A DNA stretch of 64,000 nt from Burkholderiales bacterium JOSHI_001 (GTDB lineage: Bacteria; Pseudomonadota; Gammaproteobacteria; Burkholderiales; Burkholderiaceae_C): assembly GCA_000244995.1 (NCBI GenBank), contig CM001438.1, positions 3,806,090-3,870,089 of the forward strand. The letters are read 5' to 3'. Of this stretch, positions 1 to 64,000 are shown one piece after another. A program made the translations under genes and the position numbers. Each line of letters starts with the position of its first letter. The stretch's first letter is position 1. The notes beneath the pieces were generated by a model, which ran no database searches, was not told where the DNA came from, and saw only the letters and a list, made by a program, of their open reading frames with translations.

Positions 1-149
1 AGCGGCAGCGTCACGGTGTCGTCGGCATGGACCACGGCACTCTGGACGAACAGCTTCTGGCCGCCATCGGCCAATGCGGGGCCGGGAACGCCTGCTGCGG
101 CCAACGTCGCGATGGCCAGGCCGATCAGGGTTCTGCGTGCAAGTCTCAT
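1..149 (-). CDS. Exported protein of unknown function, N-terminal fragment
   Basis: The gene runs off the left edge of the window, so only the first 49 codons are visible. The start (ATG, complement 147-149) is supported by a GGAGTG ribosome-binding site just upstream. The N-terminus is a typical Sec signal peptide: MRLARR, then a hydrophobic Leu/Ala/Ile stretch, then Ala-Leu-Ala before Asp-Gly-Gly, where cleavage would fall near residue 27. The visible mature part (KLFVQSAVVHADDTVTLPL) is too short to assign to a family. It lies downstream of the NRDE gene on the same strand with a gap of about 125 bp, so co-transcription is possible but not shown. Confidence 0.7.
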   Translation of the reverse strand, partial: MRLARRTLIGLAIATLAAAGVPGPALADGGQKLFVQSAVVHADDTVTLP

Positions 150-274
150 GGGTCACTCCGTCTTTGCGGCCCTGCGGGGCCGTTGCGCCGAGGCGGGATC
201 ACCTCGTTGCCATGAGTCGGGCACACACGGCGGGCATTACGCGACGCGGGTTCGCGCCGATCTGGGTCGCACCC

Positions 275-1123
275 TCAGCGGCCGGGCGACTCCAGTTCCC
301 ATTGCACGGCGGTCTCGCCCGCCAGCGCGCCACCGACCCGGAAGCGGCGCTCCACCACATGCACCAGGCGCCGGCCGCCTTGGCGCTGCACCACCAGCAC
401 CACGGTGGAACAGCGTGTGCCGTAGGGCCGGCCCTGGCCATCGGCCGCGGCGATGTCGATGAAGGCCGCCGACAACTGGCGCTCGCGCTGCAGCGGGATG
501 CCGGTGTCAGGCAGTTGCGCATCGGCCGCGCAGCGCCGGTCGGCCAAGGCGGCGAAGGCCGAGTCGATGATGTCGTCGATGCCCTGGGCCTGCGCGACGG
601 TGTGGCGCAACGCTTCCTTCAGGTTCGTCACCTTGGGCCAGGGTGTGTCCAGCGCAGCATTGGACAGGCCGTACAGCCCCGGCCGCAGTGCCTGCGGCGC
701 AGGCGAGCGGTTGCTGACCCACCGGGCCGCCGCAGCGCCGGACTGCCGCTGGGCGTCGATCGACAAATCGGCCGTGATCAGGTTGAAGCCATTGCGTGGC
801 ACCGCCAGGCAGTCCGGTGGCGGCGCCGCGGCTTCGCTGTCCAGCAACGACTGCAGCACCAGTTCGCCGCGCGACCGCGACGCCGCCATGACGCGGCCGG
901 GCTCGCGCACATTGGTCACCAGCGACAGGCGGCCACCAGCGGTCAGGCCCAGCCAGGTGCCACCGGCCGACAGGTCGCGGCCGCTCAGGATGTCCTGCGC
1001 ACCATTGGGAGGGCGCCACCACGCCAGCGGCGCAGCAGGGCGGTCAAAGAATTCATCGCGGTTGGACGCCAACACCCAAGGGTGCCGGTCGCTCAGCCCG
1101 ATGGCCAAGGCGGCCAGGCACAT
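275..1123 (-). CDS. NRDE family protein (TANGO2-like, DUF833)
   Basis: This 282-residue protein starts Met-Cys-Leu-Ala. Cys2 is the conserved second residue of the family, an N-terminal-nucleophile-like position, and the name-giving motif Asn-Arg-Asp-Glu is at residues 21-24 (LASNRDEFFDRP). Further family blocks follow, including a Gly-Gly-Thr-Trp-Leu-Gly stretch near residue 55 and Thr-Asn-Val-Arg near 70. Eukaryotic homologues (TANGO2) act in Golgi organisation, lipid or heme handling; the bacterial role and any hydrolase activity are not established. There is no signal peptide, so it should be cytoplasmic. It begins 15 bp after the stop of gor on the same strand, so the two are probably co-transcribed. 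Confidence 0.9.
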   Translation of the reverse strand: MCLAALAIGLSDRHPWVLASNRDEFFDRPAAPLAWWRPPNGAQDILSGRDLSAGGTWLGLTAGGRLSLVTNVREPGRVMAASRSRGELVLQSLLDSEAAAPPPDCLAVPRNGFNLITADLSIDAQRQSGAAAARWVSNRSPAPQALRPGLYGLSNAALDTPWPKVTNLKEALRHTVAQAQGIDDIIDSAFAALADRRCAADAQLPDTGIPLQRERQLSAAFIDIAAADGQGRPYGTRCSTVVLVVQRQGGRRLVHVVERRFRVGGALAGETAVQWELESPGR

Positions 1124-1138
1124 GGCGGCGCGCGGCCC

Positions 1139-2491
1139 TCAGGCGCCCGGTGCCACGGTGCGCGTGGGCTCGCGCATCAGCACGAACTCCTCGGCCGCGC
1201 TCGGGTGCAGGGCCAGGGTGTGGTCGAAATGCGCCTTGGTGGCGCCGGCGCTCAGGGCCACGGCCAGGGCCTGGATGATCTCCGGCGCGTCGGCGCCGAT
1301 CATGTGCACCGCCAGCACGCGGTCGGTGGCCGCGTCCACCAGCAGCTTCATGTGGGTGCGCTCGCCGCCACCCACGAAGGCCTGCTTCATGGGCCTGAAG
1401 TCGGTTTCGTACACCTTCAGCGTGTGGCCGGCGGCCAAGGCCTCGGCCTCGGTGGGGCCGACCGTGGCGATGGGCGGCAGCATGAACACCGCGCTGGGAA
1501 CGCGGCCCAGGTCCACGCGGCGAGGCGTGCCGCCGAACAGCGAATCCGCCAGGGCCCTGCCTTCGGCGATGGCCACCGGCGTGAGGTTCTTGCGGTTGGT
1601 CACGTCGCCGATGGCATAGACCCCAGGCAGGGCCGTCTGCAGGTCGGCGTCCACCGGCACCGCGCCGTGGGCGTCCAGCGCCAGGCCCAGGCCCTGCGTG
1701 TTGGGGCGGCGGCCGGTGGCGTTGAGCACCCAGGGGAAATCCAGCACGCGCTCTTCGCCGAAGGCCAGCAGCAAGCCCGCAGCGCTGCGCTGCACCTGGG
1801 TGGGCACCATGCCCGCGCGCAGGCTCACACCGGCGGCCTGCAGCGCGGCCGCCGCGGCGCTGCGCAGTGTTTCATCGAAGCCGCGCAGCGGGGCACGGTC
1901 GCGGAAGAACAAGGTGACCGTCACGCCCAGGCGGGCCAGCATGCTGGCAAATTCCACCGCGATGAAGCCGCCACCGATGACCGCGGCCCGCTCGGGCAGG
2001 GCCTGCAGGTCCAGCAAATCGTCGCTGGTGGCGCAGTGTTCAATGCCCGGGATGCTGTCGGTGACCGGCGACGAACCGGTGGCGATCAGCACATGCGGGG
2101 CCGTCAAGCGGCGCTCGCCCACCACCACGGTCTGGGGTCCGTCCAGCCGCGCCCAGCCTTCGATCAGCGTGACGCCCGAGCCTTCCAGCAGGCGGCGGTA
2201 GACACCCTCCAGCCGCGCTGTTTCCGCCGCCTTGGCCGCGGCCCAATGCGCCATGCTGAAGCGCGGTGCATCCAGGGTCCAGCCGTAGCCGCGGGCTTCG
2301 GTGAAGGTGTCGCCCATCTGCGCCGCATACATCAGCAGCTTCTTGGGCACGCAGCCGCGCAGCACGCAGGTGCCGCCCACGCGCCGGCCTTCGACGATGG
2401 CCACCTTGGCGCCATGCAGCGCGGCCCGGCGTGAAGCCGCCACGCCGCCGGAGCCGGCGCCCAGGGTGATCAGGTCATAGGTGTCGCTCAT
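1139..2491 (-). CDS. gor: Glutathione-disulfide reductase
   Basis: This is an NADPH- and FAD-dependent enzyme that reduces glutathione disulfide to GSH in the cytoplasm. The start MSDTYDLITLGAGSGG was chosen because it puts the FAD-binding GxGxxG at residues 11-16 and gives the usual length of about 450 residues; a longer open frame upstream lacks family similarity. The redox-active disulfide is Cys42/Cys47 in GGTCVLRGCVPKK. The NADPH-binding GGGFIAVEFA lies around residue 173. The C-terminal catalytic pair is His429/Glu434 in HPSAAEEF. These residues separate it from dihydrolipoamide and mercuric reductases. gshA is encoded in the same window at 24784, but not in the same operon. Confidence 0.95.
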   Translation of the reverse strand: MSDTYDLITLGAGSGGVAASRRAALHGAKVAIVEGRRVGGTCVLRGCVPKKLLMYAAQMGDTFTEARGYGWTLDAPRFSMAHWAAAKAAETARLEGVYRRLLEGSGVTLIEGWARLDGPQTVVVGERRLTAPHVLIATGSSPVTDSIPGIEHCATSDDLLDLQALPERAAVIGGGFIAVEFASMLARLGVTVTLFFRDRAPLRGFDETLRSAAAAALQAAGVSLRAGMVPTQVQRSAAGLLLAFGEERVLDFPWVLNATGRRPNTQGLGLALDAHGAVPVDADLQTALPGVYAIGDVTNRKNLTPVAIAEGRALADSLFGGTPRRVDLGRVPSAVFMLPPIATVGPTEAEALAAGHTLKVYETDFRPMKQAFVGGGERTHMKLLVDAATDRVLAVHMIGADAPEIIQALAVALSAGATKAHFDHTLALHPSAAEEFVLMREPTRTVAPGA

Positions 2492-2742
2492 GGGGCCGGT
2501 TCCTTGGCGTTGTGGTCGCAGGGGAAGAAGTGGGGACAGCCGCTTGCGGGCGATTGGAACATCGACCTCTGTCGTGTCTGCAGTGCCCGCATTACACGGC
2601 TCACAGTAGGCGCGGGCACCGCGGCGACCTTGCAAGCTTGGCATTGACAAGGCCGACGGCAAGCCATAGTGTCCACCGCCACCCGTGAACGCACGATCTG
2701 CAAACCGACTCGGTTCCGTCGTTGGCCAGGAAAGGACAAGGC

Positions 2743-5586
2743 TTGACCCTTCCGCTCGTTCTTGCCGGGCCCATCCTGCGGCGGGTCGAGCCCAAGCTCG
2801 TGGCGGTGTGGGTGGCGCTCAGCCGCCCGGCCAGCGTCACCATCACCTTGTGGCAGGGCCGGGTGAAGGGCGGCGCGGGCGAGTTCTTCCGCAGCAACCC
2901 GGCCACGCCCACGCTGCGCATTGCCGACAAGCTGCATGTGGCGGTGGCCCTGGCGCGCATGGCGCCCGAATCGAACAAGCAACTGGTGCCCGGCACCGTC
3001 TACAGCTACGACCTCACGCTGGTGGAAGGCGCCAACACGCACACGCTGGGTTCGCTGGGCCTGCTGAAAAGCACGCCCACCACCAACGGCGGGCCGGCCA
3101 GCCTGGCACGGCCGCACCTGGCGCTGGGTTATGTGGAGGACTTCCTGCCCAGCTTCGCGATGCCGCCCGACCGGCTGGAAGACCTTCGCCTTGTCTATGG
3201 CTCCTGCCGCCGCCCGGTGAACGAGCACCCCGACGCCATGGCCATGATCGACGACCTGATCGCCGACCCCGCCCAGCCGCTGTTCAACGACCCGGTCAAG
3301 CGCCCGCACCACCTGGTGCTGGGCGGCGACCAGATCTACGCCGACGACCTGTGGGCCGGGCAGTTGATGCTGGTGTCGCCGCTGGCGCTGGAACTGGTGG
3401 GCACCTGGCGCCAGAAGCGCACCGCGCCCTTGGCGGACAGCTTCGTGTCGGTCGAGACCCTGCCGGTGGACCGCAAGAACCTCACCGCCACGAATTCGGA
3501 AGACCCGATCAACCACCCCGATGGCTGGGGCCCGGGCGGCCCCACCCCCATTGCCTGCAGCCTGGACCCCTTCCCCGCCGGACGCCGCAAGTCGCAGCTG
3601 ATGCGGGTGGCCCAGATGACCACCACCGACGGCGAAAGCCATGTCTTTTCCTTCGGTGAATTTGCGGCCCTGTACCTCACGGTGTGGAGCAATGCCTGCT
3701 GGCCTCTGCCCGCCCAATGGCCCACGGCGCAGCAGGTCTACGCCCCCGACGACCCGATGGGCCCCACCCCTTCGGCGCCGGAATACGAACGACCGCGGAA
3801 GTGGAATGCCCTCAGCGCGGACGACGTGGGCCCGGTGCCCAGCGACTTCTACGATCCTTGCAAGGGCCTGAAGGACGACGAATTGGATCTCTGCGTGCAG
3901 GCGCGACGCCAATTGCGGCTGGAGCAACGGCACCAGGTCAAGTTTGACCAGATGAAGCGCTTCTACGAAGCCCTGCCCAAGGTGCGCCGCACGCTGGCCA
4001 ACGTGCCCACCCTGATGATCATGGACGACCACGATGTCACCGACGACTGGAACCTGAACCCGATCTGGGTCGACCGCGTCAACAAGACCTCCCTCGGCCG
4101 CGCCATCTTGCGCAATGGCCTGGCCGCCTACACCGTGTTCCAGGACTGGGGCAACGACCCGCTGCGCTACCTGAACGAGGACACCGCGGCCGCGGGGGAT
4201 GCGCGGCGCATGTTGTTGCAGATCACCGCGATGTTCCCGCCGCGCGCCAGCGCCGAGGCCCAACCCGCCACGGCCGATGTGCCGCCCAAGCCGGTGATGA
4301 ACGCACTGGACACCTTCTATGGCCTGGACAAGGTGTCCAAGGGCCAGCCCGACGGCAGCTTCGAGCTCGCCACGCCCCCGATCAAGTGGCACTGGCGCTA
4401 CCAGGGCCCGAAGTACCTGATGGTGGCGCTGGACAACCGCACGCGCCGCAGCTTCGTGTCCCGCGAAGGGCCCCCGGGCAACGTGGCCATCGGCGCGCAG
4501 AAGGACATGATTCCCGATGCGCTGCCGGCCGGCCTGGACGTGCTGATCGTGGTGGCACCGCTGCAGGTGCTGGGCGCGGGCGTGCTGGACGAACTGATCG
4601 CCCCCGCGTCCTACCGGGTGTTCGACGCCAAGAGCTACAGCCATCTCAACCCCACCCCGACCGCGGCCGAGAAACTGTCCGAACGCCAGTTGCCCGGCAC
4701 CCGCCGCATGGTGGGCACCGACCCCGACGCCATCGAGGCCTGGTCCTTCGACCCGGCGGCGCTGGAAGCGCTGCTCAAGCGCCTGTCGGCGCACAGGCGG
4801 GTGCTGCTGCTGTCGGGCGACGTGCACTACGCAGCGGCCACCGAGATGAGCTACTGGACCAAGGGCAACCCGGTGCCCGCGCGCATCGTGCAGTTCACCA
4901 GCAGCGGCTTCAAGAACGTGATGCCCTGGTTCATCGGCGCGGTGGACCGGGTGCTGTCCTTCGCCCAGCGCATGGTGCGCGCCAACATCGGCGCGGAACG
5001 CCTGGGCTGGAACAACGCCGACGCCCAGGCCTTCGTCTTCCATCCCGGCCATGGCCTGGCGGACACGCCGCCGGTGCTGCGCCGCAAGCTGCGCACCTCG
5101 CCCATGCTGATGCCCACCTTCGGCTGGCCCGAAGGCACCCGGGTCGATCCGGGCCACCTGCCGGACTGGTCCTGGCGCCTCACGCCGACGCTGGACCGGC
5201 GGCCCGAAGCCCAGCGCCCGCCCCCGTCGCGCCTGCGCACGCTGGACCCGCCCGAACCGCGCCTGCAGGCCATCCTGGTGAACCACAGCGAACCCGGCAA
5301 CGAGGCCATGGCCTACGCCACCGTCGCCACCCGGCACATGGACCAGTTCGACAAGCTGCGCCACGCGCGCCAGTTCCTGTTCCGGGCCAACTTCGCACAG
5401 GTGCGCTTCGAACGCACGACCGAACTGGTGGCGGTGCACGAGGTCTACAGCGCGCTGGCCGACCCCGGCGCCGCGCCCGGCACGCCGCCCCAGGTGCTGC
5501 CGTATCTGGTGCAGCGCGCGTCGCTGGACGGTCGCGCCGACGACCTGCGCCCCGAACTGGCGCCCCTGCAGGCCCCGGCCTTCTAG
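2743..5586 (+). CDS. PhoD-like metallophosphatase, first gene of a five-gene operon
   Basis: About 947 residues. The start chosen is TTG at 2743, because AAAGGA lies 6 bp upstream; an in-frame TTG at 2722 is the alternative. The metallophosphatase motifs of the PhoD superfamily are all visible: LVYGSCRRP near residue 154, LGGDQIYADD near 193, IMDDHDVTDDWN near 427 and LLLSGDVHYA near 691. These supply Asp, His and Asn ligands for a two-metal centre. Classical PhoD is a Tat-exported alkaline phosphatase or phosphodiesterase, but this protein has no signal peptide and is therefore probably cytoplasmic. About 230 residues separate the second and third motifs and about 250 follow the last one, so it is much larger than the usual 500-600 residues. 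The next gene starts 11 bp later. Its substrate is unknown. Confidence 0.85.
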   Translation: MTLPLVLAGPILRRVEPKLVAVWVALSRPASVTITLWQGRVKGGAGEFFRSNPATPTLRIADKLHVAVALARMAPESNKQLVPGTVYSYDLTLVEGANTHTLGSLGLLKSTPTTNGGPASLARPHLALGYVEDFLPSFAMPPDRLEDLRLVYGSCRRPVNEHPDAMAMIDDLIADPAQPLFNDPVKRPHHLVLGGDQIYADDLWAGQLMLVSPLALELVGTWRQKRTAPLADSFVSVETLPVDRKNLTATNSEDPINHPDGWGPGGPTPIACSLDPFPAGRRKSQLMRVAQMTTTDGESHVFSFGEFAALYLTVWSNACWPLPAQWPTAQQVYAPDDPMGPTPSAPEYERPRKWNALSADDVGPVPSDFYDPCKGLKDDELDLCVQARRQLRLEQRHQVKFDQMKRFYEALPKVRRTLANVPTLMIMDDHDVTDDWNLNPIWVDRVNKTSLGRAILRNGLAAYTVFQDWGNDPLRYLNEDTAAAGDARRMLLQITAMFPPRASAEAQPATADVPPKPVMNALDTFYGLDKVSKGQPDGSFELATPPIKWHWRYQGPKYLMVALDNRTRRSFVSREGPPGNVAIGAQKDMIPDALPAGLDVLIVVAPLQVLGAGVLDELIAPASYRVFDAKSYSHLNPTPTAAEKLSERQLPGTRRMVGTDPDAIEAWSFDPAALEALLKRLSAHRRVLLLSGDVHYAAATEMSYWTKGNPVPARIVQFTSSGFKNVMPWFIGAVDRVLSFAQRMVRANIGAERLGWNNADAQAFVFHPGHGLADTPPVLRRKLRTSPMLMPTFGWPEGTRVDPGHLPDWSWRLTPTLDRRPEAQRPPPSRLRTLDPPEPRLQAILVNHSEPGNEAMAYATVATRHMDQFDKLRHARQFLFRANFAQVRFERTTELVAVHEVYSALADPGAAPGTPPQVLPYLVQRASLDGRADDLRPELAPLQAPAF

Positions 5587-5597
5587 GCGGCTTGAAC

Positions 5598-8500
5598 ATG
5601 GCCGAACCCACGCCACCGCCCCAGGACGACAAGAAGTCCGCGCTGCAGAAGGTGGCGGGCGTGCTGATCGACTTCGCCGACTGGCTGGGCGCCAAGCTGG
5701 GCGAGGACCGGGCCTTCAAGGCCCTGTGCGACGACCTGGGCCTGGACGTCAAGACCACGCCCGAATTCCCCAAGCTCACCCTGTCTTCCTTGAAGGACTA
5801 TGTCAGCCAGCCCAGCCCGGGGCTGCAGGCCTGGTTCGGCGTGATCGCCGATGTGACGAAGCTGGTGGAGGGCATCCGATCGCTGGTGGACGCCATCGAC
5901 CTGGGCGCCGAGGCCACCGCCGAAGAGGTGTTCCAGAACCTGCTCGACCTGCTGGCCAGCAACTACGTGCGCGACCGCTGGTACCACCTCTATGTGTGGA
6001 TGGAACTGGTGCGCTTCAGCACCGAGCCCATGACCCTGTACGGCCCGCAGGGCACGGCCGGCCAGCGCTTCTACGGCAGCCTGAAGGCCCTGCTGAAGTT
6101 CGCGCTGTCGCCGCTCACCCTGCTGGCCGGCCCGCCGATGAAGACCGAGGCCGACGCCCGCAAGTGGTCCGACGCCACGCTGCTGCCGCTGGCCGAGGTG
6201 TTCGCTTTCATCGGCCACTCCGAACGCGAGATCGGCCTGGACACCGAGCCGCTGGACGACGGCCACTTCAAGATGTTCTACGGCTTCGACCAGCCCGAGG
6301 GCGCGCTGTCGCCGCAGCAGCTGGAGTCTCCGGTGGCCGATGCGGTGTCCCAGCGCATGCTGTCGGTTCAGGTGCGTGCCTTGCCGCAGTCGTTCCAGGG
6401 CAAGGCCATCACCGTCGAAGGCGCCCTGCGCTTTTCGCTCGCCTGGGTGCCGGAAGACCATGGCGGCAAAGGCCTGTTCATTTCGGTGGGGGGCAGCCAG
6501 TTCCGCTTCGGCATCCGGCCCGGCCAGGACTGGGCGGGCGATGTCAGCGCCACCTTCGACGCGCCCTTCGCCGTGCAGATGGGCGGGCGGGACAAGGCCC
6601 TGCGTTTTGCCAGCCCCAACGCCGACCCGCACCTGAATGTGGGCTTCGCGCTCAGCTCCAAGCCCATGCCGGCGGGTGAACGCCGCCGCGTGCTGGGGCT
6701 GGGCGGCGACAACGGTTTTGACGTCGGCCGCTTCGTGCTGTCGGGCCAGCTCACCCAGGACGACGCGCGGGTGCAGCTCACCTTCCACGACTGCCGCCTG
6801 GCGCTGGACGGCAGTTCCTTCGACAACTTCATCGGCTCGATGCTGCCCACGAAGCAGACCAGCCTGGAGTTCAGCTTCGGCGTGGGCGCCTCGTCGCGCG
6901 ACGGATTCTTCACCACCGGCGACCTGCCCGGCGTGGGCGCGCAAGGCACACCGGCCCCCCGTGCTGGCCCGCCCGCCGGGAACGACTTCCCGAACGTGCC
7001 GGTGGTGGCCACCGGACTGCAGGGCAAGGGCATCCCGCTGGAAATTCCCATCGGCAAGAGCCTGGGCCCGGTGCGGCTGCTGAAGCTGCTGCTGAACCTG
7101 GACCGCGACAGCGGCGCGGCGCCGAAGGCGCTGGTGCAGGCCGCGCTGTCCTTCAGCACCCAGATCGGCCCGGTCACCGCCACCGTGGACCGCGTGGGCA
7201 TGAAGCTGGGCCTGGACTTCCCCGCCGACCGCGCCCTGGCCAACCTGCATGTCGCCAACCTGGATGTCGGCTTCATCGCGCCGCGCGGCATCGGCCTGAT
7301 GGTGGACGCCAAGAGCGTCAAGGGCGGCGGCTTCCTGTTCCACGACGAGGCGCGCCACCAGTACGCCGGCGTGATGGAACTCAGCCTGTCGGGCGTGGTG
7401 GCCCTGAAGGCGGTGGGCCTGCTGGCCACCCGGCTGCCCGACGGCAGCAAGGGTTATTCGCTGCTGATCCTGGTCACCGCGCAAAGCGCCCAGCCGGGCG
7501 GGTCGCTGCTGCAACTGCCGCTGGGCTGGCGCCTGACCGGCCTGGGCGGGCTGATCGGCATCCACCGCACCGTGGACGAGGACGCCGTGCGCGCCGGCCT
7601 GGCCAACCACACCCTGGCCTCGGTGCTGTTCCCCAAGGACCCTGTGGCCAATGCGCCCACCGTGCTGGCCGCCATCGACCGCGTGTTCCCGGCCCGGCGC
7701 GGCAGCTACCTGTTCGGCCTGATGGTGCAGCTGCAGTGGGGCGTGCCCACCATCGTCGAGGTGAACCTGGGCCTCATCCTGGAGCTGGGCGGGCGCCACC
7801 GCTTCGTGGTGCTGGGCCGCATCACCGCGGTGCTGCCGCGCCTGGACAACGACCTGCTGCGCCTGAACCTGGACGCGGTGGGCATTTTCGACTTCGACCA
7901 GGGCACCGCCGCCATCGACGCCCTGCTGGTCGATTCACGCCTGCTGCGCCGCTTCCCGCTCACCGGCAGCGGTGCCTTGCGCGCACGCTGGAGTTCGCCG
8001 CGCAGCTTCGCGCTGGCCGTGGGCGGCCTGCACCATGGCTTCAACCCGCCGGCGGGCTTTCCGGCGCTGCAGCGCCTGGCGGTGAGCCTGACCACCGGCG
8101 ACAACCCGAAGCTGAACTGCGACGCCTATTTCGCCATCACCGCCAACACGGTGCAGTTCGGCGCCCACGCCCACCTGTACGCCGCCGCGGCGGGCTTCAG
8201 CGTCACCGGCGACATCGGCTTTGACGTGCTGATCCAGCCGCTGACCTTCCACTTCCTGGCCGAGTTCTATGCCGGCATGCAGTTGAAGCGCGGCAACACC
8301 AACCTGTTCAAGGTGAAGGTCGAAGGCGCGCTGGAAGGGCCGCTGCCCCTGTCGGTGCGTGCCAAGTGCAGCTTCGAGATCCTGTGGTGGGACGTCACCA
8401 TCCGCGTGAACTTCACCCTGGTCGGCGGCCAGCGCCCGCCACTGCCGGCGGCGGTGGACGCGCTGGCGCAGTTGCGTGCCGCGCTGGGCGACAGCCGCAG

Positions 8501-9218
8501 CTGGGCCACCGAGCTGCCCCCGGGGCAGACCCGCATCGTGGCGCTGCGCGAAGCGCCCGCCGACGGCATGCTGCGCGTGCACCCGCTGGGCACGCTGACG
8601 GTGCGCCAGAGCGTGGTGCCGCTGAACTTGTCGCGCGACATCGACAAGTTCAACGATTCACCCGTCGCCGGGGCGCGCCGCTTCGCGCTCACGCGGGTGG
8701 CCGTGGGCACGGGCCCCGGCAGCGAAGCCGCCCTGCCCCTGCAGGACGACTTCGCGCCGGCACAGTTCTTCCAGATGAGCGACGACGACAAACTGGCCAG
8801 CCCCTCGTTTGAACCCATGCAGGCCGGCCTGCGCATCGGCGCGTCGGACTTCGCCTTCGCGTTGAACCAGGGGGTGGCCTCGCCGCTGGACATCGAAACC
8901 CGCATCGTGGACCGCCAGGCCGCCACGCCCCCGGCGCCGCCGCCGCGCTATGTGCTCAGCCTGGACCGGCTGCAGCTGCATGCGCTGCAGGGCGCGGCCG
9001 GGCGCAGCCCGTTGCGCCAAGACGAACGCCGCGGGCGGCCGGCGGCCTTCGCCGCGCTGGCGTCGGCGCGCTTTGCGGCCGTCAGCGAAGACCTGGCGCC
9101 GGCCGCGGGCGGCAGCCGCGCCACCAGTTTTGCCGAGGCCCTGGCCAACACCAACCGCCGGCGCGGTGGCCAGGTGGTCAACAGCTTTGAACTTGCGGCC
9201 ACGGTGAACCCGACATGA
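5598..9218 (+). CDS. Giant DUF6603-like protein of unknown function
   Basis: About 1206 residues, starting at MAEPTPPPQDDKKSALQKV. An upstream in-frame extension from 4386 is a shadow of the phosphatase gene. I recognise a DUF6603-like region at roughly residues 670-945 from memory of that family: a FPKDPVANAP block, then alternating hydrophobic and polar strands rich in Leu-Gly and Phe-Gly, ending near WWDVTIRVNFTLVG. The composition suggests a long beta-sheet protein. The N-terminal 120 residues are helical and charged. There is no signal peptide or clear membrane segment. The last 150 residues are Ala/Arg-rich. The stop overlaps the next start by 4 bp (ATGA), which suggests translational coupling. 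DUF6603 has no assigned biochemical role, and I could not confirm the match by search. Confidence 0.7.
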   Translation: MAEPTPPPQDDKKSALQKVAGVLIDFADWLGAKLGEDRAFKALCDDLGLDVKTTPEFPKLTLSSLKDYVSQPSPGLQAWFGVIADVTKLVEGIRSLVDAIDLGAEATAEEVFQNLLDLLASNYVRDRWYHLYVWMELVRFSTEPMTLYGPQGTAGQRFYGSLKALLKFALSPLTLLAGPPMKTEADARKWSDATLLPLAEVFAFIGHSEREIGLDTEPLDDGHFKMFYGFDQPEGALSPQQLESPVADAVSQRMLSVQVRALPQSFQGKAITVEGALRFSLAWVPEDHGGKGLFISVGGSQFRFGIRPGQDWAGDVSATFDAPFAVQMGGRDKALRFASPNADPHLNVGFALSSKPMPAGERRRVLGLGGDNGFDVGRFVLSGQLTQDDARVQLTFHDCRLALDGSSFDNFIGSMLPTKQTSLEFSFGVGASSRDGFFTTGDLPGVGAQGTPAPRAGPPAGNDFPNVPVVATGLQGKGIPLEIPIGKSLGPVRLLKLLLNLDRDSGAAPKALVQAALSFSTQIGPVTATVDRVGMKLGLDFPADRALANLHVANLDVGFIAPRGIGLMVDAKSVKGGGFLFHDEARHQYAGVMELSLSGVVALKAVGLLATRLPDGSKGYSLLILVTAQSAQPGGSLLQLPLGWRLTGLGGLIGIHRTVDEDAVRAGLANHTLASVLFPKDPVANAPTVLAAIDRVFPARRGSYLFGLMVQLQWGVPTIVEVNLGLILELGGRHRFVVLGRITAVLPRLDNDLLRLNLDAVGIFDFDQGTAAIDALLVDSRLLRRFPLTGSGALRARWSSPRSFALAVGGLHHGFNPPAGFPALQRLAVSLTTGDNPKLNCDAYFAITANTVQFGAHAHLYAAAAGFSVTGDIGFDVLIQPLTFHFLAEFYAGMQLKRGNTNLFKVKVEGALEGPLPLSVRAKCSFEILWWDVTIRVNFTLVGGQRPPLPAAVDALAQLRAALGDSRSWATELPPGQTRIVALREAPADGMLRVHPLGTLTVRQSVVPLNLSRDIDKFNDSPVAGARRFALTRVAVGTGPGSEAALPLQDDFAPAQFFQMSDDDKLASPSFEPMQAGLRIGASDFAFALNQGVASPLDIETRIVDRQAATPPAPPPRYVLSLDRLQLHALQGAAGRSPLRQDERRGRPAAFAALASARFAAVSEDLAPAAGGSRATSFAEALANTNRRRGGQVVNSFELAATVNPT

Positions 9219-12200
9219 GCGACGCCAGCGTCCTGTTCCTGCCCTGGGTGCGCCAAGGCCTGGCCGCGCGTGTCACCAACCCCGACCCGCTGAAGACGCC
9301 CCTGCCCGCGCCGGCGCCGCTGGGCGTGACCCTGGGCGTGAACGGGGTCGATGCAGCCCCTGTGAATGTGCGCCTGTTCGGCCCCGCGGACGTGATCGGC
9401 ATCGACCCGCGCCAGGTGGTGCGCACCGAGCCGCCCGCGGGCACCAACGACTACGAAGCCAATGACCTGGCGGCCATCGAATTCGACAACCCGGACCTGC
9501 CCTGGCTGTTCACCCCGGCGGGCGCCGACGCCCAAGGGCGCCTGCGGCCCTGGCTGGTGCTGGTGGTGGTGCGCCAGCAGGACGGCGTGCGCCTGCGCCC
9601 GCCGCGCACCGAGCCGCTGCCCGTGCTGGAGATCGGCGCGCCGGCGCTGCCCGCCGACGAACTGCCCGACCTGAACGAAGCCTGGGCCTGGGCCCACGCC
9701 CAGGTGGCCTGGCAACAGGGCGCCAGCGCCGACGAGCTGAAGCAGGTGCTGGCCACGCGGCCGGAACTGTCGGTGGCTCGGCTGCTGTCGCCGCGGCTGC
9801 TGCAGCCCAACACCGCCTACATCGCCTGCGTGGTGCCCGCCTTCGAAGCCGGCCGGCTGGTCGGCCTGGGGGGTGCGCCGGATGCGAACGCGCCGCTCGC
9901 ACCGGCCTGGAAGCTGAGTGGCGCCAACCCACCGGGCACCGTGTCGCTGCCGGTGTACTACCACTGGGAATTCCGCACCGGCGCGCGCGAGGACTTCGAA
10001 TCCATCGTGGCGCGCCTGCAGCCGCGCGACCTGTCGGCCGGGGTGGGCCGCCGCGCCATGGACATCAACGCGCCCGGCTTTGCCCTGCCCGCGGGGCCGG
10101 CGGGATCGCCCGCGCCGGCCCCCCTGCCGCCGGTGCTGCTGGAAGGCGCCTTGCAGCCGCTGGGCGCCGCGCGCGCACCCTTCCCCGACGGCGCCACCCA
10201 GGCCTGGCAGGCCCAGTTGAAGTCCATCCTGAACGCGGCAGGCGCCGACGCGCAGGCGCCGGGTGCCGAACCCGTGCTGGGCCCGCCGATCTACGGCCGC
10301 GTGCACGCGGCGCGCCACCTGGTGGGCCAGGGGCCCGCGCCCCAATGGCTGGACGATGTGAACCTGGACCCGCGCGAACGCGTGGCGGCCGCACTGGGCA
10401 CCGGCGTGGTCCAGTCGCAGCAGGAAGCCCTGATGGCCGAGGCCTGGGACCAGGCTGGCGAACTGGCCCAGGTGAACCAGCGCTTGCGCCAGATGCAGCT
10501 CAGCCTGGCCATCACCGGCCGGCTGCACGCGCGCCATGTGCAGCGCCTGGAGGACGACAACGCGCTGTGGCGTTTCGCCTCGCCGGCACAGGCGCGGCTG
10601 GTGATGTCCCGCCCGGCCCAGGGCGCGGCGCTCACGATGCAGGGCCTGCTGGCCGCGTCGTCCACCCCCACGGTGATCACCTCGGCCCCCATGCGGCGCC
10701 TGGCACGGCCCGGCGGCGCCGTCAGCCGCCGCGCGGCCACGGCGATGCGTCTGGCCGGAACCGCCACCATCGCCAGTGCGGCCAGTGCTACCGCGGTCTC
10801 ATCGATGTTCCGCCTGTACAGCGCCCAGCCCGTGGCCATGCTGTTCGTGCTGCCGCCCACCCGGGGCATGGTCAGCTTCGACGCGGTGACCCGGCGCCTG
10901 CCAGCGGCGCAGCAGACCATCACCTTCGCCCAGGGCAACAACGCCACCGTGGCGGGCCTGGCGCCGCGGCCAGGCTTCCAGGTGCTGGGCGAGCCGGTGC
11001 CGCTCATCGGCACCTTCTCGACCACGGTGCTGGCCACGGCCGCCACCCTCAGCGTGGCCGGCACCACGCGCGCCGCCCCCGCGCCGGACGGCGCTGGGGC
11101 CGAGCCTGGTTCACGCGCCGCGCGCCTGCCCATCAGCCCCATCGACCCCATCGATCCGGTCGACCCGGTGGACCTGCCGCCGCGCCCGCCCCGGCCCCCG
11201 CTGCCGCCGCGGGTGGACAGCGCCGACGCGGCGGCCTTCCGCGCTGCGGCGGCGCGGCACCTGGCGGTGGTGAACCCGGCCCAGCCCTGGTTCTTCCCGA
11301 TCACGAAGAAGATGGTGCTGCTGCAGGCCGCCGACGCACGGCCGCAGGTGCGCGCGCTGCTGGACCCCGCGCCGGCCATGGTGGCCCGCATGCAGGCCAC
11401 GGTGCGGCTGGCGCAGGGCGGCGCGCCCGCCGCCGTGGGCCCGGTGGGCTGCACGCCGGTGTTTCGCCAGCCCATGTCCGAAGCGCTGGCGGCGTTGTCC
11501 CAGGACTGGCTGCTGCCGGGCCTGCACACCGTGCCCATCGATTGCGTGGCGCTGCTGCAGCCCAACCAGCGCTTCATCGAAGCCTTCATGTTGGGCCTGA
11601 ACGTCGAGATGGGCCGCGAACTGCTGTGGCGCGATTTCATCGTCGACGACCCGCGCGCCACCTTCTTCCGCCACTTCTGGCGCTCGGTGCAGCCCCGCGC
11701 CGACGGCGACATCGCCGCCATCGCCGACTGGGGCACGCGCCGGCTGGGCAAGAACCCCGCGCCGCTTGCCGCGGCCGGCCAGGTGGTGCTGCTGGTGCGC
11801 AGCGCGCTGTTCCGCCGCTACCCCAACGCCGTGGTCTATGCGGTGCCGGGCGAGCGCGTGGGCATCGGCCGCCGCCCCGGCCCCATCGGGCAGGAACTGC
11901 AGCCGCTGTTCCGGGGCTCTCTGCAGCCCGATGTCAGCTTCTTCGGCTTCGACCTGGACGCCAGCGCGGCCACCGGGAACCCCGGCTGGTACTTCGTCAT
12001 CCAGCAGCAACCCACCGAGCCGCGTTTCGGCTTCGATGTGGACGTGCAGTTCGGCACCGCCACCCATGTGCCGCTGGCCAAGCCGCCGGTAGGCCACACG
12101 CTGCCACCCGGCACGCGCTGGGCCTTCAACGCGGCGCACATGGCCCAGATCACACGCCAGCAGCCGGTTCGCGTGGCCATCCACGCCAGCGAACTCATCC

Positions 12201-12235
12201 CGCCACCGGCGGCCCCATCGCCTGCCCCGCCCTGA
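9215..12235 (+). CDS. Large conserved-looking protein of unknown function
   Basis: About 1006 residues. The ATG overlaps the stop of the DUF6603-like gene (ATGA). I recognise no named domain. Visible features are an N-terminal beta-rich segment with FGPADVIGIDPRQVVRTEP near residue 55, a LPWLFTPAGADAQGRLRPWL block near 93-112, and a WEFRTGAREDFESIVARL block near 250-267. A Pro/Asp linker of repeated Ile-Asp-Pro and Val-Asp-Pro units runs at about residues 639-667 and separates two large halves. Tyr/Trp/Phe-rich strands follow in the C-terminal half. There is no signal peptide. It sits in the middle of the operon, 2 bp before the next gene, so it is presumably made in step with its neighbours. 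Coding potential is strong: a long open frame with consistent GC-rich third positions. Confidence 0.75.
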   Translation: MSDASVLFLPWVRQGLAARVTNPDPLKTPLPAPAPLGVTLGVNGVDAAPVNVRLFGPADVIGIDPRQVVRTEPPAGTNDYEANDLAAIEFDNPDLPWLFTPAGADAQGRLRPWLVLVVVRQQDGVRLRPPRTEPLPVLEIGAPALPADELPDLNEAWAWAHAQVAWQQGASADELKQVLATRPELSVARLLSPRLLQPNTAYIACVVPAFEAGRLVGLGGAPDANAPLAPAWKLSGANPPGTVSLPVYYHWEFRTGAREDFESIVARLQPRDLSAGVGRRAMDINAPGFALPAGPAGSPAPAPLPPVLLEGALQPLGAARAPFPDGATQAWQAQLKSILNAAGADAQAPGAEPVLGPPIYGRVHAARHLVGQGPAPQWLDDVNLDPRERVAAALGTGVVQSQQEALMAEAWDQAGELAQVNQRLRQMQLSLAITGRLHARHVQRLEDDNALWRFASPAQARLVMSRPAQGAALTMQGLLAASSTPTVITSAPMRRLARPGGAVSRRAATAMRLAGTATIASAASATAVSSMFRLYSAQPVAMLFVLPPTRGMVSFDAVTRRLPAAQQTITFAQGNNATVAGLAPRPGFQVLGEPVPLIGTFSTTVLATAATLSVAGTTRAAPAPDGAGAEPGSRAARLPISPIDPIDPVDPVDLPPRPPRPPLPPRVDSADAAAFRAAAARHLAVVNPAQPWFFPITKKMVLLQAADARPQVRALLDPAPAMVARMQATVRLAQGGAPAAVGPVGCTPVFRQPMSEALAALSQDWLLPGLHTVPIDCVALLQPNQRFIEAFMLGLNVEMGRELLWRDFIVDDPRATFFRHFWRSVQPRADGDIAAIADWGTRRLGKNPAPLAAAGQVVLLVRSALFRRYPNAVVYAVPGERVGIGRRPGPIGQELQPLFRGSLQPDVSFFGFDLDASAATGNPGWYFVIQQQPTEPRFGFDVDVQFGTATHVPLAKPPVGHTLPPGTRWAFNAAHMAQITRQQPVRVAIHASELIPPPAAPSPAPP

Positions 12236-12237
12236 CC

Positions 12238-15200
12238 ATGCCCGTCCAACTGCTTTCGCTGCCCAGCGACCTGCTGAGCGTGGCGCTGCCCACGCTGCCG
12301 CCCGAACTGGCGGCCGTGCTGGCGCCGTCGGACGTGCCGCTGCTGCTGCTGCCGGTGCGGGTGGAAACGCGCTTCTTCGCGCTGCCTGACACCGTGGGCA
12401 CGGCGCCGAGCCTGGAACTGCGCATCCGCGTGTACCCCGACCAGGTGCATGTGGACTCGCACGAACCCGCCCTGTCGACCGACGAATTCCTGTGGGGGCA
12501 GCACTTCTGGCAACAGGTCTGGCGTGCCGGGCACGACGAGGCCGCCGAGCGCCTGGCCTGGCAGCAGCTGTGCAGCCGCTTCGACGCCCAGCGCGCAGCC
12601 TGGATCGCCCGCGCGCTGCGGCCGGACAACGTGAACGACTGGCCGTCCGCCCCGGTGCCGGCCGAGCAGCCGCTGCCGGTGCCGCCGCGCCTGGCCGCGG
12701 CGGCGATGCAGGCAGACGCCCAGGCCGGCGGTTGGCAACGCGCGCCATTGGCCAAGGCCATGCCGCAGCGCTGGGTGGCGGTGGCCACCGCGCGCGGGGC
12801 GGTGGTGGGCTGCGTGCCCGGCGCGCCCATCAGCGCCGAACCCGCAGTGGGCCCGAACCCCAAGGACAGCACGGCCGCGCCCGATGACCAGCTGGCGCTG
12901 GACGATGGCATGCGCTGGATGGTGGACTTCGACCGCGCTGCCCTGCAGGGCATGGGCCTGCGCATGAAGCTGCCCGCCGCGGTGGCGCAGCAGGGCATCG
13001 AAACGCTGGTGGTGTTCGGCGTGTCCTCGCTGGCCCCGGACGCGGCCGCCCAGGCCTGGGCCGCGCTGCTGGACGCGCAGCACTACAGCGGCGGCCTGGG
13101 CTTCCTGCGCCTGGGCACCCCCACCAACAACAGCAGCGACGCGGCCTCGGGCTGGTCGTCGCAGGACCCGCTTCACCTGCGCAGCTTCAGCAGCGAATGC
13201 CGCGCGCCCGCCCTGGCGGCCGACAGCAACGCCGCCCTGCTGGGCCGCGCCTTCGGCTTCGACGAGGCCGCCACACAGGCCAGCCTGCGCACGCTGTGGG
13301 ACGCGCCCTTGCGCGAACAGGCCGACGCCCGGCAGATGGCCACCGCGCTGTGGCCGGCCACCTGGGGCTACCACCTGATGAACCTGGTCGGGCTGGACGG
13401 CACCGGCCTGACGCTGGAACACCTGGACTGGGCGCGCCAGCACTTCATCGACCATGTGCGGCCCTTCGGCCCCCTGCCCACGCTGCGCGTGGGACGGCAG
13501 CCCTACGGCGTGCTGCCGGTCACCCCACTTGCCGGCGACGCGGCCAGCGTCCCCGATGCGCGCGAACGCTGGCTGGCCAGCACGCTGAAGACCCTGGCGG
13601 ACCGCCTGTGGTACCCGCACACCGCCGACGTGCCCCGCGTGGGCCGCAGCAGCGACCCCGCCCAGGACCTGGCCGCGGTGCTGGGCAGCGACGCGGTGGC
13701 GGCGTCGTACCGGCTGCGCTTCCTGCTGGGGCCGCGCTACATCGAACACCTGCGCCGCTTCATGGGCGAAGACCTCAGCGCCAGCGGCTGGCTGGCCGCG
13801 CAGGACCAGGTCTCACGCGCCGTGCTCAACGCCCTGGGCTTCGCCTGGCACCCGCGCCTGGAGGACGCGGCCTATGCCGAGTCGGTGATGGCGGTGTCCG
13901 CCCCGCTGGTGCAGGCCGGCCCCCTGGACGAAGCCACGGCCCTGGCGCCGAACTACATCGCCGCCCTGCTGGCCGACCCGCCGCTGCCGGCCACTGAAAG
14001 CACCCTGCCCCCGCCGCTGGCGGCCCCGGCCAGCCTGCTGCACCTGCTGCTGCGCCATGCGCTGCAGCTGGAGTACACGGTCGCCGCAGCGCGCCATGTG
14101 GCCAAGGCACCGGGCGCGCCGCCGCTGGCCAGCCTGCTGCGCGAACGCGAACTGGTGAACCTGAACGCCGCCACCGCGGTGCGCACCTGGCGCATGCTGC
14201 TCACCCAGGCGTCGCCCCAGACCGGCAACCTGCCACCGGCCGCCTTCCTGAAGGCGCAGCAGCAGTTCGACAGCGCCGAGCTGAAGCCCCTGGGCGAATT
14301 GCGCCAGGCCCTGTCCCACCTGCAGACCCTGGCGCCCGCCACGCTGGAACGGCTGCTGAAGGGCACGCTGGACGTGGCCTCGCACCGCATCGACGCCTGG
14401 ATCACCTCGCTGGCCACGCGGCGCCTGGCCGCGCAGCGCGCGCAAAAGCCCCTGGGCCTGCGCCTGGGCGGCTACGGCTGGGTGCTGAACCTGAAACCCG
14501 CTGCGGCGCCCACCCCGGTGAACCCGCCCCATGGCGAAAGCGGCCCCATGTTCACCGCGCCCGGCGACCCCGGCTTCGTCCACGCGCCTTCGGTCATGCA
14601 GGCCCAGACCGCGGCGCTGCTGCGCAATTCGCACCTGAACCATGCGCGCGAAGGCGCGCAGGACCTGTTCGCGGTGGACCTGTCCTCGCGCCGGGTGCGG
14701 CTGGCCATGTCCTTGCTGGAGGGCGTGCGCCAGGGCCAGCCGCTGGGCGCCTTGCTGGGCTACCTGTTCGAACGCAAGCTGCACGAATTCGGCCACGACG
14801 CCGACATCGACGAATTCCGCCGCATCGCGCCGCTGCAGGCGGTGAACGCGCCCAGTGTGCAGCCGGCCGAGGCCATCGCCGCCAACAACGTGGTGGACGG
14901 GCTGGAACTGCCCAAGGCGCTGGACCGCCTGTCCCGGCTGGGCTTTGGTTTCCCCACACCCGACATGCTGGCGCGCCTGAGGCGCTGTGAGCGCGAACTG
15001 GCGCTGCTGAACGACGCCATCGACGCGCTGAGCGACGCCGCGGTGGCCGAATGCGCCTTCCAGGCCGTGCGCGGCAATGTGGTGAAGACCGGCACCACGC
15101 TGCAGGCCCTGGCCAACGGCGAAGCGCCGCCCCCCGAGCTGGAGGTGGTGCGCACCCCGCGCACCGGCACCGCCGCCACGCACCGCGTGGTGGCGCTGTT

Positions 15201-16659
15201 CAACCCGGTGGCGGCCCCTGCGTCGCCGGTGTCGCCGCGCGCCAAGGCCGAACCCACGCTCAACGCCTGGGCCGCCCGCCTGCTGGGCAACTTCAAGCGC
15301 GTGCGCTTCGCGGTCGACCGGCTGGCGGCCGACGGCCGGCTGCTGAAGACGCTGGACCTGCGCCTTTCCGATCTGGCCCTTCAGCCCCTGGACCTGGTGC
15401 ACCTGGCGCCGGCACGCCCCGGCGAGCCGGCGCCCGAGATCGACCAGCGGGCCCTGGCACGCGCCGAGGCCCTGGGCGGGCCGCTGGCACCCGGCGAGGC
15501 CCTGCGCCTGGACCGCCAGCGCAAGCCCGCCTGGCTGGCCAGCGAGATCGGCCTGGACGAGGTGACCGAGCTGGCAGCGCGCGCGCGCCAGTTGTTCGCC
15601 GGCCTGCGCGCGCTGGACGCGCGCGACCTGCGCGGCCTGCAGGGCAGCTTCGACGCCCGCACCGACGCGGCCGAGTTCGACGCCCGCGCCCAGGCCGCCC
15701 GCAAGGCCCTGGCCAGCGCCACCTCGGCGTTGCTGGCCCTGCTGAAGAACCCGGCCACGGCCAAGCCGGCCGCGCTGGGCGCGGCCATCGCGGCGCTCAG
15801 CCGCTTCGGCATGGCCGGCTCGGCGCCGCTGGAGGGCGCGGCGCCCGAGGCCTTGCTGGTGCAGGCCGCGGCGGTGGCCCAGGAAGCGCAGCGGCGGGTG
15901 GCCCGCGCGCCCGCCACGTTGGCGCCGCCCGAGCTGCTGCGGGCGGTGTTCGGCGAGGCCTTCGTGGCCCTGCCCCGCTTCACCCTGGAAGACCCCGGCG
16001 AGCTCACCCGTTCCCTGGCCGCCAGCACCGAACTGCAGGGCGGTGATGCGCTGGCGGTGGTGCCCTGGCTGCTGCAGTTGCAGCGCGTGCGCGAACCACT
16101 GGCGCGCCTGGGGGCCAGCCTGCAGGCCGCAGAAGTGGCGGGCTCAGGGGCCACGCTGCGACTGGCGGTGGCGCAGTTGCCGCAGGTGCCGGGCGACCGC
16201 TGGATCGGCTTGCCGGCCGCATCGGACAAGACGGGCCTGCCGGCGGGCCGGCTGTCGCTGGTGGTGCATGCCGAGCCCACGCTGAAGCTGGCGCAGCCAC
16301 TGGCCGGTGTGCTGGTGGACGAGTGGGTGGAGCTGGTGCCCGCGGCCAGCGAGACCACGGCCATCACCTTCCAGCACGACGCCCCCGACCAGCGCGCGCC
16401 GCAGGCCCTGCTGCTGGCGGTGCCCGCGTCCAGCAGCCAGGCCTGGACCGGCGCCACGCTGCACCGCCTGCTGCTGGACACGCTGGCACAGGCGCAGGTG
16501 CGCGCCATCGACGCCGAGGCGCTGGACACCGCGGTGCTGAACCCGCTGGCGGGCGCCCCGGCGGTGGCCGAACTGGCGCACTTCCTGCCGGCGCTGCATT
16601 TCGCAGTGAACGTGGACGGCGACGCGGTGGCGCCGGACTTCCGGTCCTTGACCTCCTGA
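12238..16659 (+). CDS. Very large protein of unknown function in the PhoD/DUF6603 operon
   Basis: About 1473 residues, starting MPVQLLSLPSDLLSV, 2 bp after the preceding stop. The frame is open far upstream, but that part antisenses or shadows the previous gene. No named domain is recognised. Blocks that look conserved in kind are LLLPVRVETRFF near residue 36, LRVGRQPYGVLPVTPL near 416-431, and SLLEGVRQGQPLGALLGYLF near 826-845. After about residue 850 the protein is mainly Ala/Leu/Arg-rich helix, with possible coiled-coil stretches (for example around 1010-1230). There is no signal peptide or transmembrane segment. Its size and lack of an obvious active site suggest a structural or scaffolding part rather than an enzyme; that is inference. 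Confidence 0.75.
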   Translation: MPVQLLSLPSDLLSVALPTLPPELAAVLAPSDVPLLLLPVRVETRFFALPDTVGTAPSLELRIRVYPDQVHVDSHEPALSTDEFLWGQHFWQQVWRAGHDEAAERLAWQQLCSRFDAQRAAWIARALRPDNVNDWPSAPVPAEQPLPVPPRLAAAAMQADAQAGGWQRAPLAKAMPQRWVAVATARGAVVGCVPGAPISAEPAVGPNPKDSTAAPDDQLALDDGMRWMVDFDRAALQGMGLRMKLPAAVAQQGIETLVVFGVSSLAPDAAAQAWAALLDAQHYSGGLGFLRLGTPTNNSSDAASGWSSQDPLHLRSFSSECRAPALAADSNAALLGRAFGFDEAATQASLRTLWDAPLREQADARQMATALWPATWGYHLMNLVGLDGTGLTLEHLDWARQHFIDHVRPFGPLPTLRVGRQPYGVLPVTPLAGDAASVPDARERWLASTLKTLADRLWYPHTADVPRVGRSSDPAQDLAAVLGSDAVAASYRLRFLLGPRYIEHLRRFMGEDLSASGWLAAQDQVSRAVLNALGFAWHPRLEDAAYAESVMAVSAPLVQAGPLDEATALAPNYIAALLADPPLPATESTLPPPLAAPASLLHLLLRHALQLEYTVAAARHVAKAPGAPPLASLLRERELVNLNAATAVRTWRMLLTQASPQTGNLPPAAFLKAQQQFDSAELKPLGELRQALSHLQTLAPATLERLLKGTLDVASHRIDAWITSLATRRLAAQRAQKPLGLRLGGYGWVLNLKPAAAPTPVNPPHGESGPMFTAPGDPGFVHAPSVMQAQTAALLRNSHLNHAREGAQDLFAVDLSSRRVRLAMSLLEGVRQGQPLGALLGYLFERKLHEFGHDADIDEFRRIAPLQAVNAPSVQPAEAIAANNVVDGLELPKALDRLSRLGFGFPTPDMLARLRRCERELALLNDAIDALSDAAVAECAFQAVRGNVVKTGTTLQALANGEAPPPELEVVRTPRTGTAATHRVVALFNPVAAPASPVSPRAKAEPTLNAWAARLLGNFKRVRFAVDRLAADGRLLKTLDLRLSDLALQPLDLVHLAPARPGEPAPEIDQRALARAEALGGPLAPGEALRLDRQRKPAWLASEIGLDEVTELAARARQLFAGLRALDARDLRGLQGSFDARTDAAEFDARAQAARKALASATSALLALLKNPATAKPAALGAAIAALSRFGMAGSAPLEGAAPEALLVQAAAVAQEAQRRVARAPATLAPPELLRAVFGEAFVALPRFTLEDPGELTRSLAASTELQGGDALAVVPWLLQLQRVREPLARLGASLQAAEVAGSGATLRLAVAQLPQVPGDRWIGLPAASDKTGLPAGRLSLVVHAEPTLKLAQPLAGVLVDEWVELVPAASETTAITFQHDAPDQRAPQALLLAVPASSSQAWTGATLHRLLLDTLAQAQVRAIDAEALDTAVLNPLAGAPAVAELAHFLPALHFAVNVDGDAVAPDFRSLTS

Positions 16660-16698
16660 GGCCCGCGCCGCCCTCCCCACGCCAAGGACACACGCACC

Positions 16699-18444
16699 AT
16701 GGGATCGATCACCAGCTGGGTCCGCCTGGAACCGCGCTGCCGCGACGACGAACTGGGCCAGGCGGTGCAGGCGCGCATCCACGACCCCTTGTGGATGCTG
16801 GCGCGGCAATGGCAGATGGCCGAGTTCCAGGGCGAGGACGCCGGCTCGCCGGTGCGCGCGCGCTGGCGCGGCGACAGCGCCCCGGTGACACGCTACTTCC
16901 CCGGTGCGGCGCCCGCCAACACCCGCGTCAGCGCGGCCCGTTACGACGCCGCCGCCCTGCCCTTGGAGGCCCTGGTGGAGCGCCAGGCCCTGCCGGGCGA
17001 AGGCCAGCAGGGCTCGCTGCGCCTGGCGGTGGACAGCGGCATGCACCTGCTGCGCCTGCTGGACGCCCAGCCCCTGTCGCGCAGCTACCGCGCCGACTTC
17101 CTGAAGCAATTCGCCCTGGCACCGCCCACCGACGCCCAACGCGCGGCCTGCGACGCCGAGACCCTGTCCTACTGGAACCTGATGGCCCATCGCGCGCTAG
17201 ACGCGCGCCGTGCGCTGGCCGCCTTGCGCAACGCCGCGGGCCAGCGCCTGCCCCTGCCCGCGGGCTTGCCCATCGCCGCCGCGGACAAGGCCGAACTGGA
17301 AGCCGTGGTCAACCAGTGGCTGGTCCTGCAGGACGCCCTGTTCACACGCCCCCAGGCCGGTACCGCACCGGCCTGGAACCCCGAACGGCTGGAGTACGCC
17401 TTTTCCATCGCCGCGGCGCCGGCCGGCGAAGAGGTGGCGCTGACGGCCGCGCAGTTCGCCCAGGGCCACCTGGACTGGCACAGCGTGGACCACGACCCCG
17501 AAATCAAGCTGGGCGCGGCGGCAGACCAGGCCAGCCGGCCCCTGGTGCGCACCGTCATGCCCGCGCCGGTGAGCTTTCGCGGCGCCCCGGCCCAGCGCTT
17601 CTGGGAGATGGAGGACAGCGCCATCGACTACGGCCTGCTGCCCGCCGGCCCGGGCGACCTGCCGCACCTGATGCTGAGCGAATTCGCCAGCGGCTTTGGC
17701 AACGAGTGGTACGTCATCCCCATCGACCTGGACGTGGGCACGCTCACACGCACCCGCTCGCTGGTGGTCACCGACAACTTCGGCGTGCAGACCCTGGTGC
17801 CGCCGGTCAATGGGGCCGGGCGCGGCGCGGGCGGCTGGTGCATGTTCGAACTGAGCGGCACCGACCGGCCGGGAACCCCGGCGCTGGCGCCGCGTGGCAA
17901 CCTGCTGTTCCTGGCGCCGGCGCTGCTGAAGACCCTGGACAGCCGGCCACTGGAAGAGGTGCTTTTCCTGCGCGACGAAATGGCCAACCTGGCCTGGGCG
18001 GTGGAACATGTGGTGCAGGGCGGTATCGAAAACCGGCTGCAGCCCGGCGCCGTGCCCGACGCACCCCAGGCCGAGCTGGCGCCGCCCAGCGCGGTGCCGC
18101 GCTACCGGTTGGCCAGCGAGGTGCCACCCCACTGGACGCCCCTGCTGCCGCAGCGTGTGGGCACACCGCCGTCGTTGCGCCTGGTGCGCGCGGCGCTGCT
18201 GGCGCCGGACGGGTCCAACCTGCGCCGGCGCGCCCAGGGTGAACTGTTGAACGCCAGCGCCGAGCTGAAGCTGTTCAACGAAGAAGTGCCGCGTGAAGGC
18301 GCCAAGGTGACGCGGCAGTTCGAACGCACCCGCTGGCTGAACGGCAGCACCCTGCTGTGGGTGGGCCTGCGCAAGCAGGTGGGGCGCGGGGAGGGCAGCA
18401 GTGTGCTGCGCTTCGACAACCTGGACGCAGGACCGGACAAGTAG
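16699..18444 (+). CDS. Protein of unknown function closing the PhoD/DUF6603 operon
   Basis: About 581 residues with a good ribosome-binding site (AAGGA, about 10 bp before ATG). Two striking blocks are visible. Residues 24-51 contain HDPLWMLARQWQMAEFQGED followed by AGSP, and residues 325-342 contain LSEFASGFGNEWYVIPID. Their density of Trp, Tyr, Gln and acidic residues is what a binding or assembly surface would show. No known domain is recognised and there is no export signal. It begins 39 bp after the previous stop, so it belongs to the same operon. It is the last member: the thiol dioxygenase that follows after 44 bp has a recognisable, unrelated role. Confidence 0.75.
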   Translation: MGSITSWVRLEPRCRDDELGQAVQARIHDPLWMLARQWQMAEFQGEDAGSPVRARWRGDSAPVTRYFPGAAPANTRVSAARYDAAALPLEALVERQALPGEGQQGSLRLAVDSGMHLLRLLDAQPLSRSYRADFLKQFALAPPTDAQRAACDAETLSYWNLMAHRALDARRALAALRNAAGQRLPLPAGLPIAAADKAELEAVVNQWLVLQDALFTRPQAGTAPAWNPERLEYAFSIAAAPAGEEVALTAAQFAQGHLDWHSVDHDPEIKLGAAADQASRPLVRTVMPAPVSFRGAPAQRFWEMEDSAIDYGLLPAGPGDLPHLMLSEFASGFGNEWYVIPIDLDVGTLTRTRSLVVTDNFGVQTLVPPVNGAGRGAGGWCMFELSGTDRPGTPALAPRGNLLFLAPALLKTLDSRPLEEVLFLRDEMANLAWAVEHVVQGGIENRLQPGAVPDAPQAELAPPSAVPRYRLASEVPPHWTPLLPQRVGTPPSLRLVRAALLAPDGSNLRRRAQGELLNASAELKLFNEEVPREGAKVTRQFERTRWLNGSTLLWVGLRKQVGRGEGSSVLRFDNLDAGPDK

Positions 18445-18487
18445 GGTGCGCGGCCAGACCGGGCGTGGCCCGTGAGAAAGTACGGGC

Positions 18488-19108
18488 ATGAATGCCCCCG
18501 ACACCCTCCCCTACAACCCCGAACCGCTGCGTGAGTTCGTGGCCGGCCTGGCCGGCTTGCTGGACCAGCACCCGGACGAAAACCGCCTGCTGGGCCCGGC
18601 CTCGGTGCTGCTGCAGCGGCTGGTGGCGCGCGACGACTGGCTGCCGCCGGAACTGGCCGAGCCGCACCCCCAGTTCTACCGACAGTACCTGCTGCACGCC
18701 GATGCGCGGGAGCGCTTCTCGGTGGTGAGTTTCGTCTGGGGCCCGGGCCAGGCCACACCGGTGCACGACCACACCGTGTGGGGCCTGATCGGCATGCTGC
18801 GCGGCCAGGAAGAATCGCAACCCTACCGGCTGGACGAACAGGGCCGCGCCCGGCCCCATGGCGAGCCGGTGCTCCTGCAGCCCGGCCAGGTGGAAGCGGT
18901 GTCGCCGCGCCTGGGCGACATCCACCGCGTGCGCAACCGGCGCGACGACGGCGTGTCCATCAGCATCCATGTGTACGGCGCCAACATCGGCGCCGTGCAG
19001 CGTTCGGTCTTCCCACCCGAAGGCGGGCGCAAGACCTTCGTCTCCGGCTACACCAACCGCTGGCTTCCCAACCTGTGGGACCGCTCCAAGGACTGGACTG
19101 CCCCATGA
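18488..19108 (+). CDS. Thiol dioxygenase (cysteine / 3-mercaptopropionate dioxygenase family)
   Basis: This 206-residue cupin should be a non-heme iron enzyme that adds O2 to a small thiol to give a sulfinate. The iron-binding histidines are visible as His93 and His95 in TPVHDHTVWG and His146 in GDIHRVRN, the arrangement of cysteine dioxygenase family proteins. Substrate choice (cysteine or 3-mercaptopropionate) depends on arginine positions that I cannot align with certainty here. The stop overlaps the start of the rhodanese gene (ATGA), so the two are translationally coupled. This fits a pathway in which the dioxygenase product or a related sulfur compound is passed to sulfur-transfer chemistry. 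Cytoplasmic. Confidence 0.85.
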   Translation: MNAPDTLPYNPEPLREFVAGLAGLLDQHPDENRLLGPASVLLQRLVARDDWLPPELAEPHPQFYRQYLLHADARERFSVVSFVWGPGQATPVHDHTVWGLIGMLRGQEESQPYRLDEQGRARPHGEPVLLQPGQVEAVSPRLGDIHRVRNRRDDGVSISIHVYGANIGAVQRSVFPPEGGRKTFVSGYTNRWLPNLWDRSKDWTAP

Positions 19109-20727
19109 GTGCTTCCGCCGACACCGCCCCCCTCAGCGCGCACGCCGTGCGCGAGGCGCTGCGGGCACGCCAGGAAATCGCCCTGATCGACGTGCGCGAG
19201 GAAGACCCCTTCGCGCAGGAACACCCGCTGTTCGCGGCCCAGCTGTCGATGTCGCGGCTGGAACTGGACGCGCCCTGGCGCCTGCCGCGGCGCGACGTGC
19301 CCGTCGTGGTGTACGACGACGGCGAAGGCCTGGCCGAGCCCGCGCTGCGCCGCCTGCGCAGCCTGGGCTACAGCCGCGCCCGGCTGCTGGACGGCGGCCT
19401 GGATGGCTGGCGCCGCAGCGGCGGTGAGTTGTTCCGCGACGTGAACGTGCCCAGCAAGGCCTTCGGTGAACTGGTGGAACACCATCGCCACACCCCGTCG
19501 CTGTCGGCCCCCGAGGTGAAGGCCCTGCTGGACGCCCAGGCCGACGTGGTGGTGCTGGACGCGCGCCGCTTCGACGAATACCAGACCATGAGCATCCCGG
19601 GTGGCATCAGCGTGCCCGGTGCCGAGCTGGCGCTGCGGGTGCGCGACCTGGCGCCCAACCCGGCGACGCGGGTCATCGTCAACTGCGCCGGGCGCACGCG
19701 CAGCATCATCGGCACCCAGTCGCTGGTGAACGCCGGCATCCCCAACCCGGTGGCAGCGCTGCGCAACGGCACCATCGGCTGGACCCTGGCCGGCCAGGCG
19801 CTGGACCATGGCGCGTCACGCCGTGCCGGCCCGGCCAGCGCCGGTGCGCAGCAGGCCGCGCGCCAGGCCGCCCAGGCCCTGGCGCAGCGGGCTGGCGCGC
19901 ACAGGCTCACCGCCGACCGCCTGCCCCAGCTGGACCTGCCCGGGCGCACGGTGTACCGCTACGACGTGCGCTCGCCCGAAGAATTCCAGCGCGGCCACAT
20001 CGCCGGCTTCGGCAGTGCGCCGGGCGGCCAGCTGGTGCAGGAAACCGACGTGTTCGCCCCGGTGCGAGGCGCGCGCATCGTGCTGGCGGACGACGACGGC
20101 GTGCGCGCCCCCATGACCGCCCACTGGCTGGCGCAAATGGGCTGGGACGTGGCCTGGCTGGACGCTGTGCCGCCCGAGCACTTCCAGGACACCCGACCCT
20201 GGCCGCCGCAGTCCGCACCCAGCGTGCTGCCGGCGGCCCCCGCCATCGGCGTGGCCGGTCTGCAGGCCGCGCTGGCCCGCGGCGACACGCTGCTGATCGA
20301 CCTGGCGCCCAGCGCCACCCACGTGAAGCAGCACATCGCCGGCGCCTGGTGGGCGCTGCGCTCGCAACTGCCGGCGGCGCTGCAGCGCATGGCCCAGGCC
20401 AAGGACCAGCCGCCGGGGCGCGTGGTGTTCACCTGCGGCGATGGCTTGCTGGCGCAGCACGCCGCGGCCGATCTGCAGGCCCAGATCGACCGGCCGGTGC
20501 TGGTGCTGGAAGGCGGCAATGCCGCCTGGCGGGACAGCGGTGGGGCCCTGGAAACCGGCGAGGCCCACCTGGCCAGCCCGCGCATCGACCGCTACCGCCG
20601 CCCCTACGAAGGCACCGACAACCCCCACGCGGCCATGCAGGCCTACCTGGATTGGGAGTTCGGCCTGGTGGCGCAGCTGGGGCGCGACGCCACACACGGC
20701 TTCCAGGTGCTGGCTACCCAGGGCTGA
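19105..20727 (+). CDS. Four-domain rhodanese-like sulfurtransferase
   Basis: About 540 residues, with the start ATG overlapping the stop of the dioxygenase gene. Four rhodanese-like modules can be traced, at roughly residues 8-110, 135-230, 265-350 and 375-475. The second has a catalytic-loop cysteine, Cys194 in VNCAGRTRS, and the fourth has Cys444 in FTCGDGLLAQ. In the first and third modules the equivalent positions are Asp (VVVYDDGEG and VLADDDGVR), so these are probably non-catalytic. Active modules would carry a persulfide on cysteine and pass sulfane sulfur to an acceptor such as cyanide or a thiol. No signal peptide is present. Pairing with a thiol dioxygenase suggests a role in thiol or persulfide oxidation. 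Confidence 0.88.
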   Translation: MSASADTAPLSAHAVREALRARQEIALIDVREEDPFAQEHPLFAAQLSMSRLELDAPWRLPRRDVPVVVYDDGEGLAEPALRRLRSLGYSRARLLDGGLDGWRRSGGELFRDVNVPSKAFGELVEHHRHTPSLSAPEVKALLDAQADVVVLDARRFDEYQTMSIPGGISVPGAELALRVRDLAPNPATRVIVNCAGRTRSIIGTQSLVNAGIPNPVAALRNGTIGWTLAGQALDHGASRRAGPASAGAQQAARQAAQALAQRAGAHRLTADRLPQLDLPGRTVYRYDVRSPEEFQRGHIAGFGSAPGGQLVQETDVFAPVRGARIVLADDDGVRAPMTAHWLAQMGWDVAWLDAVPPEHFQDTRPWPPQSAPSVLPAAPAIGVAGLQAALARGDTLLIDLAPSATHVKQHIAGAWWALRSQLPAALQRMAQAKDQPPGRVVFTCGDGLLAQHAAADLQAQIDRPVLVLEGGNAAWRDSGGALETGEAHLASPRIDRYRRPYEGTDNPHAAMQAYLDWEFGLVAQLGRDATHGFQVLATQG

Positions 20728-20851
20728 CGCCGCCCGGGCCGGGTGCGGCGGCCCAATGGCCCCGCGGTTTCTGAGGCCTGCGGCGCCGGCGCGGTAAGAA
20801 TGCCGGGCCGAACCCGTCTAATACAGACTCGCCAACCCGGAGCCTCCGCCC

Positions 20852-21826
20852 ATGCACGCCACCCTGCCCCTGCTCGTCGGTTCCCACTTTCCTGCGCTAC
20901 GCCGCCGCGCGGTGGAGACCCTGCAGGTCAACCTGGGCTACCGCTGCAACCAGAGCTGCCTGCACTGCCACGTCAACGCCGGCCCGAACCGCAGCGAGGA
21001 AATGTCCAGCGACAACGCCGACGCGGTCATCGCCTTCCTGGCCGCCAACCCGCAGGTGCACACGCTGGACCTGACCGGCGGTGCCCCCGAACTGAACCCC
21101 CACTTCCGGCGCCTGGTGGCGGCCGCGCATGCGCGCGGGCTGCGGGTCATGGACCGCTGCAACCTGACCATCCTGCACGAGCCCGGCCAGGAAGGCCTGG
21201 CGGAATTCCTGGCCGAGCACGGCGTGGAGGTGGTGGCGTCCCTGCCCTGCTACCTGGAAGACAACGTGGACCGCCAGCGCGGCAAGGGCATCTTCGACGC
21301 CAGCATCCGCGCCCTGCAGCGGCTGAACGCCCTGGGCTACGGCCAGCCGGGCACGGGGCTGGTGCTGAACCTGGTCTACAACCCGCAGGGTCCCAGCCTG
21401 CCGCCGCCGCAGCAGGGCCTGGAGCGCGACTACAAGCAGCACCTGGGCGCCCACTTCGGCGTGGTGTTCAATCAGCTGTTCACACTGGCCAACATGCCCA
21501 TCCAGCGCTTCGGCTCCACGCTGGTGTCCCAGGGTCAGTTCAACACCTACATGCGCCTGCTGCACGGCGCCCACCGCCCGGAGAACCTGGACCAGGTGAT
21601 GTGCCGCAGCCTGCTCAGCGTGGACTGGCAGGGCCAGCTCTACGACTGCGACTTCAACCAGCAACTGGGCCTGGCCCTGGACGCCCCGGGCCAACCCCGC
21701 CTGCACCTGAGCCAGATCACCGCGCGGCAACTGGAAGGCCGCGCCATCCACGTGGCCGACCACTGCTACGGCTGCACCGCGGGCCAAGGCTCCAGCTGCG
21801 GCGGCGCGTTGGCCGAAGGGCACTGA
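20852..21826 (+). CDS. arsS: ArsS-type radical SAM protein (arsenosugar biosynthesis family)
   Basis: 324 residues. The radical SAM iron-sulfur cysteines are Cys32, Cys36 and Cys39 in YRCNQSCLHC. The C-terminal part matches the DUF3641 type, with HCYGCTAGQGSSCGGAL as auxiliary cysteines near residues 300-318. Other supporting blocks are DLTGGAPELNPHFRRLV and GVVFNQLFTLANMPIQRFGS. The family is linked to arsenosugar biosynthesis, where it is thought to transfer a 5-deoxyadenosyl group to dimethylarsenic. The two genes that follow are the rSAM-associated transferases usually found beside it. No arsenic methyltransferase (arsM) is in the window, so the arsenic link here rests on family and neighbourhood. 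Confidence 0.85.
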   Translation: MHATLPLLVGSHFPALRRRAVETLQVNLGYRCNQSCLHCHVNAGPNRSEEMSSDNADAVIAFLAANPQVHTLDLTGGAPELNPHFRRLVAAAHARGLRVMDRCNLTILHEPGQEGLAEFLAEHGVEVVASLPCYLEDNVDRQRGKGIFDASIRALQRLNALGYGQPGTGLVLNLVYNPQGPSLPPPQQGLERDYKQHLGAHFGVVFNQLFTLANMPIQRFGSTLVSQGQFNTYMRLLHGAHRPENLDQVMCRSLLSVDWQGQLYDCDFNQQLGLALDAPGQPRLHLSQITARQLEGRAIHVADHCYGCTAGQGSSCGGALAEGH

Positions 21827-21837
21827 AACCCGGGCCC

Positions 21838-22527
21838 ATGAAGCCGGCGCTGTGCATCGTGGTGCCGGTGCTGGACGAAGCGGCCCGCCTGGTGCCGCGC
21901 CTGCAGGCCTTGCAGGGCTTGCGCCAGCGCGGGGCGTGGGTGGTGGTGGTGGACGGCGGCAGCCAGGACGACACCCTGGCCCTGGCAAGGCCGCATGCCG
22001 ACCAGGTGCTGACGGCGCCGCGCGGGCGGGCCTCGCAGATGAACGCCGGCGCCGGCGCCTGCCCGGCCGAGGTGCTGCTGTTCCTGCACGCCGACACCGA
22101 ACTGCCGGCCGACGCCGACACCCTGGTGCGCGCGGCCCTGCAAGGGCCGGCGGCCTGGGGCCGCTTCGACGTTCAAATGGACAGCCCGCGCCCGCTGCTG
22201 CGCCTGGTGGCCATGCTGATGAACCTGCGCTCGCGGCTGACCGGCATCGCCACCGGCGACCAGGCCCTGTTCATGCGCCACGACCTCTTCAACCGGGTGG
22301 GCGGCTTCCCGGACCTGCCGCTGATGGAAGACATCGCCATTTGCCGCACCCTCAAACGACACGGGCGGCCGGCCTGCCTGCGCGAACGGGTCACCACCTC
22401 GGCCCGCCGCTGGGAACGCCATGGCGTGTGGCGCACCATCTTCCTGATGTGGCGCCTGCGCGCCGCCTACTTCCTGGGCGCGGACCCGAAGGCCCTGGCC
22501 GTCCACTATGGCTACCGGCCCCGCTGA
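21838..22527 (+). CDS. Family 2 glycosyltransferase, rSAM-associated (TIGR04283-like)
   Basis: 229 residues. It starts MKPALCIVVPVLDEAARL, the opening strand of a GT-A fold, followed by VVVVDGGSQDDT, which holds the nucleotide-sugar contact. A DxD-like metal site is seen in LFLHADTELP, and GDQALFMRH occurs further on. This is the pattern of the transferase-2 family that accompanies ArsS-type radical SAM genes. It begins 11 bp after the arsS stop, and its 3' end overlaps the next gene by 20 bp. It probably transfers a sugar or related group to the arsenosugar intermediate or a related small molecule; the actual donor and acceptor are not known. Cytoplasmic. Confidence 0.85.
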   Translation: MKPALCIVVPVLDEAARLVPRLQALQGLRQRGAWVVVVDGGSQDDTLALARPHADQVLTAPRGRASQMNAGAGACPAEVLLFLHADTELPADADTLVRAALQGPAAWGRFDVQMDSPRPLLRLVAMLMNLRSRLTGIATGDQALFMRHDLFNRVGGFPDLPLMEDIAICRTLKRHGRPACLRERVTTSARRWERHGVWRTIFLMWRLRAAYFLGADPKALAVHYGYRPR

Positions 22528-23197
22528 TCCCCCATCCGACCTGCCCGGGGCCCGGCAGCAGGTGCAGGTGGCGGTGCTGGCCAAGGCCCCGCTGCCCGGC
22601 CTGGCCAAGACCCGCCTCATTCCCGCCCTGGGTCCGCAGGGGGCGGCACGGCTGCAGCGGCAGCTGACCCGCTGCGCGCTGCGCACGGCCCTGGACGCCC
22701 GGCTGGGCGCGGTGAGCCTGTGGTGCACGCCCGATGCGCGGCACCGCTTTTTCCGCGCGCTGCAGCAGGCCACCGGGGTGGCCTGCCGGGTGCAGCCCGA
22801 AGGCGACCTGGGCCAGCGCATGCACGCGGCCTTCCAGGCCCACTGCCCGCAGGGCCCGCTGCTGTTGATCGGCACCGACTGCCCGCCGCTCACGCCGGCC
22901 CACCTGCAGCAGGCCGCGCGCGCCCTGCTGGCGGGTGAGGAGGCGGTGTTCTACCCGGCCGAAGACGGTGGCTATGTGCTGGTGGGCCTGCGGCAGCCGC
23001 AGGCCGCGCTGTTCCAGCACATGCCCTGGAGCACCGATGCGGTGATGGCGCAGACCCGCGGGCGTGCACAGGCCGCAGGCCTGCGCCTGCGCGAGTTCGA
23101 CACCCTGTGGGACCTGGACGTGCCCGCGGACCTGCCGCGCTGGCACCGGCACCTCGCCCTGGCCGCCGCCCGCGGCGGCGGCCTCAGATCGGCTTGA
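22508..23197 (+). CDS. rSAM-associated nucleotidyl/glycosyl transferase (TIGR04282-like, DUF2064)
   Basis: 229 residues, overlapping the preceding gene by 20 bp. The N-terminus carries AVLAKAPLPGLAKTRLIPAL, the Lys-x-Pro-x-x-Gly-x-x-Lys-Thr-Arg signature of GT-A-like nucleotidyltransferases. Mid-protein GTDCPPLTPAHL is the metal-binding Asp block, and FYPAEDGGYVLVGL follows. It is the transferase-1 partner of ArsS loci. It completes the three-gene unit with arsS and the family 2 transferase. Its 3' end overlaps the end of the convergent ppk2 gene by 14 bp, so the two transcripts share a tail region. Confidence 0.85.
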   Translation: MATGPADPPSDLPGARQQVQVAVLAKAPLPGLAKTRLIPALGPQGAARLQRQLTRCALRTALDARLGAVSLWCTPDARHRFFRALQQATGVACRVQPEGDLGQRMHAAFQAHCPQGPLLLIGTDCPPLTPAHLQQAARALLAGEEAVFYPAEDGGYVLVGLRQPQAALFQHMPWSTDAVMAQTRGRAQAAGLRLREFDTLWDLDVPADLPRWHRHLALAAARGGGLRSA

Positions 23198-23975
23198 GCC
23201 CGCCCTGGAAGCGTTCCTTCAGGGGCGCATGACCCAGCGGCGGGAAGTCGATGCGGGGCTCGGGCAGGGCCAGGTCGGGCAGCGACTTCAGCAAGTGGTC
23301 GATGAGCGTCAGGCGGCCGCGCCGCTGGTCGTTGAAATCCACCAGGGTCCAGGGCGCGAACCGGGTGTGGGTGGCCTGCAGCATGGCATGCCGGGCGGCG
23401 GTGTAGTCGGCGTACTTCTCGCGCGCCTTCAGGTCCACCGGGCTCAGCTTCCAGCGCTTGAGCGGGTCGCTCAGGCGTTCGGCAAAACGTTCTTCCTGCT
23501 GCGCCTGGTCCACCGTCAGCCAGTACTTCAGCAGCAGCACGCCGTCGTCCACCAGCATGCGCTCGAACACTGGGGCCTGCTTCAGGAAGGCCTGGGTTTG
23601 CGCTTCGGTGCAGTAGCCCATCACCCGCTCGACGCCGGCGCGGTTGTACCAACTGCGGTCGAACAGCACCATCTCGCCGGCGGCCGGCAGGTGCGGCACA
23701 TAGCGCTGGAAGTACCACTGCGTGCTCTCGCGGTCGGTGGGCTTGGGCAGGGCCACCACCCGGCACTGGCGCGGGTTCAGGGTGTCGGCGATGGCGGCAA
23801 TGGCGCCGCCCTTGCCCGCCGTGTCGCGCCCTTCCACCACCACCACCAGGCGCTGGCGGGTCTGTTGCAGCCAGCGCGCCATGTCGTTCAACTGCACCTG
23901 CAAGGGTGCCAGCGCGTCCAGGTAGTCCAACTTGCCCAGCTTGTCGCCGGACGGCGACTTGGCCTTCTTGCCCAT
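23184..23975 (-). CDS. ppk2: Polyphosphate kinase 2 family protein
   Basis: About 263 residues, taken from the start MGKKAKSPSGDKLG; the much longer open frame upstream is fortuitous. The Walker A motif is EGRDTAGKGG at residues 48-57 and a Walker B-like VLFDRSWYNRAGVE follows near residue 107. A lid-like basic segment comes later (DPLKRWKLSPVDLKAREKY). PPK2 enzymes move phosphate between polyphosphate and nucleotides, most often making GTP/ATP or AMP/ADP phosphates from polyP. The length fits the one-domain class. The gene converges with the arsenosugar transferase and overlaps it by 14 bp. Preferred direction and nucleotide cannot be read from the sequence. Confidence 0.92.
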   Translation of the reverse strand: MGKKAKSPSGDKLGKLDYLDALAPLQVQLNDMARWLQQTRQRLVVVVEGRDTAGKGGAIAAIADTLNPRQCRVVALPKPTDRESTQWYFQRYVPHLPAAGEMVLFDRSWYNRAGVERVMGYCTEAQTQAFLKQAPVFERMLVDDGVLLLKYWLTVDQAQQEERFAERLSDPLKRWKLSPVDLKAREKYADYTAARHAMLQATHTRFAPWTLVDFNDQRRGRLTLIDHLLKSLPDLALPEPRIDFPPLGHAPLKERFQGGLKPI

Positions 23976-24057
23976 CGTGTGTTCTCCCGTGCGGCGGCCT
24001 GGCAGAAAAGACCGGGGGTGTGCCGCGGCCCGCGCATTCTCGCCCTCGGGGCCGCGC

Positions 24058-24534
24058 CTACAGGCGGGGCCAACCCGGCACCGGCTGCGCGCACACCACC
24101 AGCACCCGCAGCGGCACCGCAAAGTCGTTGCTGTGGGCCTGCAGTGCGGCCAGCAGCGCCTGGGCGACCGCCTCCCCGGGCTCGCGCACCAGCAGCAGCG
24201 TGGGCCGGCGCGGGCGAAAGGCCGTGGCGGCGTCCAGCGGCCCTTCGCGCCACCAGCCGCAGTCCCACGGGTCCTCGGGCCGCGCGCGCGGCCCGGCAAG
24301 CTGCTCGCGCAGCAGGATCCGCAGCCGCCAGGCCAGGCCCTGCCAAGCTGCCAGTTGCGCCAGCTTGGCGCTGCCGTCCAATTCGCAGGCCGCGGCGTCC
24401 AGCCCGGCCTGGGCGGGGATGCTGGCCGCCGCCAGCGGCAGGCTGAAGCGCGGGAAGGCACCGGCCTCGCACCAGGCCCGCAGCCGCTGCAGCAGCAGCG
24501 CATCCCCAGGCGCGTCGGGCGCGGGCGGGCTCAT
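24058..24534 (-). CDS. Hypothetical protein
   Basis: About 158 residues from the start MSPPAPDAPGDALLLQRLRA; an in-frame ATG at 24567 would add 11 residues, and neither start has a strong ribosome-binding site. I recognise no family. The N-terminal half is helical and Ala/Leu-rich with a Trp-Cys (LRAWCEAGAFPRFSLPLAAA); the C-terminal part has a beta-like stretch, RPTLLLVREPGEAVAQALLA, ending in VLVVCAQPVPGWPRL. There is no signal peptide. It lies 82 bp upstream of ppk2 on the same strand and is divergent from gshA, so it may be the first gene of a short operon with ppk2. Codon use matches its neighbours. Confidence 0.55.
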   Translation of the reverse strand: MSPPAPDAPGDALLLQRLRAWCEAGAFPRFSLPLAAASIPAQAGLDAAACELDGSAKLAQLAAWQGLAWRLRILLREQLAGPRARPEDPWDCGWWREGPLDAATAFRPRRPTLLLVREPGEAVAQALLAALQAHSNDFAVPLRVLVVCAQPVPGWPRL

Positions 24535-24783
24535 CAGGTTGCCATCAAAACGGCGGGGCAAAGGCATCGGGGCGGGTGGGGTGGGCGGGTCACTGGCCCG
24601 CGCATTCTGTACCGCCGCCCAGCCGCCGCCGGATGTTCGATGGCGCACAGGCCCGGCAGGGTCGCCATGCCCATGGCCAGTGGGCCTGCGCCAGCCAAGT
24701 TTTCCGGTCCTGCGTAACATCAGCCCCCTGCGGTGCCCGGACACCGCCCACGACAAGGCCCCCGCGGCCACCACAAGGACACG

Positions 24784-26334
24784 ATGGGACAAGCCACCCG
24801 CCCCCCGGTCGACGCCCTGGCCCAAGCGCTGAAAGCCTGGCCGCAGGACAGCCTGCGCGCCATGCGCCGCGGCATTGAAAAGGAAAGCCTGCGCGCCACG
24901 CCCGAGGGCACGCTGGCGCTGTCGCCGCACCCGGCCGCGCTGGGCTCGGCGCTGACGCACCCGCACATCACCACCGACTTCAGCGAATCGCAGCTGGAGC
25001 TGATCACCGGCGTTCACGACGACATCCCGGCCTGCCTGGACGAACTGCGCCAGCTGCACGGCGCGGTGCTGCGCGCCATGGACGGCGAGATGCTGTGGGT
25101 GTCCAGCATGCCCTGCTGCCTGCCGAGCGACGAAAGCATTCCCATCGCCCGCTATGGCAGGTCCAACATCGGCCGGGCGAAAAGCGTTTACCGCATGGGC
25201 CTGGGCCACCGCTATGGCCGCCGCATGCAAACCATCAGCGGCATCCACTACAACTGGTCGCTGCCGGGCCTGTCGGATGCGCAGCACTTCGACCTCATCC
25301 GCAACTTCCGCCGCCATGTGTTCCTGTTGATGCTGCTGTTCGGCGCGTCGCCGGCCGTGTGCGCCAGCTTCGTGGCCGGCCGCCCGCATGGCCTGCAATG
25401 CCTGGCCGAAGGCACGCTGGGCCTGCCGCACGCCACCTCGCTGCGCATGGGGCGCCTGGGCTACCAGAGCGACGCGCAGTCGGCCCTGGCGGTCAGCTAC
25501 AACGGCATGGACACCTATGCCACTTCGCTGCACGCCGCGCTGACCCAGCCGCACCCGGCCTACGAAACCCTGGGCGTGCGCAACCCGGGCGGCGAGTACA
25601 ACCAGCTGGCCACCACCTTGCTGCAGATCGAGAACGAGTTTTACGGCACCATCCGTCCCAAGCGCGTCATCCACCGCGGCGAACGCCCGCTGCACGCGCT
25701 GCGCGCGCGCGGCGTGGAGTACATCGAGGTGCGCTGCCTGGACCTGGACCCTTTCGACGCCATCGGTATCAACGCGTCCACGGTGGCCTTCCTGGACGTG
25801 TTCCTGCTGCACTGCCTGCTGGCGCCCAGCCCGCCCGATAGCCCGGACGAACTGCGCGCCATGGCGGCCAACCAGGAACGCACCGCCGCCCGTGGGCGCG
25901 AACCCGGCCTGCGCCTGCAGCGCGCCGGCCAGGAGGTGCTGCTGACCGACTGGGCCCGGCAACTGCTGGACGAATGCCAGCCCGTGGCCGACGCCCTGGA
26001 CCGCGCGCGCGGCGGCAGCCGCCACCGCGAGGCCCTGGCCCAGGCGAGCGCTGCGCTGGCCCAGCCCGCGCGCCTGCCATCGGCGCGGGTGCTGGACACC
26101 ATGGCGCGGGATTTCGGCAATTCCCACACCGGTTTCGTGACCGCGCGCGCGGCCGCGGTGAAGCGCGAACTGCTGGCCGCGCCCTGGTCCAGCGCGCTGG
26201 ACGCACGCTTGCGTGACATGGCCGCCGCATCGGTGCAGGCGCAGGCAGACGCCGAAAGCTCGGACACCCTGGCCTTCGAAGACTTCCGCCAGCGCTACCT
26301 GGACCCGTCGCAGCTGATGCCGGTGCGCGCCTGA
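24784..26334 (+). CDS. gshA: Glutamate-cysteine ligase, proteobacterial type
   Basis: 516 residues, close to the length of the Escherichia coli enzyme. It catalyses the ATP-dependent first step of glutathione synthesis, joining the gamma-carboxyl of glutamate to cysteine. The start is set by AAGGA just upstream of MGQATRPP. Family blocks are RRGIEKESLRATPEG near residue 31, TDFSESQLELITGVHDD near 65, SGIHYNWSLPGL near 155, and GEYNQLATTLLQIENEFY near 270. The stop is 32 bp from the convergent aspA stop. It belongs with gor, elsewhere in the window, in glutathione metabolism, although gshB is not here. Confidence 0.95.
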   Translation: MGQATRPPVDALAQALKAWPQDSLRAMRRGIEKESLRATPEGTLALSPHPAALGSALTHPHITTDFSESQLELITGVHDDIPACLDELRQLHGAVLRAMDGEMLWVSSMPCCLPSDESIPIARYGRSNIGRAKSVYRMGLGHRYGRRMQTISGIHYNWSLPGLSDAQHFDLIRNFRRHVFLLMLLFGASPAVCASFVAGRPHGLQCLAEGTLGLPHATSLRMGRLGYQSDAQSALAVSYNGMDTYATSLHAALTQPHPAYETLGVRNPGGEYNQLATTLLQIENEFYGTIRPKRVIHRGERPLHALRARGVEYIEVRCLDLDPFDAIGINASTVAFLDVFLLHCLLAPSPPDSPDELRAMAANQERTAARGREPGLRLQRAGQEVLLTDWARQLLDECQPVADALDRARGGSRHREALAQASAALAQPARLPSARVLDTMARDFGNSHTGFVTARAAAVKRELLAAPWSSALDARLRDMAAASVQAQADAESSDTLAFEDFRQRYLDPSQLMPVRA

Positions 26335-26365
26335 ACCCGGTCGCCGCAAGCGCCGCCGCGGCGGC

Positions 26366-27793
26366 TCAGTCGCGCAAGGCCAGCAAGGGCCTCGGCTGGG
26401 TCAGCACCTCGGGCCGCAGGATCTCGGCCAGTTGTTCGGCATTCAGCAGACCACGCCGCAGCACCACCTCGGCCACGCCGGCGCCGGTGGCGAAGGCTTC
26501 CTGCGCCACCGCGGTGGCGTTGGCATAGCCGATGTAGGGGTTCAGCGCGGTGACGATGCCGATGGAGTTTTCCACCGACGCGCGCAGCAGCTCGCGGTTG
26601 GCGGTGATGCCCTTCACGCAGCGCTCGGCCAGCACCAGGCAGCCGTTCCTCAGGTGGGTGACGCTCTTGAACAGGCTGTGGGCGATGATGGGCTCGAAGG
26701 CGTTCAACTGCAGCTGGCCGGCCTCGGCCGCGAAGGTGACGGTCAGGTCGTTGCCGATGACCTCGAAGGCGATCTGGTTCACCACCTCGGGGATCACCGG
26801 GTTCACCTTGCCGGGCATGATGGACGAGCCGGCCTGCATGGGCGGCAGGTTGATCTCGCCCAGGCCGGCGCGCGGGCCGCTGGACAGCAGGCGCAGGTCG
26901 TTGCAGGTCTTGGACAGCTTCACCGCCACCCGCTTCAGCACCCCCGACAGCTGCACGAAGGCGCCGCAGTCCTGGGTGGCCTCCACCAGGTTGGGCGCGG
27001 TCTTCAGCGGCATGCCGGTCAGCGTGCGCAGGTGCTCGATCACACTGGCCGCGTACTCCGGGTGCGCGGTGATGCCGGTGCCGATGGCCGTGGCGCCCAG
27101 GTTCAGCTCGCAGATCAGCAGCGCCGCTTCACGCAGGCGTTGCTGGTCTTCTTCCAGCATCACCGCGTAGGTGCTGAATTCCTGCCCCAGGGTCATGGGC
27201 ACGGCGTCCTGCAGCTGGGTGCGGCCCATCTTCAGCACGTCGGCGAATTCGTCGGCCTTGGCGGCGAAGGCCAGGCGCAGCACCTCCATGGCGGCCACCA
27301 GGCCGTGGATGCCGTCCCAGGTGGCCAGCTTCAGCGCCGAAGGGTAGACGTCGTTGGTGCTCTGGCCGATGTTGACGTGTTCGTTCGGGTGCAGGCGTTG
27401 GTAGTCGCCCTTGGCCGCGCCCAGCAGTTCCAGCGCGCGGTTGGCGATGACCTCGTTGGCGTTCATGTTGGTGGAGGTGCCGGCGCCGCCCTGGATGACG
27501 TCCACCACGAACTGCTCGTGCAGCCGGCCGTCGCGCAGTTCCTGGCAGGCCGCCACGATGGCGTTGCAGCGTTCGGCATCCAGCAGCCCCAGCCCGTGGT
27601 TGGCGCGCGCCGCGGACATCTTGATGCCCGCCAGCGCACGGATCAGGTCCGGGTAGGCCGAGATCGGCATGCCCGTGATCGGGAAGTTCTCCACCGCCCG
27701 CAGCGTGTGCACGCCCCAGTAGGCATCGGCCGGCACCTCGCGGTCGCCCAACAGGTCGTGCTCACGGCGGGTTTGGTTCATGGCCGCGGACAC
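26366..27793 (-). CDS. aspA: Aspartate ammonia-lyase
   Basis: 475 residues in the fumarase/aspartase superfamily; it converts aspartate to fumarate and ammonia. The start is GTG at 27793, preceded by GGAG at about 7 bp; an ATG at 27781 is the alternative. The superfamily signature is GSSIMPGKVNPVIPE. AGTSTNMNANEVIANRA and NIGQSTNDVYPSALKLA are also present. GSSIMPGKVNP is shared by aspartase and class II fumarase. Aspartase is preferred because the gene directly follows ansB by 1 bp, giving a two-step route asparagine to aspartate to fumarate, but class II fumarase cannot be fully excluded. Cytoplasmic homotetramer in known relatives. Confidence 0.88.
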   Translation of the reverse strand: MSAAMNQTRREHDLLGDREVPADAYWGVHTLRAVENFPITGMPISAYPDLIRALAGIKMSAARANHGLGLLDAERCNAIVAACQELRDGRLHEQFVVDVIQGGAGTSTNMNANEVIANRALELLGAAKGDYQRLHPNEHVNIGQSTNDVYPSALKLATWDGIHGLVAAMEVLRLAFAAKADEFADVLKMGRTQLQDAVPMTLGQEFSTYAVMLEEDQQRLREAALLICELNLGATAIGTGITAHPEYAASVIEHLRTLTGMPLKTAPNLVEATQDCGAFVQLSGVLKRVAVKLSKTCNDLRLLSSGPRAGLGEINLPPMQAGSSIMPGKVNPVIPEVVNQIAFEVIGNDLTVTFAAEAGQLQLNAFEPIIAHSLFKSVTHLRNGCLVLAERCVKGITANRELLRASVENSIGIVTALNPYIGYANATAVAQEAFATGAGVAEVVLRRGLLNAEQLAEILRPEVLTQPRPLLALRD

Positions 27794-27794
27794 G

Positions 27795-29487
<1,693 letters not shown>

Positions 29488-29491
<4 letters not shown>

Positions 29492-29727
29492 CCAGCGCCG
29501 AGGGGTGGCCGCCGGCCCTTGACTTCCTGCTGCGCGGCGAGCACATCACACTGGACGCGCTGCTGAAGGCCACCGGCCTGGCCAGCAGCGGCGGCGACGC
29601 CAAGCTGCAGATCGCATCGGGCCAGGTGATGGTGAACCAGGAGGCCGAGTTGCGGCGCGGGCGCAAGCTGCGTGCCGGCGACCTGGTGGTGGTGGGCACG
29701 CAGCGCATCCAGCTGCAGGGCCCCTGA
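29488..29727 (+). CDS. S4-domain RNA-binding protein (YbcJ-like)
   Basis: 79 residues from a TTG start that overlaps the stop of the previous gene. The single S4 domain is visible: EHITLDALLKATGLASSGGD followed by AKLQIASGQVMVNQEAELRRG and GRKLRAGDLVVV. The pattern of helix, Gly-x-Val-x-Val-Asn and basic Arg-Arg-Gly-Arg-Lys is that of small S4 proteins such as YbcJ, which bind RNA and may act on ribosomes or translation. Length fits this class. It is followed by a strong hairpin shared with the convergent serine hydrolase gene. Confidence 0.82.
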
Positions 29728-29732
29728 GGGCG

Positions 29733-29753
29733 CGGCGGGCCTGGGGCCCGCCG
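29733..29753. terminator. Hairpin between convergent genes
   Basis: Perfect 9-bp arms CGGCGGGCC and GGCCCGCCG with a 3-base loop lie between the S4 gene stop (29727) and the serine hydrolase stop (29768). It is a likely bidirectional terminator, although no T-tract follows. Confidence 0.5.
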
Positions 29754-29767
29754 GCCCGGTCAGCGCG

Positions 29768-31084
29768 TCAGTCCACCAGGGCCTGCGACACCAGGTCCTT
29801 CATCGCACGCCGGTAGTAGGCGCGCACCGGGCTGGGCGCCTGGCTCATGTACACGGCGCAGACCTGCTCCTTCGGTTCGGCCCAGAAGAAGGTGCCGGCG
29901 TAGCCCGCCCACATGAATTCCCCCGCGGTGCCATGCACGCCGGCGATGCCGTCGCCCTGGCGCACCAGGAAACCCAGCCCGAAGGTATAGCCCTGCGTGC
30001 CCAGCAGCAGCATGCCCGGGTTCACCGTGGTGTTGATGCTGCCCAGGTGGTCCGACGCCATCAGCCCCACGGTGGAACGCGACAGGATGCGCACCCCCTC
30101 CAGTTGCCCGCCGTTGAGCATGGCCTGGCAGTAGCGCAGGTAGTCGCCCGCGGTGCTGACACCGCCTGCGCCGCCAGAGTCGTTGCCTGGCGGGCGGCTC
30201 ACGTCGATCAGCTTGTTGTCCACGCCGGTGGCCGGGTCTTTGGGGAAGGCCTCGGCCAGGCGGGCGGCCTTGTCGGCCGGCACGTGAAAGCCGGTGTCCA
30301 CCATCTTCAGCGGTCTGAACAGGCGCTGCTGCATGAAGTCGCCCAGGCGCTGGCCGGTCACCGCTTCCACCACCCGGCCCTGCACGTCCACCGACAGGCT
30401 GTATTCCCAGTAGGTGCCCGGGTGCTGGGCCAGCGGTGCCTTGCCCAGCTTGTCGGCCATTTCCGGCCCGGGCAGTTCGCGCGCGTCGTAGTCCAGCGTG
30501 GGCTTGAAGACGCCGGCCTTGGTGTAGGCATCACGAACCAGCGGGTTGCGGGTGAGTTCGCCGTAGGCCAGGCCCGAGGTGTGGCGCAGCAGGTCCTGGA
30601 TGGTGGGCTCGCGGTTGGCCGGCACCAGCTTGAAGCTGATGTTGTTGAACACCGGGTCCAGCGTGCCCACGCTGACCATGGGGTTCTTGAAGGAGGGCAG
30701 GAACTTGGACACCGGGTCGGTGAGCTGCACCTTGCCGTCTTCCACCAGCATCATCAGCGCGGTGGACACCAGCGGCTTGGTCATGGAGTAGATGCGGAAC
30801 AGCGAGTCGGGCTTCATGGCCGCGCCGGCCGCGTCGTTCTGGCCGCCGAAGGCCTGGGCATAGACCAGCTTGCCTTTGCGCGCCACCATCACCACCGCGC
30901 CGGGCAGCTTCTTGTCGGCCACTTCTTGTTTGAACATCGTGGTGATCTTGCCCAGCCGCTCGGCCGACATGCCCACCGATTCAGGGCTGGCGGTGGGCAG
31001 GGGCTGAGCCTGCAGTGACATGCCGGCCAGCAGGGCCAGCCCACCCAGCAGCGCACGCCGGCTGGAATTCAGGTCTGTCTTCAC
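29768..31084 (-). CDS. Serine hydrolase of the class C beta-lactamase / EstB family
   Basis: 438 residues. The nucleophile motif Ser-x-x-Lys is Ser100-Met-Thr-Lys103 in RIYSMTKPL, and a Tyr-x-Ser-like motif is at Tyr228 in WEYSLSVD. The N-terminus (SSRRALLGGLALLAGMSLQA) is a signal peptide with an Arg-Arg pair, so export by Sec or possibly Tat is likely. Such proteins are penicillin-binding-like esterases or peptidases; true beta-lactamase activity is not implied. It lies downstream of the xoxJ-like gene on the same strand with a gap of 43 bp, so it may be at the end of that transcript. A role in methanol or alcohol oxidation is not suggested by sequence. Confidence 0.88.
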   Translation of the reverse strand: MKTDLNSSRRALLGGLALLAGMSLQAQPLPTASPESVGMSAERLGKITTMFKQEVADKKLPGAVVMVARKGKLVYAQAFGGQNDAAGAAMKPDSLFRIYSMTKPLVSTALMMLVEDGKVQLTDPVSKFLPSFKNPMVSVGTLDPVFNNISFKLVPANREPTIQDLLRHTSGLAYGELTRNPLVRDAYTKAGVFKPTLDYDARELPGPEMADKLGKAPLAQHPGTYWEYSLSVDVQGRVVEAVTGQRLGDFMQQRLFRPLKMVDTGFHVPADKAARLAEAFPKDPATGVDNKLIDVSRPPGNDSGGAGGVSTAGDYLRYCQAMLNGGQLEGVRILSRSTVGLMASDHLGSINTTVNPGMLLLGTQGYTFGLGFLVRQGDGIAGVHGTAGEFMWAGYAGTFFWAEPKEQVCAVYMSQAPSPVRAYYRRAMKDLVSQALVD

Positions 31085-31127
31085 GCGAATGTCTCCTGTT
31101 GTGGTTGTGGAACGGGAACGCGAAAAC

Positions 31128-31916
31128 TCAAGGCCGGCGGTGCTCGATGCCGTAGCGCGCGTAGATGGCGCGGATGCTGCCGTCTTCCAGCAGAGCGGCC
31201 AGCGCGGTGTTCACGGCCGCCACCATCGCGTCGTCGGCACGGCGCAGGCCCACGGCCACGTTCCAGCGCAGGTCGGGTTCGCTGTCCTGCGCGCGCACCA
31301 CGGTCAGGGGTCGCTCGGGGTGGCGCAGGTTGTAGTAGCCCGCGGTGGCCGGCGACACGGCCACGGCGTTCACCTCCCCCTTGGCCACCGCCGCCATCAG
31401 GTCGTCCTCGAAACCGAAGGGCACCAGGGCGGCGCCGCTGCGGCTGACCACCAGGCTGGCCATGGAATTCATCATCACGCCCACCCGCATGCCCTCGCGC
31501 AGGGATTTGTAGTCGGGCACCGTGGGCTGGCCGGGCGCGAACACCAGGCCGACGCCCCCCACCTGGTAAGGCAGGGACGGGCGCAGCCCGCGCTGTTCGA
31601 TGCCGGGGCTGAGGATGGTGTCCATCAGCATGTCGCAGTCCACCGCCGCCGCGCGGTAGCGTGGCACGATCCACAGCACCTGCAAGGCAAAGCCCATGCG
31701 CTGGGCCAGCGCACGCGCGATCTCGATCTGGAAGCCCGGCAGTTCGCCGCCCTCGGCGGCGAAGGGCAAGGCGTTCGGGTTGGCACACAGGGAAATCTGC
31801 TGATTGCTTTGCACCTCGGCCAAGGGGCGGGCCCCCACGGGGGCCTGCGCCTGGGCGAACAGCAGCGCGACCAGTGCGGCCCCAGATGCAAGCCGGCGGC
31901 GGTGGGTCGTTCTCAT
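31128..31916 (-). CDS. xoxJ: XoxJ/MoxJ-like periplasmic substrate-binding protein
   Basis: About 262 residues from MRTTHRRRLASGAALVALL, with a Sec signal peptide. The body is a family 3 extracellular solute-binding fold: LCANPNALPFAAEGGELPGF at the N-terminus, then PGFQIEIARALAQRMGF and VGVMMNSMASLV. In methylotrophs a protein of this kind (XoxJ or MxaJ) is encoded beside the PQQ methanol dehydrogenase and is thought to help assemble or activate it. Its position fits: it overlaps the cytochrome gene by 4 bp (ATGA) and follows xoxF. Binding of a free amino acid is the general alternative for the fold, but no transporter genes are adjacent. Confidence 0.8.
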   Translation of the reverse strand: MRTTHRRRLASGAALVALLFAQAQAPVGARPLAEVQSNQQISLCANPNALPFAAEGGELPGFQIEIARALAQRMGFALQVLWIVPRYRAAAVDCDMLMDTILSPGIEQRGLRPSLPYQVGGVGLVFAPGQPTVPDYKSLREGMRVGVMMNSMASLVVSRSGAALVPFGFEDDLMAAVAKGEVNAVAVSPATAGYYNLRHPERPLTVVRAQDSEPDLRWNVAVGLRRADDAMVAAVNTALAALLEDGSIRAIYARYGIEHRRP

Positions 31917-32356
31917 GGCGCCCCTTCGGGTTTGAGGTTTCGGATGTAGCCGGTCACGGCGGCGATCTGCGCCTCGTTCAGCGCGGTGCCGAAGGCCGGC
32001 ATCTGCCCGGTCTTGCCGGTGCGGATGCGGTAGCTGATCTCGCCGTCGGTCAGGGTGGTGCCCATCAGTTGCGGCCCTTTGCCGGCGACGCGCCCGCCGC
32101 TGGAATGGCACCAGCCGCACACATTGGTGAACAGCTGCTTGGGGTCGAAGGCAGCGGGGCTGTAGGTGCCTGAAGCGCTGGCCGCGGCCGACGCCGGCGC
32201 GGCAGCCGCCGCGGGTTCGGACGCGTGGGAGCCCGACTGCATGGGGCCGGGGCGTTCAGCCGCCTGGGCCCGCGCGCCCGCGGCGCCGGCCCCTGCCGCC
32301 ACGAACACCATCACCGACACCAGGGTCTTGATCGTCTTGCTGGAGGGTTTCAACAC
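31913..32356 (-). CDS. xoxG: c-type cytochrome, electron acceptor of the PQQ dehydrogenase
   Basis: About 147 residues from a GTG start at 32356; an in-frame TTG at 32371 would add five residues but lies inside the hairpin tail, and neither has a clear ribosome-binding site. A signal peptide (LVSVMVFVAAGAGAAGARAQA) is followed by an Ala-rich linker of about 30 residues, then one heme site, Cys80-x-x-Cys83-His84 in NVCGWCHSSGGR. The sixth ligand is probably the Met in TGQMPAFG. In xoxF loci the cytochrome next to the dehydrogenase takes its electrons (XoxG), and the position and 4-bp overlap with xoxJ fit this. The cytochrome is shorter than typical cytochrome cL. Confidence 0.75.
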   Translation of the reverse strand: MLKPSSKTIKTLVSVMVFVAAGAGAAGARAQAAERPGPMQSGSHASEPAAAAAPASAAASASGTYSPAAFDPKQLFTNVCGWCHSSGGRVAGKGPQLMGTTLTDGEISYRIRTGKTGQMPAFGTALNEAQIAAVTGYIRNLKPEGAP

Positions 32357-32373
32357 GGTGGCACAAAACAAGG

Positions 32374-32399
32374 ACAGGCGCCCGCGGACGGGCGCCTGT
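32374..32399 (-). terminator. Strong hairpin between xoxF and the cytochrome gene
   Basis: Perfect 11-bp arms ACAGGCGCCCG and CGGGCGCCTGT enclose a 4-base loop. On the minus strand a T-rich run (CCTTGTTTTGTG) follows, so it looks like an intrinsic terminator or attenuator just after xoxF (stop 32431) and before the cytochrome start. It could set a higher xoxF level than xoxG/xoxJ, or protect the xoxF mRNA end. Confidence 0.6.
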
Positions 32400-32430
32400 G
32401 AGGTTGCACAAAGCCCAGACGGACAGGGCC

Positions 32431-34152
32431 TCAGTCCAGCGAGAACACCTTGATGATGCCGCTGTCCTTGGGCATTTGCGCGAAGGTGCCGCCGAAGAAG
32501 GACGCGTAGTCGTCACCGGCCAGGCCGCCCCAGCCGGTCATCACCGCCACGTACTGCTTGCCCTTGGCCTGGTAGGTGATGATGCCGCCGTTGTGGCCCT
32601 GGCCGTTGTTGTGCTTCCAGAGCTCGGCGCCGGTGGTGGCGTTGTAGGCCCGCAGCCAGCCGCGCGCGTCGGGCACGAACAGCAGGTTGCCGCCGGTGGA
32701 CAGCAGGCTGGCCAGGGGCGGCTCCTTGAACTTGATCTCCCACTTCATCTTGCCGGTCAGGGGGTCGCGCGCCGAGACGTGGCCACGCGCCGGACCATCG
32801 GGCGGGTTGATGATGTTGAAGTCGGCGCCAATGTTCAGTTGCGCCATGGGCTCCAGGATGGGCGTGGTCTTCTTGATCTCCAGGTCCATGCACCATTCAT
32901 TGCCCACCTTGTAGAGCAGGCCGGTCTTGGGGTTGTAGGTGCCCATGTTCCAACTCATGCCACCGGCGATGAAGGGGCACAGGTTCTTGTGCTTGCCCTC
33001 GGTCATGTCGCGCCGGCCCACCAGGGTGCCGTCGGGCTTGATGTCCTCGACGAAGTTGATGTTCTTGATCAGGCGCCAGACGTTCTGCACCTTGGCGTTG
33101 CGGTCGTACACCCAGACGAAGCCGCTCTTGCTGGGGTGCACGGTGTACTTCTTTCCGCCCTTTTCCAGCATGATGAATTCGCCGGTGGCGGAGTCGAAGT
33201 CCCAGGCGTCGTGCGGCAGTTCCTGGTGGTGGGCCTTCAGCTTGCCGGTGTCGGGGTCCAGCAGGATGACCGAGGTGGTGTAGAGGTTGTCGCCCGGGCG
33301 CGCGCCCTTGGTCTTGTAGTCCGGGCCCGACCAGTCGTACAGGGGCGCCGGGTTGGCGGTGCCCCACCACACGGTGTTGGTCTCGGGGTCGTAGCCGCCG
33401 GGCATCCAGCCGCCGCCGCCGCCGGTCTTCCAGGAGTCGTTGCCCCAGGTGTTGCGGGCGTCGCCGTTGTTTTCCTCGCCGCCGGCGGTGAAGAAGCGCC
33501 AGGCCTGCTGGCCGGTCTTGGCGTCCACGCCGAAGATGGGGCCGCGGTCGGGCCATTCGCCGCCCTGCGCGCCGATGATGACCTTGTCCTTCACCAGCAG
33601 CGGGGCGCCGGTGAAGCCCACCGTCAGCTTCTCGGAATTCACCAGCTTGGTTTCCCAGGCCAGCTTGCCGGTCTTCATGTCGATGGCGGCCAGCTTGCCG
33701 TCCAGCGTGCCCATGTAGATGTTGCCGTAGCCGATGGCGATGCCGCGGTTGTAGGGCGAGTGGGTCTGCTTGGCGACCAGGTCTTCGTTCAGCTTGTGCT
33801 TGTACTGCCACAGCACTTCGCCGGTGGCGCCGTCCAGCGCCCACACCTGGTTGTAGGACCCCGAGTAGTACAGCACCCCGTCCACCGCCAGTGGGTAGGA
33901 CTGCAGTCCGCGCACCGAGCGGCTGGCCACGTGCGACCAGGCCTCCTTCAGGTTCTTGACATTGCCGGCATTGATCTTCGAAAGCCCGCTGTAATGCCAG
34001 GACTGGTAGCTGCCGTGGTAGGTCATCCAGTTGCCGGGCTCGCTGTCGGCCTTGGCAATGCGGTCGGACGTGACGTCCGCTGCGAACGACGCGCCGCCAT
34101 GGCCGGCGGCGACGATGGCCGCGATGGCCACCATCGATTGACGAAACTTCAT
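32431..34152 (-). CDS. xoxF: PQQ-dependent alcohol dehydrogenase, lanthanide-type, lacking the vicinal disulfide
   Basis: About 573 residues from MKFRQSMVAIAAIVAAG; GGAG lies upstream, and a signal peptide precedes AADVTSDRIA. It is an eight-bladed propeller quinoprotein. The metal/PQQ region shows Glu in AQGGEWPDRG, Asn in WWGTANPAPL, and catalytic Asp318 in HDAWDFDS with a second Asp at 320. The DxD pair is the established sign of lanthanide-dependent (XoxF/ExaF-like) enzymes; calcium-type MxaF has Ala there. The vicinal Cys-Cys expected before the Asn-Arg-Gly motif is missing: the sequence is KQTHSPYNRGIAIG. The second conserved pair, Cys in NLCPF and in NEWCMD, is present. An insert of about 10 residues follows NPAPL. 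Substrate (methanol, ethanol or other alcohol) cannot be decided. Periplasmic. Confidence 0.85.
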   Translation of the reverse strand: MKFRQSMVAIAAIVAAGHGGASFAADVTSDRIAKADSEPGNWMTYHGSYQSWHYSGLSKINAGNVKNLKEAWSHVASRSVRGLQSYPLAVDGVLYYSGSYNQVWALDGATGEVLWQYKHKLNEDLVAKQTHSPYNRGIAIGYGNIYMGTLDGKLAAIDMKTGKLAWETKLVNSEKLTVGFTGAPLLVKDKVIIGAQGGEWPDRGPIFGVDAKTGQQAWRFFTAGGEENNGDARNTWGNDSWKTGGGGGWMPGGYDPETNTVWWGTANPAPLYDWSGPDYKTKGARPGDNLYTTSVILLDPDTGKLKAHHQELPHDAWDFDSATGEFIMLEKGGKKYTVHPSKSGFVWVYDRNAKVQNVWRLIKNINFVEDIKPDGTLVGRRDMTEGKHKNLCPFIAGGMSWNMGTYNPKTGLLYKVGNEWCMDLEIKKTTPILEPMAQLNIGADFNIINPPDGPARGHVSARDPLTGKMKWEIKFKEPPLASLLSTGGNLLFVPDARGWLRAYNATTGAELWKHNNGQGHNGGIITYQAKGKQYVAVMTGWGGLAGDDYASFFGGTFAQMPKDSGIIKVFSLD

Positions 34153-34303
34153 GTTGTCTCCTCGTTGTTGGACCACCCCGGGCCGGCCACTGCTGCGTTT
34201 CTGAATTCTGAGTGCCCGGGGGAACGGGTTATACGCCGCGCAACGCTCCGCCACAAGCAGGGTTGGCCTCCCAAGGAGCCTGCAGTGCCTGGCGCGCCCA
34301 GGC

Positions 34304-34456
34304 GGTGTGAATGAACCCGGCGTGCCCGAGCAGGCCGCCAAAACAGGGCCCATCTAGGCGCAAAGCACAGCCATAGCTTGGGCTACGGCGAGCATTCGCA
34401 ACGATGAGTGGGCCCGTTTTGGCGGGACGAGCGGGCATGTTGGGTTCGTTCACACC
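34304..34456. repeat. Imperfect inverted repeat of about 150 bp
   Basis: Left arm starting GGTGTGAATGAACCC (34304) and right arm ending with the reverse complement of GGTGTGAACGAACCC (34456) pair over more than 50 bases; the inner part has CCGCCAAAAC(A)GGGCCCA in both arms. The centre (about 34365-34395) can form a further small stem around AGCCATAGCTTGGGCT. No target-site duplication is evident at the ends and it encodes nothing obvious. It lies in the 361-bp region without other genes between xoxF (34152) and the CDGSH ORF (34514). The rest of that region contains the xoxF ribosome-binding site and presumably its promoter; I see no clear box. It may be a miniature mobile element or a large RNA hairpin. 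Confidence 0.65.
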
Positions 34457-34513
34457 TTCTCAGTCGCCGCAATGCGCTTCGGTGTCGCGGCGCACGTCCC
34501 ATGGTGGCCATGC

Positions 34514-34636
34514 TCACACCGGCTGGGTGTGCGAGCCGTCGCACATCGGCGCGTGGCGCTTGGCCTTGCAGCCGCAGAAGTTCACCGTGGTGTCGGCGCA
34601 CAAGGCGCCGAGCCGCCTCGCCTCAGGCCGCCGCAT
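34514..34636 (-). CDS. CDGSH-type iron-sulfur mini-protein (40 residues)
   Basis: A short open frame that overlaps the 3' end of rdgC by 14 bp and reads in another frame. The protein starts MRRPEARRLG and contains the CDGSH signature: NFCGCKAKRHAPMCDGSH. This matches C-x-C-x2-(S/T)-x3-P-x-C-D-G-(S/T)-H, with Lys replacing Ser/Thr. The three cysteines and one histidine would hold a 2Fe-2S cluster. It is about half the length of usual single-domain CDGSH proteins, so it may be a real mini-protein, coupled to rdgC, or a decayed remnant. No ribosome-binding site stands out. Confidence 0.55.
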   Translation of the reverse strand: MRRPEARRLGALCADTTVNFCGCKAKRHAPMCDGSHTQPV

Positions 34637-35591
34637 CTTCCCAGGGCGGCGTGCCCGGGACGACCGGTGCGGCTTCAGCGGCCGGCGGCACGCCGCCGTC
34701 CATCACCAAGGGCCCGCCCAGCGCGTCGATCAACGCGGGCAGCAGGTGCTGCAACTCACCTGTGGTGATGGCCACGTCGGCGTCGAAACCATCTTCCGCC
34801 ACCGGACCGGTGTTTTCCAGCACGACGTCCAGCAACTTGATCTTCTTGAGCACCAGGGCGTCGGTCAGCACGAAGGACACGCGGCTGTTCCAGGTGAGCG
34901 CCAGTTGGGTGGGCAGCTTGCCCTGCTGGATGTGCTGGCCCACCTCGTCGATGTCCAGCGTGTGGCGGGCGTAGCGCACGGCCGCCTTTTCGCTGTCCGG
35001 CTGCTTCAGTTCGCACTCGCGGTCGATGCTGAAACCCGCCGGCGCTTCCTTGTCGCTCAACCAGGCCGACATGGCGGTGGCGGGGGACAAGGTGGTTTGC
35101 AAGGGGCTCAGGCGCAGCCCGCCGAACAGGTCCACCAGGCGGGTGACCACGGCATCGGCCTTCTTCGGGCTGGCCGCACCGATCAACACGAAACGCGCCG
35201 CCAGGTCCAGCCACACCAGGGTGCTGGCCCGCTTGGGGAAGGCGCGCGGCAGCAGGTCGTGCACGATCTGCTCCTTCACCTCGCGCTTGGCCTTGCCCTT
35301 GGGGCGGCGGCCGGTCTGGGCTTCGATGCGGTCCAGTTGGGCTTCCAGCTGGGTTTTCACCACGCCGGACGGCACCGGCTTGCTCTCGGTGCACAGCTTC
35401 AGGATGAGTTGTCCGCCCACGCTTTCCAGCAGCACGCCGTGCTTTTCACCGCGCGGCTCCACCCAGCCGGCGCTTTCGGGCTGGGTGGCGCCGCACTCGG
35501 CGAAGCGGGCGGCGTCCAGGCGTTGTTCGATGGTGGACTGGGTGGGCGGCTCCCACTGGTCGATGCGGTAGGCGATGGCGTTCTTGAACAT
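34623..35591 (-). CDS. rdgC: Recombination-associated protein RdgC
   Basis: 322 residues from MFKNAIAYRIDQW, which is how RdgC proteins usually begin (MxFKN at the N-terminus). RdgC is a ring-shaped, non-sequence-specific DNA-binding protein that limits RecA action and is nucleoid-associated. Family blocks visible are the aromatic N-terminus, PRGEKHGVLLESVGGQLIL near residue 46, GRRPKGKAKREVKEQI near 93, and WLDLAARFVLIGAASPKKAD near 127. The extra C-terminal tail PPAAEAAPVVPGTPPWEDAA is Pro/Ala-rich and low complexity. The start is divergent from the VF530 gene with about 45 bp between them, so both promoters must be compact and probably overlap. Confidence 0.93.
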   Translation of the reverse strand: MFKNAIAYRIDQWEPPTQSTIEQRLDAARFAECGATQPESAGWVEPRGEKHGVLLESVGGQLILKLCTESKPVPSGVVKTQLEAQLDRIEAQTGRRPKGKAKREVKEQIVHDLLPRAFPKRASTLVWLDLAARFVLIGAASPKKADAVVTRLVDLFGGLRLSPLQTTLSPATAMSAWLSDKEAPAGFSIDRECELKQPDSEKAAVRYARHTLDIDEVGQHIQQGKLPTQLALTWNSRVSFVLTDALVLKKIKLLDVVLENTGPVAEDGFDADVAITTGELQHLLPALIDALGGPLVMDGGVPPAAEAAPVVPGTPPWEDAAA

Positions 35592-35635
35592 GGGACACAG
35601 GGCTGAGGGGGGCGCGGATTCTAGGGCGCGGCACA

Positions 35636-35902
35636 ATGCCGCCCGTGACCGCACCCACCCCGCCCGCGACCCAAAAGCACAACCCCCTGCACGGCGTCAC
35701 GCTGGAGGCCATGCTGAACGCGCTGGTGGCGGCCTACGGGTGGGATGGGCTGAACGAGCACATCGCACTGCGCTGCTTTGCCAATGAGCCCAGCATCACC
35801 TCCAGCCTGAAGTTCCTGCGCAAGACCCGCTGGGCGCGCACGAAGGTGGAGCATCTCTACCTTTTCATGCTGCGTGACGCGCGCCGGCAAGGTCGCGCTT
35901 GA
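35636..35902 (+). CDS. VF530 family DNA-binding protein (DUF2132)
   Basis: 88 residues. The core HNPLHGVTLEAMLNALVAAY through GWDGLNEHIALRCFANEPSI and KFLRKTRWARTKVEHLYL is the DUF2132/VF530 pattern, a small helical fold reported to bind DNA. The N-terminus PPVTAPTPPATQK is probably disordered, so the exact start (ATG 35636 or GTG 35645) matters little. It is divergent from rdgC, another DNA-binding nucleoid protein. No signal peptide. Role in the cell unknown. Confidence 0.85.
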   Translation: MPPVTAPTPPATQKHNPLHGVTLEAMLNALVAAYGWDGLNEHIALRCFANEPSITSSLKFLRKTRWARTKVEHLYLFMLRDARRQGRA

Positions 35903-35967
35903 TATGCGCTGACCGCAGTAGCTCATGCGAAAACGGTCGAAGCATTCATAAGAAGGGCCGGTCAAAA

Positions 35968-35988
35968 TTCGCTTTGCGCATAAGCGAA
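35968..35988. promoter_or_regulatory. Candidate LysR-type operator before the CysB-like gene
   Basis: A perfect inverted repeat TTCGCTT-N7-AAGCGAA lies 22 bp before the ATG of the regulator gene. It contains GCGCATAAGC, and the reverse complement GCTTATGCGC recurs upstream of sbp at 40951. The spacing and dyad are typical of LysR-family operators (T-N11-A); autoregulation is likely. Confidence 0.5.
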
Positions 35989-36010
35989 GCGGCATCCGCC
36001 GCCGACAAGC

Positions 36011-36970
36011 ATGAACTTCCAGCAACTGCGCTCGGTGCGCGAAGCCATCCGGCAGGACTTCAACCTGACCGCGGTGGCGCAGGCCCTGCACACCTCCCAA
36101 CCCGGCGTCAGCCGGCAGATCCGCGAGCTGGAGGACGAGCTCGGCATCGAGATCTTCGCCCGCGCCGGCAAGCGCCTGACCGGCCTGACCCCGCCCGGCG
36201 CGGCGGTGCTGCCGATCATCGAACGCCTGATGCAGGAGGCCGAAAACCTGAAGCGTGCAGGCGAAGACTTCGTCAGCCAGGACCGGGGCAGCCTGACCGT
36301 GGCCGCCACCCATTCGCAGGCCCGCTACGCCCTGCCCCACGCGGTGCGCGACTTCAGCGCCCTGCACCCGGACGTGAGCCTGCGCATGCACCAGGGCACG
36401 CCGCGCCAGGTTGCCGAGATGCTGCTGTCGGGCGAAGCCGACATCGGCGTGGCCACCGAGGCCTTGGCCAGCTACCCCGACCTGGTGGCCCTGCCCTGCT
36501 ACCAGTGGACGCACTCGGTCATCGTGCCGCCCACACATCCGCTGGCGCAGGAAGCCGACGCCGGCCGGCCGCTGACGGTGGAACGCCTGTCGCACTTTCC
36601 GATCATCACCTACGAAACCGGCTACACCGGCCGCAGCCACATCGACGAAGGCTTCGCGCGCGAAAGGCTGCAGGCCAACATCGTGCTGGAGGCCATGGAC
36701 GCCGACGTGATCAAGACCTATGTGGAACTGGGCATGGGCGTGGGCATCGTGGCGGCCATCGCCTACGACGAGCAGCGCGACACCCGCCTGCGTGCCATCG
36801 ACGCGCGGCACCTGTTCGCGGCCAACATGACGCGCCTGGCCATCAAGCGCGGCGCCTACCTGCGCAGCTACATCTACGACTTCATCCAGACCTTCGCGTC
36901 GCCCCTGACCCGCCCGGTGGTGGACGCTGCGCTGGCCAATGGCACCGACGACCCGGCGCTGAACATCTGA
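36011..36970 (+). CDS. cysB: CysB/Cbl-type LysR transcriptional regulator
   Basis: 319 residues, of the usual CysB length. The N-terminal winged helix-turn-helix is visible as NLTAVAQALHTSQPGVSRQI (residues about 18-37), followed by the linker helix and a periplasmic-binding-protein-like effector domain. FPIITYETGYTGRSHID near residue 197 is a block characteristic of CysB and Cbl, where acetylserine or sulfate-related ligands act. It is convergent with the cysA end of a sulfate transporter, and a shared 10-bp motif links its promoter to that of sbp, so control of sulfate uptake is the most likely job. Cbl cannot be separated from CysB by sequence alone. Confidence 0.9.
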   Translation: MNFQQLRSVREAIRQDFNLTAVAQALHTSQPGVSRQIRELEDELGIEIFARAGKRLTGLTPPGAAVLPIIERLMQEAENLKRAGEDFVSQDRGSLTVAATHSQARYALPHAVRDFSALHPDVSLRMHQGTPRQVAEMLLSGEADIGVATEALASYPDLVALPCYQWTHSVIVPPTHPLAQEADAGRPLTVERLSHFPIITYETGYTGRSHIDEGFARERLQANIVLEAMDADVIKTYVELGMGVGIVAAIAYDEQRDTRLRAIDARHLFAANMTRLAIKRGAYLRSYIYDFIQTFASPLTRPVVDAALANGTDDPALNI

Positions 36971-37000
36971 GGCCGGCCCCGCCAGGGGGCCAGCGGCACA

Positions 37001-38074
37001 TCAGATCATCGCGGCCGGGTCGGTCTGCAGGCGTTCGTTGGTTTCCGGCGCGCCAAAGCGCGTCACCCGGCGCGGGCGCAGGTGCACGCGGGTTCCCGGC
37101 GCCAGGCCCAGGCGCTCGCGCAGTTCGTTGAAGCGTTCGCGCGGCAGTTCCACGTCCACGTAGCTCTGGTCGGCGTCGCGCTTGAACTCGATGCGGCTGT
37201 TCGGCCCCACGGTCAACACCTGGCTCAGCGTGACCGGCCAGGTGTCCTCACCCGCTTCGGCCAGCACCTCCAGTTCGTGCGGGCGCACGTAGCTCACCTC
37301 GTCCGGCTTGGTGGCGCCGCCCGGCGCATGGCCGCGGCGGCCGTGGAACAGGTTCACGTCGCCCAGGAACTGCAGCACGAAGGGGCTGGCCGGGTGGTCG
37401 TAGACCTGGTCGGGCGTGCCCTGCTGTTCGATGCGGCCCTGGTTCATCACCACCACGCGGTCGGCCACTTCCATGGCCTCGTCCTGGTCGTGGGTGACGA
37501 ACACGCTGGTGACATGCACCTCGTCGTGCAGGCGGCGCAGCCAGCGGCGCAGTTCCTTGCGCACCTTGGCGTCCAGCGCGCCGAAGGGTTCGTCCAGCAG
37601 CAGCACCTGGGGCTCCACCGCCAGCGCACGGGCCAGCGCAATGCGCTGGCGCTGCCCGCCGGACAGCTGGTGCGGGTAGCGGTCGGCCAACCAGTCCAGT
37701 TGCACCAGCTTCAGCAGTTGGGTCACCTTGGCTCGGATGTCCACTTCGCTGGGCCGCGTGTCCTTGGGCCGCACCCTCAGGCCGAAGGCCACGTTCTCGA
37801 AGATGCTCATGTGGCCGAAGAGGGCGTAGTGCTGGAACACGAAGCCCACGTTGCGCGCACGCACATCGGTGTGGGTGGTGTCTTCGCCATGGAACAGCAC
37901 GCTGCCCGAATCGGGCACTTCCAGCCCGGCAATGATGCGCAGCAGCGTGGTCTTGCCGCAGCCCGACGGCCCCAGCAGCGCCACCAGTTCCCCTGCGGGG
38001 ATGTCCAGGTTCAGGTTGTCGCAGGCGATGGTGCTGCCGAAGCGGCGGTTCAGGTTTCTGACTTCGATGCTCAT
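37001..38074 (-). CDS. cysA: Sulfate/thiosulfate ABC transporter, ATP-binding subunit
   Basis: 357 residues from [15 protein letters not shown]; a longer start at 38098 would overlap cysW and is less likely. The Walker A is [13 protein letters not shown] near residue 36, the ABC signature is [19 protein letters not shown] near 134, and Walker B is [16 protein letters not shown] near 158. A C-terminal regulatory domain (about residues 240-340) is of the CysA/TOBE type. It energises sulfate or thiosulfate uptake with CysT, CysW and the binding protein. The gene is last in the sbp-cysT-cysW-cysA series, with 7 bp from cysW, and its stop is 30 bp from the convergent cysB-like gene. Confidence 0.94.
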
Positions 38075-38081
38075 GCTGTTC

Positions 38082-39002
38082 TCACTCTGCCCGGTCACCG
38101 ACCGCGCGCTTCTGGTGCTTGACCCGCTGCTCGACGAGGTACTTCAGCACCAGCGTCACCAAGGCCAGCAAGGCCAGCAGGCTGGCCACGGCAAAAGCGG
38201 CGGCGAACTGGTATTCGTTGTAGGCAATCTCGATGTGCAGCGGCATGGTGTTGGTTTGCCCGCGGATGTGGCCCGACACCACGCTGACCGCGCCGAACTC
38301 GCCCATGGCCCGCGCATTGCACAGGATCACGCCGTACAGCAGCGCCCACTTGATGTTGGGCAGCGTGACGCGGCTGAAGATCTGCCAGCCGTTGGCACCC
38401 AGCGCGCGCGCGGCTTCTTCTTGTTCAATGCCCTGGGCCTGCATCAGCGGGATGAGTTCGCGCGCCACGAAGGGGAAGGTGACGAAGACCGTGGCCAGCA
38501 CGATGCCCGGCACCGCGAAGATGACCTTCAGGTCGTGGTCGCGCAGCCATTCGCCCCACCAGCCCTGCAGACCGAAGATCAGCACATAGATCAGGCCGGC
38601 GATCACCGGGCTGACACTGAACGGCAGGTCAATCAGCGTCAGCAACACACTCTTGCCGCGGAAGTCGAACTTGGTGATGGCCCAGGCCGCGGCCACGCCG
38701 AACACCAGGTTCAGCGGCACACTGATGGCGGTGGCAATCAGCGTCAACTTCACCGCCGACAGCGCGTCGGCTTCGGTGATCGCGGCCAGGTACACATCCA
38801 CGCCCTTCTTGAAGGCCTCGAAGAACACGGTGGCCAGGGGCACGAAGAGGAACAGGGTCATGAAGGCCAGCGCGGCGCCGATCAGCAGGCGCTGCACCCA
38901 CACGGGTTCGGTGGTGGCGCCCCGCAGGGCGCGCGGTGCCAGGCCGGCTGGGGGCGTGGTGCTGCTCGCCGGGGGCAAGGCGGTGGTGGCGGTGTTCATC
39001 AC
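38082..39002 (-). CDS. cysW: Sulfate ABC transporter permease CysW
   Basis: 306 residues. An N-terminal extension of about 35 residues ([20 protein letters not shown]) precedes the first membrane helix at [18 protein letters not shown]. Six hydrophobic segments can be traced. The cytoplasmic EAA loop that contacts CysA is [20 protein letters not shown] near residue 200. This is one of two permease halves that form the sulfate channel with CysT. The ATG overlaps the cysT stop by 4 bp, showing tight coupling. The gene is taken as cysW because it follows cysT, the usual order. Confidence 0.93.
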
Positions 39003-39835
39003 AGCCCTCCCTGCCGCTTGCGGGCCCAGGCCTGCAGCAGGTTGATGACCAGCAGCAGGATGAAGCTGGTCACCAGCATCACCACCGCGATGGCCGTGGC
39101 GCCAGCGTAGTCGTACTGCTCCAGCTTGGTGATGATGAGCAGCGGCGTGATCTCGCTGACCATGGGCATGTTGCCGGCAATGAAGATCACCGAGCCGTAT
39201 TCGCCCAGGGCGCGCGCGAAGGCCAGGGCAAAACCCGTCAGCAGCGCGGGCATCAGGATGGGGAAGATCACCTTGGTGAAGGTCATCCAGCGGCTGGCAC
39301 CCAGCGTGGCGGCGGCTTCTTCCAGTTCACGGTTCAGGTCTTCCAGCACCGGCTGCAGGGTGCGCACCACGAAGGGCAGGCCGATGAAGACCAGTGCCAC
39401 CCACACGCCCAGCGGCGTGAAGCTGACCTTGAAGGGCAGCCACTGGCCGATCCAGCCGTTCTGCGCATAGATGGCGGTCAGCGCAATGCCGGCCACCGCG
39501 GTGGGCAGCGCAAAGGGCAGGTCCACCAGCGCGTCCACCAGGCGCTTGGCGGGGAATTCATAGCGCACCAGCACCCAGGCCACGATCAGGCCGAACACGG
39601 CGTTCAGCAGCGCCGCCAGGAATGAAGCGCCGAAGGTCAGGCGGTAGCTGGCCATCACGCGCGGCGTGGTGGTGGCGTCCAGGAACTGGCCCCAGGTGAG
39701 CGTGAAGGTCTTCAGGAAGGCCGCCGACAGCGGGATCAGCACGATCAGGCCCAGGTACAGCAGGGCGAAGCCCAGTGCCAGGTCGAAGCCCGGCAGCACG
39801 GAATGGCGCTTGAGCAGCGCCCGAGACAACAACAT
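38999..39835 (-). CDS. cysT: Sulfate ABC transporter permease CysT
   Basis: 278 residues. It starts [17 protein letters not shown] and has about six membrane helices. The family block [20 protein letters not shown] is present near residue 86, and the EAA loop is [20 protein letters not shown] near residue 170. Together with CysW it forms the inner-membrane channel for sulfate. It lies 13 bp after the sbp stop and overlaps cysW by 4 bp. No feature suggests molybdate or another oxyanion: the neighbours are a sulfate-binding protein and a CysB-like regulator. Confidence 0.93.
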
Positions 39836-39848
39836 GGCCGACCGCCGG

Positions 39849-40868
39849 TCACTTGCGGGTGTAGATCTGGTCGAACACGCCGCCGTCGGCGAAGTGGGTC
39901 TTCTGGGCCTGGGTCCAGCCGCCGAACACCTCGTCGATGCTGAACAGGCTGACCTTGATGAACTGCTTGTCGTACTTGGCAGCCACCTTGGGGTCGATGG
40001 GGCGGTAGTGGTTCTGGGCCGCGATCTCCTGCCCTTCGGTGCTGTACAGGTACTGCAGGTAGGCGGTGGCCACGTCGCGCGTGCCCTTCTTGTCCACGTT
40101 CTTGTCCACCACGGTCACCGGCGGTTCGGCCAGGATGGACAGCGAGGGCACCACGATCTGGAACTTGTCCGGGCCCAATTCTTTGGCGGCCAGGTAGGCC
40201 TCGTTCTCCCAGCTGATGAACACGTCGCCGACATTGCGCTCGGTGAAGGTGATCAGCGAACCGCGCGCGCCCGAGTCCAGCACCGGCACGTTGCTGAACA
40301 ACTTCGCGACGAAGTCCTGTGCCTTCTTGGCGTCGTTGCCGTTCTTCTTCAGCGCGTAGCCCCAGGCAGCCAGGTAGTTCCAGCGCGCCCCGCCACTGGT
40401 CTTGGGGTTGGGCGTCACCACCGACACCCCGGCACGACCCAAGTCGTCCCAGTCCTTGATGCCCTTGGGGTTGCCCTTCCTCACCAGGAAGACGATGGTG
40501 CTGGTGTAGGGCGAGCTGTTGTGCGGCAGGCGCTTCTGCCAATCGGCCGGAATCAGCTTGGCCCTGTCGGCCAGTTCGTCGATGTCATAGGCCAGGGCCA
40601 GGGTCACGACGTCGGCGTCCAGGCCGTCGATGACCGAGCGCGCCTGCTTGCCACTGCCGCCATGGCTTTGCTTCACGCTGACGTTGTCGCCGGTCTTGCC
40701 CTTCCAGTGGGCGGCAAAGGCTTTGTTGAAATCCACGTACAGCTCGCGCGTGGGGTCGTAGCTGACGTTCAGCACGGTGATGTCCTTGGCCTGCACCGCG
40801 GGCGAAGCCAGGAAGACGCCGGCCAACGCGAGGGCATGGAGTCGGCCAGTGGCGGAAGAACGGGACAT
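39849..40868 (-). CDS. sbp: Periplasmic sulfate-binding protein
   Basis: 339 residues from [17 protein letters not shown], with GGTGAGG about 9 bp upstream; a GTG start 15 bp earlier is less likely. The signal peptide ends near SPAVQA-KD. The mature protein opens with [15 protein letters not shown], the standard start of Sbp/CysP proteins, and carries [20 protein letters not shown] as the anion-binding block. [15 protein letters not shown] and [14 protein letters not shown] are other family blocks. It delivers sulfate, and in CysP also thiosulfate, to CysTWA. The promoter should lie in 40869-41022, which contains a motif shared with the regulator promoter. Confidence 0.94.
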
Positions 40869-40950
40869 GGGGCAGCGCCTCACCAGGAGTTGATCGATGC
40901 CGACATGCTAGGCAGCGGCCCCTGGAAGGCCAACGAATCAAAACGTGATT

Positions 40951-40960
40951 GCTTATGCGC
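40951..40960. promoter_or_regulatory. Candidate CysB-like site before sbp
   Basis: GCTTATGCGC lies about 83 bp upstream of the sbp start. It is the exact reverse complement of GCGCATAAGC in the palindrome before the CysB-like gene. Flanking TT on one side is shared as well. It is a plausible activator site for the sulfate uptake operon; only sequence identity supports this. Confidence 0.42.
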
Positions 40961-41022
40961 CCTTTTGAAGCAGGGCGAACCGGACCTGGAAGGCGCCTGC
41001 CGGCAAGGGTGGCTCACGTACT

Positions 41023-41397
41023 TCAAGCTGGCGCGACGCGCTGGCGCAGTCGACCGGCAAACTGCTCCACAGCCGCCGGTACCGCCGGCCAGATCTCGCC
41101 GGGCGCGGCCTGCACCACCAGAGCGCGCAGCAAGCGCAGCAGGGTGTCGGGCTCCGGGGTCACCGGGCCGGCAAAGCGCACCTGCTTCGCATCGGCCACC
41201 ACCAAAGTGGGAAAGGTCTCGACGTCGAGATCGCCCATCAGCTCGGCTTCGTCCTCGATGTCAATCCAGCTCACCTGCAGCCGCAGACCGTCGGCGACCA
41301 ACTGCGCGGCCACCTGCTGCAGCACCGGCGCATAGGCATCGCAGGTGCGGCACCAGGCGGCGCACAGGCAGGCAATGTGGACCGTGGCATGAAGCAT
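41023..41397 (-). CDS. Thioredoxin-like protein
   Basis: About 124 residues from MLHATVHIACLCAAWC; an in-frame ATG at 41406 is the alternative. The redox motif is Trp-Cys-x-x-Cys at residues 15-19 (AAWCRTCDAYAP), with extra Cys10 and Cys12 just before it, unlike classical thioredoxin. The cis-Pro is in VETFPTLVVAD. The rest follows a thioredoxin fold, VSWIDIEDEAELMGDLDV and then the cis-Pro strand. There is no signal peptide, so it should be cytoplasmic. It lies between the sulfate transport genes and the sox block on the same strand, which suggests a link to sulfur metabolism that is not otherwise proven. Confidence 0.82.
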   Translation of the reverse strand: MLHATVHIACLCAAWCRTCDAYAPVLQQVAAQLVADGLRLQVSWIDIEDEAELMGDLDVETFPTLVVADAKQVRFAGPVTPEPDTLLRLLRALVVQAAPGEIWPAVPAAVEQFAGRLRQRVAPA

Positions 41398-41432
41398 CGC
41401 CCACATGGTAGCCCGGCGCACCGGGCACAAGA

Positions 41433-43187
41433 TCAGGCCAGCGCCGGCGCGCCCGCGCCGCCGCGCTTCATGCGGTGGCGGCCCTGGCGCTTGCCCTCGT
41501 ACATCGCGGCGTCGGCCATGCGCATCAGGTCGGCCGCATGGACGCTGTCCAGCGGCGCCATGGCAAAACCGATGGTCAGGCCGATGCGGCAGGCCTGGCC
41601 GTCAACGCGCACCGGTTCGGCAAACGCATCCAGCAACTTGCGGCCTATGAACTGCGCTTCAGCCTCGCCCTGCAGGCCTTCGGCCAGCACCACGAATTCA
41701 TCGCCGCCCAGGCGGGCCACCAGGTCGCTGCGCCGCACCTCGCGCGTCAAGCGCTGGCCCACCTGCACCAGCAACTGGTCGCCCGCGGCATGGCCCAGGC
41801 TGTCGTTCACGGCCTTGAAGCCGTCCAGGTCAATCAGGAAGACGGCCAACTGCCGCTGCGCGTTGCAGCGCCCCAGGGCGGCCTGCAGCGCCAGGTCCAG
41901 CCCGCGGCGGTTGGGCAGGCCGGTCAGGGCGTCGGTGTGGGCGATGGTGGACAGGTCGCGCACCGCCGCCGCATTGCGTTCGGCGTCCTGGCGCACGGCC
42001 TCGATGTGCAAGCCCAGCACACGCAACCAGGCCAGCATTTCCAGCAGCGACGCCCACTGCAGCAGGTGCAGGGTCCAGAAGTTGGCCGGCACCAGCCCAC
42101 GCAGCAGGCACACCATGCTGATGGCGCCAGCCACATAGCTGCCCCAGCCCAGCACCATGTACAGGCCCATGCGCTCCCTGCGGCGGGCGCGCCCCCAAGC
42201 CGCCGCGATCGCCAGCGTGGGCGTCAAGGGGCCGATCAGGGTGGTCAGCACCTGGGCCTGCCGGTAGTTCAATACGCCCGCCAGGCCCAGGGCCAGCAGC
42301 GCCGCGGCCAAGGCCGACAGCCCCCACAGGCAGCGGTGCAGCAGCGGGCTGTGCCGCGGGGTCTCCAGGGCCCGCATCACGAAATGCCCGCCCACGGCCA
42401 GCGAAAGCAGCACCGACAGCGGCGAGACCATGGCCAGGCGGCCGCTGCGCTGCGACCACAGGAACTGCTGGCCCAGGCCGGTGAAGTCCAGGAAGAACGC
42501 GGCCGACCCCAGCAGCATGCCGGCGTACATGGCGAACAGGGGGCTGCGCAGGCTGAGCCCGTTCACCAGGCTGTAGGCCAGCAGCGCCAGCAACAGGCCG
42601 AACATCAGCCCCTGGCCCAGCAGGCGGCCGGCTTCGCGCTCGTGGTAGGCGCCCAGCTTGTTCAGGCTGATGGGCAACACCATCGAGCTGTCGGTGCGCA
42701 CCCGCACCAGCAACTGGTAGGTCTGGCCCGGCTGCAGCACCAGGGGGGCCGCCAGGCTGCGGCTGCGCAGCCTGCGCTGCTCGAAAGGCAAGGTGGAACC
42801 CAGGGTCTGCCGACTGAGCAGCCGCCCATCGGCGAACAGGTAGAGCTGCAGTTCATTGACCACCGGGTAGTCCAGGTCGAACACCCACTGGCCGTCACCG
42901 TCGCGGGCACGCAGCGACAGCGCCAGCCACACCGGGTGGCGTTGCACGCCCAGGTTGCGCGCGGCGCCTTCGGGCGCCTGGAATTCGGGCAACCGCGCCA
43001 GCGCGCCGGTGGCGTCCAGTTCGGCGGCAGGATCGGCCAGCACGCGCACCGCAGGCCAGGCGTCGAGCGTCGGCCGGGACTCTTCCAGCACCAGGGTGCG
43101 CGCCACAGCGGGAAGGGCCTGCACCGACGCGGCCATGGCCGCGGCCAGCAGCAGCCCCAGCAGCGCGCGTGCGATGACAGACAACAT
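41433..43187 (-). CDS. Membrane diguanylate cyclase with 7TMR-DISM sensor
   Basis: 584 residues from MLSVIARALLG. A signal peptide is followed by an extracytoplasmic 7TMR-DISM-type beta domain (about residues 30-170), then about seven membrane helices from LLGQGLMFGLLLALLAYS onward to near residue 380, and a C-terminal GGDEF domain. The active-site loop is intact: LGGDEFV at residues 493-499. The allosteric I-site RRSD lies five residues before it, so the enzyme should make c-di-GMP from two GTP and be inhibited by product. The metal Asp is in FLIDLDGFKAVNDSLGH. It lies 110 bp after soxX on the same strand. Confidence 0.92.
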   Translation of the reverse strand: MLSVIARALLGLLLAAAMAASVQALPAVARTLVLEESRPTLDAWPAVRVLADPAAELDATGALARLPEFQAPEGAARNLGVQRHPVWLALSLRARDGDGQWVFDLDYPVVNELQLYLFADGRLLSRQTLGSTLPFEQRRLRSRSLAAPLVLQPGQTYQLLVRVRTDSSMVLPISLNKLGAYHEREAGRLLGQGLMFGLLLALLAYSLVNGLSLRSPLFAMYAGMLLGSAAFFLDFTGLGQQFLWSQRSGRLAMVSPLSVLLSLAVGGHFVMRALETPRHSPLLHRCLWGLSALAAALLALGLAGVLNYRQAQVLTTLIGPLTPTLAIAAAWGRARRRERMGLYMVLGWGSYVAGAISMVCLLRGLVPANFWTLHLLQWASLLEMLAWLRVLGLHIEAVRQDAERNAAAVRDLSTIAHTDALTGLPNRRGLDLALQAALGRCNAQRQLAVFLIDLDGFKAVNDSLGHAAGDQLLVQVGQRLTREVRRSDLVARLGGDEFVVLAEGLQGEAEAQFIGRKLLDAFAEPVRVDGQACRIGLTIGFAMAPLDSVHAADLMRMADAAMYEGKRQGRHRMKRGGAGAPALA

Positions 43188-43296
43188 GGTCGCGAACTGG
43201 CCCCGCCCCGGCGCAGGACAGCCCTGCGCCCTGGGTTTCGACCCGCAGGGCCGGATCTTGAGCACCCCGCCCTGCGGCGGGCGGCGCCGGTGCGAC

Positions 43297-43938
43297 TTAC
43301 TGGTTCACCGGGCTGTTCGGGTCCAGCAGCAGCGCCATGATGTCGCGCAGTTGCGCCTCGTTCAGCAAGCCGGTGTGGCCGAAGCGCGGCATGTGGGAAC
43401 AGGCGGCGTAGGTCCGGCTGTTCCAGAGCTTGGCCCAGGTGTACTGCAGCACCGCCGCGCTGGCCGGGTCCAGCGGGTCCTTCACGCCACGGGCCTTGCC
43501 GTACTGGCGCAGGCTGGGGCCCAGGGTGCCGTGGGCAATTTCCTTGGGGTCCAACTGGTGGCAGTTGTAGCAATTCCCGCCGTTGTCGGCCGGCGCGGCG
43601 CTGGGGTCGGTCCAGGTCATGCCCCGGCCGCTTTGGGCCAGCTTCTCGCCGGCCTTCCAGTCGCCCAGGTACTGCCCGCCGGTGGGCCACTTCACGCTGG
43701 CCAGTGCTTCGGCCTGGATGCGCGCCGCGGTGGCCGCATCCGGTGGCTGGGCCGCCGAACAGGCCTGCTGCGCCACATCCTGGTTCAGCCGGTTCACCTT
43801 CGCAATGCCTTGGTCGCGGAACGAGACCCGCACCGCCGCCAGGGCCTGCGCATCCAGTTCCTGCGACGAGGGCTGGGCAGCGCAACCGGCCAGCAGCACC
43901 GCCAACACGGCATGGAAAGTCAGGGCGGGGATGTGCAT
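43297..43938 (-). CDS. soxX: SoxX, c-type cytochrome subunit of thiosulfate-oxidising complex
   Basis: 213 residues from MHIPALTFHAVLAVLLAGC; GAAGG lies upstream. The sequence VLLAGC makes a lipobox with Cys19, so the protein may be a lipoprotein anchored in the membrane, which is unusual for SoxX. One heme site is present, NCYNCHQLDPKEI, and the axial Met is in CSHMPRFGHTGLL. SoxX pairs with SoxA, the heme enzyme that attaches thiosulfate to the cysteine of SoxYZ. It is the last sox gene here; the stop is 110 bp before the diguanylate cyclase, and soxB and soxCD do not follow. Confidence 0.9.
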   Translation of the reverse strand: MHIPALTFHAVLAVLLAGCAAQPSSQELDAQALAAVRVSFRDQGIAKVNRLNQDVAQQACSAAQPPDAATAARIQAEALASVKWPTGGQYLGDWKAGEKLAQSGRGMTWTDPSAAPADNGGNCYNCHQLDPKEIAHGTLGPSLRQYGKARGVKDPLDPASAAVLQYTWAKLWNSRTYAACSHMPRFGHTGLLNEAQLRDIMALLLDPNSPVNQ

Positions 43939-43946
43939 GGCGGCCT

Positions 43947-44741
43947 TCAACGCTTGATGGACGGCGCCACCGACACCGCGCCGCGGGCGTTCACGCCCAT
44001 GTAGCTGGACAGGGCGATCGTCACGTCCGAGCCGAACTCGGGAAATGGAAAGCGCTGCTGGCGAAAACAGTCGTTCAGCCGCAATTGCATGCCCCACATC
44101 TGGCCGTTGCTCACACGGTAGGCCGGCCAGGCCGCGAAGCCCACACCGTCGCCCGGGTTGCGGGTCAAGTCCGGCAGGTCCTGCAGGCGAATGCGCTTGC
44201 CGCCTTCACCATGGCAGGATGCGCAGGAAAAGTCGTAGGGCCCGGCGCGGAAGAAGAAGAGGCGCTTGCCCAGTTCGTACTGGCGGCGCTCTTCGGCATG
44301 GCCCTGCGGCAGGTTGAACTTCAGGCCCCGGGACTGCGCCGCCACGAAGGTGGCCAGCGCGGTGACGTTGGCCTGCTCGCCGCGGCCGAACGGGGTCTTG
44401 GCGATGTCGGCGGCGTCCAGACCCTGTAGCGCGGCCATGCAGCTGACCAGGCGCGACTCCAGGTCCTGCACCTTGCCGGTGTCGGCAAACCAGCGCGGCA
44501 GTTGCACGAAGGCGCCCTTCACCACGCCCGGGCCCAGGCCCAGGTCGCAGCGCTGCAGGCTGGCCTGCTTCGGGCCGCGTGCGGTGTTCCAGAGTTCTTC
44601 GCCCTTGGCTTCGAACAACTCGGCCGGGTTGCCGTCTTCCAGCATGCGGCGGTACTCGGCAATGCCGTCGGCCGCGCTCTTGGGCTGCGCCAGGGCCGCC
44701 CCGGCGGCCACCAGCAGTGCCGCCAAACCCAAACGGCGCAT
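43947..44741 (-). CDS. soxA: SoxA, cysteine-ligated cytochrome of the thiosulfate-oxidising complex
   Basis: 264 residues from MRRLGLAALLVAAGAALAQ, a Sec signal peptide. One heme site is present: Cys173-x-x-Cys176-His177 in DFSCASCHGEGGKR. The axial cysteine, which becomes a persulfide in known SoxA, is Cys225 in RLNDCFRQQRFPFP. Two other cysteines, in LQRCDLG and LVSCMAAL, occupy the place where two-heme SoxA has an N-terminal CxxCH; here that heme is missing, so this is the one-heme type. With SoxX it catalyses the oxidative link of thiosulfate to SoxY. The start overlaps the soxZ stop (TGATG). Periplasmic. Confidence 0.92.
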   Translation of the reverse strand: MRRLGLAALLVAAGAALAQPKSAADGIAEYRRMLEDGNPAELFEAKGEELWNTARGPKQASLQRCDLGLGPGVVKGAFVQLPRWFADTGKVQDLESRLVSCMAALQGLDAADIAKTPFGRGEQANVTALATFVAAQSRGLKFNLPQGHAEERRQYELGKRLFFFRAGPYDFSCASCHGEGGKRIRLQDLPDLTRNPGDGVGFAAWPAYRVSNGQMWGMQLRLNDCFRQQRFPFPEFGSDVTIALSSYMGVNARGAVSVAPSIKR

Positions 44742-45052
44742 CAGGCCACCACCGCTTCGTCGCTGCGACTGTCGCCCCGGTTGTCCTTCCAGGTGATGCC
44801 GATCTTGTCGCCCACCTTGGCGCCTTTGACGCTGAACTGCATGAAGGGGTTCTTGGCCACCGCCGTGCCCCACTGCGCGTTGAGCACCGTCTTGCCGTTG
44901 TGGCTGGCCGTCACCTCCTGGATGAACCAGGCCGGGATCACCTTGCCGGCGCCGTCCTTGCGCTGGCCTGTTTCCATTTCGTGGCTCATCAGCACACGCA
45001 CCGTGGCCTTGTCGCCTTGCAGCTGGGCGCGGATGCGCATCGGGTCTGCCAT
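44741..45052 (-). CDS. soxZ: SoxZ, partner of the SoxYZ sulfur carrier
   Basis: 103 residues from MADPMRIRAQLQGDKATV. It has the immunoglobulin-like beta pattern of SoxZ, with LMSHEMETGQRKDGAGKVIP and FIQEVTASHNGKTVLNAQWG. There is no signal peptide; in other systems it is exported with SoxY by the Tat route. SoxZ supports the swinging arm of SoxY on which sulfur intermediates are carried. The stop shares one base with the soxA start, so it is tightly coupled. The longer open frame upstream from 45154 is not supported by family length. A gap of about 100 bp to soxY is seen. Confidence 0.92.
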   Translation of the reverse strand: MADPMRIRAQLQGDKATVRVLMSHEMETGQRKDGAGKVIPAWFIQEVTASHNGKTVLNAQWGTAVAKNPFMQFSVKGAKVGDKIGITWKDNRGDSRSDEAVVA

Positions 45053-45150
45053 GGGGTTCTCCTTGAAACGATCAATCTTCCACGGGCTCGCACAGCTCGC
45101 CCGGTTCGGCAGGCGAGCGGATGTGCGCAGGCACATCCGCACGTCCGGCC

Positions 45151-45609
45151 TCACCCACCGCAGCCGCCCAGCGTGACCTTGATTTCCTTCTGCGCGAAGA
45201 GCACCCGGCCGTCGGCCATGAGCGCCAGCGCCATCACGTTGGACGACTGGCTCATCTTCACGCGGGTGGCGATGTTGGCGTCCACCGCATCGCTGATGTC
45301 GAACACCGCGGCCAGCAGGTTGGGGTTCTTCTCCACCAACAGCGCCAGGCGCTTCACCCCCGCCAGGTTGGTGGACGCCGCCACCGGCACCACGGCGCCG
45401 TTTTCGGCAATGTCGGGCCCGGTGAGGGTGACGTCCTTGCTCTCGGTGGGCGCGCCCACGCCCAGGCCCTTGAGCATCTCGGGCAGGGTCTTGGCCTCGA
45501 ACGCGGCCTGCGTCCAGGCGGCCTGGGCATGGCCTGGCAACAGCCCGGCGCTGGCCATCAGGCCGGCCACGGCGGCGCTGCGTTCAAGCAACTGGCGACG
45601 GGTGGTCAT
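45151..45609 (-). CDS. soxY: SoxY, sulfur-carrying subunit
   Basis: 152 residues. The N-terminus MTTRRQLLERSAAVAGLMAS is a twin-arginine-type signal. The C-terminus is the conserved Gly-Gly-Cys-Gly-Gly (VTLGGCGG), with Cys150 as the carrier thiol that holds sulfur intermediates during thiosulfate oxidation. It starts the sox block here, soxY-soxZ-soxA-soxX, all minus strand. The upstream 150 bp separate it from a winged-helix gene on the same strand. Longer starts at 45747 give no better signal peptide and are rejected. Confidence 0.94.
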   Translation of the reverse strand: MTTRRQLLERSAAVAGLMASAGLLPGHAQAAWTQAAFEAKTLPEMLKGLGVGAPTESKDVTLTGPDIAENGAVVPVAASTNLAGVKRLALLVEKNPNLLAAVFDISDAVDANIATRVKMSQSSNVMALALMADGRVLFAQKEIKVTLGGCGG

Positions 45610-45761
45610 GCGGAACTCCAATTCGATGGGGCCAGGCCAAAGCGGCCAAGACATCCGGCCCTGCATTGTCCAGGACAAATGGCTCGCCCCCGGACGGGCC
45701 GCCGCCTTGGCCCTGCACACCGCCCCGCCTTGCCCTGCCCGCACCACCGCCAGGCCCGGCT

Positions 45762-46553
45762 TCAGCCAGGGCGCGCCGTGCTGCGGCCTGTGCGGGCGTT
45801 CCAGCGCAGGGCCGAGGCGGCCGCCGGTGGCCGGCAGGCCGGCCCCTCAGCCGGATGCACCGGGTCGGCCGCGGCGCACACCTGTTCGCCAGGCACACCC
45901 AGCGGCGCGGGTGCCGCCGCCAGCACATGCACGCTGCCTGGCCGCTGCGAACGCAACAGCGCTAAGGCCGGTATGGACGCCTGCGCGGCGTTTTCCAGCC
46001 ACAGCAGCACCTGGCCCTGCCCCAGTTTGTGCAACCAGGCCGGCGCCTGCGTTGTGGGCAGGAGATGGCATGCGTCCAGGCTCCAGAAGGTGCGCCCCAG
46101 CCCGTGCGCCAGGGACTGGGCCTGGGGGCGCAGCGGTTCGGGCGACTGGCCTGGCGCCAACAACAGGGTGACCCAATCGTGGCGGCCCGCCAGCGCAGCG
46201 CAGGCCTCGCCCACCAGGCCGGGCCAAGGCAGCCTGTGCCCTCGCGTCGCCACCCCGGACCAGACCGCCACCGGCAGCGTGAAGCGGTAGCCCCGGCGCG
46301 CCACGGTGGCAATGGCCTGCCGGCCCAGCAAACGCCTCAAGGTCCACACCTGCACCTGCAGGTTGTTGGGCTCCACCGCGGTACCGGGCCACACCCGCTC
46401 GATGAGTTCGGCATTGGCCACCACCCGCCCGCGGCCTTCCACCAGGGCCAGCAACAGGTCGAAGGCCCGCCCGCCCAAGGCTTCCTCGCGGCCCCGGCGC
46501 AGCAGCACCCGCTCGCGCGGGCACAACTCGAACTCGTCAAAGCACAGCTTCAT
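45762..46553 (-). CDS. Winged-helix regulator with eroded ATPase module, truncated
   Basis: 263 residues from MKLCFDEFELCPRERVLLRR. Residues about 1-95 form an OmpR/CadC-type winged helix: GGRAFDLLLALVEGRGRVVA and LIERVWPGTAVEPNNLQVQV, then ATVARRGYRFTLPV. The part behind it resembles the ATPase module of AfsR/MalT-like winged-helix regulators, but the place of the P-loop reads DWVTLLLAPGQSPEPLRPQA and lacks Gly-Lys-Thr. The block LAAAPAPLGVPGEQV matches the usual ATSREPLGVPGE-like motif with changed residues. The protein ends soon after, lacking the rest of the ATPase and TPR region. It is divergent from the globin-sensor gene. It may be a DNA-binding remnant that still regulates, or a pseudogene in progress. 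Confidence 0.65.
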   Translation of the reverse strand: MKLCFDEFELCPRERVLLRRGREEALGGRAFDLLLALVEGRGRVVANAELIERVWPGTAVEPNNLQVQVWTLRRLLGRQAIATVARRGYRFTLPVAVWSGVATRGHRLPWPGLVGEACAALAGRHDWVTLLLAPGQSPEPLRPQAQSLAHGLGRTFWSLDACHLLPTTQAPAWLHKLGQGQVLLWLENAAQASIPALALLRSQRPGSVHVLAAAPAPLGVPGEQVCAAADPVHPAEGPACRPPAAASALRWNARTGRSTARPG

Positions 46554-46748
46554 GCCCGAATCCACTGAAGAAACCCGCCTCTGTGACCCCTTGGAGGGGC
46601 GTTTTACCATTGGCGGCAAAAGCCCGCCTCGAGCGGACGGGCTGATGTCGGGTAAATGACTTTTAAGGCGCCGCACGGGACCATGCCGCGCTGTAACGGG
46701 GTCAGTACCTCGAGCTTCGCGTGCCCGGGGACTTTCAAAAAGAAGAGC

Positions 46749-48119
46749 ATGACATCAACGCCCTTGCGCCAGCGGACCTGGCAATCCACACGCGACCTTG
46801 TCGACAAGCCCACCCGGCAGGCCGTGGCCACCGCGGTAGACCACGCTGCCGACGCGCTGGCCGCCCGCTTCTACGCGGTGCTGCTGGCCGACCCCCAGGC
46901 CAGCGGCATGCTGGACCACCAGGTGGTGAACACGCGGCTGCGTGCTTCCCTGGCCCGCTGGATGCGCGAGTTGTTCAAGCCTGAATCCACGCTGGACGCC
47001 TGCATGACCACCCAGGAACGCGCTGGCGCGGCCCATGCGCGCATGGGCGTTTCCATCGAACTGGTGGCACAGGGTGCCCGGGTGCTCAAACGCGGCATTG
47101 CACAGGAACTGGCGGCCAGCCCACTGCCCCGCCCCGCACTGGCGCTGGCCGTGCAGTACACCTACGAGATGGTGGACCTGGCGGTGGACGCCATGAACCA
47201 GGCCTATGCCAGCGGCAGCGACCGCCTGAGCCGGTCGGACGAGGCCTACCGCCTGCAGTTCCTGTCGCAGAACATGAAGGCCGAACGCGAACGCCAGAAG
47301 TCCGGCCTGCTGGAGTGGGCGAACCAGATCCTGCTGCAGTATTTCTGGGAAGCCCCGGAGGCCATGCACCCGCCCGGGCTGGAGAGCGGCAGTTCGCAGT
47401 TCGGCCTGTGGCTGCGGCACAAGGCGTCCCTGCTGTTCGACGGTGCGCCCCAGGTGGCCCTGATCGAAGCGCACATCGCCCGCATTGAAGGTGAACTGCT
47501 GCCCGAACTGGCGCGGGTGCGCGGCCAGCGCGACACATCGCTCACGGTGGTGCGCAGCATCACGCTGCAGGTGGACCACATCAAGCGCCTGCTGGCCGAC
47601 ATGTTCGACAGTTACGTGGCCGAAGAAGACGGCCACGACGCCCCGTCACGCCTGCTCAACCGGCGCTACTTTCCGGCCGTGGCCAAGCGCGAGATCGCCT
47701 TGGCCCAGCAGCACCACAGCAGTTTCGCGGCGGTGGCACTGGAACTGGACGGCCTGGAGGGTCTGCGCGCCAGCGCTGGCTCCAGCGCAGCCGAACGCAT
47801 GGTGCACCAAGCGGCCGAGGCGCTGGCCGACCGCGTGCGGGCCGGCGACTTCATGTTCCGGCTGGGCGACGCGCAGATGCTGCTGCTGCTGGTGGAAGTG
47901 GGACCGCAGCAGGCGCAGGGCGTGGCCCAGGGCCTGCTGAACTGCTGCCGAGAGCGGGCCCTGACCGGGCCCGGGCCGGCGAGCGCACGGCTGACGGCCA
48001 GCATCGGCCTGGCCCTGTTCGACGGCCACCCGGATTTCCAGCGCTTGCTCGACCGCGCCCAGCAGGCGCTGCAGGCCGCCCGCCGTGAAGGCGGCGACTG
48101 CAGTGTCCTGAGCGACTGA
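46749..48119 (+). CDS. Globin-coupled sensor with degenerate GGDEF domain (DosC-like)
   Basis: 456 residues from MTSTPLRQRTWQSTRD, with AGAAG upstream. Residues about 15-160 are a sensor globin: LLADPQASGMLDHQVVN and then the proximal histidine, His96 in GAAHARMGVSIELVAQGARV, matching the heme-binding region of DosC. A middle helical domain runs from about 170 to 300. The C-terminal region aligns with a GGDEF fold (LLNRRYFPAVAKREIALAQQ), but the active loop is RLGDAQML in place of GGDEF and the metal Asp block is ALELDGLEGLRAS. It is probably not a cyclase. It may bind heme and oxygen and signal through protein contact. It lies divergent from the regulator gene. Confidence 0.8.
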   Translation: MTSTPLRQRTWQSTRDLVDKPTRQAVATAVDHAADALAARFYAVLLADPQASGMLDHQVVNTRLRASLARWMRELFKPESTLDACMTTQERAGAAHARMGVSIELVAQGARVLKRGIAQELAASPLPRPALALAVQYTYEMVDLAVDAMNQAYASGSDRLSRSDEAYRLQFLSQNMKAERERQKSGLLEWANQILLQYFWEAPEAMHPPGLESGSSQFGLWLRHKASLLFDGAPQVALIEAHIARIEGELLPELARVRGQRDTSLTVVRSITLQVDHIKRLLADMFDSYVAEEDGHDAPSRLLNRRYFPAVAKREIALAQQHHSSFAAVALELDGLEGLRASAGSSAAERMVHQAAEALADRVRAGDFMFRLGDAQMLLLLVEVGPQQAQGVAQGLLNCCRERALTGPGPASARLTASIGLALFDGHPDFQRLLDRAQQALQAARREGGDCSVLSD

Positions 48120-48149
48120 CAGGGCGGGCCCCGGTTCAGCCGCGGGCTG

Positions 48150-48584
48150 TCAAAACCAGGACAGTTGCAGGTGGCAGAGCCGCCCCTGGTCCAGCGGCAT
48201 CTTCACCACACCGCACAGCACCTGCGTGGTGGCACGCATGCACGACAGACCGCGCAAATCGACCACCAGGCCGTCCCAGCCGTCCATGCGGGCCATGGCC
48301 TGCAAGAACTCGCCGGCCGTCGTGGCACGGCCGATGCCGTCAACCCGGCTGTCCAGCTGGTAACACACGGAATGCTCATTCATGAGCCACAGCTTGCCCA
48401 GCTGGTGGGGGGCCAGATTCACCACCCGCAACCAGGACGAGGGCTGACCGCCCTGCAACGGCAAGGGCCCGAAGTGAATTTCAATGGCGCCGCCGCGGCC
48501 ATCACCCACCACCTGCCGTGGCGACAGGTCCAGCCAGTCGCCCGGGGGTCGCGTGGCCACTGGTCTTTCCCCTTCTGACACCAT
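48150..48584 (-). CDS. Hypothetical protein beside the globin sensor
   Basis: 144 residues starting MVSEGERPVATRPPGDWLDL. I do not recognise a family. The visible pattern is one of short strands, with two aromatic-rich stretches (AIEIHFGPLPLQGGQPSSWL and WLMNEHSVCYQLDSRVDG) and a cysteine-containing LVVDLRGLSCMRATTQVLC near the end. There is no signal peptide. It is convergent with the globin-sensor gene (stops 30 bp apart, with a short CAGCC/GGCTG hairpin between). No strong ribosome-binding site is visible. Coding use is normal for the window. Confidence 0.5.
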   Translation of the reverse strand: MVSEGERPVATRPPGDWLDLSPRQVVGDGRGGAIEIHFGPLPLQGGQPSSWLRVVNLAPHQLGKLWLMNEHSVCYQLDSRVDGIGRATTAGEFLQAMARMDGWDGLVVDLRGLSCMRATTQVLCGVVKMPLDQGRLCHLQLSWF

Positions 48585-48752
48585 GTGCTGTACCGCACTT
48601 TTCCCAACGCGTCTTGTTCGATGTGTTCGCGGCCCGCGCTGACGCCGGCAACGGCGGACCGAAGCGGCAATTTAGGGGGGCGGGCATGAAATGTCCTTTA
48701 TGCCCCTGCAACCACCGCAGGCGGCCAGCGGCGGCACCGGCCCCAAGCCGCG

Positions 48753-50039
48753 TCAGGCCAGGCGCAGCCCCTGTTGGCCCAGCAACTGGCGGCAGCGCTC
48801 GCGCGCGCCGCGCGGCACGCGGCCGCCCAGGGCCAGCGCCACGGGCTGCGCCAGCCAGGCGACGAAACGCGCACGCAGGGCTTGGGCATCCACGGCCTGC
48901 AACTGCGCCAGGCGCTGCGGCAGGGGCCGCAGGCGCCCCAGGGCCAGCAGTTCCAGCGCGGCGTTCTCGCCGCGGCGCGAGGGTGAATCCAGCCCGCGCT
49001 TCCAGCGCACCAGCACCTGCTGGCGGGCGCGCTCCATCTCGTCCGCGTCCACCTGCTTCGCCTGCACCGCCAGCAGGCGGGCCACCTCGGCCAGCACCGG
49101 CTCCAGGCGCTGCGGCGCGAAGGACGCTTCCACCACGAATTCACCGGCCAGGCGGCTGTGGTCGGCCGCCGCATTGGCGTAGTACACCCAGCCCTGGCGT
49201 TCACGCAGTTGCGCCAGCAGGGGCGAACTCATGCCTTCGCCGAACAGGGCCGCGGCCAGTTCACCCACCGGGTCGTCGGCAGCCAGCGGCGGCAGTGGCC
49301 AACCCAGGATGAGCTGGGTCTGGGCGCTGTCGCTCACGCTGCGGCTGCGCAGGCCGCCCTGCCACACCGCGGGCGCAGGCGCGGCGGGCCGGCCCGCCGG
49401 CAGGGCCGCGAAGTCGGCGCGCGCCTGTTCCAGCACCGCGGCGGGGTCCAGCCCGCCGGCGGCCACCACCACCACATTGCCGCCCACATGGTGCCGCGCC
49501 ACCCACTGGCGCAGCGCGGCAGCGCTCATGCGTTCGGTCACCGCGCGGCTGCCCATCACCGGCTGGGCCAGCGGGTGCAGGCCGTAGCAGGCGCGGTCGA
49601 ACAGGCGCCAGGCGGCATTGCCGGTGTCGTCCTCGACCTCGGCATGTTCGTCCAGCAGCACCTGGCGCTCGCGCGCCAGTTCGGCTTCGGGGAAGGTGGG
49701 GCAGACCACCAGATCGGCCAGCAGGTGCACGAAGCGCGGCGCGTGTTCGCCCAGGCCCACCAGGTGGTAGGCGGTGTGGTCCTTGTCGGTGTGGGCATTC
49801 AACTCGGCGCCCAGCGCTTCGGCGTCGCGGTTGATCTGCGCCACGTCACGCCGCAGCGTGCCCTTGAACACCATGTGCTCCACAAAGTGGCTGATGCCGT
49901 TGTTCGTGGCGCTTTCGTGCGCGCTGCCGCTGCCCACGAAGACGCTCACTGCGGCACTGTGCAGGTGCGGCTGGGCCATGGCCACCACGCGCACGCCGTT
50001 GGGCAAGGTGGTCTGGTGCAGGTCGGGGTCGTGGGTCAT
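48753..50039 (-). CDS. M16 family zinc metallopeptidase
   Basis: About 428 residues from MTHDPDLHQTTLPNGVRV. The inverted zinc motif HxxEH is His51-Phe-Val-Glu54-His55 in GISHFVEHMVFKGT, and the distal Glu is in the DEHAEVEDDTGNAAW block near residue 130. The C-terminal half has the usual non-catalytic M16 fold with YYANAAADHSRLAGEFVVEA. This is the bacterial processing-peptidase type. No signal peptide is evident, so it is probably cytoplasmic. It lies downstream of clpA, separated from it by a hairpin. A substrate is not indicated. Confidence 0.92.
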   Translation of the reverse strand: MTHDPDLHQTTLPNGVRVVAMAQPHLHSAAVSVFVGSGSAHESATNNGISHFVEHMVFKGTLRRDVAQINRDAEALGAELNAHTDKDHTAYHLVGLGEHAPRFVHLLADLVVCPTFPEAELARERQVLLDEHAEVEDDTGNAAWRLFDRACYGLHPLAQPVMGSRAVTERMSAAALRQWVARHHVGGNVVVVAAGGLDPAAVLEQARADFAALPAGRPAAPAPAVWQGGLRSRSVSDSAQTQLILGWPLPPLAADDPVGELAAALFGEGMSSPLLAQLRERQGWVYYANAAADHSRLAGEFVVEASFAPQRLEPVLAEVARLLAVQAKQVDADEMERARQQVLVRWKRGLDSPSRRGENAALELLALGRLRPLPQRLAQLQAVDAQALRARFVAWLAQPVALALGGRVPRGARERCRQLLGQQGLRLA

Positions 50040-50073
50040 GGGCATGCAGGGCGCCATCGTAGACAGAAACAAC

Positions 50074-50095
50074 AACGCCGCCCGAAGGCGGCGTT
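50074..50095 (-). terminator. Terminator after clpA
   Basis: On the minus strand AACGCCGCC, TTCG and GGCGGCGTT form a 9-bp hairpin with a stable tetraloop, followed by GTTGTTTCTG. It lies between the clpA stop (50117) and the M16 gene start (50039), and is probably an intrinsic terminator. Confidence 0.75.
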
Positions 50096-50116
50096 GGCGG
50101 CGACCGCGAAGCCCGG

Positions 50117-52416
<2,300 letters not shown>

Positions 52417-52420
<4 letters not shown>

Positions 52421-52779
52421 GCGGCCTCCATAATGCACTGCAGCGGGTGCCCGGCGCGACGTGCAGCCGCAAGCACCAATTCAACCTTGGTAGCCGCCAC
52501 GTCCTTGGTGTAGACACCACAGACGCCGCGCCCTTCGTGATGGATCTTGAGCATGATCTGGGTGGCAGTCTCCAGATCGCGCTTGAAGTACTCCTGGAGC
52601 ACCATCACGACAAACTCCATCGGGGTGAAGTCATCATTGAGCAACACCACCTGGAACATGCGCGGCGGCTTGGTCTTGGCCGCTTTGCGTTCGGTGACCA
52701 CGGCCCCCTGGCCGTCGTCGCGCCGCGGCAGCACCGGGGGTGCTGGCGGTGACGGCGGTTGCGACGGTTCCTGGGGCAT
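52417..52779 (-). CDS. clpS: ClpS adaptor protein
   Basis: 120 residues. The Pro-rich N-terminal tail ([16 protein letters not shown]) is the disordered part that controls ClpA. The core [20 protein letters not shown] contains the Asn-Asp pair and hydrophobic pocket residues that bind N-terminal Leu, Phe, Trp or Tyr of N-degron substrates. [16 protein letters not shown] follows, the usual ClpS histidine region. It overlaps clpA by 4 bp and is the upstream gene, so the adaptor and the unfoldase are coupled. The promoter must lie in the 184-bp region shared with the divergent sigma factor gene. Confidence 0.96.
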
Positions 52780-52963
52780 GATTCATTCTATAGACAGCTA
52801 GCAATTGGCGTGCTCCCCTGCGGATATTGCAGCGAAGGCCGAGAACGCAAGCACGAATTTGACGGGTCAAGCCCGCATTGATGTCCGCATGGGCGCCCGC
52901 CTGCGGGGGCTGCGACATCTCATCGCGCGGCGTTAAGAATGCCACTGATATCCTTTGTCCCCT

Positions 52964-53536
52964 ATGCAAGAGCAGGACGACGCCGAACTCGTCCGGCGCT
53001 GCAGGCACGGCGACAACGCGGCCTGGGCGACGCTGGTGCGGCGATACCAACGGCTGGTCTACACCATCGTGGGCCGGATCGGTCTGGACGAACACGGCGC
53101 TGCCGATGTTTTCCAGACGGTGTTTTCACGCCTGTTCGAGCACCTCGCCCGCATCGAGGACCCCCAGCGCCTGCAGGCCTGGATCGTCACCACCGCCAAG
53201 CGCGAGGCCCTGCTGCAGCGCCAGCGCGCCCGCCGCACGGTGTCCATGACCCCCTTGGACAGCGACGAGGACGACAATCCACCCATGTTCGACGTCGAGG
53301 ACGACGCCGCGCTGCCCGAAGAAGCACTGTCAGAATTGCAGCAACTTGAACAATTGCGACGCGCCTTCACCCGGCTGGAAGGCCGATGTCAGGGCCTGCT
53401 AACTTTGTTGTTCGAAGACGCGGACCAGAAGCCCGAGTACGCCGTCATCGCGCTGAAACTGGACATGCCGGTGGGCGGCATCGGCCCCACCCGGGCCCGT
53501 TGCCTGGGCAAGTTGCGCAAGCTGCTTGAGCAGTAA
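52964..53536 (+). CDS. ECF-like sigma-70 family factor of a CHAT/subtilase locus
   Basis: 190 residues from MQEQDDAELVRRCRHGD; TTG at 52955 would add three residues. Sigma region 2 is clear: LVRRYQRLVYTIVGRIGLDE through DVFQTVFSRLFEHLAR and then PQRLQAWIVTTAKREAL (residues about 20-90). An acidic linker (SDEDDNPPMFDVEDDAALPE) follows, then a weaker region 4 with MPVGGIGPTRARCLGKLRKL, in which the helix-turn-helix can be discerned. It is followed by the small protein (gap 85 bp), the TPR-CHAT gene and a subtilase, all in the same direction. No anti-sigma factor with membrane segment is seen. Confidence 0.85.
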   Translation: MQEQDDAELVRRCRHGDNAAWATLVRRYQRLVYTIVGRIGLDEHGAADVFQTVFSRLFEHLARIEDPQRLQAWIVTTAKREALLQRQRARRTVSMTPLDSDEDDNPPMFDVEDDAALPEEALSELQQLEQLRRAFTRLEGRCQGLLTLLFEDADQKPEYAVIALKLDMPVGGIGPTRARCLGKLRKLLEQ

Positions 53537-53621
53537 GTCACGATCCCCCGCATTCAGGGTGCGTATCTGGCCAACACCATGTCACTCTGTTAAGCATCCA
53601 TAAACTGTTGCGCCAGGGACC

Positions 53622-54167
53622 ATGACACGCTTGGAACAACTCTCCGACGCCGACCTGACCACCATGCTGCAGCGCGCCAGGGCCTTGCCCGATGCGCCAG
53701 CGGCCTGGGTCGACCGGGCGATCGCCATGTTCCCCGCCAAGCCGCGCGCCGAACCGCTGTCCCAGCAGATCGGGCGGGCGCTGCAGCGGGTGGTGGGCAC
53801 CTTGCGCATCGACAGTTGGGCGCCCCCTGCCGGCATGGCCATGGCGCTGCGTTCCACGGCCAACCTGGAAACCCGGCACCTGCTGTTCAACGCCGCCGGC
53901 CGCGACATCGACCTGCGCATTTCCACCGCCGGCCAGGGTTTTGAGCTTTGCGGCCAGATCCTGGGCCCGGACGAAACCGGCAACGTGGCCCTGGTTCGGC
54001 TGCCCCGGCCGGACGTCCACGGCCATGAAACCCACATGGTTCGGGTGGACGACCTGGGCGAATTCCGGATTGGCGGCCTGAGCGCCGGCACCTTTGCCCT
54101 GACTTTCCGCATGGGCGACGAAGAGATCACCCTGCCTCCCATCGAGCTGGGTGACCGGCCGCAGTGA
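53622..54167 (+). CDS. Small protein with beta-rich C-terminus, partner of ECF sigma and CHAT protein
   Basis: 181 residues from MTRLEQLSDADLTTMLQRA. The N-terminal 60 residues are helical and hold LPDAPAAWVDRAIAMFPAKP, which recalls short anti-sigma-like helices. The C-terminal 90 residues look like a small beta-sandwich of carboxypeptidase-regulatory type: FELCGQILGPDETGNVALVR, then VDDLGEFRIGGLSAGTFALT. No membrane helix and no zinc-binding anti-sigma motif are visible. It overlaps the CHAT gene start (GTGA). Function unknown; an anti-sigma or an adaptor of the CHAT protein are both possible. Confidence 0.7.
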   Translation: MTRLEQLSDADLTTMLQRARALPDAPAAWVDRAIAMFPAKPRAEPLSQQIGRALQRVVGTLRIDSWAPPAGMAMALRSTANLETRHLLFNAAGRDIDLRISTAGQGFELCGQILGPDETGNVALVRLPRPDVHGHETHMVRVDDLGEFRIGGLSAGTFALTFRMGDEEITLPPIELGDRPQ

Positions 54168-57013
54168 ACTCGGCGGTCGCCCAGGCCGCCTTGCCGCCCG
54201 AATGGTCGGCGGCGGCTTGGGCGCAGCGGCTGATTGAACAGCCTGAACAGCTTCCCAGCGACTTCTCAGCCGAACAGGCCTTGGCCGTTGCCTGGGCCCT
54301 GAAGGACGCCTGCTACGCCGCCTGGAGCAGCCAGCCGCAGCGGGCGGGGCCGGCGGCGCAGGCGCTGGCAGCCATGCTGGATCAGGTTCGCGCCTCGGGC
54401 AACTGGCCGTTGGATGCCGAACGTGAACTCATGGCCCTGGGGCTGTGGACCGAGGGCATCGCCCAAATTGCCGCCAGCCACATGGACGAGGCCGCCACGG
54501 CGCTGGCCAAGGCCGGTGACTTGTTTGGCGCCTTGCACCAGGATGACCACGCGGCCCAGACCCAGGTGCCCCGCATCATGGCGCTGACCCTGGCGGGTCG
54601 GCATTCGGATGCGGCCGAGTGCGGAGAGCGCACCCAGAAGGAGTTCCTGCGGCTGGGAGACATGCTGTCGGCGGCCAAGGTCACACTGAACCTGGGCAAC
54701 TTCCAGATGAGCCGCGACGAGAGCCGGCTGGCGGCCACGCACTATCGCAGGGCCGCAGTTCTGTTCGCACGCTCAGGCGATGTTCAACATTCCGTCATGG
54801 CCGATATCGGATTGGGTCGGGCATTGACCAACATGGGAGAACTGGGCGAAGCCCTCCGAATCAACAAGCGGGCGCGCATGCGCGCAGACACCCATTCATT
54901 GCCAGTCCTTGAGGCGATGGCGGACGAGTCGGTTGCGCTGCTGGACCTGGCCCGCGGGCACTACAGCGACGCGCTGCAGGGCTTTGAGCGTACGCGCAGG
55001 CGCTACTCCGTTCTGGAGATGCCTCAGCAACTGGCCATCGCCGAGATGCAGTTGGGTGAGGTCTACTTGGAATTGAGGCTGCTGCCCGAGTCTGTCATGC
55101 AGTTTGAGCGCTCGCTGGTGGCCATGCAGGAGTTGGGCATGCGCGACGAGCAGGCCTGGGTGCTGTTATCCCACGCCCGTGCAATTGCCTTGCTGGGTCA
55201 TGCCGAGCGTGCACAGGCACTGCTTCGGACCGCAAGCACCATCTTCGCCACGCTGGCCAGCCATGTGGGCCAGGCGGCGGTCACGCTGGCGCAGGCTGAA
55301 CTTGCCATGGCCCTTGGGCGACCACAAAGAGCCATGGAACTGGCTGATCTGGCGGCCCAGGGATTTCATGGCCAAGGTCGGGTCGACGGTGAGGTCCGTG
55401 CCGAAGCCACCGCCGCGCATGCCCTGCTTCAGCTGGGCAAGTCGGCCGCAGCGCGATCAAGGTTGAAAGGCGCCCTTCGAAGAGCGCAGGACATGCATCT
55501 GGTTCTTGTCCAAGTCCTTTGCCATACCGGCCTTGGGCTGGTCGCTCAAGCCGAGGGCAGCTTGGGCGATGCGAGGACCGAGTTCGAGACGGCCATCAGA
55601 CTGTTCGACGAGCAGCGCCGCGCCCTGCCTTGTGACGAGATGCGCAGTGCGCTGCTTGCCAACCACTTGCGCCCCTACCAGGAACTGCTCCGCATGGCGC
55701 TGGAAAAGCCTGAGCCCGACGCGGACGAGGCACTTCGGCGCCTGGATCACCTCAGCGCGCGCGCGCTGGGCGAAAGGCTGCTGCAGGGCGCCCATGCCAG
55801 AGGCGACGAGAACACCCTGGAACTGCGCGCGCGACTGAATTGGCTGTACCGCCACGTCAATGGCAGAAGCGAATCGGGTGAGCGATCACCTGGGCTCATT
55901 GCCGAGTTGCGCTGGACGGAGCAGGAACTGCTGGAACGGGCCCGCCGTGAGCGACTGCTGGACAGCCCTGTGAACAACGCCATCCAGGATGGTCACTTCG
56001 AACCCGCCGCGCTGTGCAGCCGGCTGGAGTCGCAGGACGCACTGGTCGAGTACGGCGTGCTGGAGGACGAGCTTTTCGCCTGCGTCGTTCAACGCAACGG
56101 CGTGCACCTGTACCGCAGGCTGGCGTCCTGGACCGAAGTCATCGGTGCAGTGCGAGCCGCCCGGTTCCAGATCGATGCCATGCGCTACGGCGCCGAGGCG
56201 CTAACGCCTCACCATGAGCGGCTGCATCGCCGTGTCACCACCCACCTGCAACGCCTGCACCGGCTGGTCTGGGAACCCTTTGCCGGTGCTCTGGCGAACT
56301 GCCGGCGCGTGCTGGTGGTGCCGTATGGGGAACTGGGGACCATGCCGTTTGCAGCCCTCGGCAACGGTCAACTCACCCTGGGTGAGCAACATGGGTTGGC
56401 CTTGTGCCCCAGCGCACAGATCGCGCTGCGCATGCTGGCACCTTGGCCGGGCGCACCGCGAAAGGCCTTGGCGCTGGGCGATTCCCAGCGCCTGGTTCAC
56501 GCCAGCCAGGAAGCACGGGCAGTGGCCGCCATGTTCCCGCAGTCGCAGCTGAGGGTCGACGATCAGGCCACCATCGAGGCACTGCGAACTCTGGCCGCCG
56601 ACGCCGACGTTGTGCATCTGGCCTGTCACGCCGAGTTTCGACGCGACAACCCCATGTTTTCAGCGCTGCATCTGGCCGACGGCCCGCTGACCGCTGAATT
56701 GGTGGAGGGCCTGCGCCTGCCCAATGCCGTGGTCGTTCTCAGCGCTTGTGAAACCGGGCTGGCCGGCAATCCCAGCGGCGACGAACTGGTGGGCCTGGTG
56801 CGCGCCTTCCTGGTTGCCGGTGCAAGTCGGATCTTGGCCACATTGTGGCCAGTGGACGATGCCGTCACCGTCGAGTTCATGCGCCACTTCTACCAGGCGC
56901 TGTGCGCTGGTCAAACCCCCTCGTCCGCCTTGCAACAGGCCCAGAAAGGCGTCCGCCAGGAGCGCCCGCACCCTTTCCATTGGGCGCCCTTCGTGCTTCA
57001 CGGTGGCTGGTAG
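54164..57013 (+). CDS. TPR-CHAT caspase-like protease
   Basis: 949 residues from a GTG that overlaps the previous stop. Residues about 90-530 are helical repeats of TPR type, for example AKVTLNLGNFQMSRDESRLA and GDVQHSVMADIGLGRALTNM. Residues about 690-949 form the CHAT domain. The caspase-like dyad is intact: His822 in HLACHAEFRRDN and Cys862 in VVLSACETGLAGNPSGDELV. LWPVDDAVTVEFMRHFYQAL follows, as in CHAT family proteins. Such proteases act in defence and death signalling, for instance with gasdermins or in Craspase; no gasdermin or CRISPR gene is here. There is no signal peptide, so it is cytoplasmic. Third positions are less GC-rich than in neighbours, which hints at transfer. Confidence 0.88.
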   Translation: MNSAVAQAALPPEWSAAAWAQRLIEQPEQLPSDFSAEQALAVAWALKDACYAAWSSQPQRAGPAAQALAAMLDQVRASGNWPLDAERELMALGLWTEGIAQIAASHMDEAATALAKAGDLFGALHQDDHAAQTQVPRIMALTLAGRHSDAAECGERTQKEFLRLGDMLSAAKVTLNLGNFQMSRDESRLAATHYRRAAVLFARSGDVQHSVMADIGLGRALTNMGELGEALRINKRARMRADTHSLPVLEAMADESVALLDLARGHYSDALQGFERTRRRYSVLEMPQQLAIAEMQLGEVYLELRLLPESVMQFERSLVAMQELGMRDEQAWVLLSHARAIALLGHAERAQALLRTASTIFATLASHVGQAAVTLAQAELAMALGRPQRAMELADLAAQGFHGQGRVDGEVRAEATAAHALLQLGKSAAARSRLKGALRRAQDMHLVLVQVLCHTGLGLVAQAEGSLGDARTEFETAIRLFDEQRRALPCDEMRSALLANHLRPYQELLRMALEKPEPDADEALRRLDHLSARALGERLLQGAHARGDENTLELRARLNWLYRHVNGRSESGERSPGLIAELRWTEQELLERARRERLLDSPVNNAIQDGHFEPAALCSRLESQDALVEYGVLEDELFACVVQRNGVHLYRRLASWTEVIGAVRAARFQIDAMRYGAEALTPHHERLHRRVTTHLQRLHRLVWEPFAGALANCRRVLVVPYGELGTMPFAALGNGQLTLGEQHGLALCPSAQIALRMLAPWPGAPRKALALGDSQRLVHASQEARAVAAMFPQSQLRVDDQATIEALRTLAADADVVHLACHAEFRRDNPMFSALHLADGPLTAELVEGLRLPNAVVVLSACETGLAGNPSGDELVGLVRAFLVAGASRILATLWPVDDAVTVEFMRHFYQALCAGQTPSSALQQAQKGVRQERPHPFHWAPFVLHGGW

Positions 57014-57151
57014 CGGGTACACCCAGGGGCATGCGCCAATGTGCCGCAGACTGTTACGTGTCTCCCTTAAGAAACACTCCTTGCGATGTATCAAGATCGC
57101 ATGATCTGATTCTGTGCAAGTCGGCGGACATCCGTCGACGGAGGGGGAAAC

Positions 57152-58453
57152 GTGAAAAGGTGCATTGAACGTCGAATCGCATGCCTTCCGTGGAAGTCGG
57201 CAGCGGCGGCGGCTGTGTCTCTGCTGGGATTGACCGCCCACGCTGCCGCCAGCTTGGACAGTGAGGTCCTTTTGAAGTTGCGCAGTGCCGCGGTGCTGGC
57301 GCCGGTACTTCAGCAACATGGGCTCACGCTGACAGCCACTTTTGGCGCTCGGCCCATTTACCGAGTCCAAGTGGCTGCCGGTGCGACAGCTGAAACCGTG
57401 CTGCCCGCGTTGCGTTTGGATCCCAATGTGTTGATTGCTGAAGCCAACACGGTGCAGGGTGCGCCCGAAGCGGCAAAGGGCACACTCCCCTGGGCCATCG
57501 GCACCCAAGACGCCTACGCCGCCCAATGGGCCGGTGCCGCCCTGAACCTGTCGGCGGCCCAAGCACTGGCCTCGGGCAGTGGGGTCACGGTGGCGGTGCT
57601 GGACACCGGCGTGGACTTCAGCCACCCGGCCTTGTTGGGCCACCTGCGGGCCGGCTGGGACTTCGTGGACGGCGACACCGACGCGTCCGAAGGTGGCAGT
57701 TCGACCGACGCGGCCTGGGGCCATGGCACCCATGTGGCCGGGCTGGTGGCCATGACGGCGCCAGGCGCCACGATCTGGCCGCTGCGTGTGCTGGATTCGA
57801 ACGGCCAGGGAAATTCATGGGCCATCGCCGAAGCCATGCTCTATGCCGTGGACCCGGACGGCAACCCGGCCACCAACGATGGCGCCCAGGTCATCAACCT
57901 GAGCCTGGGCACGACCACGCGCACCGCCTGGATGCGCGTGATCCAGAACCTGGTCAGTTGCACCGCACCTGACGCCGGTGACCTGGCCGGCGATCTGAGC
58001 GACCCTGGCTTCAATGACGACAAGGCCCGCTGTGCCGCGTCGGGCGGCCCGGTCGTGGTGGCGGGCGCGGGCAACAACGCCAACACCAAGCGCTTTTACC
58101 CCGCTGCCGAAGGCGTGTATGGCCTGATCGCGGTGGCGGCGAGCAATTCGTCGGGCGCGCTGGCCGGTTTCAGCAACTATGGCAAGTGGATCGGGCAGGC
58201 CGCGCCCGGCGAACAAATCACCAGCACCATGCCGGGCGGCCTTTACGGCACCTGGAGCGGCACCTCCATGGCCGCACCCATCGTCTCCGGCACGGCTGCG
58301 TTGGCGAAGTCCATGTCGCCTCGCATGCCGGCCGAAGACATTCGGCGTTGCATGGAAAGCACCGGCAACCGCATCTACGGCAGCGAGATCAGCCAGGTCA
58401 ACCCCAGCGCCCTGCTGCATGCCGTGGCCAAGGACCCGCGCGGCTGCCGCTGA
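57152..58453 (+). CDS. Secreted subtilisin-like serine protease (S8)
   Basis: 433 residues from GTG at 57152; GGAGGGGGAAAC lies upstream. A signal peptide ends near THAAAS at about residue 32. Residues about 33-110 form a short propeptide-like region (VLLKLRSAAVLAPVLQQ). The catalytic triad is Asp151 in VAVLDTGVDFSH, His191 in GHGTHVAG, and Ser372 in SGTSMAAPIV. NLSLGTTT and VVVAGAGNN are the usual oxyanion and substrate strands. It ends a run of genes with the sigma factor and CHAT protease; it has its own upstream gap of 138 bp. Secretion implies that the substrate is outside the cytoplasm. Confidence 0.92.
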   Translation: MKRCIERRIACLPWKSAAAAAVSLLGLTAHAAASLDSEVLLKLRSAAVLAPVLQQHGLTLTATFGARPIYRVQVAAGATAETVLPALRLDPNVLIAEANTVQGAPEAAKGTLPWAIGTQDAYAAQWAGAALNLSAAQALASGSGVTVAVLDTGVDFSHPALLGHLRAGWDFVDGDTDASEGGSSTDAAWGHGTHVAGLVAMTAPGATIWPLRVLDSNGQGNSWAIAEAMLYAVDPDGNPATNDGAQVINLSLGTTTRTAWMRVIQNLVSCTAPDAGDLAGDLSDPGFNDDKARCAASGGPVVVAGAGNNANTKRFYPAAEGVYGLIAVAASNSSGALAGFSNYGKWIGQAAPGEQITSTMPGGLYGTWSGTSMAAPIVSGTAALAKSMSPRMPAEDIRRCMESTGNRIYGSEISQVNPSALLHAVAKDPRGCR

Positions 58454-58506
58454 GACCACCAGCCCGCCGTTCACGCCGCGGGCCACGGCGGGCCCCCAAC
58501 CCGCTC

Positions 58507-58534
58507 CGCTGACGGCGCCACGGTGCCGTCAGCG
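58507..58534. terminator. Hairpin between subtilase and CMD gene
   Basis: Perfect 10-bp arms CGCTGACGGC and GCCGTCAGCG with an 8-base loop lie after the subtilase stop (58453) and overlap the last codons of the convergent gene (stop 58529). It is a likely bidirectional terminator without a clear T-tract. Confidence 0.55.
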
Positions 58535-59053
58535 CGGGTCGTCCGAGTGGATCTGCAGCGCTTCCAGGAAGCGCGACACCATGTTGTAGGACGCGATGGT
58601 GGCCACCAGTTCCACCAACTGGCGCTCGCCCAGCTGGCGGCGCACGGCCTGCACACGCGCATCGTCCACCTGCACATGGCGCGTCATGGCGTCGCACAGC
58701 GCCAGCACGTCGCGTTGCAGCGGCGTGTAGGCCTGGCTGGCCGGCCAGTCGGGTAACGCGTCCAACTGGTCCTGGCTCAAACCCTCCTGCAGTGCGATAG
58801 GCGCATGCTGGTCGGCTTCGTAGGGCGCGCCATTCAGGTGGGCGATGCGCATGATGACCAGTTCACGCAGCGCGCCGGGCAGTGCCAGTTTCTGCCGCAC
58901 CTGGGTCATGAAGCCCAGCCAGCCTTCGGCCAGCGGCGGGCTGTGCAGCAGCATCTGGTACAGGTGCAGCACGCTGCCGCGTTCGGCAACGATGCGCTGC
59001 ACCAGGGGCTGCGCGTCGGGGGCTGCGAGGTCGGCATAGGGGATGCGCGCCAT
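58529..59053 (-). CDS. Carboxymuconolactone decarboxylase family protein
   Basis: 174 residues from MARIPYADLAAPDAQPLVQR. The helical CMD core is visible in LPGALRELVIMRIAHLNGAP, YEADQHAPIALQEGLSQDQL and ERQLVELVATIASYNMVSRF. The family's redox Cys-x-x-Cys is absent; the corresponding region reads RIAHLNGAPYEADQH, so it cannot work as an AhpD-like thiol reductase and may be a lyase or binding protein. It starts 18 bp after the stop of the Bug receptor gene on the same strand, hence an operon. A substrate shared with the receptor is plausible but not known. Confidence 0.85.
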   Translation of the reverse strand: MARIPYADLAAPDAQPLVQRIVAERGSVLHLYQMLLHSPPLAEGWLGFMTQVRQKLALPGALRELVIMRIAHLNGAPYEADQHAPIALQEGLSQDQLDALPDWPASQAYTPLQRDVLALCDAMTRHVQVDDARVQAVRRQLGERQLVELVATIASYNMVSRFLEALQIHSDDPR

Positions 59054-59070
59054 GTCAATGCCTCGGGGTG

Positions 59071-60039
59071 TCACTCGGCCTTGATGTCGTTGGCCTTCAC
59101 CACCTTGGCCCAGGTGTCGATCTGCTGGTCCACAAAGGCCTGCGCCGCGGCCGGCGTGCCGATGTTCACCACGATGCCCTGGGCGCTGAGCTTGTCGGCC
59201 ACCTCGGCGGTTTTCAAGGCGGCGTTGATCTCTTCGTTCATGCGCCTGACGATGTCCGGCGGGGTCTTGGCCGGGGCCAGCACCGCCCACCAGGCCGGCG
59301 CGTCGAAGCCGGCAAAGCCGCTTTCGGCCACCGTGGGCACGCCGGGCAGGTTGGCACTGCGCTGGCTGGTGGTGACCGCCAGCGCGCGCAGCTTGCCGCT
59401 GTCGATGTGCGGCTTGGACAGGAACACCGAGCCCACCGCCAAGGGCACGTGGCCGGCCAGGGCGTCGTTCATCAGCGGGCCGCCGCCGCGGTAGGGCACA
59501 TGCACCAGGTCCAGCTTGGCGCCTTTGCCCAGCATGGTCATCGCCAGGTGGCCCAGGCTGCCGGAACCAATGCTGCCGTAGCTGAGGCTGCCGCCGCCCT
59601 GGCTGGCCTTCACCACATCGGCAAAGCCCTTGTAGGGCGTGGCAGCGGCCGTGGTGACCACCATCGCCCCGGTGCCGATCAGCGCCACGGTGCTGAGGTC
59701 TCGCTTGGTGTCGTAGGGCAGGTTGGGCATCAGGCTGGGGTTCACCCCATGGGTGTCGAACACCACTGCGAAGGTGTAGCCGTCGGCCGGCGCGTTCACC
59801 ACCGCACCGGTGCCGATGGCGCCGGATGCACCGCCCTTGTTGTCCACCACCACGCTCTGGCCCAGGCGCTGCTGCAGCACCGGCGCCAGGATGCGCGCCA
59901 CCTGGTCCACCGAGCCGCCGGGCGGAAACACCGCCACCAGCTTGATGGCTTGCTTGGCCGGCCAGGCCTGGCCCGGCGCGGCCAGGGGCAGCGCGCAGAC
60001 CACGGCGGCCAGAAGGATCGAACGGCGCAAGACAGACAT
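59071..60039 (-). CDS. Bug-family periplasmic solute receptor (TTT type)
   Basis: 322 residues with a signal peptide (SVLRRSILLAAVVCALPLAA). The mature protein has the Bug pattern: VAVFPPGGSVDQVARILAPV at the ligand site, GQSVVVDNKGGASGAIGTGA, and VPYRGGGPLMNDALAGHVPL. Bug proteins bind carboxylates and related compounds and are abundant in Burkholderiales. No tripartite tricarboxylate permease gene is nearby, as is usual for orphan Bug genes. It comes directly upstream of the CMD family gene in the same direction. Ligand cannot be predicted. Confidence 0.93.
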   Translation of the reverse strand: MSVLRRSILLAAVVCALPLAAPGQAWPAKQAIKLVAVFPPGGSVDQVARILAPVLQQRLGQSVVVDNKGGASGAIGTGAVVNAPADGYTFAVVFDTHGVNPSLMPNLPYDTKRDLSTVALIGTGAMVVTTAAATPYKGFADVVKASQGGGSLSYGSIGSGSLGHLAMTMLGKGAKLDLVHVPYRGGGPLMNDALAGHVPLAVGSVFLSKPHIDSGKLRALAVTTSQRSANLPGVPTVAESGFAGFDAPAWWAVLAPAKTPPDIVRRMNEEINAALKTAEVADKLSAQGIVVNIGTPAAAQAFVDQQIDTWAKVVKANDIKAE

Positions 60040-60157
60040 GAGCAGAAGCCTTCTTCCTGAGAAGGCCGCAGTGTGCGGTAGCGCCCCAGGAGCGTCGAGG
60101 TGGAAACCCCGCAGTTTCCTGTCCCCGCCAGCGCCACGGTCCGCGGGGCGCGGAAGC

Positions 60158-61183
60158 TCAGCGCAGCTTCAGCGGCCCAGCAGGCGGGCGGTGTCGGCCC
60201 GCGTAGGCATGCCGTCGATGGCGCCGAGGTCCTGCACCGACAGCGCGGCGGCGCAACCGTGCCGCGCCCAGGCCCAGGCCGGCCAGCAGCAGCACGCCGC
60301 TGGCGGGCTCGGGCACCGGCAGGGCCGCCAGCGCCACGATGCCGCGCAACTGGCTGCCCACCGGGGCGGTGTACAGGGTGCTCAGGTTCTGGCCGTTCAG
60401 GTCCATGGCGTACAGCTGGCCGAACAGGCTGGACAGGTAGATCGCGTCGCCTTCCACGTCGATGCCGTTCAGGAAGCCGATGTTGCTGGCCAGGCTGATG
60501 CGGCCGCTGCCGTCCAGGTTGCTGCGCACCACCTCGCCGAAGGTGGTGCTCAGGTAGATGTACTGCGATGTCACCTCGAAGTCATAGGACTGGATGCCGG
60601 TCAACAACGTGACGGCGTTGCTGCCGTCCAGGTTGCTGCGGCGCAGGCGGTCGGTGCCGGCCACTTCGCTCCAGTACAGGAAGCCGCCGGCCGCGTCCAC
60701 CGCCGAAGGGTTGCTCAGGCCGCTGAGCAGCAGTTCAGAGACGGGCGCAGCGCCGTAGGGGTCGGTCACCTTGTAGAGGCTGTTGCTGTTCAAGGCGGAC
60801 CAGTACAGCGTGCCCGCCTCGATGTCCAGGTCATAGGGGTTGCCGACGCCGAAGCCGGACAAGCCGCTGCCGTTGGGCTCACTGGTGCTGAGCTGGCCCA
60901 ACTGCTGGTCGGGCCACCACAGCTGGCCGTCCGGCGCTTCCAGCCCATTGGGGCCCCTGATGTTGGCCGTGCCCGACACCAGGCTTTGCACCACGGGTGC
61001 GGCGCCGCCCAGACCAGCACCGGACATGATGAAGCTGGCCCCGGGCACGAAGGGCCGCGTCTGCGGCGCGGTTTCGGACCAATACAGCGTGGTGCCGGCC
61101 GGCGGCAGTGTGTTGGCCAGGGCTCCGGTGGTGGCCAGGACAGTGGCCGCCAGGACCAGGCGCAGGGCAGGAAGTTGGGGCAT
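60158..61183 (-). CDS. PEP-CTERM protein with beta-propeller-like repeats and an extended C-terminus
   Basis: About 341 residues from MPQLPALRLVLAATVLA, with GGAG upstream; ATG at 61210 is less likely. A signal peptide is followed by LDL receptor/YWTD-like repeats (TLYWSETAPQ, TLYWSALNSNSLYKV, FLYWSEVAGTDRLRRSNLDG), suggesting a propeller. The sorting signal PVPEPASGVLLLAGLGLGAA and then RLRRR is at about residues 293-317. Normally the protein ends within a few residues of the Arg cluster, but here it continues for some 24 more basic residues (HRRHAYAGRHRPPAGPLKLR). PEP-CTERM proteins are cleaved by exosortase at the outer face; the extension might block that. Confidence 0.82.
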   Translation of the reverse strand: MPQLPALRLVLAATVLATTGALANTLPPAGTTLYWSETAPQTRPFVPGASFIMSGAGLGGAAPVVQSLVSGTANIRGPNGLEAPDGQLWWPDQQLGQLSTSEPNGSGLSGFGVGNPYDLDIEAGTLYWSALNSNSLYKVTDPYGAAPVSELLLSGLSNPSAVDAAGGFLYWSEVAGTDRLRRSNLDGSNAVTLLTGIQSYDFEVTSQYIYLSTTFGEVVRSNLDGSGRISLASNIGFLNGIDVEGDAIYLSSLFGQLYAMDLNGQNLSTLYTAPVGSQLRGIVALAALPVPEPASGVLLLAGLGLGAARLRRRAVGAGPRRHRRHAYAGRHRPPAGPLKLR

Positions 61184-61289
61184 GAAGGGCTCCGGGAAGG
61201 ACGGCAACATGGTCTTACGCCGCGGGCGAGCTTGTCCAGGCTCAGCGACCCCAGGATCCGGGGGATGGCCGCGCGCGCGGGCGCGGGCT

Positions 61290-61760
61290 TCAGCGCGTCT
61301 GGCCGATGTGGCGCACCACGCCCGCGAAGAAGTTGTGCACGCCGCTGGCGCTCATGCGGCGCGCGTTTGAAAGCTCTCCGGCCTGGGTGGCAAACAGAAC
61401 CCGCTCGTCGGCCGCCAGCACGACCGCGGCCGGTATGCCCTTGCGGATGGGGTCGCCATAGGCCTTCGCCAGGTCCAGGTTGCGGTCGAAGCGGCCGACA
61501 TCCACCTTGACCAGTTCGAACTGCCGCGCCATCAACTCGGCAGTGCGCCCGCTGCTGAGCGCCTGGTCCAGGCGGCGGCAGTCCTCGCACCAGTTCGCGC
61601 CGAAGACCACCAGCACGCGGCGCGGGCCGGCGCCGGCCGCCGCCAGCGCGCGGCGGATGTCGGCGCGGGCGTCGGCCGACTCGTCATACGGCGACGGGGC
61701 GGCGGCGGCGGAGGCGGAGGCAGCGAAGGCCGCCCACAAGAGCAAGGGACGTCTGTGCAC
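61290..61760 (-). CDS. Periplasmic thioredoxin-like protein
   Basis: About 156 residues from a GTG at 61760, chosen because GGAG is 7 bp upstream and a signal peptide HRRPLLLWAAFAASASAAAA follows. The motif ANWCEDCRRLDQ is a thioredoxin-type Trp-Cys-x-x-Cys. The cis-Pro is in RKGIPAAVVL. FELVKVDVGRFDRNLDLAKAY follows the active site. The arrangement fits thioredoxin-fold proteins of the periplasm that reduce or isomerise disulfides. The PEP-CTERM gene lies downstream on the same strand with a gap of about 105 bp. A specific partner is not evident. Confidence 0.85.
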   Translation of the reverse strand: MHRRPLLLWAAFAASASAAAAPSPYDESADARADIRRALAAAGAGPRRVLVVFGANWCEDCRRLDQALSSGRTAELMARQFELVKVDVGRFDRNLDLAKAYGDPIRKGIPAAVVLAADERVLFATQAGELSNARRMSASGVHNFFAGVVRHIGQTR

Positions 61761-61927
61761 AAGCCACTCCTGGCGACGCGTCGCTCCCCGACCGGGTGCC
61801 CGCGAGGCGACCATTCTCGCGCGCACCGGGTGGACAAGACCCCGCGGGCGCCAGGGTGGCCGCGCTTCCCGCGCCTGGGCCGTGGGACTAAGCTGCGCGG
61901 GTCAGCAACCCGTGAAAGGAGCCGCCC

Positions 61928-62143
61928 ATGAAGACTGTCCTGATTGCGCTCGTCTTCGTTGGTACCAGTGCCCTGGCATGCCCCGATGCCGTCAAGGATG
62001 CCATGGCACCCAGCGCCGACAAGCCGGTCGTCGCCGCCGTGAAAGCCAAGCCCGCGGCAACGCAGCGGGCCAGCACCAAGGCGGTGACCAAGGTGGTCGC
62101 GGCCAAGCCGGCGACCGACGTGCGCAAGGCCACGACGCTGTAG
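61928..62143 (+). CDS. Small secreted Lys/Ala-rich protein
   Basis: 71 residues with a ribosome-binding site (AAAGGAG) and a signal peptide MKTVLIALVFVGTSALACPD. The mature part is low-complexity: repeated Lys-Pro-Ala, Ala-Val and Thr-Lys units such as AAVKAKPAATQRASTKAVTK. It has one cysteine near the signal end (ALAC), so a lipoprotein is possible. It is followed by a strong intrinsic terminator, which supports a monocistronic gene. No family is recognised. Confidence 0.65.
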   Translation: MKTVLIALVFVGTSALACPDAVKDAMAPSADKPVVAAVKAKPAATQRASTKAVTKVVAAKPATDVRKATTL

Positions 62144-62159
62144 CGCGTGGTGGCCGCCC

Positions 62160-62196
62160 GCCGGGCCAGGTGGCTGCACCGGCCCGGCATTTTTTT
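62160..62196 (+). terminator. Intrinsic terminator after the small secreted protein gene
   Basis: GCCGGGCC (62160-62167) and GGCCCGGC (62181-62188) form a hairpin, and ATTTTTTT follows at 62189-62196. This is the clearest rho-independent terminator in the window. Confidence 0.85.
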
Positions 62197-62240
62197 GCCC
62201 GCCGGCGCCCACCGGGCCGGCTGCCGCCCCAGCGGGACGG

Positions 62241-63281
62241 TCAGTTCCCCAACAGTTCCACCAGCACCGCAGCGGCGCGCAGGCATTGCGCCCGCGACAC
62301 ATCCAGGTGCGTCACTGCGCGCACGGTGCGCGGTCCGAAGGCATTGACCAGCACGCCGCGGGACCGCGCCTGGGCACTCAGCGTGGGGGCGTCCAAGGCC
62401 AGGTCCGCAGGCAGGTGGAACACCACGATGTTGGTCTGGACCGTGGCCAGGTCCAGCCGCACCGGCGCGCCGGCAACCAGGGCTTCGGCCAAGGCACGCG
62501 CATGGGCGTGGTCCTCGGGCAGCCGCGCCAGGTGGTGGTCCAGCGCATGCAGCGCGGCGGCCGTGAACACACCGTTCTGGCGCATTGCCCCACCCATCCG
62601 CTGGCGGTGTCGGGTGGCGCTTGCGATCAAGGCCTTCGGGCCGGCCAGCAGCGACCCGCCGGGCGCGCCCAGGCCCTTGCTGAACGCCACGGCCACCAGG
62701 TCGAAGGGCGCCGCCAACTCGGCCACGGGCAGGCCGCTGGCCGCACTGGCGTTCCACAGCCGGGCGCCATCGAGGAAGGTGGCCAGACCCAGTTCACGGG
62801 CCAATGCGCAAATGTCCAGCACGTCGGCCTGCGGGACCACCACGCCGCCGGCGCGGTTGTGCGTGTTTTCCACCTCCACCAGGGTGGTGGTGGGAAAGAT
62901 GGGGAAGTTGCGCGGCTTGACCGCCAGGCGCAGTTCGTCGGCACTGAACCGGCCGCCCTGCCCGATCTCGTGGATCTGCACACCGGCATTGGCCGCCGCG
63001 CCGCCCAGTTCATGCCAGGCGGCGTGGGACTCGCGGCAGGCGATCACCTCGTCACCCGGTCGCGTCAGGGTGCGCAGCGCCACCTGGTTGGCCATGGTTC
63101 CCGTGGGCAGCCACACCGCGGCCTCCTTGCCCAGCAGTTCAGCGCAACGTGCCTGCAGCCGGTTGGTGCTGGGGTCCTCGCCGTATTGGTCGTCCCCCAC
63201 CAAGGCGGCGGCCATGGCCTGACGCATCGCGTCGGTGGGTTGCGTGACGGTGTCAGAGCGCAGGTCGATGCGGTCGGTCAT
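62241..63281 (-). CDS. ltaE: Low-specificity L-threonine aldolase
   Basis: 346 residues from MTDRIDLRSDTVTQPTDAMR, the usual start of the family. The PLP-binding lysine is in VAFSKGLGAPGGSLLAG near residue 201. The other blocks are LVGDDQYGEDPSTNRLQARC, VWLPTGTMANQVALRTL and VVVPQADVLDICALARELGL. The enzyme cleaves threonine or allo-threonine to glycine and acetaldehyde. The start is followed by 118 bp to the GFA gene stop on the same strand, so an operon with the GFA gene is possible. The length is typical. Cytoplasmic tetramer in known members. Confidence 0.93.
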   Translation of the reverse strand: MTDRIDLRSDTVTQPTDAMRQAMAAALVGDDQYGEDPSTNRLQARCAELLGKEAAVWLPTGTMANQVALRTLTRPGDEVIACRESHAAWHELGGAAANAGVQIHEIGQGGRFSADELRLAVKPRNFPIFPTTTLVEVENTHNRAGGVVVPQADVLDICALARELGLATFLDGARLWNASAASGLPVAELAAPFDLVAVAFSKGLGAPGGSLLAGPKALIASATRHRQRMGGAMRQNGVFTAAALHALDHHLARLPEDHAHARALAEALVAGAPVRLDLATVQTNIVVFHLPADLALDAPTLSAQARSRGVLVNAFGPRTVRAVTHLDVSRAQCLRAAAVLVELLGN

Positions 63282-63399
63282 GGTGTGAACAGGCGGGGTT
63301 GGCAAGCTGAGCGGGCCACGAACGCGGCAGCCACTGGCGCTGCATCACCTTACCAGCCCGGCGGCAGTTCTCGCCGCCAAGCGTTCGTTGCGCGTTCAC

Positions 63400-63843
63400 T
63401 CAGCGCGGTGCCAGGGCCTGCATCAGGTCTGCGGCCGGCGCAGCTTCACCCCAGGCCGGCACGTCTTCCGGCAACCTCAGCCAGGGCTGCTTCCGTTTCA
63501 CCCAGATGTGGGCGACCGCCTCGAGTTCATCGCTTCGGTCCAGCGTGCCCGCACGCACGACCAACATGCCGGGACGTGCGCTGTTCGAGTTGTAGATGCG
63601 GGTGTGGCAGATGGGGCACATGCGCTGGATCGACTGGCTGCCGCTGGGGGTGGTCAGTTCATACACTGCCAAGGGACCGCTCACGCTCAGCGCCGCCTCC
63701 GGCAGGATGAACTGCAGGCTGAAGGCGCTGCCGCTCCAGGTCTGGCAGTCCCGGCAGTGGCAGGCATAGGTGCGTGGCAGTGCATCCAGTGCCAGCGTGT
63801 AGCGCACCGCACCACAGCGGCAAGCGCCGTGAATCTCAGACAT
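63400..63843 (-). CDS. GFA-family (glutathione-dependent formaldehyde-activating-like) protein
   Basis: 147 residues from MSEIHGACRCGAVRYTLA, with the strong ribosome-binding site AAGGAGG. The zinc cysteines are visible in GACRCGAVRY, YACHCRDCQTWSG and RMCPICHTRIYN. The fold is the Mss4-like beta tent of GFA proteins. The family is named for an enzyme proposed to join glutathione and formaldehyde, but most members have no proven function. Given the glutathione genes and the PQQ dehydrogenase in the window, a formaldehyde link is tempting but not shown. It is the last complete gene on the right. Confidence 0.9.
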   Translation of the reverse strand: MSEIHGACRCGAVRYTLALDALPRTYACHCRDCQTWSGSAFSLQFILPEAALSVSGPLAVYELTTPSGSQSIQRMCPICHTRIYNSNSARPGMLVVRAGTLDRSDELEAVAHIWVKRKQPWLRLPEDVPAWGEAAPAADLMQALAPR

Positions 63844-64000
63844 CTTGGCCTCCTTGTTCCGCTGAGCCGCGCGAACCCGGGCCACAGACCCGGCAGTCGC
63901 TCGGCAGCATGCAGCAGTTGCAAAACAATGACCCGAAGTACCGCGCCATGTCAGTCACCGGGGGGGCGAGGTGACACCAGCATCGGCATGCGCAGGCTCA
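63844..64000. other. Right-hand margin without a supported gene
   Basis: The 157 bp upstream of the GFA gene contain its ribosome-binding site and presumably its promoter. Two short minus-strand frames stay open to the right edge (stops at 63951 and 63955) and could be the 3' end of another gene, but they are too short to judge. I see no repeat or RNA gene here. Confidence 0.4.

What the first reader, a model, noticed from the sequence alone, without database searches (positions are those of the whole stretch)
2743..18444. Five-gene operon of a PhoD-like phosphatase and four giant proteins, no known function
Five same-strand genes of 947, about 1206, 1006, about 1473 and 581 residues have gaps of 11, -4, 2 and 39 bp. 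Only the phosphatase and a DUF6603-like region are recognisable; none has a signal peptide. Almost 16 kb of coding for about 5,200 residues with one enzyme domain is unlike normal metabolism. A cytoplasmic assembly with a phosphatase or phosphodiesterase centre is one inference; conflict, cell-envelope or storage roles are alternatives.
Basis: partly seen in the sequence, partly recalled or inferred. Interest (0 to 1): 0.82.

Follow-up and report, generated by a model that had tools for sequence, protein, structure and literature searches.

The report
Four-protein complex with swappable hydrolase
Four very large, uncharacterised proteins are encoded side by side in many distantly related bacteria and salt-loving archaea, and the gene in front of them is often an interchangeable enzyme (here a PhoD-type phosphatase), which suggests an undescribed molecular machine that carries different enzyme payloads.

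Summary
The five genes are real, intact and at the stated coordinates. Genes 2-5 (B, C, D, E) recur as a block, same order and strand, in several bacterial phyla and in haloarchaea. In 148 genomes of the Nitrospira phylum sample, B and D occur in exactly the same 14. The phosphatase (A) is optional: the position just 5' of B is a slot. Of 40 B genes, 23 have a same-strand gene within 60 bp, 12 of them PhoD; others include phospholipase D, beta-lactamase-like, Nal1-type and M23 proteins. Four cassettes read slot-B-slot-B before one C-D-E. Subtilisin-like and Nal1-like slot proteins share a C-terminal domain; its six strong matches in 148 genomes all lie between tandem B genes. B has a confidently predicted sheet of more than 20 long strands, many amphipathic. 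C, D and E match no known family. No conserved P-loop or signal peptide was found. Best reading: a modular hydrolase-payload complex, probably aimed at membranes or envelopes. The block and slot swapping are shown; complex formation, delivery and target are inferred.

The parts
2743..5586 (+). Gene A (slot gene): PhoD-like metallophosphatase/phosphodiesterase, 947 aa, TTG start; GSCR, GDQIYADD, DDHDVTDDW and SGDVH motifs intact
3958..4167 (+). Stretch of A matched by Pfam PhoD (residues 406-475)
5598..9218 (+). Gene B: 1206 aa with DUF6603
7050..8786 (+). DUF6603 domain of B (residues 485-1063)
   Evidence: 2.7e-130
7275..8414 (+). High-confidence part of the B model (residues 560-939, block pLDDT 82-96): long antiparallel strands; weak resemblance to large beta barrels or belts
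9215..12235 (+). Gene C: 1006 aa, no known family; variable middle part
12238..16659 (+). Gene D: 1473 aa, no known family
16699..18444 (+). Gene E: 581 aa, no known family; conserved LARQWQxxEFxGEDAGSPV and DEMANLAW motifs

Best explanation
The locus encodes a modular enzyme-payload complex. B, C, D and E are its conserved parts. The gene in the slot just 5' of B supplies an interchangeable payload, often a hydrolase that acts on phosphodiesters, lipids, peptides or peptidoglycan; in this genome it is a PhoD-like phosphatase/phosphodiesterase. B is proposed to receive the payload and to contact or insert into a membrane through its amphipathic beta sheet, while C, D and E form the shared body. 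Shown here: conservation of the block, co-occurrence, slot swapping, duplicated slot-B pairs, a cassette-linked shared domain on two kinds of protease, and intact catalytic motifs in most slot enzymes examined. Inferred: that the proteins form one particle, that B meets membranes, and that the targets are cell envelopes or competitors.
For: (1) Block: among adjacent pairs in the type 1 loci, B-C 40 of 40, C-D 38 of 38 and D-E 40 of 40 lie on the same strand, median gaps 9, 11 and 12 bp (maxima 162, 108, 336); A-B 13 of 13, median -4. Set apart as not adjacent: C-D in 1 locus, D-E in 2, and E before B in 2. (2) B in 14 of 148 and D in the same 14 of 148 genomes of the Nitrospira phylum sample; the centre, chosen for having the cassette, is one of them, and one B match is only a contig-edge fragment (3.4e-8). 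(3) Slot: of 40 B genes with a called gene upstream, 23 have a same-strand one within 60 bp: 12 PhoD and 11 others, among them phospholipase D, beta-lactamase-like and Nal1-type proteins and an M23 peptidase. In the 15 loci it is 19 of 19 B genes, 5 with PhoD. (4) Four cassettes read slot-B-slot-B-C-D-E with two different slot genes; in three of the four both look like enzymes. (5) A C-terminal domain is shared by subtilisin-like and Nal1-like slot proteins (blastp in 8 of 8 pairs, 5.7e-10 to 1.8e-6 in one-against-one comparisons); 6 of 6 strong matches in 148 genomes lie between tandem B genes. (6) The Rhizobacter beta-lactamase-like cassette is nested inside a PhoD clade, SH-aLRT 100. (7) B: 26 of 37 modelled strands differ by 2 or more Kyte-Doolittle units between their faces (no control run). 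(8) Envelope themes: PG_binding in A of a Streptomyces, M23, amidase, hemopexin, LTD on E. (9) D and E are fused in one genome.
Against: 17 of 40 B genes have no same-strand gene within 60 bp upstream, so a payload is not always encoded there. Of the 11 non-PhoD slot genes, two are probably the split-off start of B (M. chubuense, Actinoplanes; B there begins near profile position 402-404) and three are unidentified. Tandem B copies resemble each other (62-68%) more than B copies with other enzymes elsewhere (57-58%), so B does not track its enzyme. The shared domain is absent from PhoD, PLD and zinc-peptidase-like slot proteins. B distances correlate less well with E (Spearman 0.36) and D (0.47) than C, D and E with one another (0.64-0.81). 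The S. longwoodensis PhoD lacks its active-site residues. The fold matches of B are weak as whole-fold matches: Foldseek TM-scores of the usher, apoB and SprA rows are 0.04-0.27, with large rmsd. No export route or immunity gene was identified. The E model has no useful fold match.
Confidence: 0.45

Rival explanations
1. A cytoplasmic multi-enzyme scaffold or protein compartment: B-E form a shell or scaffold and the slot enzymes are housed cargo; nothing is delivered to other cells.
For: No signal peptides in A-E by a crude rule. A DyP-type peroxidase lies 160 bp before B in Sulfuriferula (2e-44 to a PDB peroxidase); DyP is a known encapsulin cargo (recalled). Shared C-terminal domain on cargo proteases.
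Against: Slot enzymes are mostly hydrolases of lipids, peptides and phosphodiesters; extracellular-type modules recur. No shell protein among the fold matches listed for the two models, which does not exclude it.
Confidence: 0.22
2. An intracellular immune or suicide complex: C-E sense an invader and the slot hydrolase kills the cell.
For: Swappable proteases, PLD and MBL-like proteins, and a caspase next to one cassette, recall effector sets of described conflict systems (PMC7159879, passages). Sparse distribution and carriage on plasmids.
Against: No PADLOC match for the window's five proteins; no conserved Walker A motif in A-E; no recurrent defence family in the 25 shown of 109 families among 80 neighbours.
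Confidence: 0.15
3. An envelope or lipid-handling complex of the producing cell: B is a lipid-binding beta belt and A a phosphodiesterase that trims lipids or wall polymers.
For: B matches apoB100 (1.4e-3) and LptD (7.6e-3) besides barrels, all with low TM-scores; PhoD and PLD both cleave phosphodiesters (recalled); PG-binding and M23 modules.
Against: It does not explain subtilisin-, Nal1- and zinc-peptidase-like slots, nor recurrence in haloarchaea and Actinobacteria with different envelopes.
Confidence: 0.12

Closest known systems
Pfam PF20248 (DUF6603)
   Same: B carries the full domain, 435.8 bits against a cut-off of 27
   Different: Described only as a family of unknown function; the name occurs in 0 papers of the searched library
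PhoD-like phosphatases (PF09423)
   Same: A keeps the metallophosphatase motifs
   Different: Only 30.5 bits; no signal peptide by a crude rule; long extra regions; next to B in 13 of 13 loci where it was seen. No genome-wide search for A without B was made
NTP-dependent conflict systems with variable effectors (PMC7159879; search listing and passages seen)
   Same: Conserved core with interchangeable effectors such as trypsin-like and caspase peptidases
   Different: No conserved Walker A motif in A-E and no MoxR, vWA or STAND match in the window's proteins
Contractile injection systems, Tc toxins and other effector machines (recalled)
   Same: Possibly alike in concept: several conserved body proteins, swappable cargo, no signal peptides
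   Different: No sheath, tube, baseplate, AAA or Tc domain detected in A-E
Large outer-membrane barrels (FimD/PapC ushers, SprA) and apoB100
   Same: Long meandering sheet in B, many strands amphipathic
   Different: No signal peptide; present in archaea and Gram-positives without such an outer membrane; low TM-scores; no sequence relation found

Membership tests
DUF6603 (PF20248) | Profile match over the curated cut-off | tested here: met
   2.7e-130, residues 485-1063, profile 1-501 of 502
PhoD-like phosphatase (PF09423) | Profile match over the gathering score | tested here: met
   30.5 vs 27 bits, profile positions 71-134 of 343 only
PhoD-like phosphatase (PF09423) | Metal and substrate motifs (motif list recalled) | tested here: met
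   GDQIYADD and DDH[DE] in the window and in 12 of 13 members in all; S. longwoodensis degenerate
PhoD-like phosphatase (PF09423) | Fold and phosphatase activity | not tested
   A was not modelled; activity needs an assay
NTP-dependent conflict systems (PMC7159879) | Core NTPase (MoxR, STAND, FtsH) | tested here: not met
   Walker A pattern in 1/13 A, 3/46 B, 0/45 C, 4/45 D, 2/42 E, mostly at different places; no NTPase in the window's five proteins
Contractile injection system (eCIS, T6SS, tailocin) | Sheath, tube, baseplate or AAA genes among A-E | tested here: not met
   no such match in A-E
Contractile injection system (eCIS, T6SS, tailocin) | Such genes among the neighbours | tested here: inconclusive
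   none in the 25 shown of 109 families over 80 of 206 candidate neighbours
Tc (ABC) toxin | TcA/TcB/TcC domains | tested here: not met
   no match in Pfam for A-E
Phage or virus-borne module | Presence in virus collections | tested here: not met
   1 (45 residues at a contig end), 0 and 0 relatives in IMG/VR with E, B and D; E in 1 unverified faecal contig of 50,697 phage records, which also holds B (part), C and D
Outer-membrane beta barrel | Signal peptide for export | tested here: not met
   0 of 46 B members by a crude rule
Outer-membrane beta barrel | Closed membrane-spanning barrel | tested here: inconclusive
   similar strand order, but rmsd 12-16 A to most porins and VDAC; 5.3 A over 269 residues to SprA
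Polymorphic toxin | Variable C-terminal toxin in one ORF with an immunity gene | not tested
   no systematic search for immunity genes was made

The most novel reading that the evidence does not exclude
B-C-D-E is a previously undescribed delivery machine of bacteria and archaea in which each copy of B, a giant amphipathic beta-sheet protein, receives one interchangeable hydrolase, docked in some lineages by a dedicated C-terminal domain, and carries it onto or through a target membrane; some Nitrospirota cassettes are two-payload versions.
Probability: 0.3. Interest if true: 0.93.

Novelty: categorically new. Interest (0 to 1): 0.78.

Why it matters
Three giant protein families without known relatives and one family of unknown function are kept together across bacteria and archaea with a rotating set of hydrolases. 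If they form one machine, it would add a class of payload-carrying complex with a dedicated cargo domain, and it would give the DUF6603 family its first testable role. The candidate docking domain makes the idea directly testable by grafting it to a reporter.

Tried and rejected
Defence system by PADLOC: no match. Viral origin: IMG/VR scans with E, B and D profiles gave 1, 0 and 0 relatives; a phage-collection hit, MT835531.1, is an unverified faecal contig that itself holds part of B, then C, D and E, possibly a bacterial fragment. Known folds: E has no Foldseek hit better than E 0.4 and VIA Z at most 4.8, to FN3 domains over about 64 residues. PDB searches: A alone 0 hits and B alone six at E 0.28 or worse; profiles of E, C and A 0 hits; profiles of B and D mainly coiled-coil, designed or helical proteins plus weak hits such as a flavodoxin-like domain; the Paraburkholderia Nal1-like slot protein 0 hits. 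BFVD search of B: three hits at E 7.0e-6 to 7.4e-5, one a putative phage tail fibre protein, two unnamed, all with TM-scores of 0.16 or less, so I did not build on them. Insertion site of the window cassette: the upstream oxidoreductase has relatives at 73-76% in two family members, but no other flanking gene was found beside it there, so no empty site was seen. Idea that C is membrane-anchored: a strong central TM-like segment was seen only in Pedobacter (2) and Ignavibacteriae among 45 C members. Idea that type 2 cassettes hold diverged D and E: profile comparison found C'1 related to C residues 54-308 (prob 99.1) but nothing for C'2, D' or the last genes. Idea of one docking domain for all payloads: not found in PhoD, PLD or zinc-peptidase-like slot proteins. 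Literature: the seven searches (PMC library only) showed no paper describing the system; searches listed none, one search listed 4, one search listed 1, and of the 129 hits only 10 were shown. Of PMC7159879 I read passages, of the others only listings.

Rows dropped: the three type 2 loci were left out of the statistics; all 8 type 2 loci were treated apart. The neighbour scan used 80 of 206 candidates, chosen by same strand and nearness. Mirror-tree and concatenated tree used 32 loci with near-complete B-E. Of 57 loci, 42 were given. Gene calls in unannotated loci come from my own codon-usage script, not a standard caller, and it missed annotated genes in at least the Rhizobium plasmid locus. 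The trees are quick searches with SH-aLRT only and carry warnings on long branches and letter make-up.
Full report
OBSERVATION. The five genes are as described: A 2743-5586, B 5598-9218, C 9215-12235, D 12238-16659, E 16699-18444, + strand, gaps 11, -4, 2 and 39 bp. The window lies in a 5.6 Mb genome of one contig. A is PhoD-like (30.5 bits, cut-off 27), B carries DUF6603 (435.8 bits, cut-off 27), and C, D and E have no match of note. The genes are under purifying selection in related cassettes: dN/dS 0.08-0.25 in fifteen comparisons.

A CONSERVED BLOCK. One genome scan with E gave 57 loci. Stitching neighbouring stretches of the same contigs (51 loci), calling genes and building iterative profiles gave 13 A, 46 B, 49 C, 45 D and 43 E proteins among 1022. 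B-C-D-E stand in this order, same strand, median gaps 9-12 bp, in Variovorax, Rubrivivax, Nitrospira, Acidobacteria, Micromonospora, mycobacteria, Pedobacter, Hymenobacter, gammaproteobacteria, Streptomyces plasmids and haloarchaeal plasmids, and on a Gemmatirosa plasmid with C in two reading frames. Exceptions: in Aestuariivita and Rhodophyticola B lies after E with two large genes between; C and D are split in Rhizobium and Halobellus, C in Hymenobacter, D in Frankia; one Streptomyces plasmid has E alone. On plasmids, E was found in 15 records and B in 14; 13 records are in both lists. Of 42 genomes behind the E loci (42 of the 57 loci were given), 41 have DUF6603; the exception, Nocardia aobensis, holds an E fragment. 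The cleanest test is a phylum sample around a Nitrospira genome: DUF6603 in 14 of 148 genomes and D in the same 14 of 148. The centre is one of the 14 by choice, and in one genome the B match is a contig-edge fragment of 3.4e-8. C, D and E distances correlate at 0.64-0.81 over 32 loci, B with the others at 0.36-0.62; none of 500 label shuffles reached any of these values. D and E are fused in one genome of the Mycolicibacterium phylum sample.

DISTRIBUTION. DUF6603 occurs in 9 of 398 genomes of the window's phylum sample (own genome included), in 9 of 296 of the sample around a Mycolicibacterium (centre included) and in 14 of 148 around a Nitrospira (centre included). D was found only in the window's own genome of the 398, because the other eight hits belong to a second type: B' of about 1,500 or 3,250 aa, a C-like gene split in two in seven of eight, and a 1,136-1,343 aa protein D'; C'1 is related to C residues 54-308 (prob 99.1), D' shows no relation to D. 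Quick trees of C+D+E and of E put the window with Variovorax and Rhizobacter, next to Nitrospira and Acidobacteria, while other betaproteobacteria fall in a separate clade; with the sparse distribution this suggests horizontal spread.

THE SLOT. The first gene is the variable part. Of 40 B genes with a called gene upstream, 23 have a same-strand one within 60 bp: 12 PhoD and 11 others; one more PhoD lies 117 bp away. Pfam identified phospholipase D (Nitrospira second cassette), a beta-lactamase-like protein (Rhizobacter; 21.3 bits, just under its cut-off of 22), a Nal1-type protease (Flavobacterium; the Hymenobacter one is 72% identical) and an M23 peptidase behind a hemopexin gene (Mycolicibacterium); one search counts two M23 among 80 neighbours, which fits the second mycobacterial locus. 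Of the remaining five, two are probably the split-off start of B and three are unidentified. In type 2, a metallo-beta-lactamase match (21.6 bits, cut-off 22.7) lies before B', and a relative of it before B' of another genome. Nal1-like proteins also precede B in Gemmatirosa and Paraburkholderia plasmids. Haloarchaeal slots hold a family of their own. The other 17 of 40 have no same-strand gene within 60 bp. Genes behind E can also be enzymes: a caspase and a C70 peptidase in Sulfuriferula, a subtilisin-like protein in a Nocardia plasmid. A DyP-type peroxidase lies 160 bp before B in Sulfuriferula. Three genomes carry two cassettes or parts of them with different slots: Rhizobacter (beta-lactamase-like and PhoD), Nitrospira LK70 (PhoD and PLD), a gammaproteobacterium (none and PhoD). 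On the quick tree the Rhizobacter beta-lactamase-like cassette is nested in a PhoD clade at SH-aLRT 100.

TWO PAYLOADS AND A SHARED DOMAIN. In 15 further loci all 19 B genes have a same-strand gene within 60 bp upstream, 5 of them PhoD and three PLD-like. Four of these cassettes, all from the Nitrospira phylum sample, read slot-B-slot-B-C-(269 aa)-D-E: PLD and a zinc-peptidase-like protein; an unidentified 945 aa protein and the same zinc-peptidase-like protein; and twice PhoD and a subtilisin-like protein. Motifs (recalled) are intact: DSG, HGTHVA and GTSMA in the subtilisin-like proteins, two HxKxxxxD in PLDs, HEVAHSFG in the zinc-peptidase-like ones. The subtilisin- and zinc-peptidase-like assignments in these cassettes rest on motifs, not on a profile match. 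The subtilisin-like and the Nal1-like proteins share about 110 C-terminal residues (blastp in 8 of 8 pairs, E 5.7e-10 to 1.8e-6; phmmer in 6 of 8, 2.5e-10 to 8.1e-8; E-values for one-against-one comparisons). Among the proteins of the loci then held, a profile of this region also finds a second upstream ORF in each of the Gemmatirosa and Paraburkholderia cassettes, and nothing else at E 0.05. In the 148 genomes it finds seven: six strong matches (E below 1e-42), each between two B genes, and one weak match (8e-4) in a genome without DUF6603. In 72,556 plasmid records tblastn with one copy finds two records, both with cassettes. A plain reading is a docking or adaptor domain. It is not found in PhoD, PLD or zinc-peptidase-like slot proteins or in B-E, so it cannot be the general docking rule. 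B copies within a cassette are 62-68% identical, but 57-58% to the two compared copies elsewhere with other enzymes: B seems to duplicate locally and does not follow the enzyme.

STRUCTURE. The model of B residues 250-1206 (mean pLDDT 72.4, pTM 0.57) has a confident region, protein residues 560-939 (block pLDDT 82-96), of long antiparallel strands, more than 20 in all. Of 37 strands tested, 26 differ by 2 or more Kyte-Doolittle units between their two faces; I ran no control for strands of soluble proteins. Foldseek gives usher barrels FimD/PapC (best E 8.9e-5), apoB100 (1.4e-3) and SprA (7.9e-3), but with TM-scores of 0.04-0.27 and large rmsd, so these are resemblances of strand pattern, not of a whole fold. 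VIA gives Fiu Z 14.5 (rmsd 13.3, 280 residues), SprA Z 14.4 (rmsd 5.3, 269 residues) and porins Z 11-14 at 12-15 A rmsd; the tool warns that repeats can reach about 13 by arrangement alone. The high rmsd to porins and lower one to SprA suggest a flatter or wider sheet; whether it closes is open. Since haloarchaea and Actinobacteria lack such an outer membrane (recalled) and none of 46 B members has a signal peptide by a crude rule, it is unlikely to be a porin of the producing cell. The E model (pLDDT 73) has no informative match. A, C and D were not modelled.

ACCESSORY MODULES. A peptidoglycan-binding domain occurs in the PhoD protein of S. longwoodensis and in a gene behind the Micromonospora cassette, with a sub-threshold match before the Nocardia one; an amidase precedes C in Aestuariivita; lamin-tail domains are fused to E in two haloarchaea; FG-GAP repeats sit in C of S. 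longwoodensis and, below cut-off, Micromonospora. These are mostly extracellular-type modules, though nothing shows that the proteins leave the cell.

MECHANISM. Shown: a co-occurring four-gene block, a swappable slot, two slot-B units on one C-D-E, and a cassette-linked shared domain on proteases. Inferred: a complex in which B receives the payload and meets a membrane. A compartment or scaffold, an immune complex and an own-envelope role remain open; I give the payload reading 0.45.

KNOWN SYSTEMS. It is not a member of the NTP-dependent conflict systems (no conserved Walker motif), of contractile injection systems or of Tc toxins (no such domain in A-E), though it may work like an effector-carrying system. 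DUF6603 is named in no paper of the searched library, and the listings of six further searches showed no description. This covers open PMC papers only.

Noticed in passing
window 18488-20727 +: 43 bp after E: a cysteine-dioxygenase-like gene (206 aa, 24.7 bits against a cut-off of 23) and a protein with four rhodanese matches; I saw no counterpart next to other cassettes.
   Followed up: partly
window 275-2662 -: TANGO2-like gene and a pyridine-nucleotide disulphide oxidoreductase directly upstream on the other strand; two relatives with 73-76% identical oxidoreductase showed none of the other flanking genes beside it.
   Followed up: partly
window 20852-26334: Radical SAM with DUF3641, DUF2064, PPK2 and glutamate-cysteine ligase genes downstream.
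   Followed up: no
L105-L108, L111, L116-L126, L169: Second DUF6603 system: B' of about 1,500 or 3,250 aa, C-like gene (mostly split in two), D' of 1,136-1,343 aa unrelated to D, variable last gene; a metallo-beta-lactamase-like or a 198-256 aa protein in front in most.
   Followed up: partly
L158-L163, L166, L176, L177: A 269 aa gene of unknown family between C and D in five Nitrospira-phylum cassettes (G858, G897, G918, G839, G944).
   Followed up: no
L031:10858-16408; L049:1514-6492: Two large genes between E and B in two alphaproteobacteria; the first ends in a hydrophobic stretch that recalls pre-toxin domains (impression only; no Pfam match for the L031 proteins).
   Followed up: partly
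L114 (MT835531.1): A faecal contig deposited as Bacteriophage sp. holds part of B, then C, D and E; possibly a bacterial fragment.
   Followed up: partly
L150:19860-21734: E without B, C or D within 20 kb on a Streptomyces anthocyanicus plasmid, with IS5 transposase genes nearby.
   Followed up: partly
L151:150-2906; L153:1943-4648; L065:1613-2848: Haloarchaeal slot proteins of a family of their own (Halalkalicoccus and Natrinema 1.5e-126; Halobellus 2.3e-7 to the former) with a hydrophobic stretch, directly before B.
   Followed up: partly
L017, L040, L036: C of Pedobacter and Ignavibacteriae has a strong central transmembrane-like segment that other C proteins lack.
   Followed up: partly
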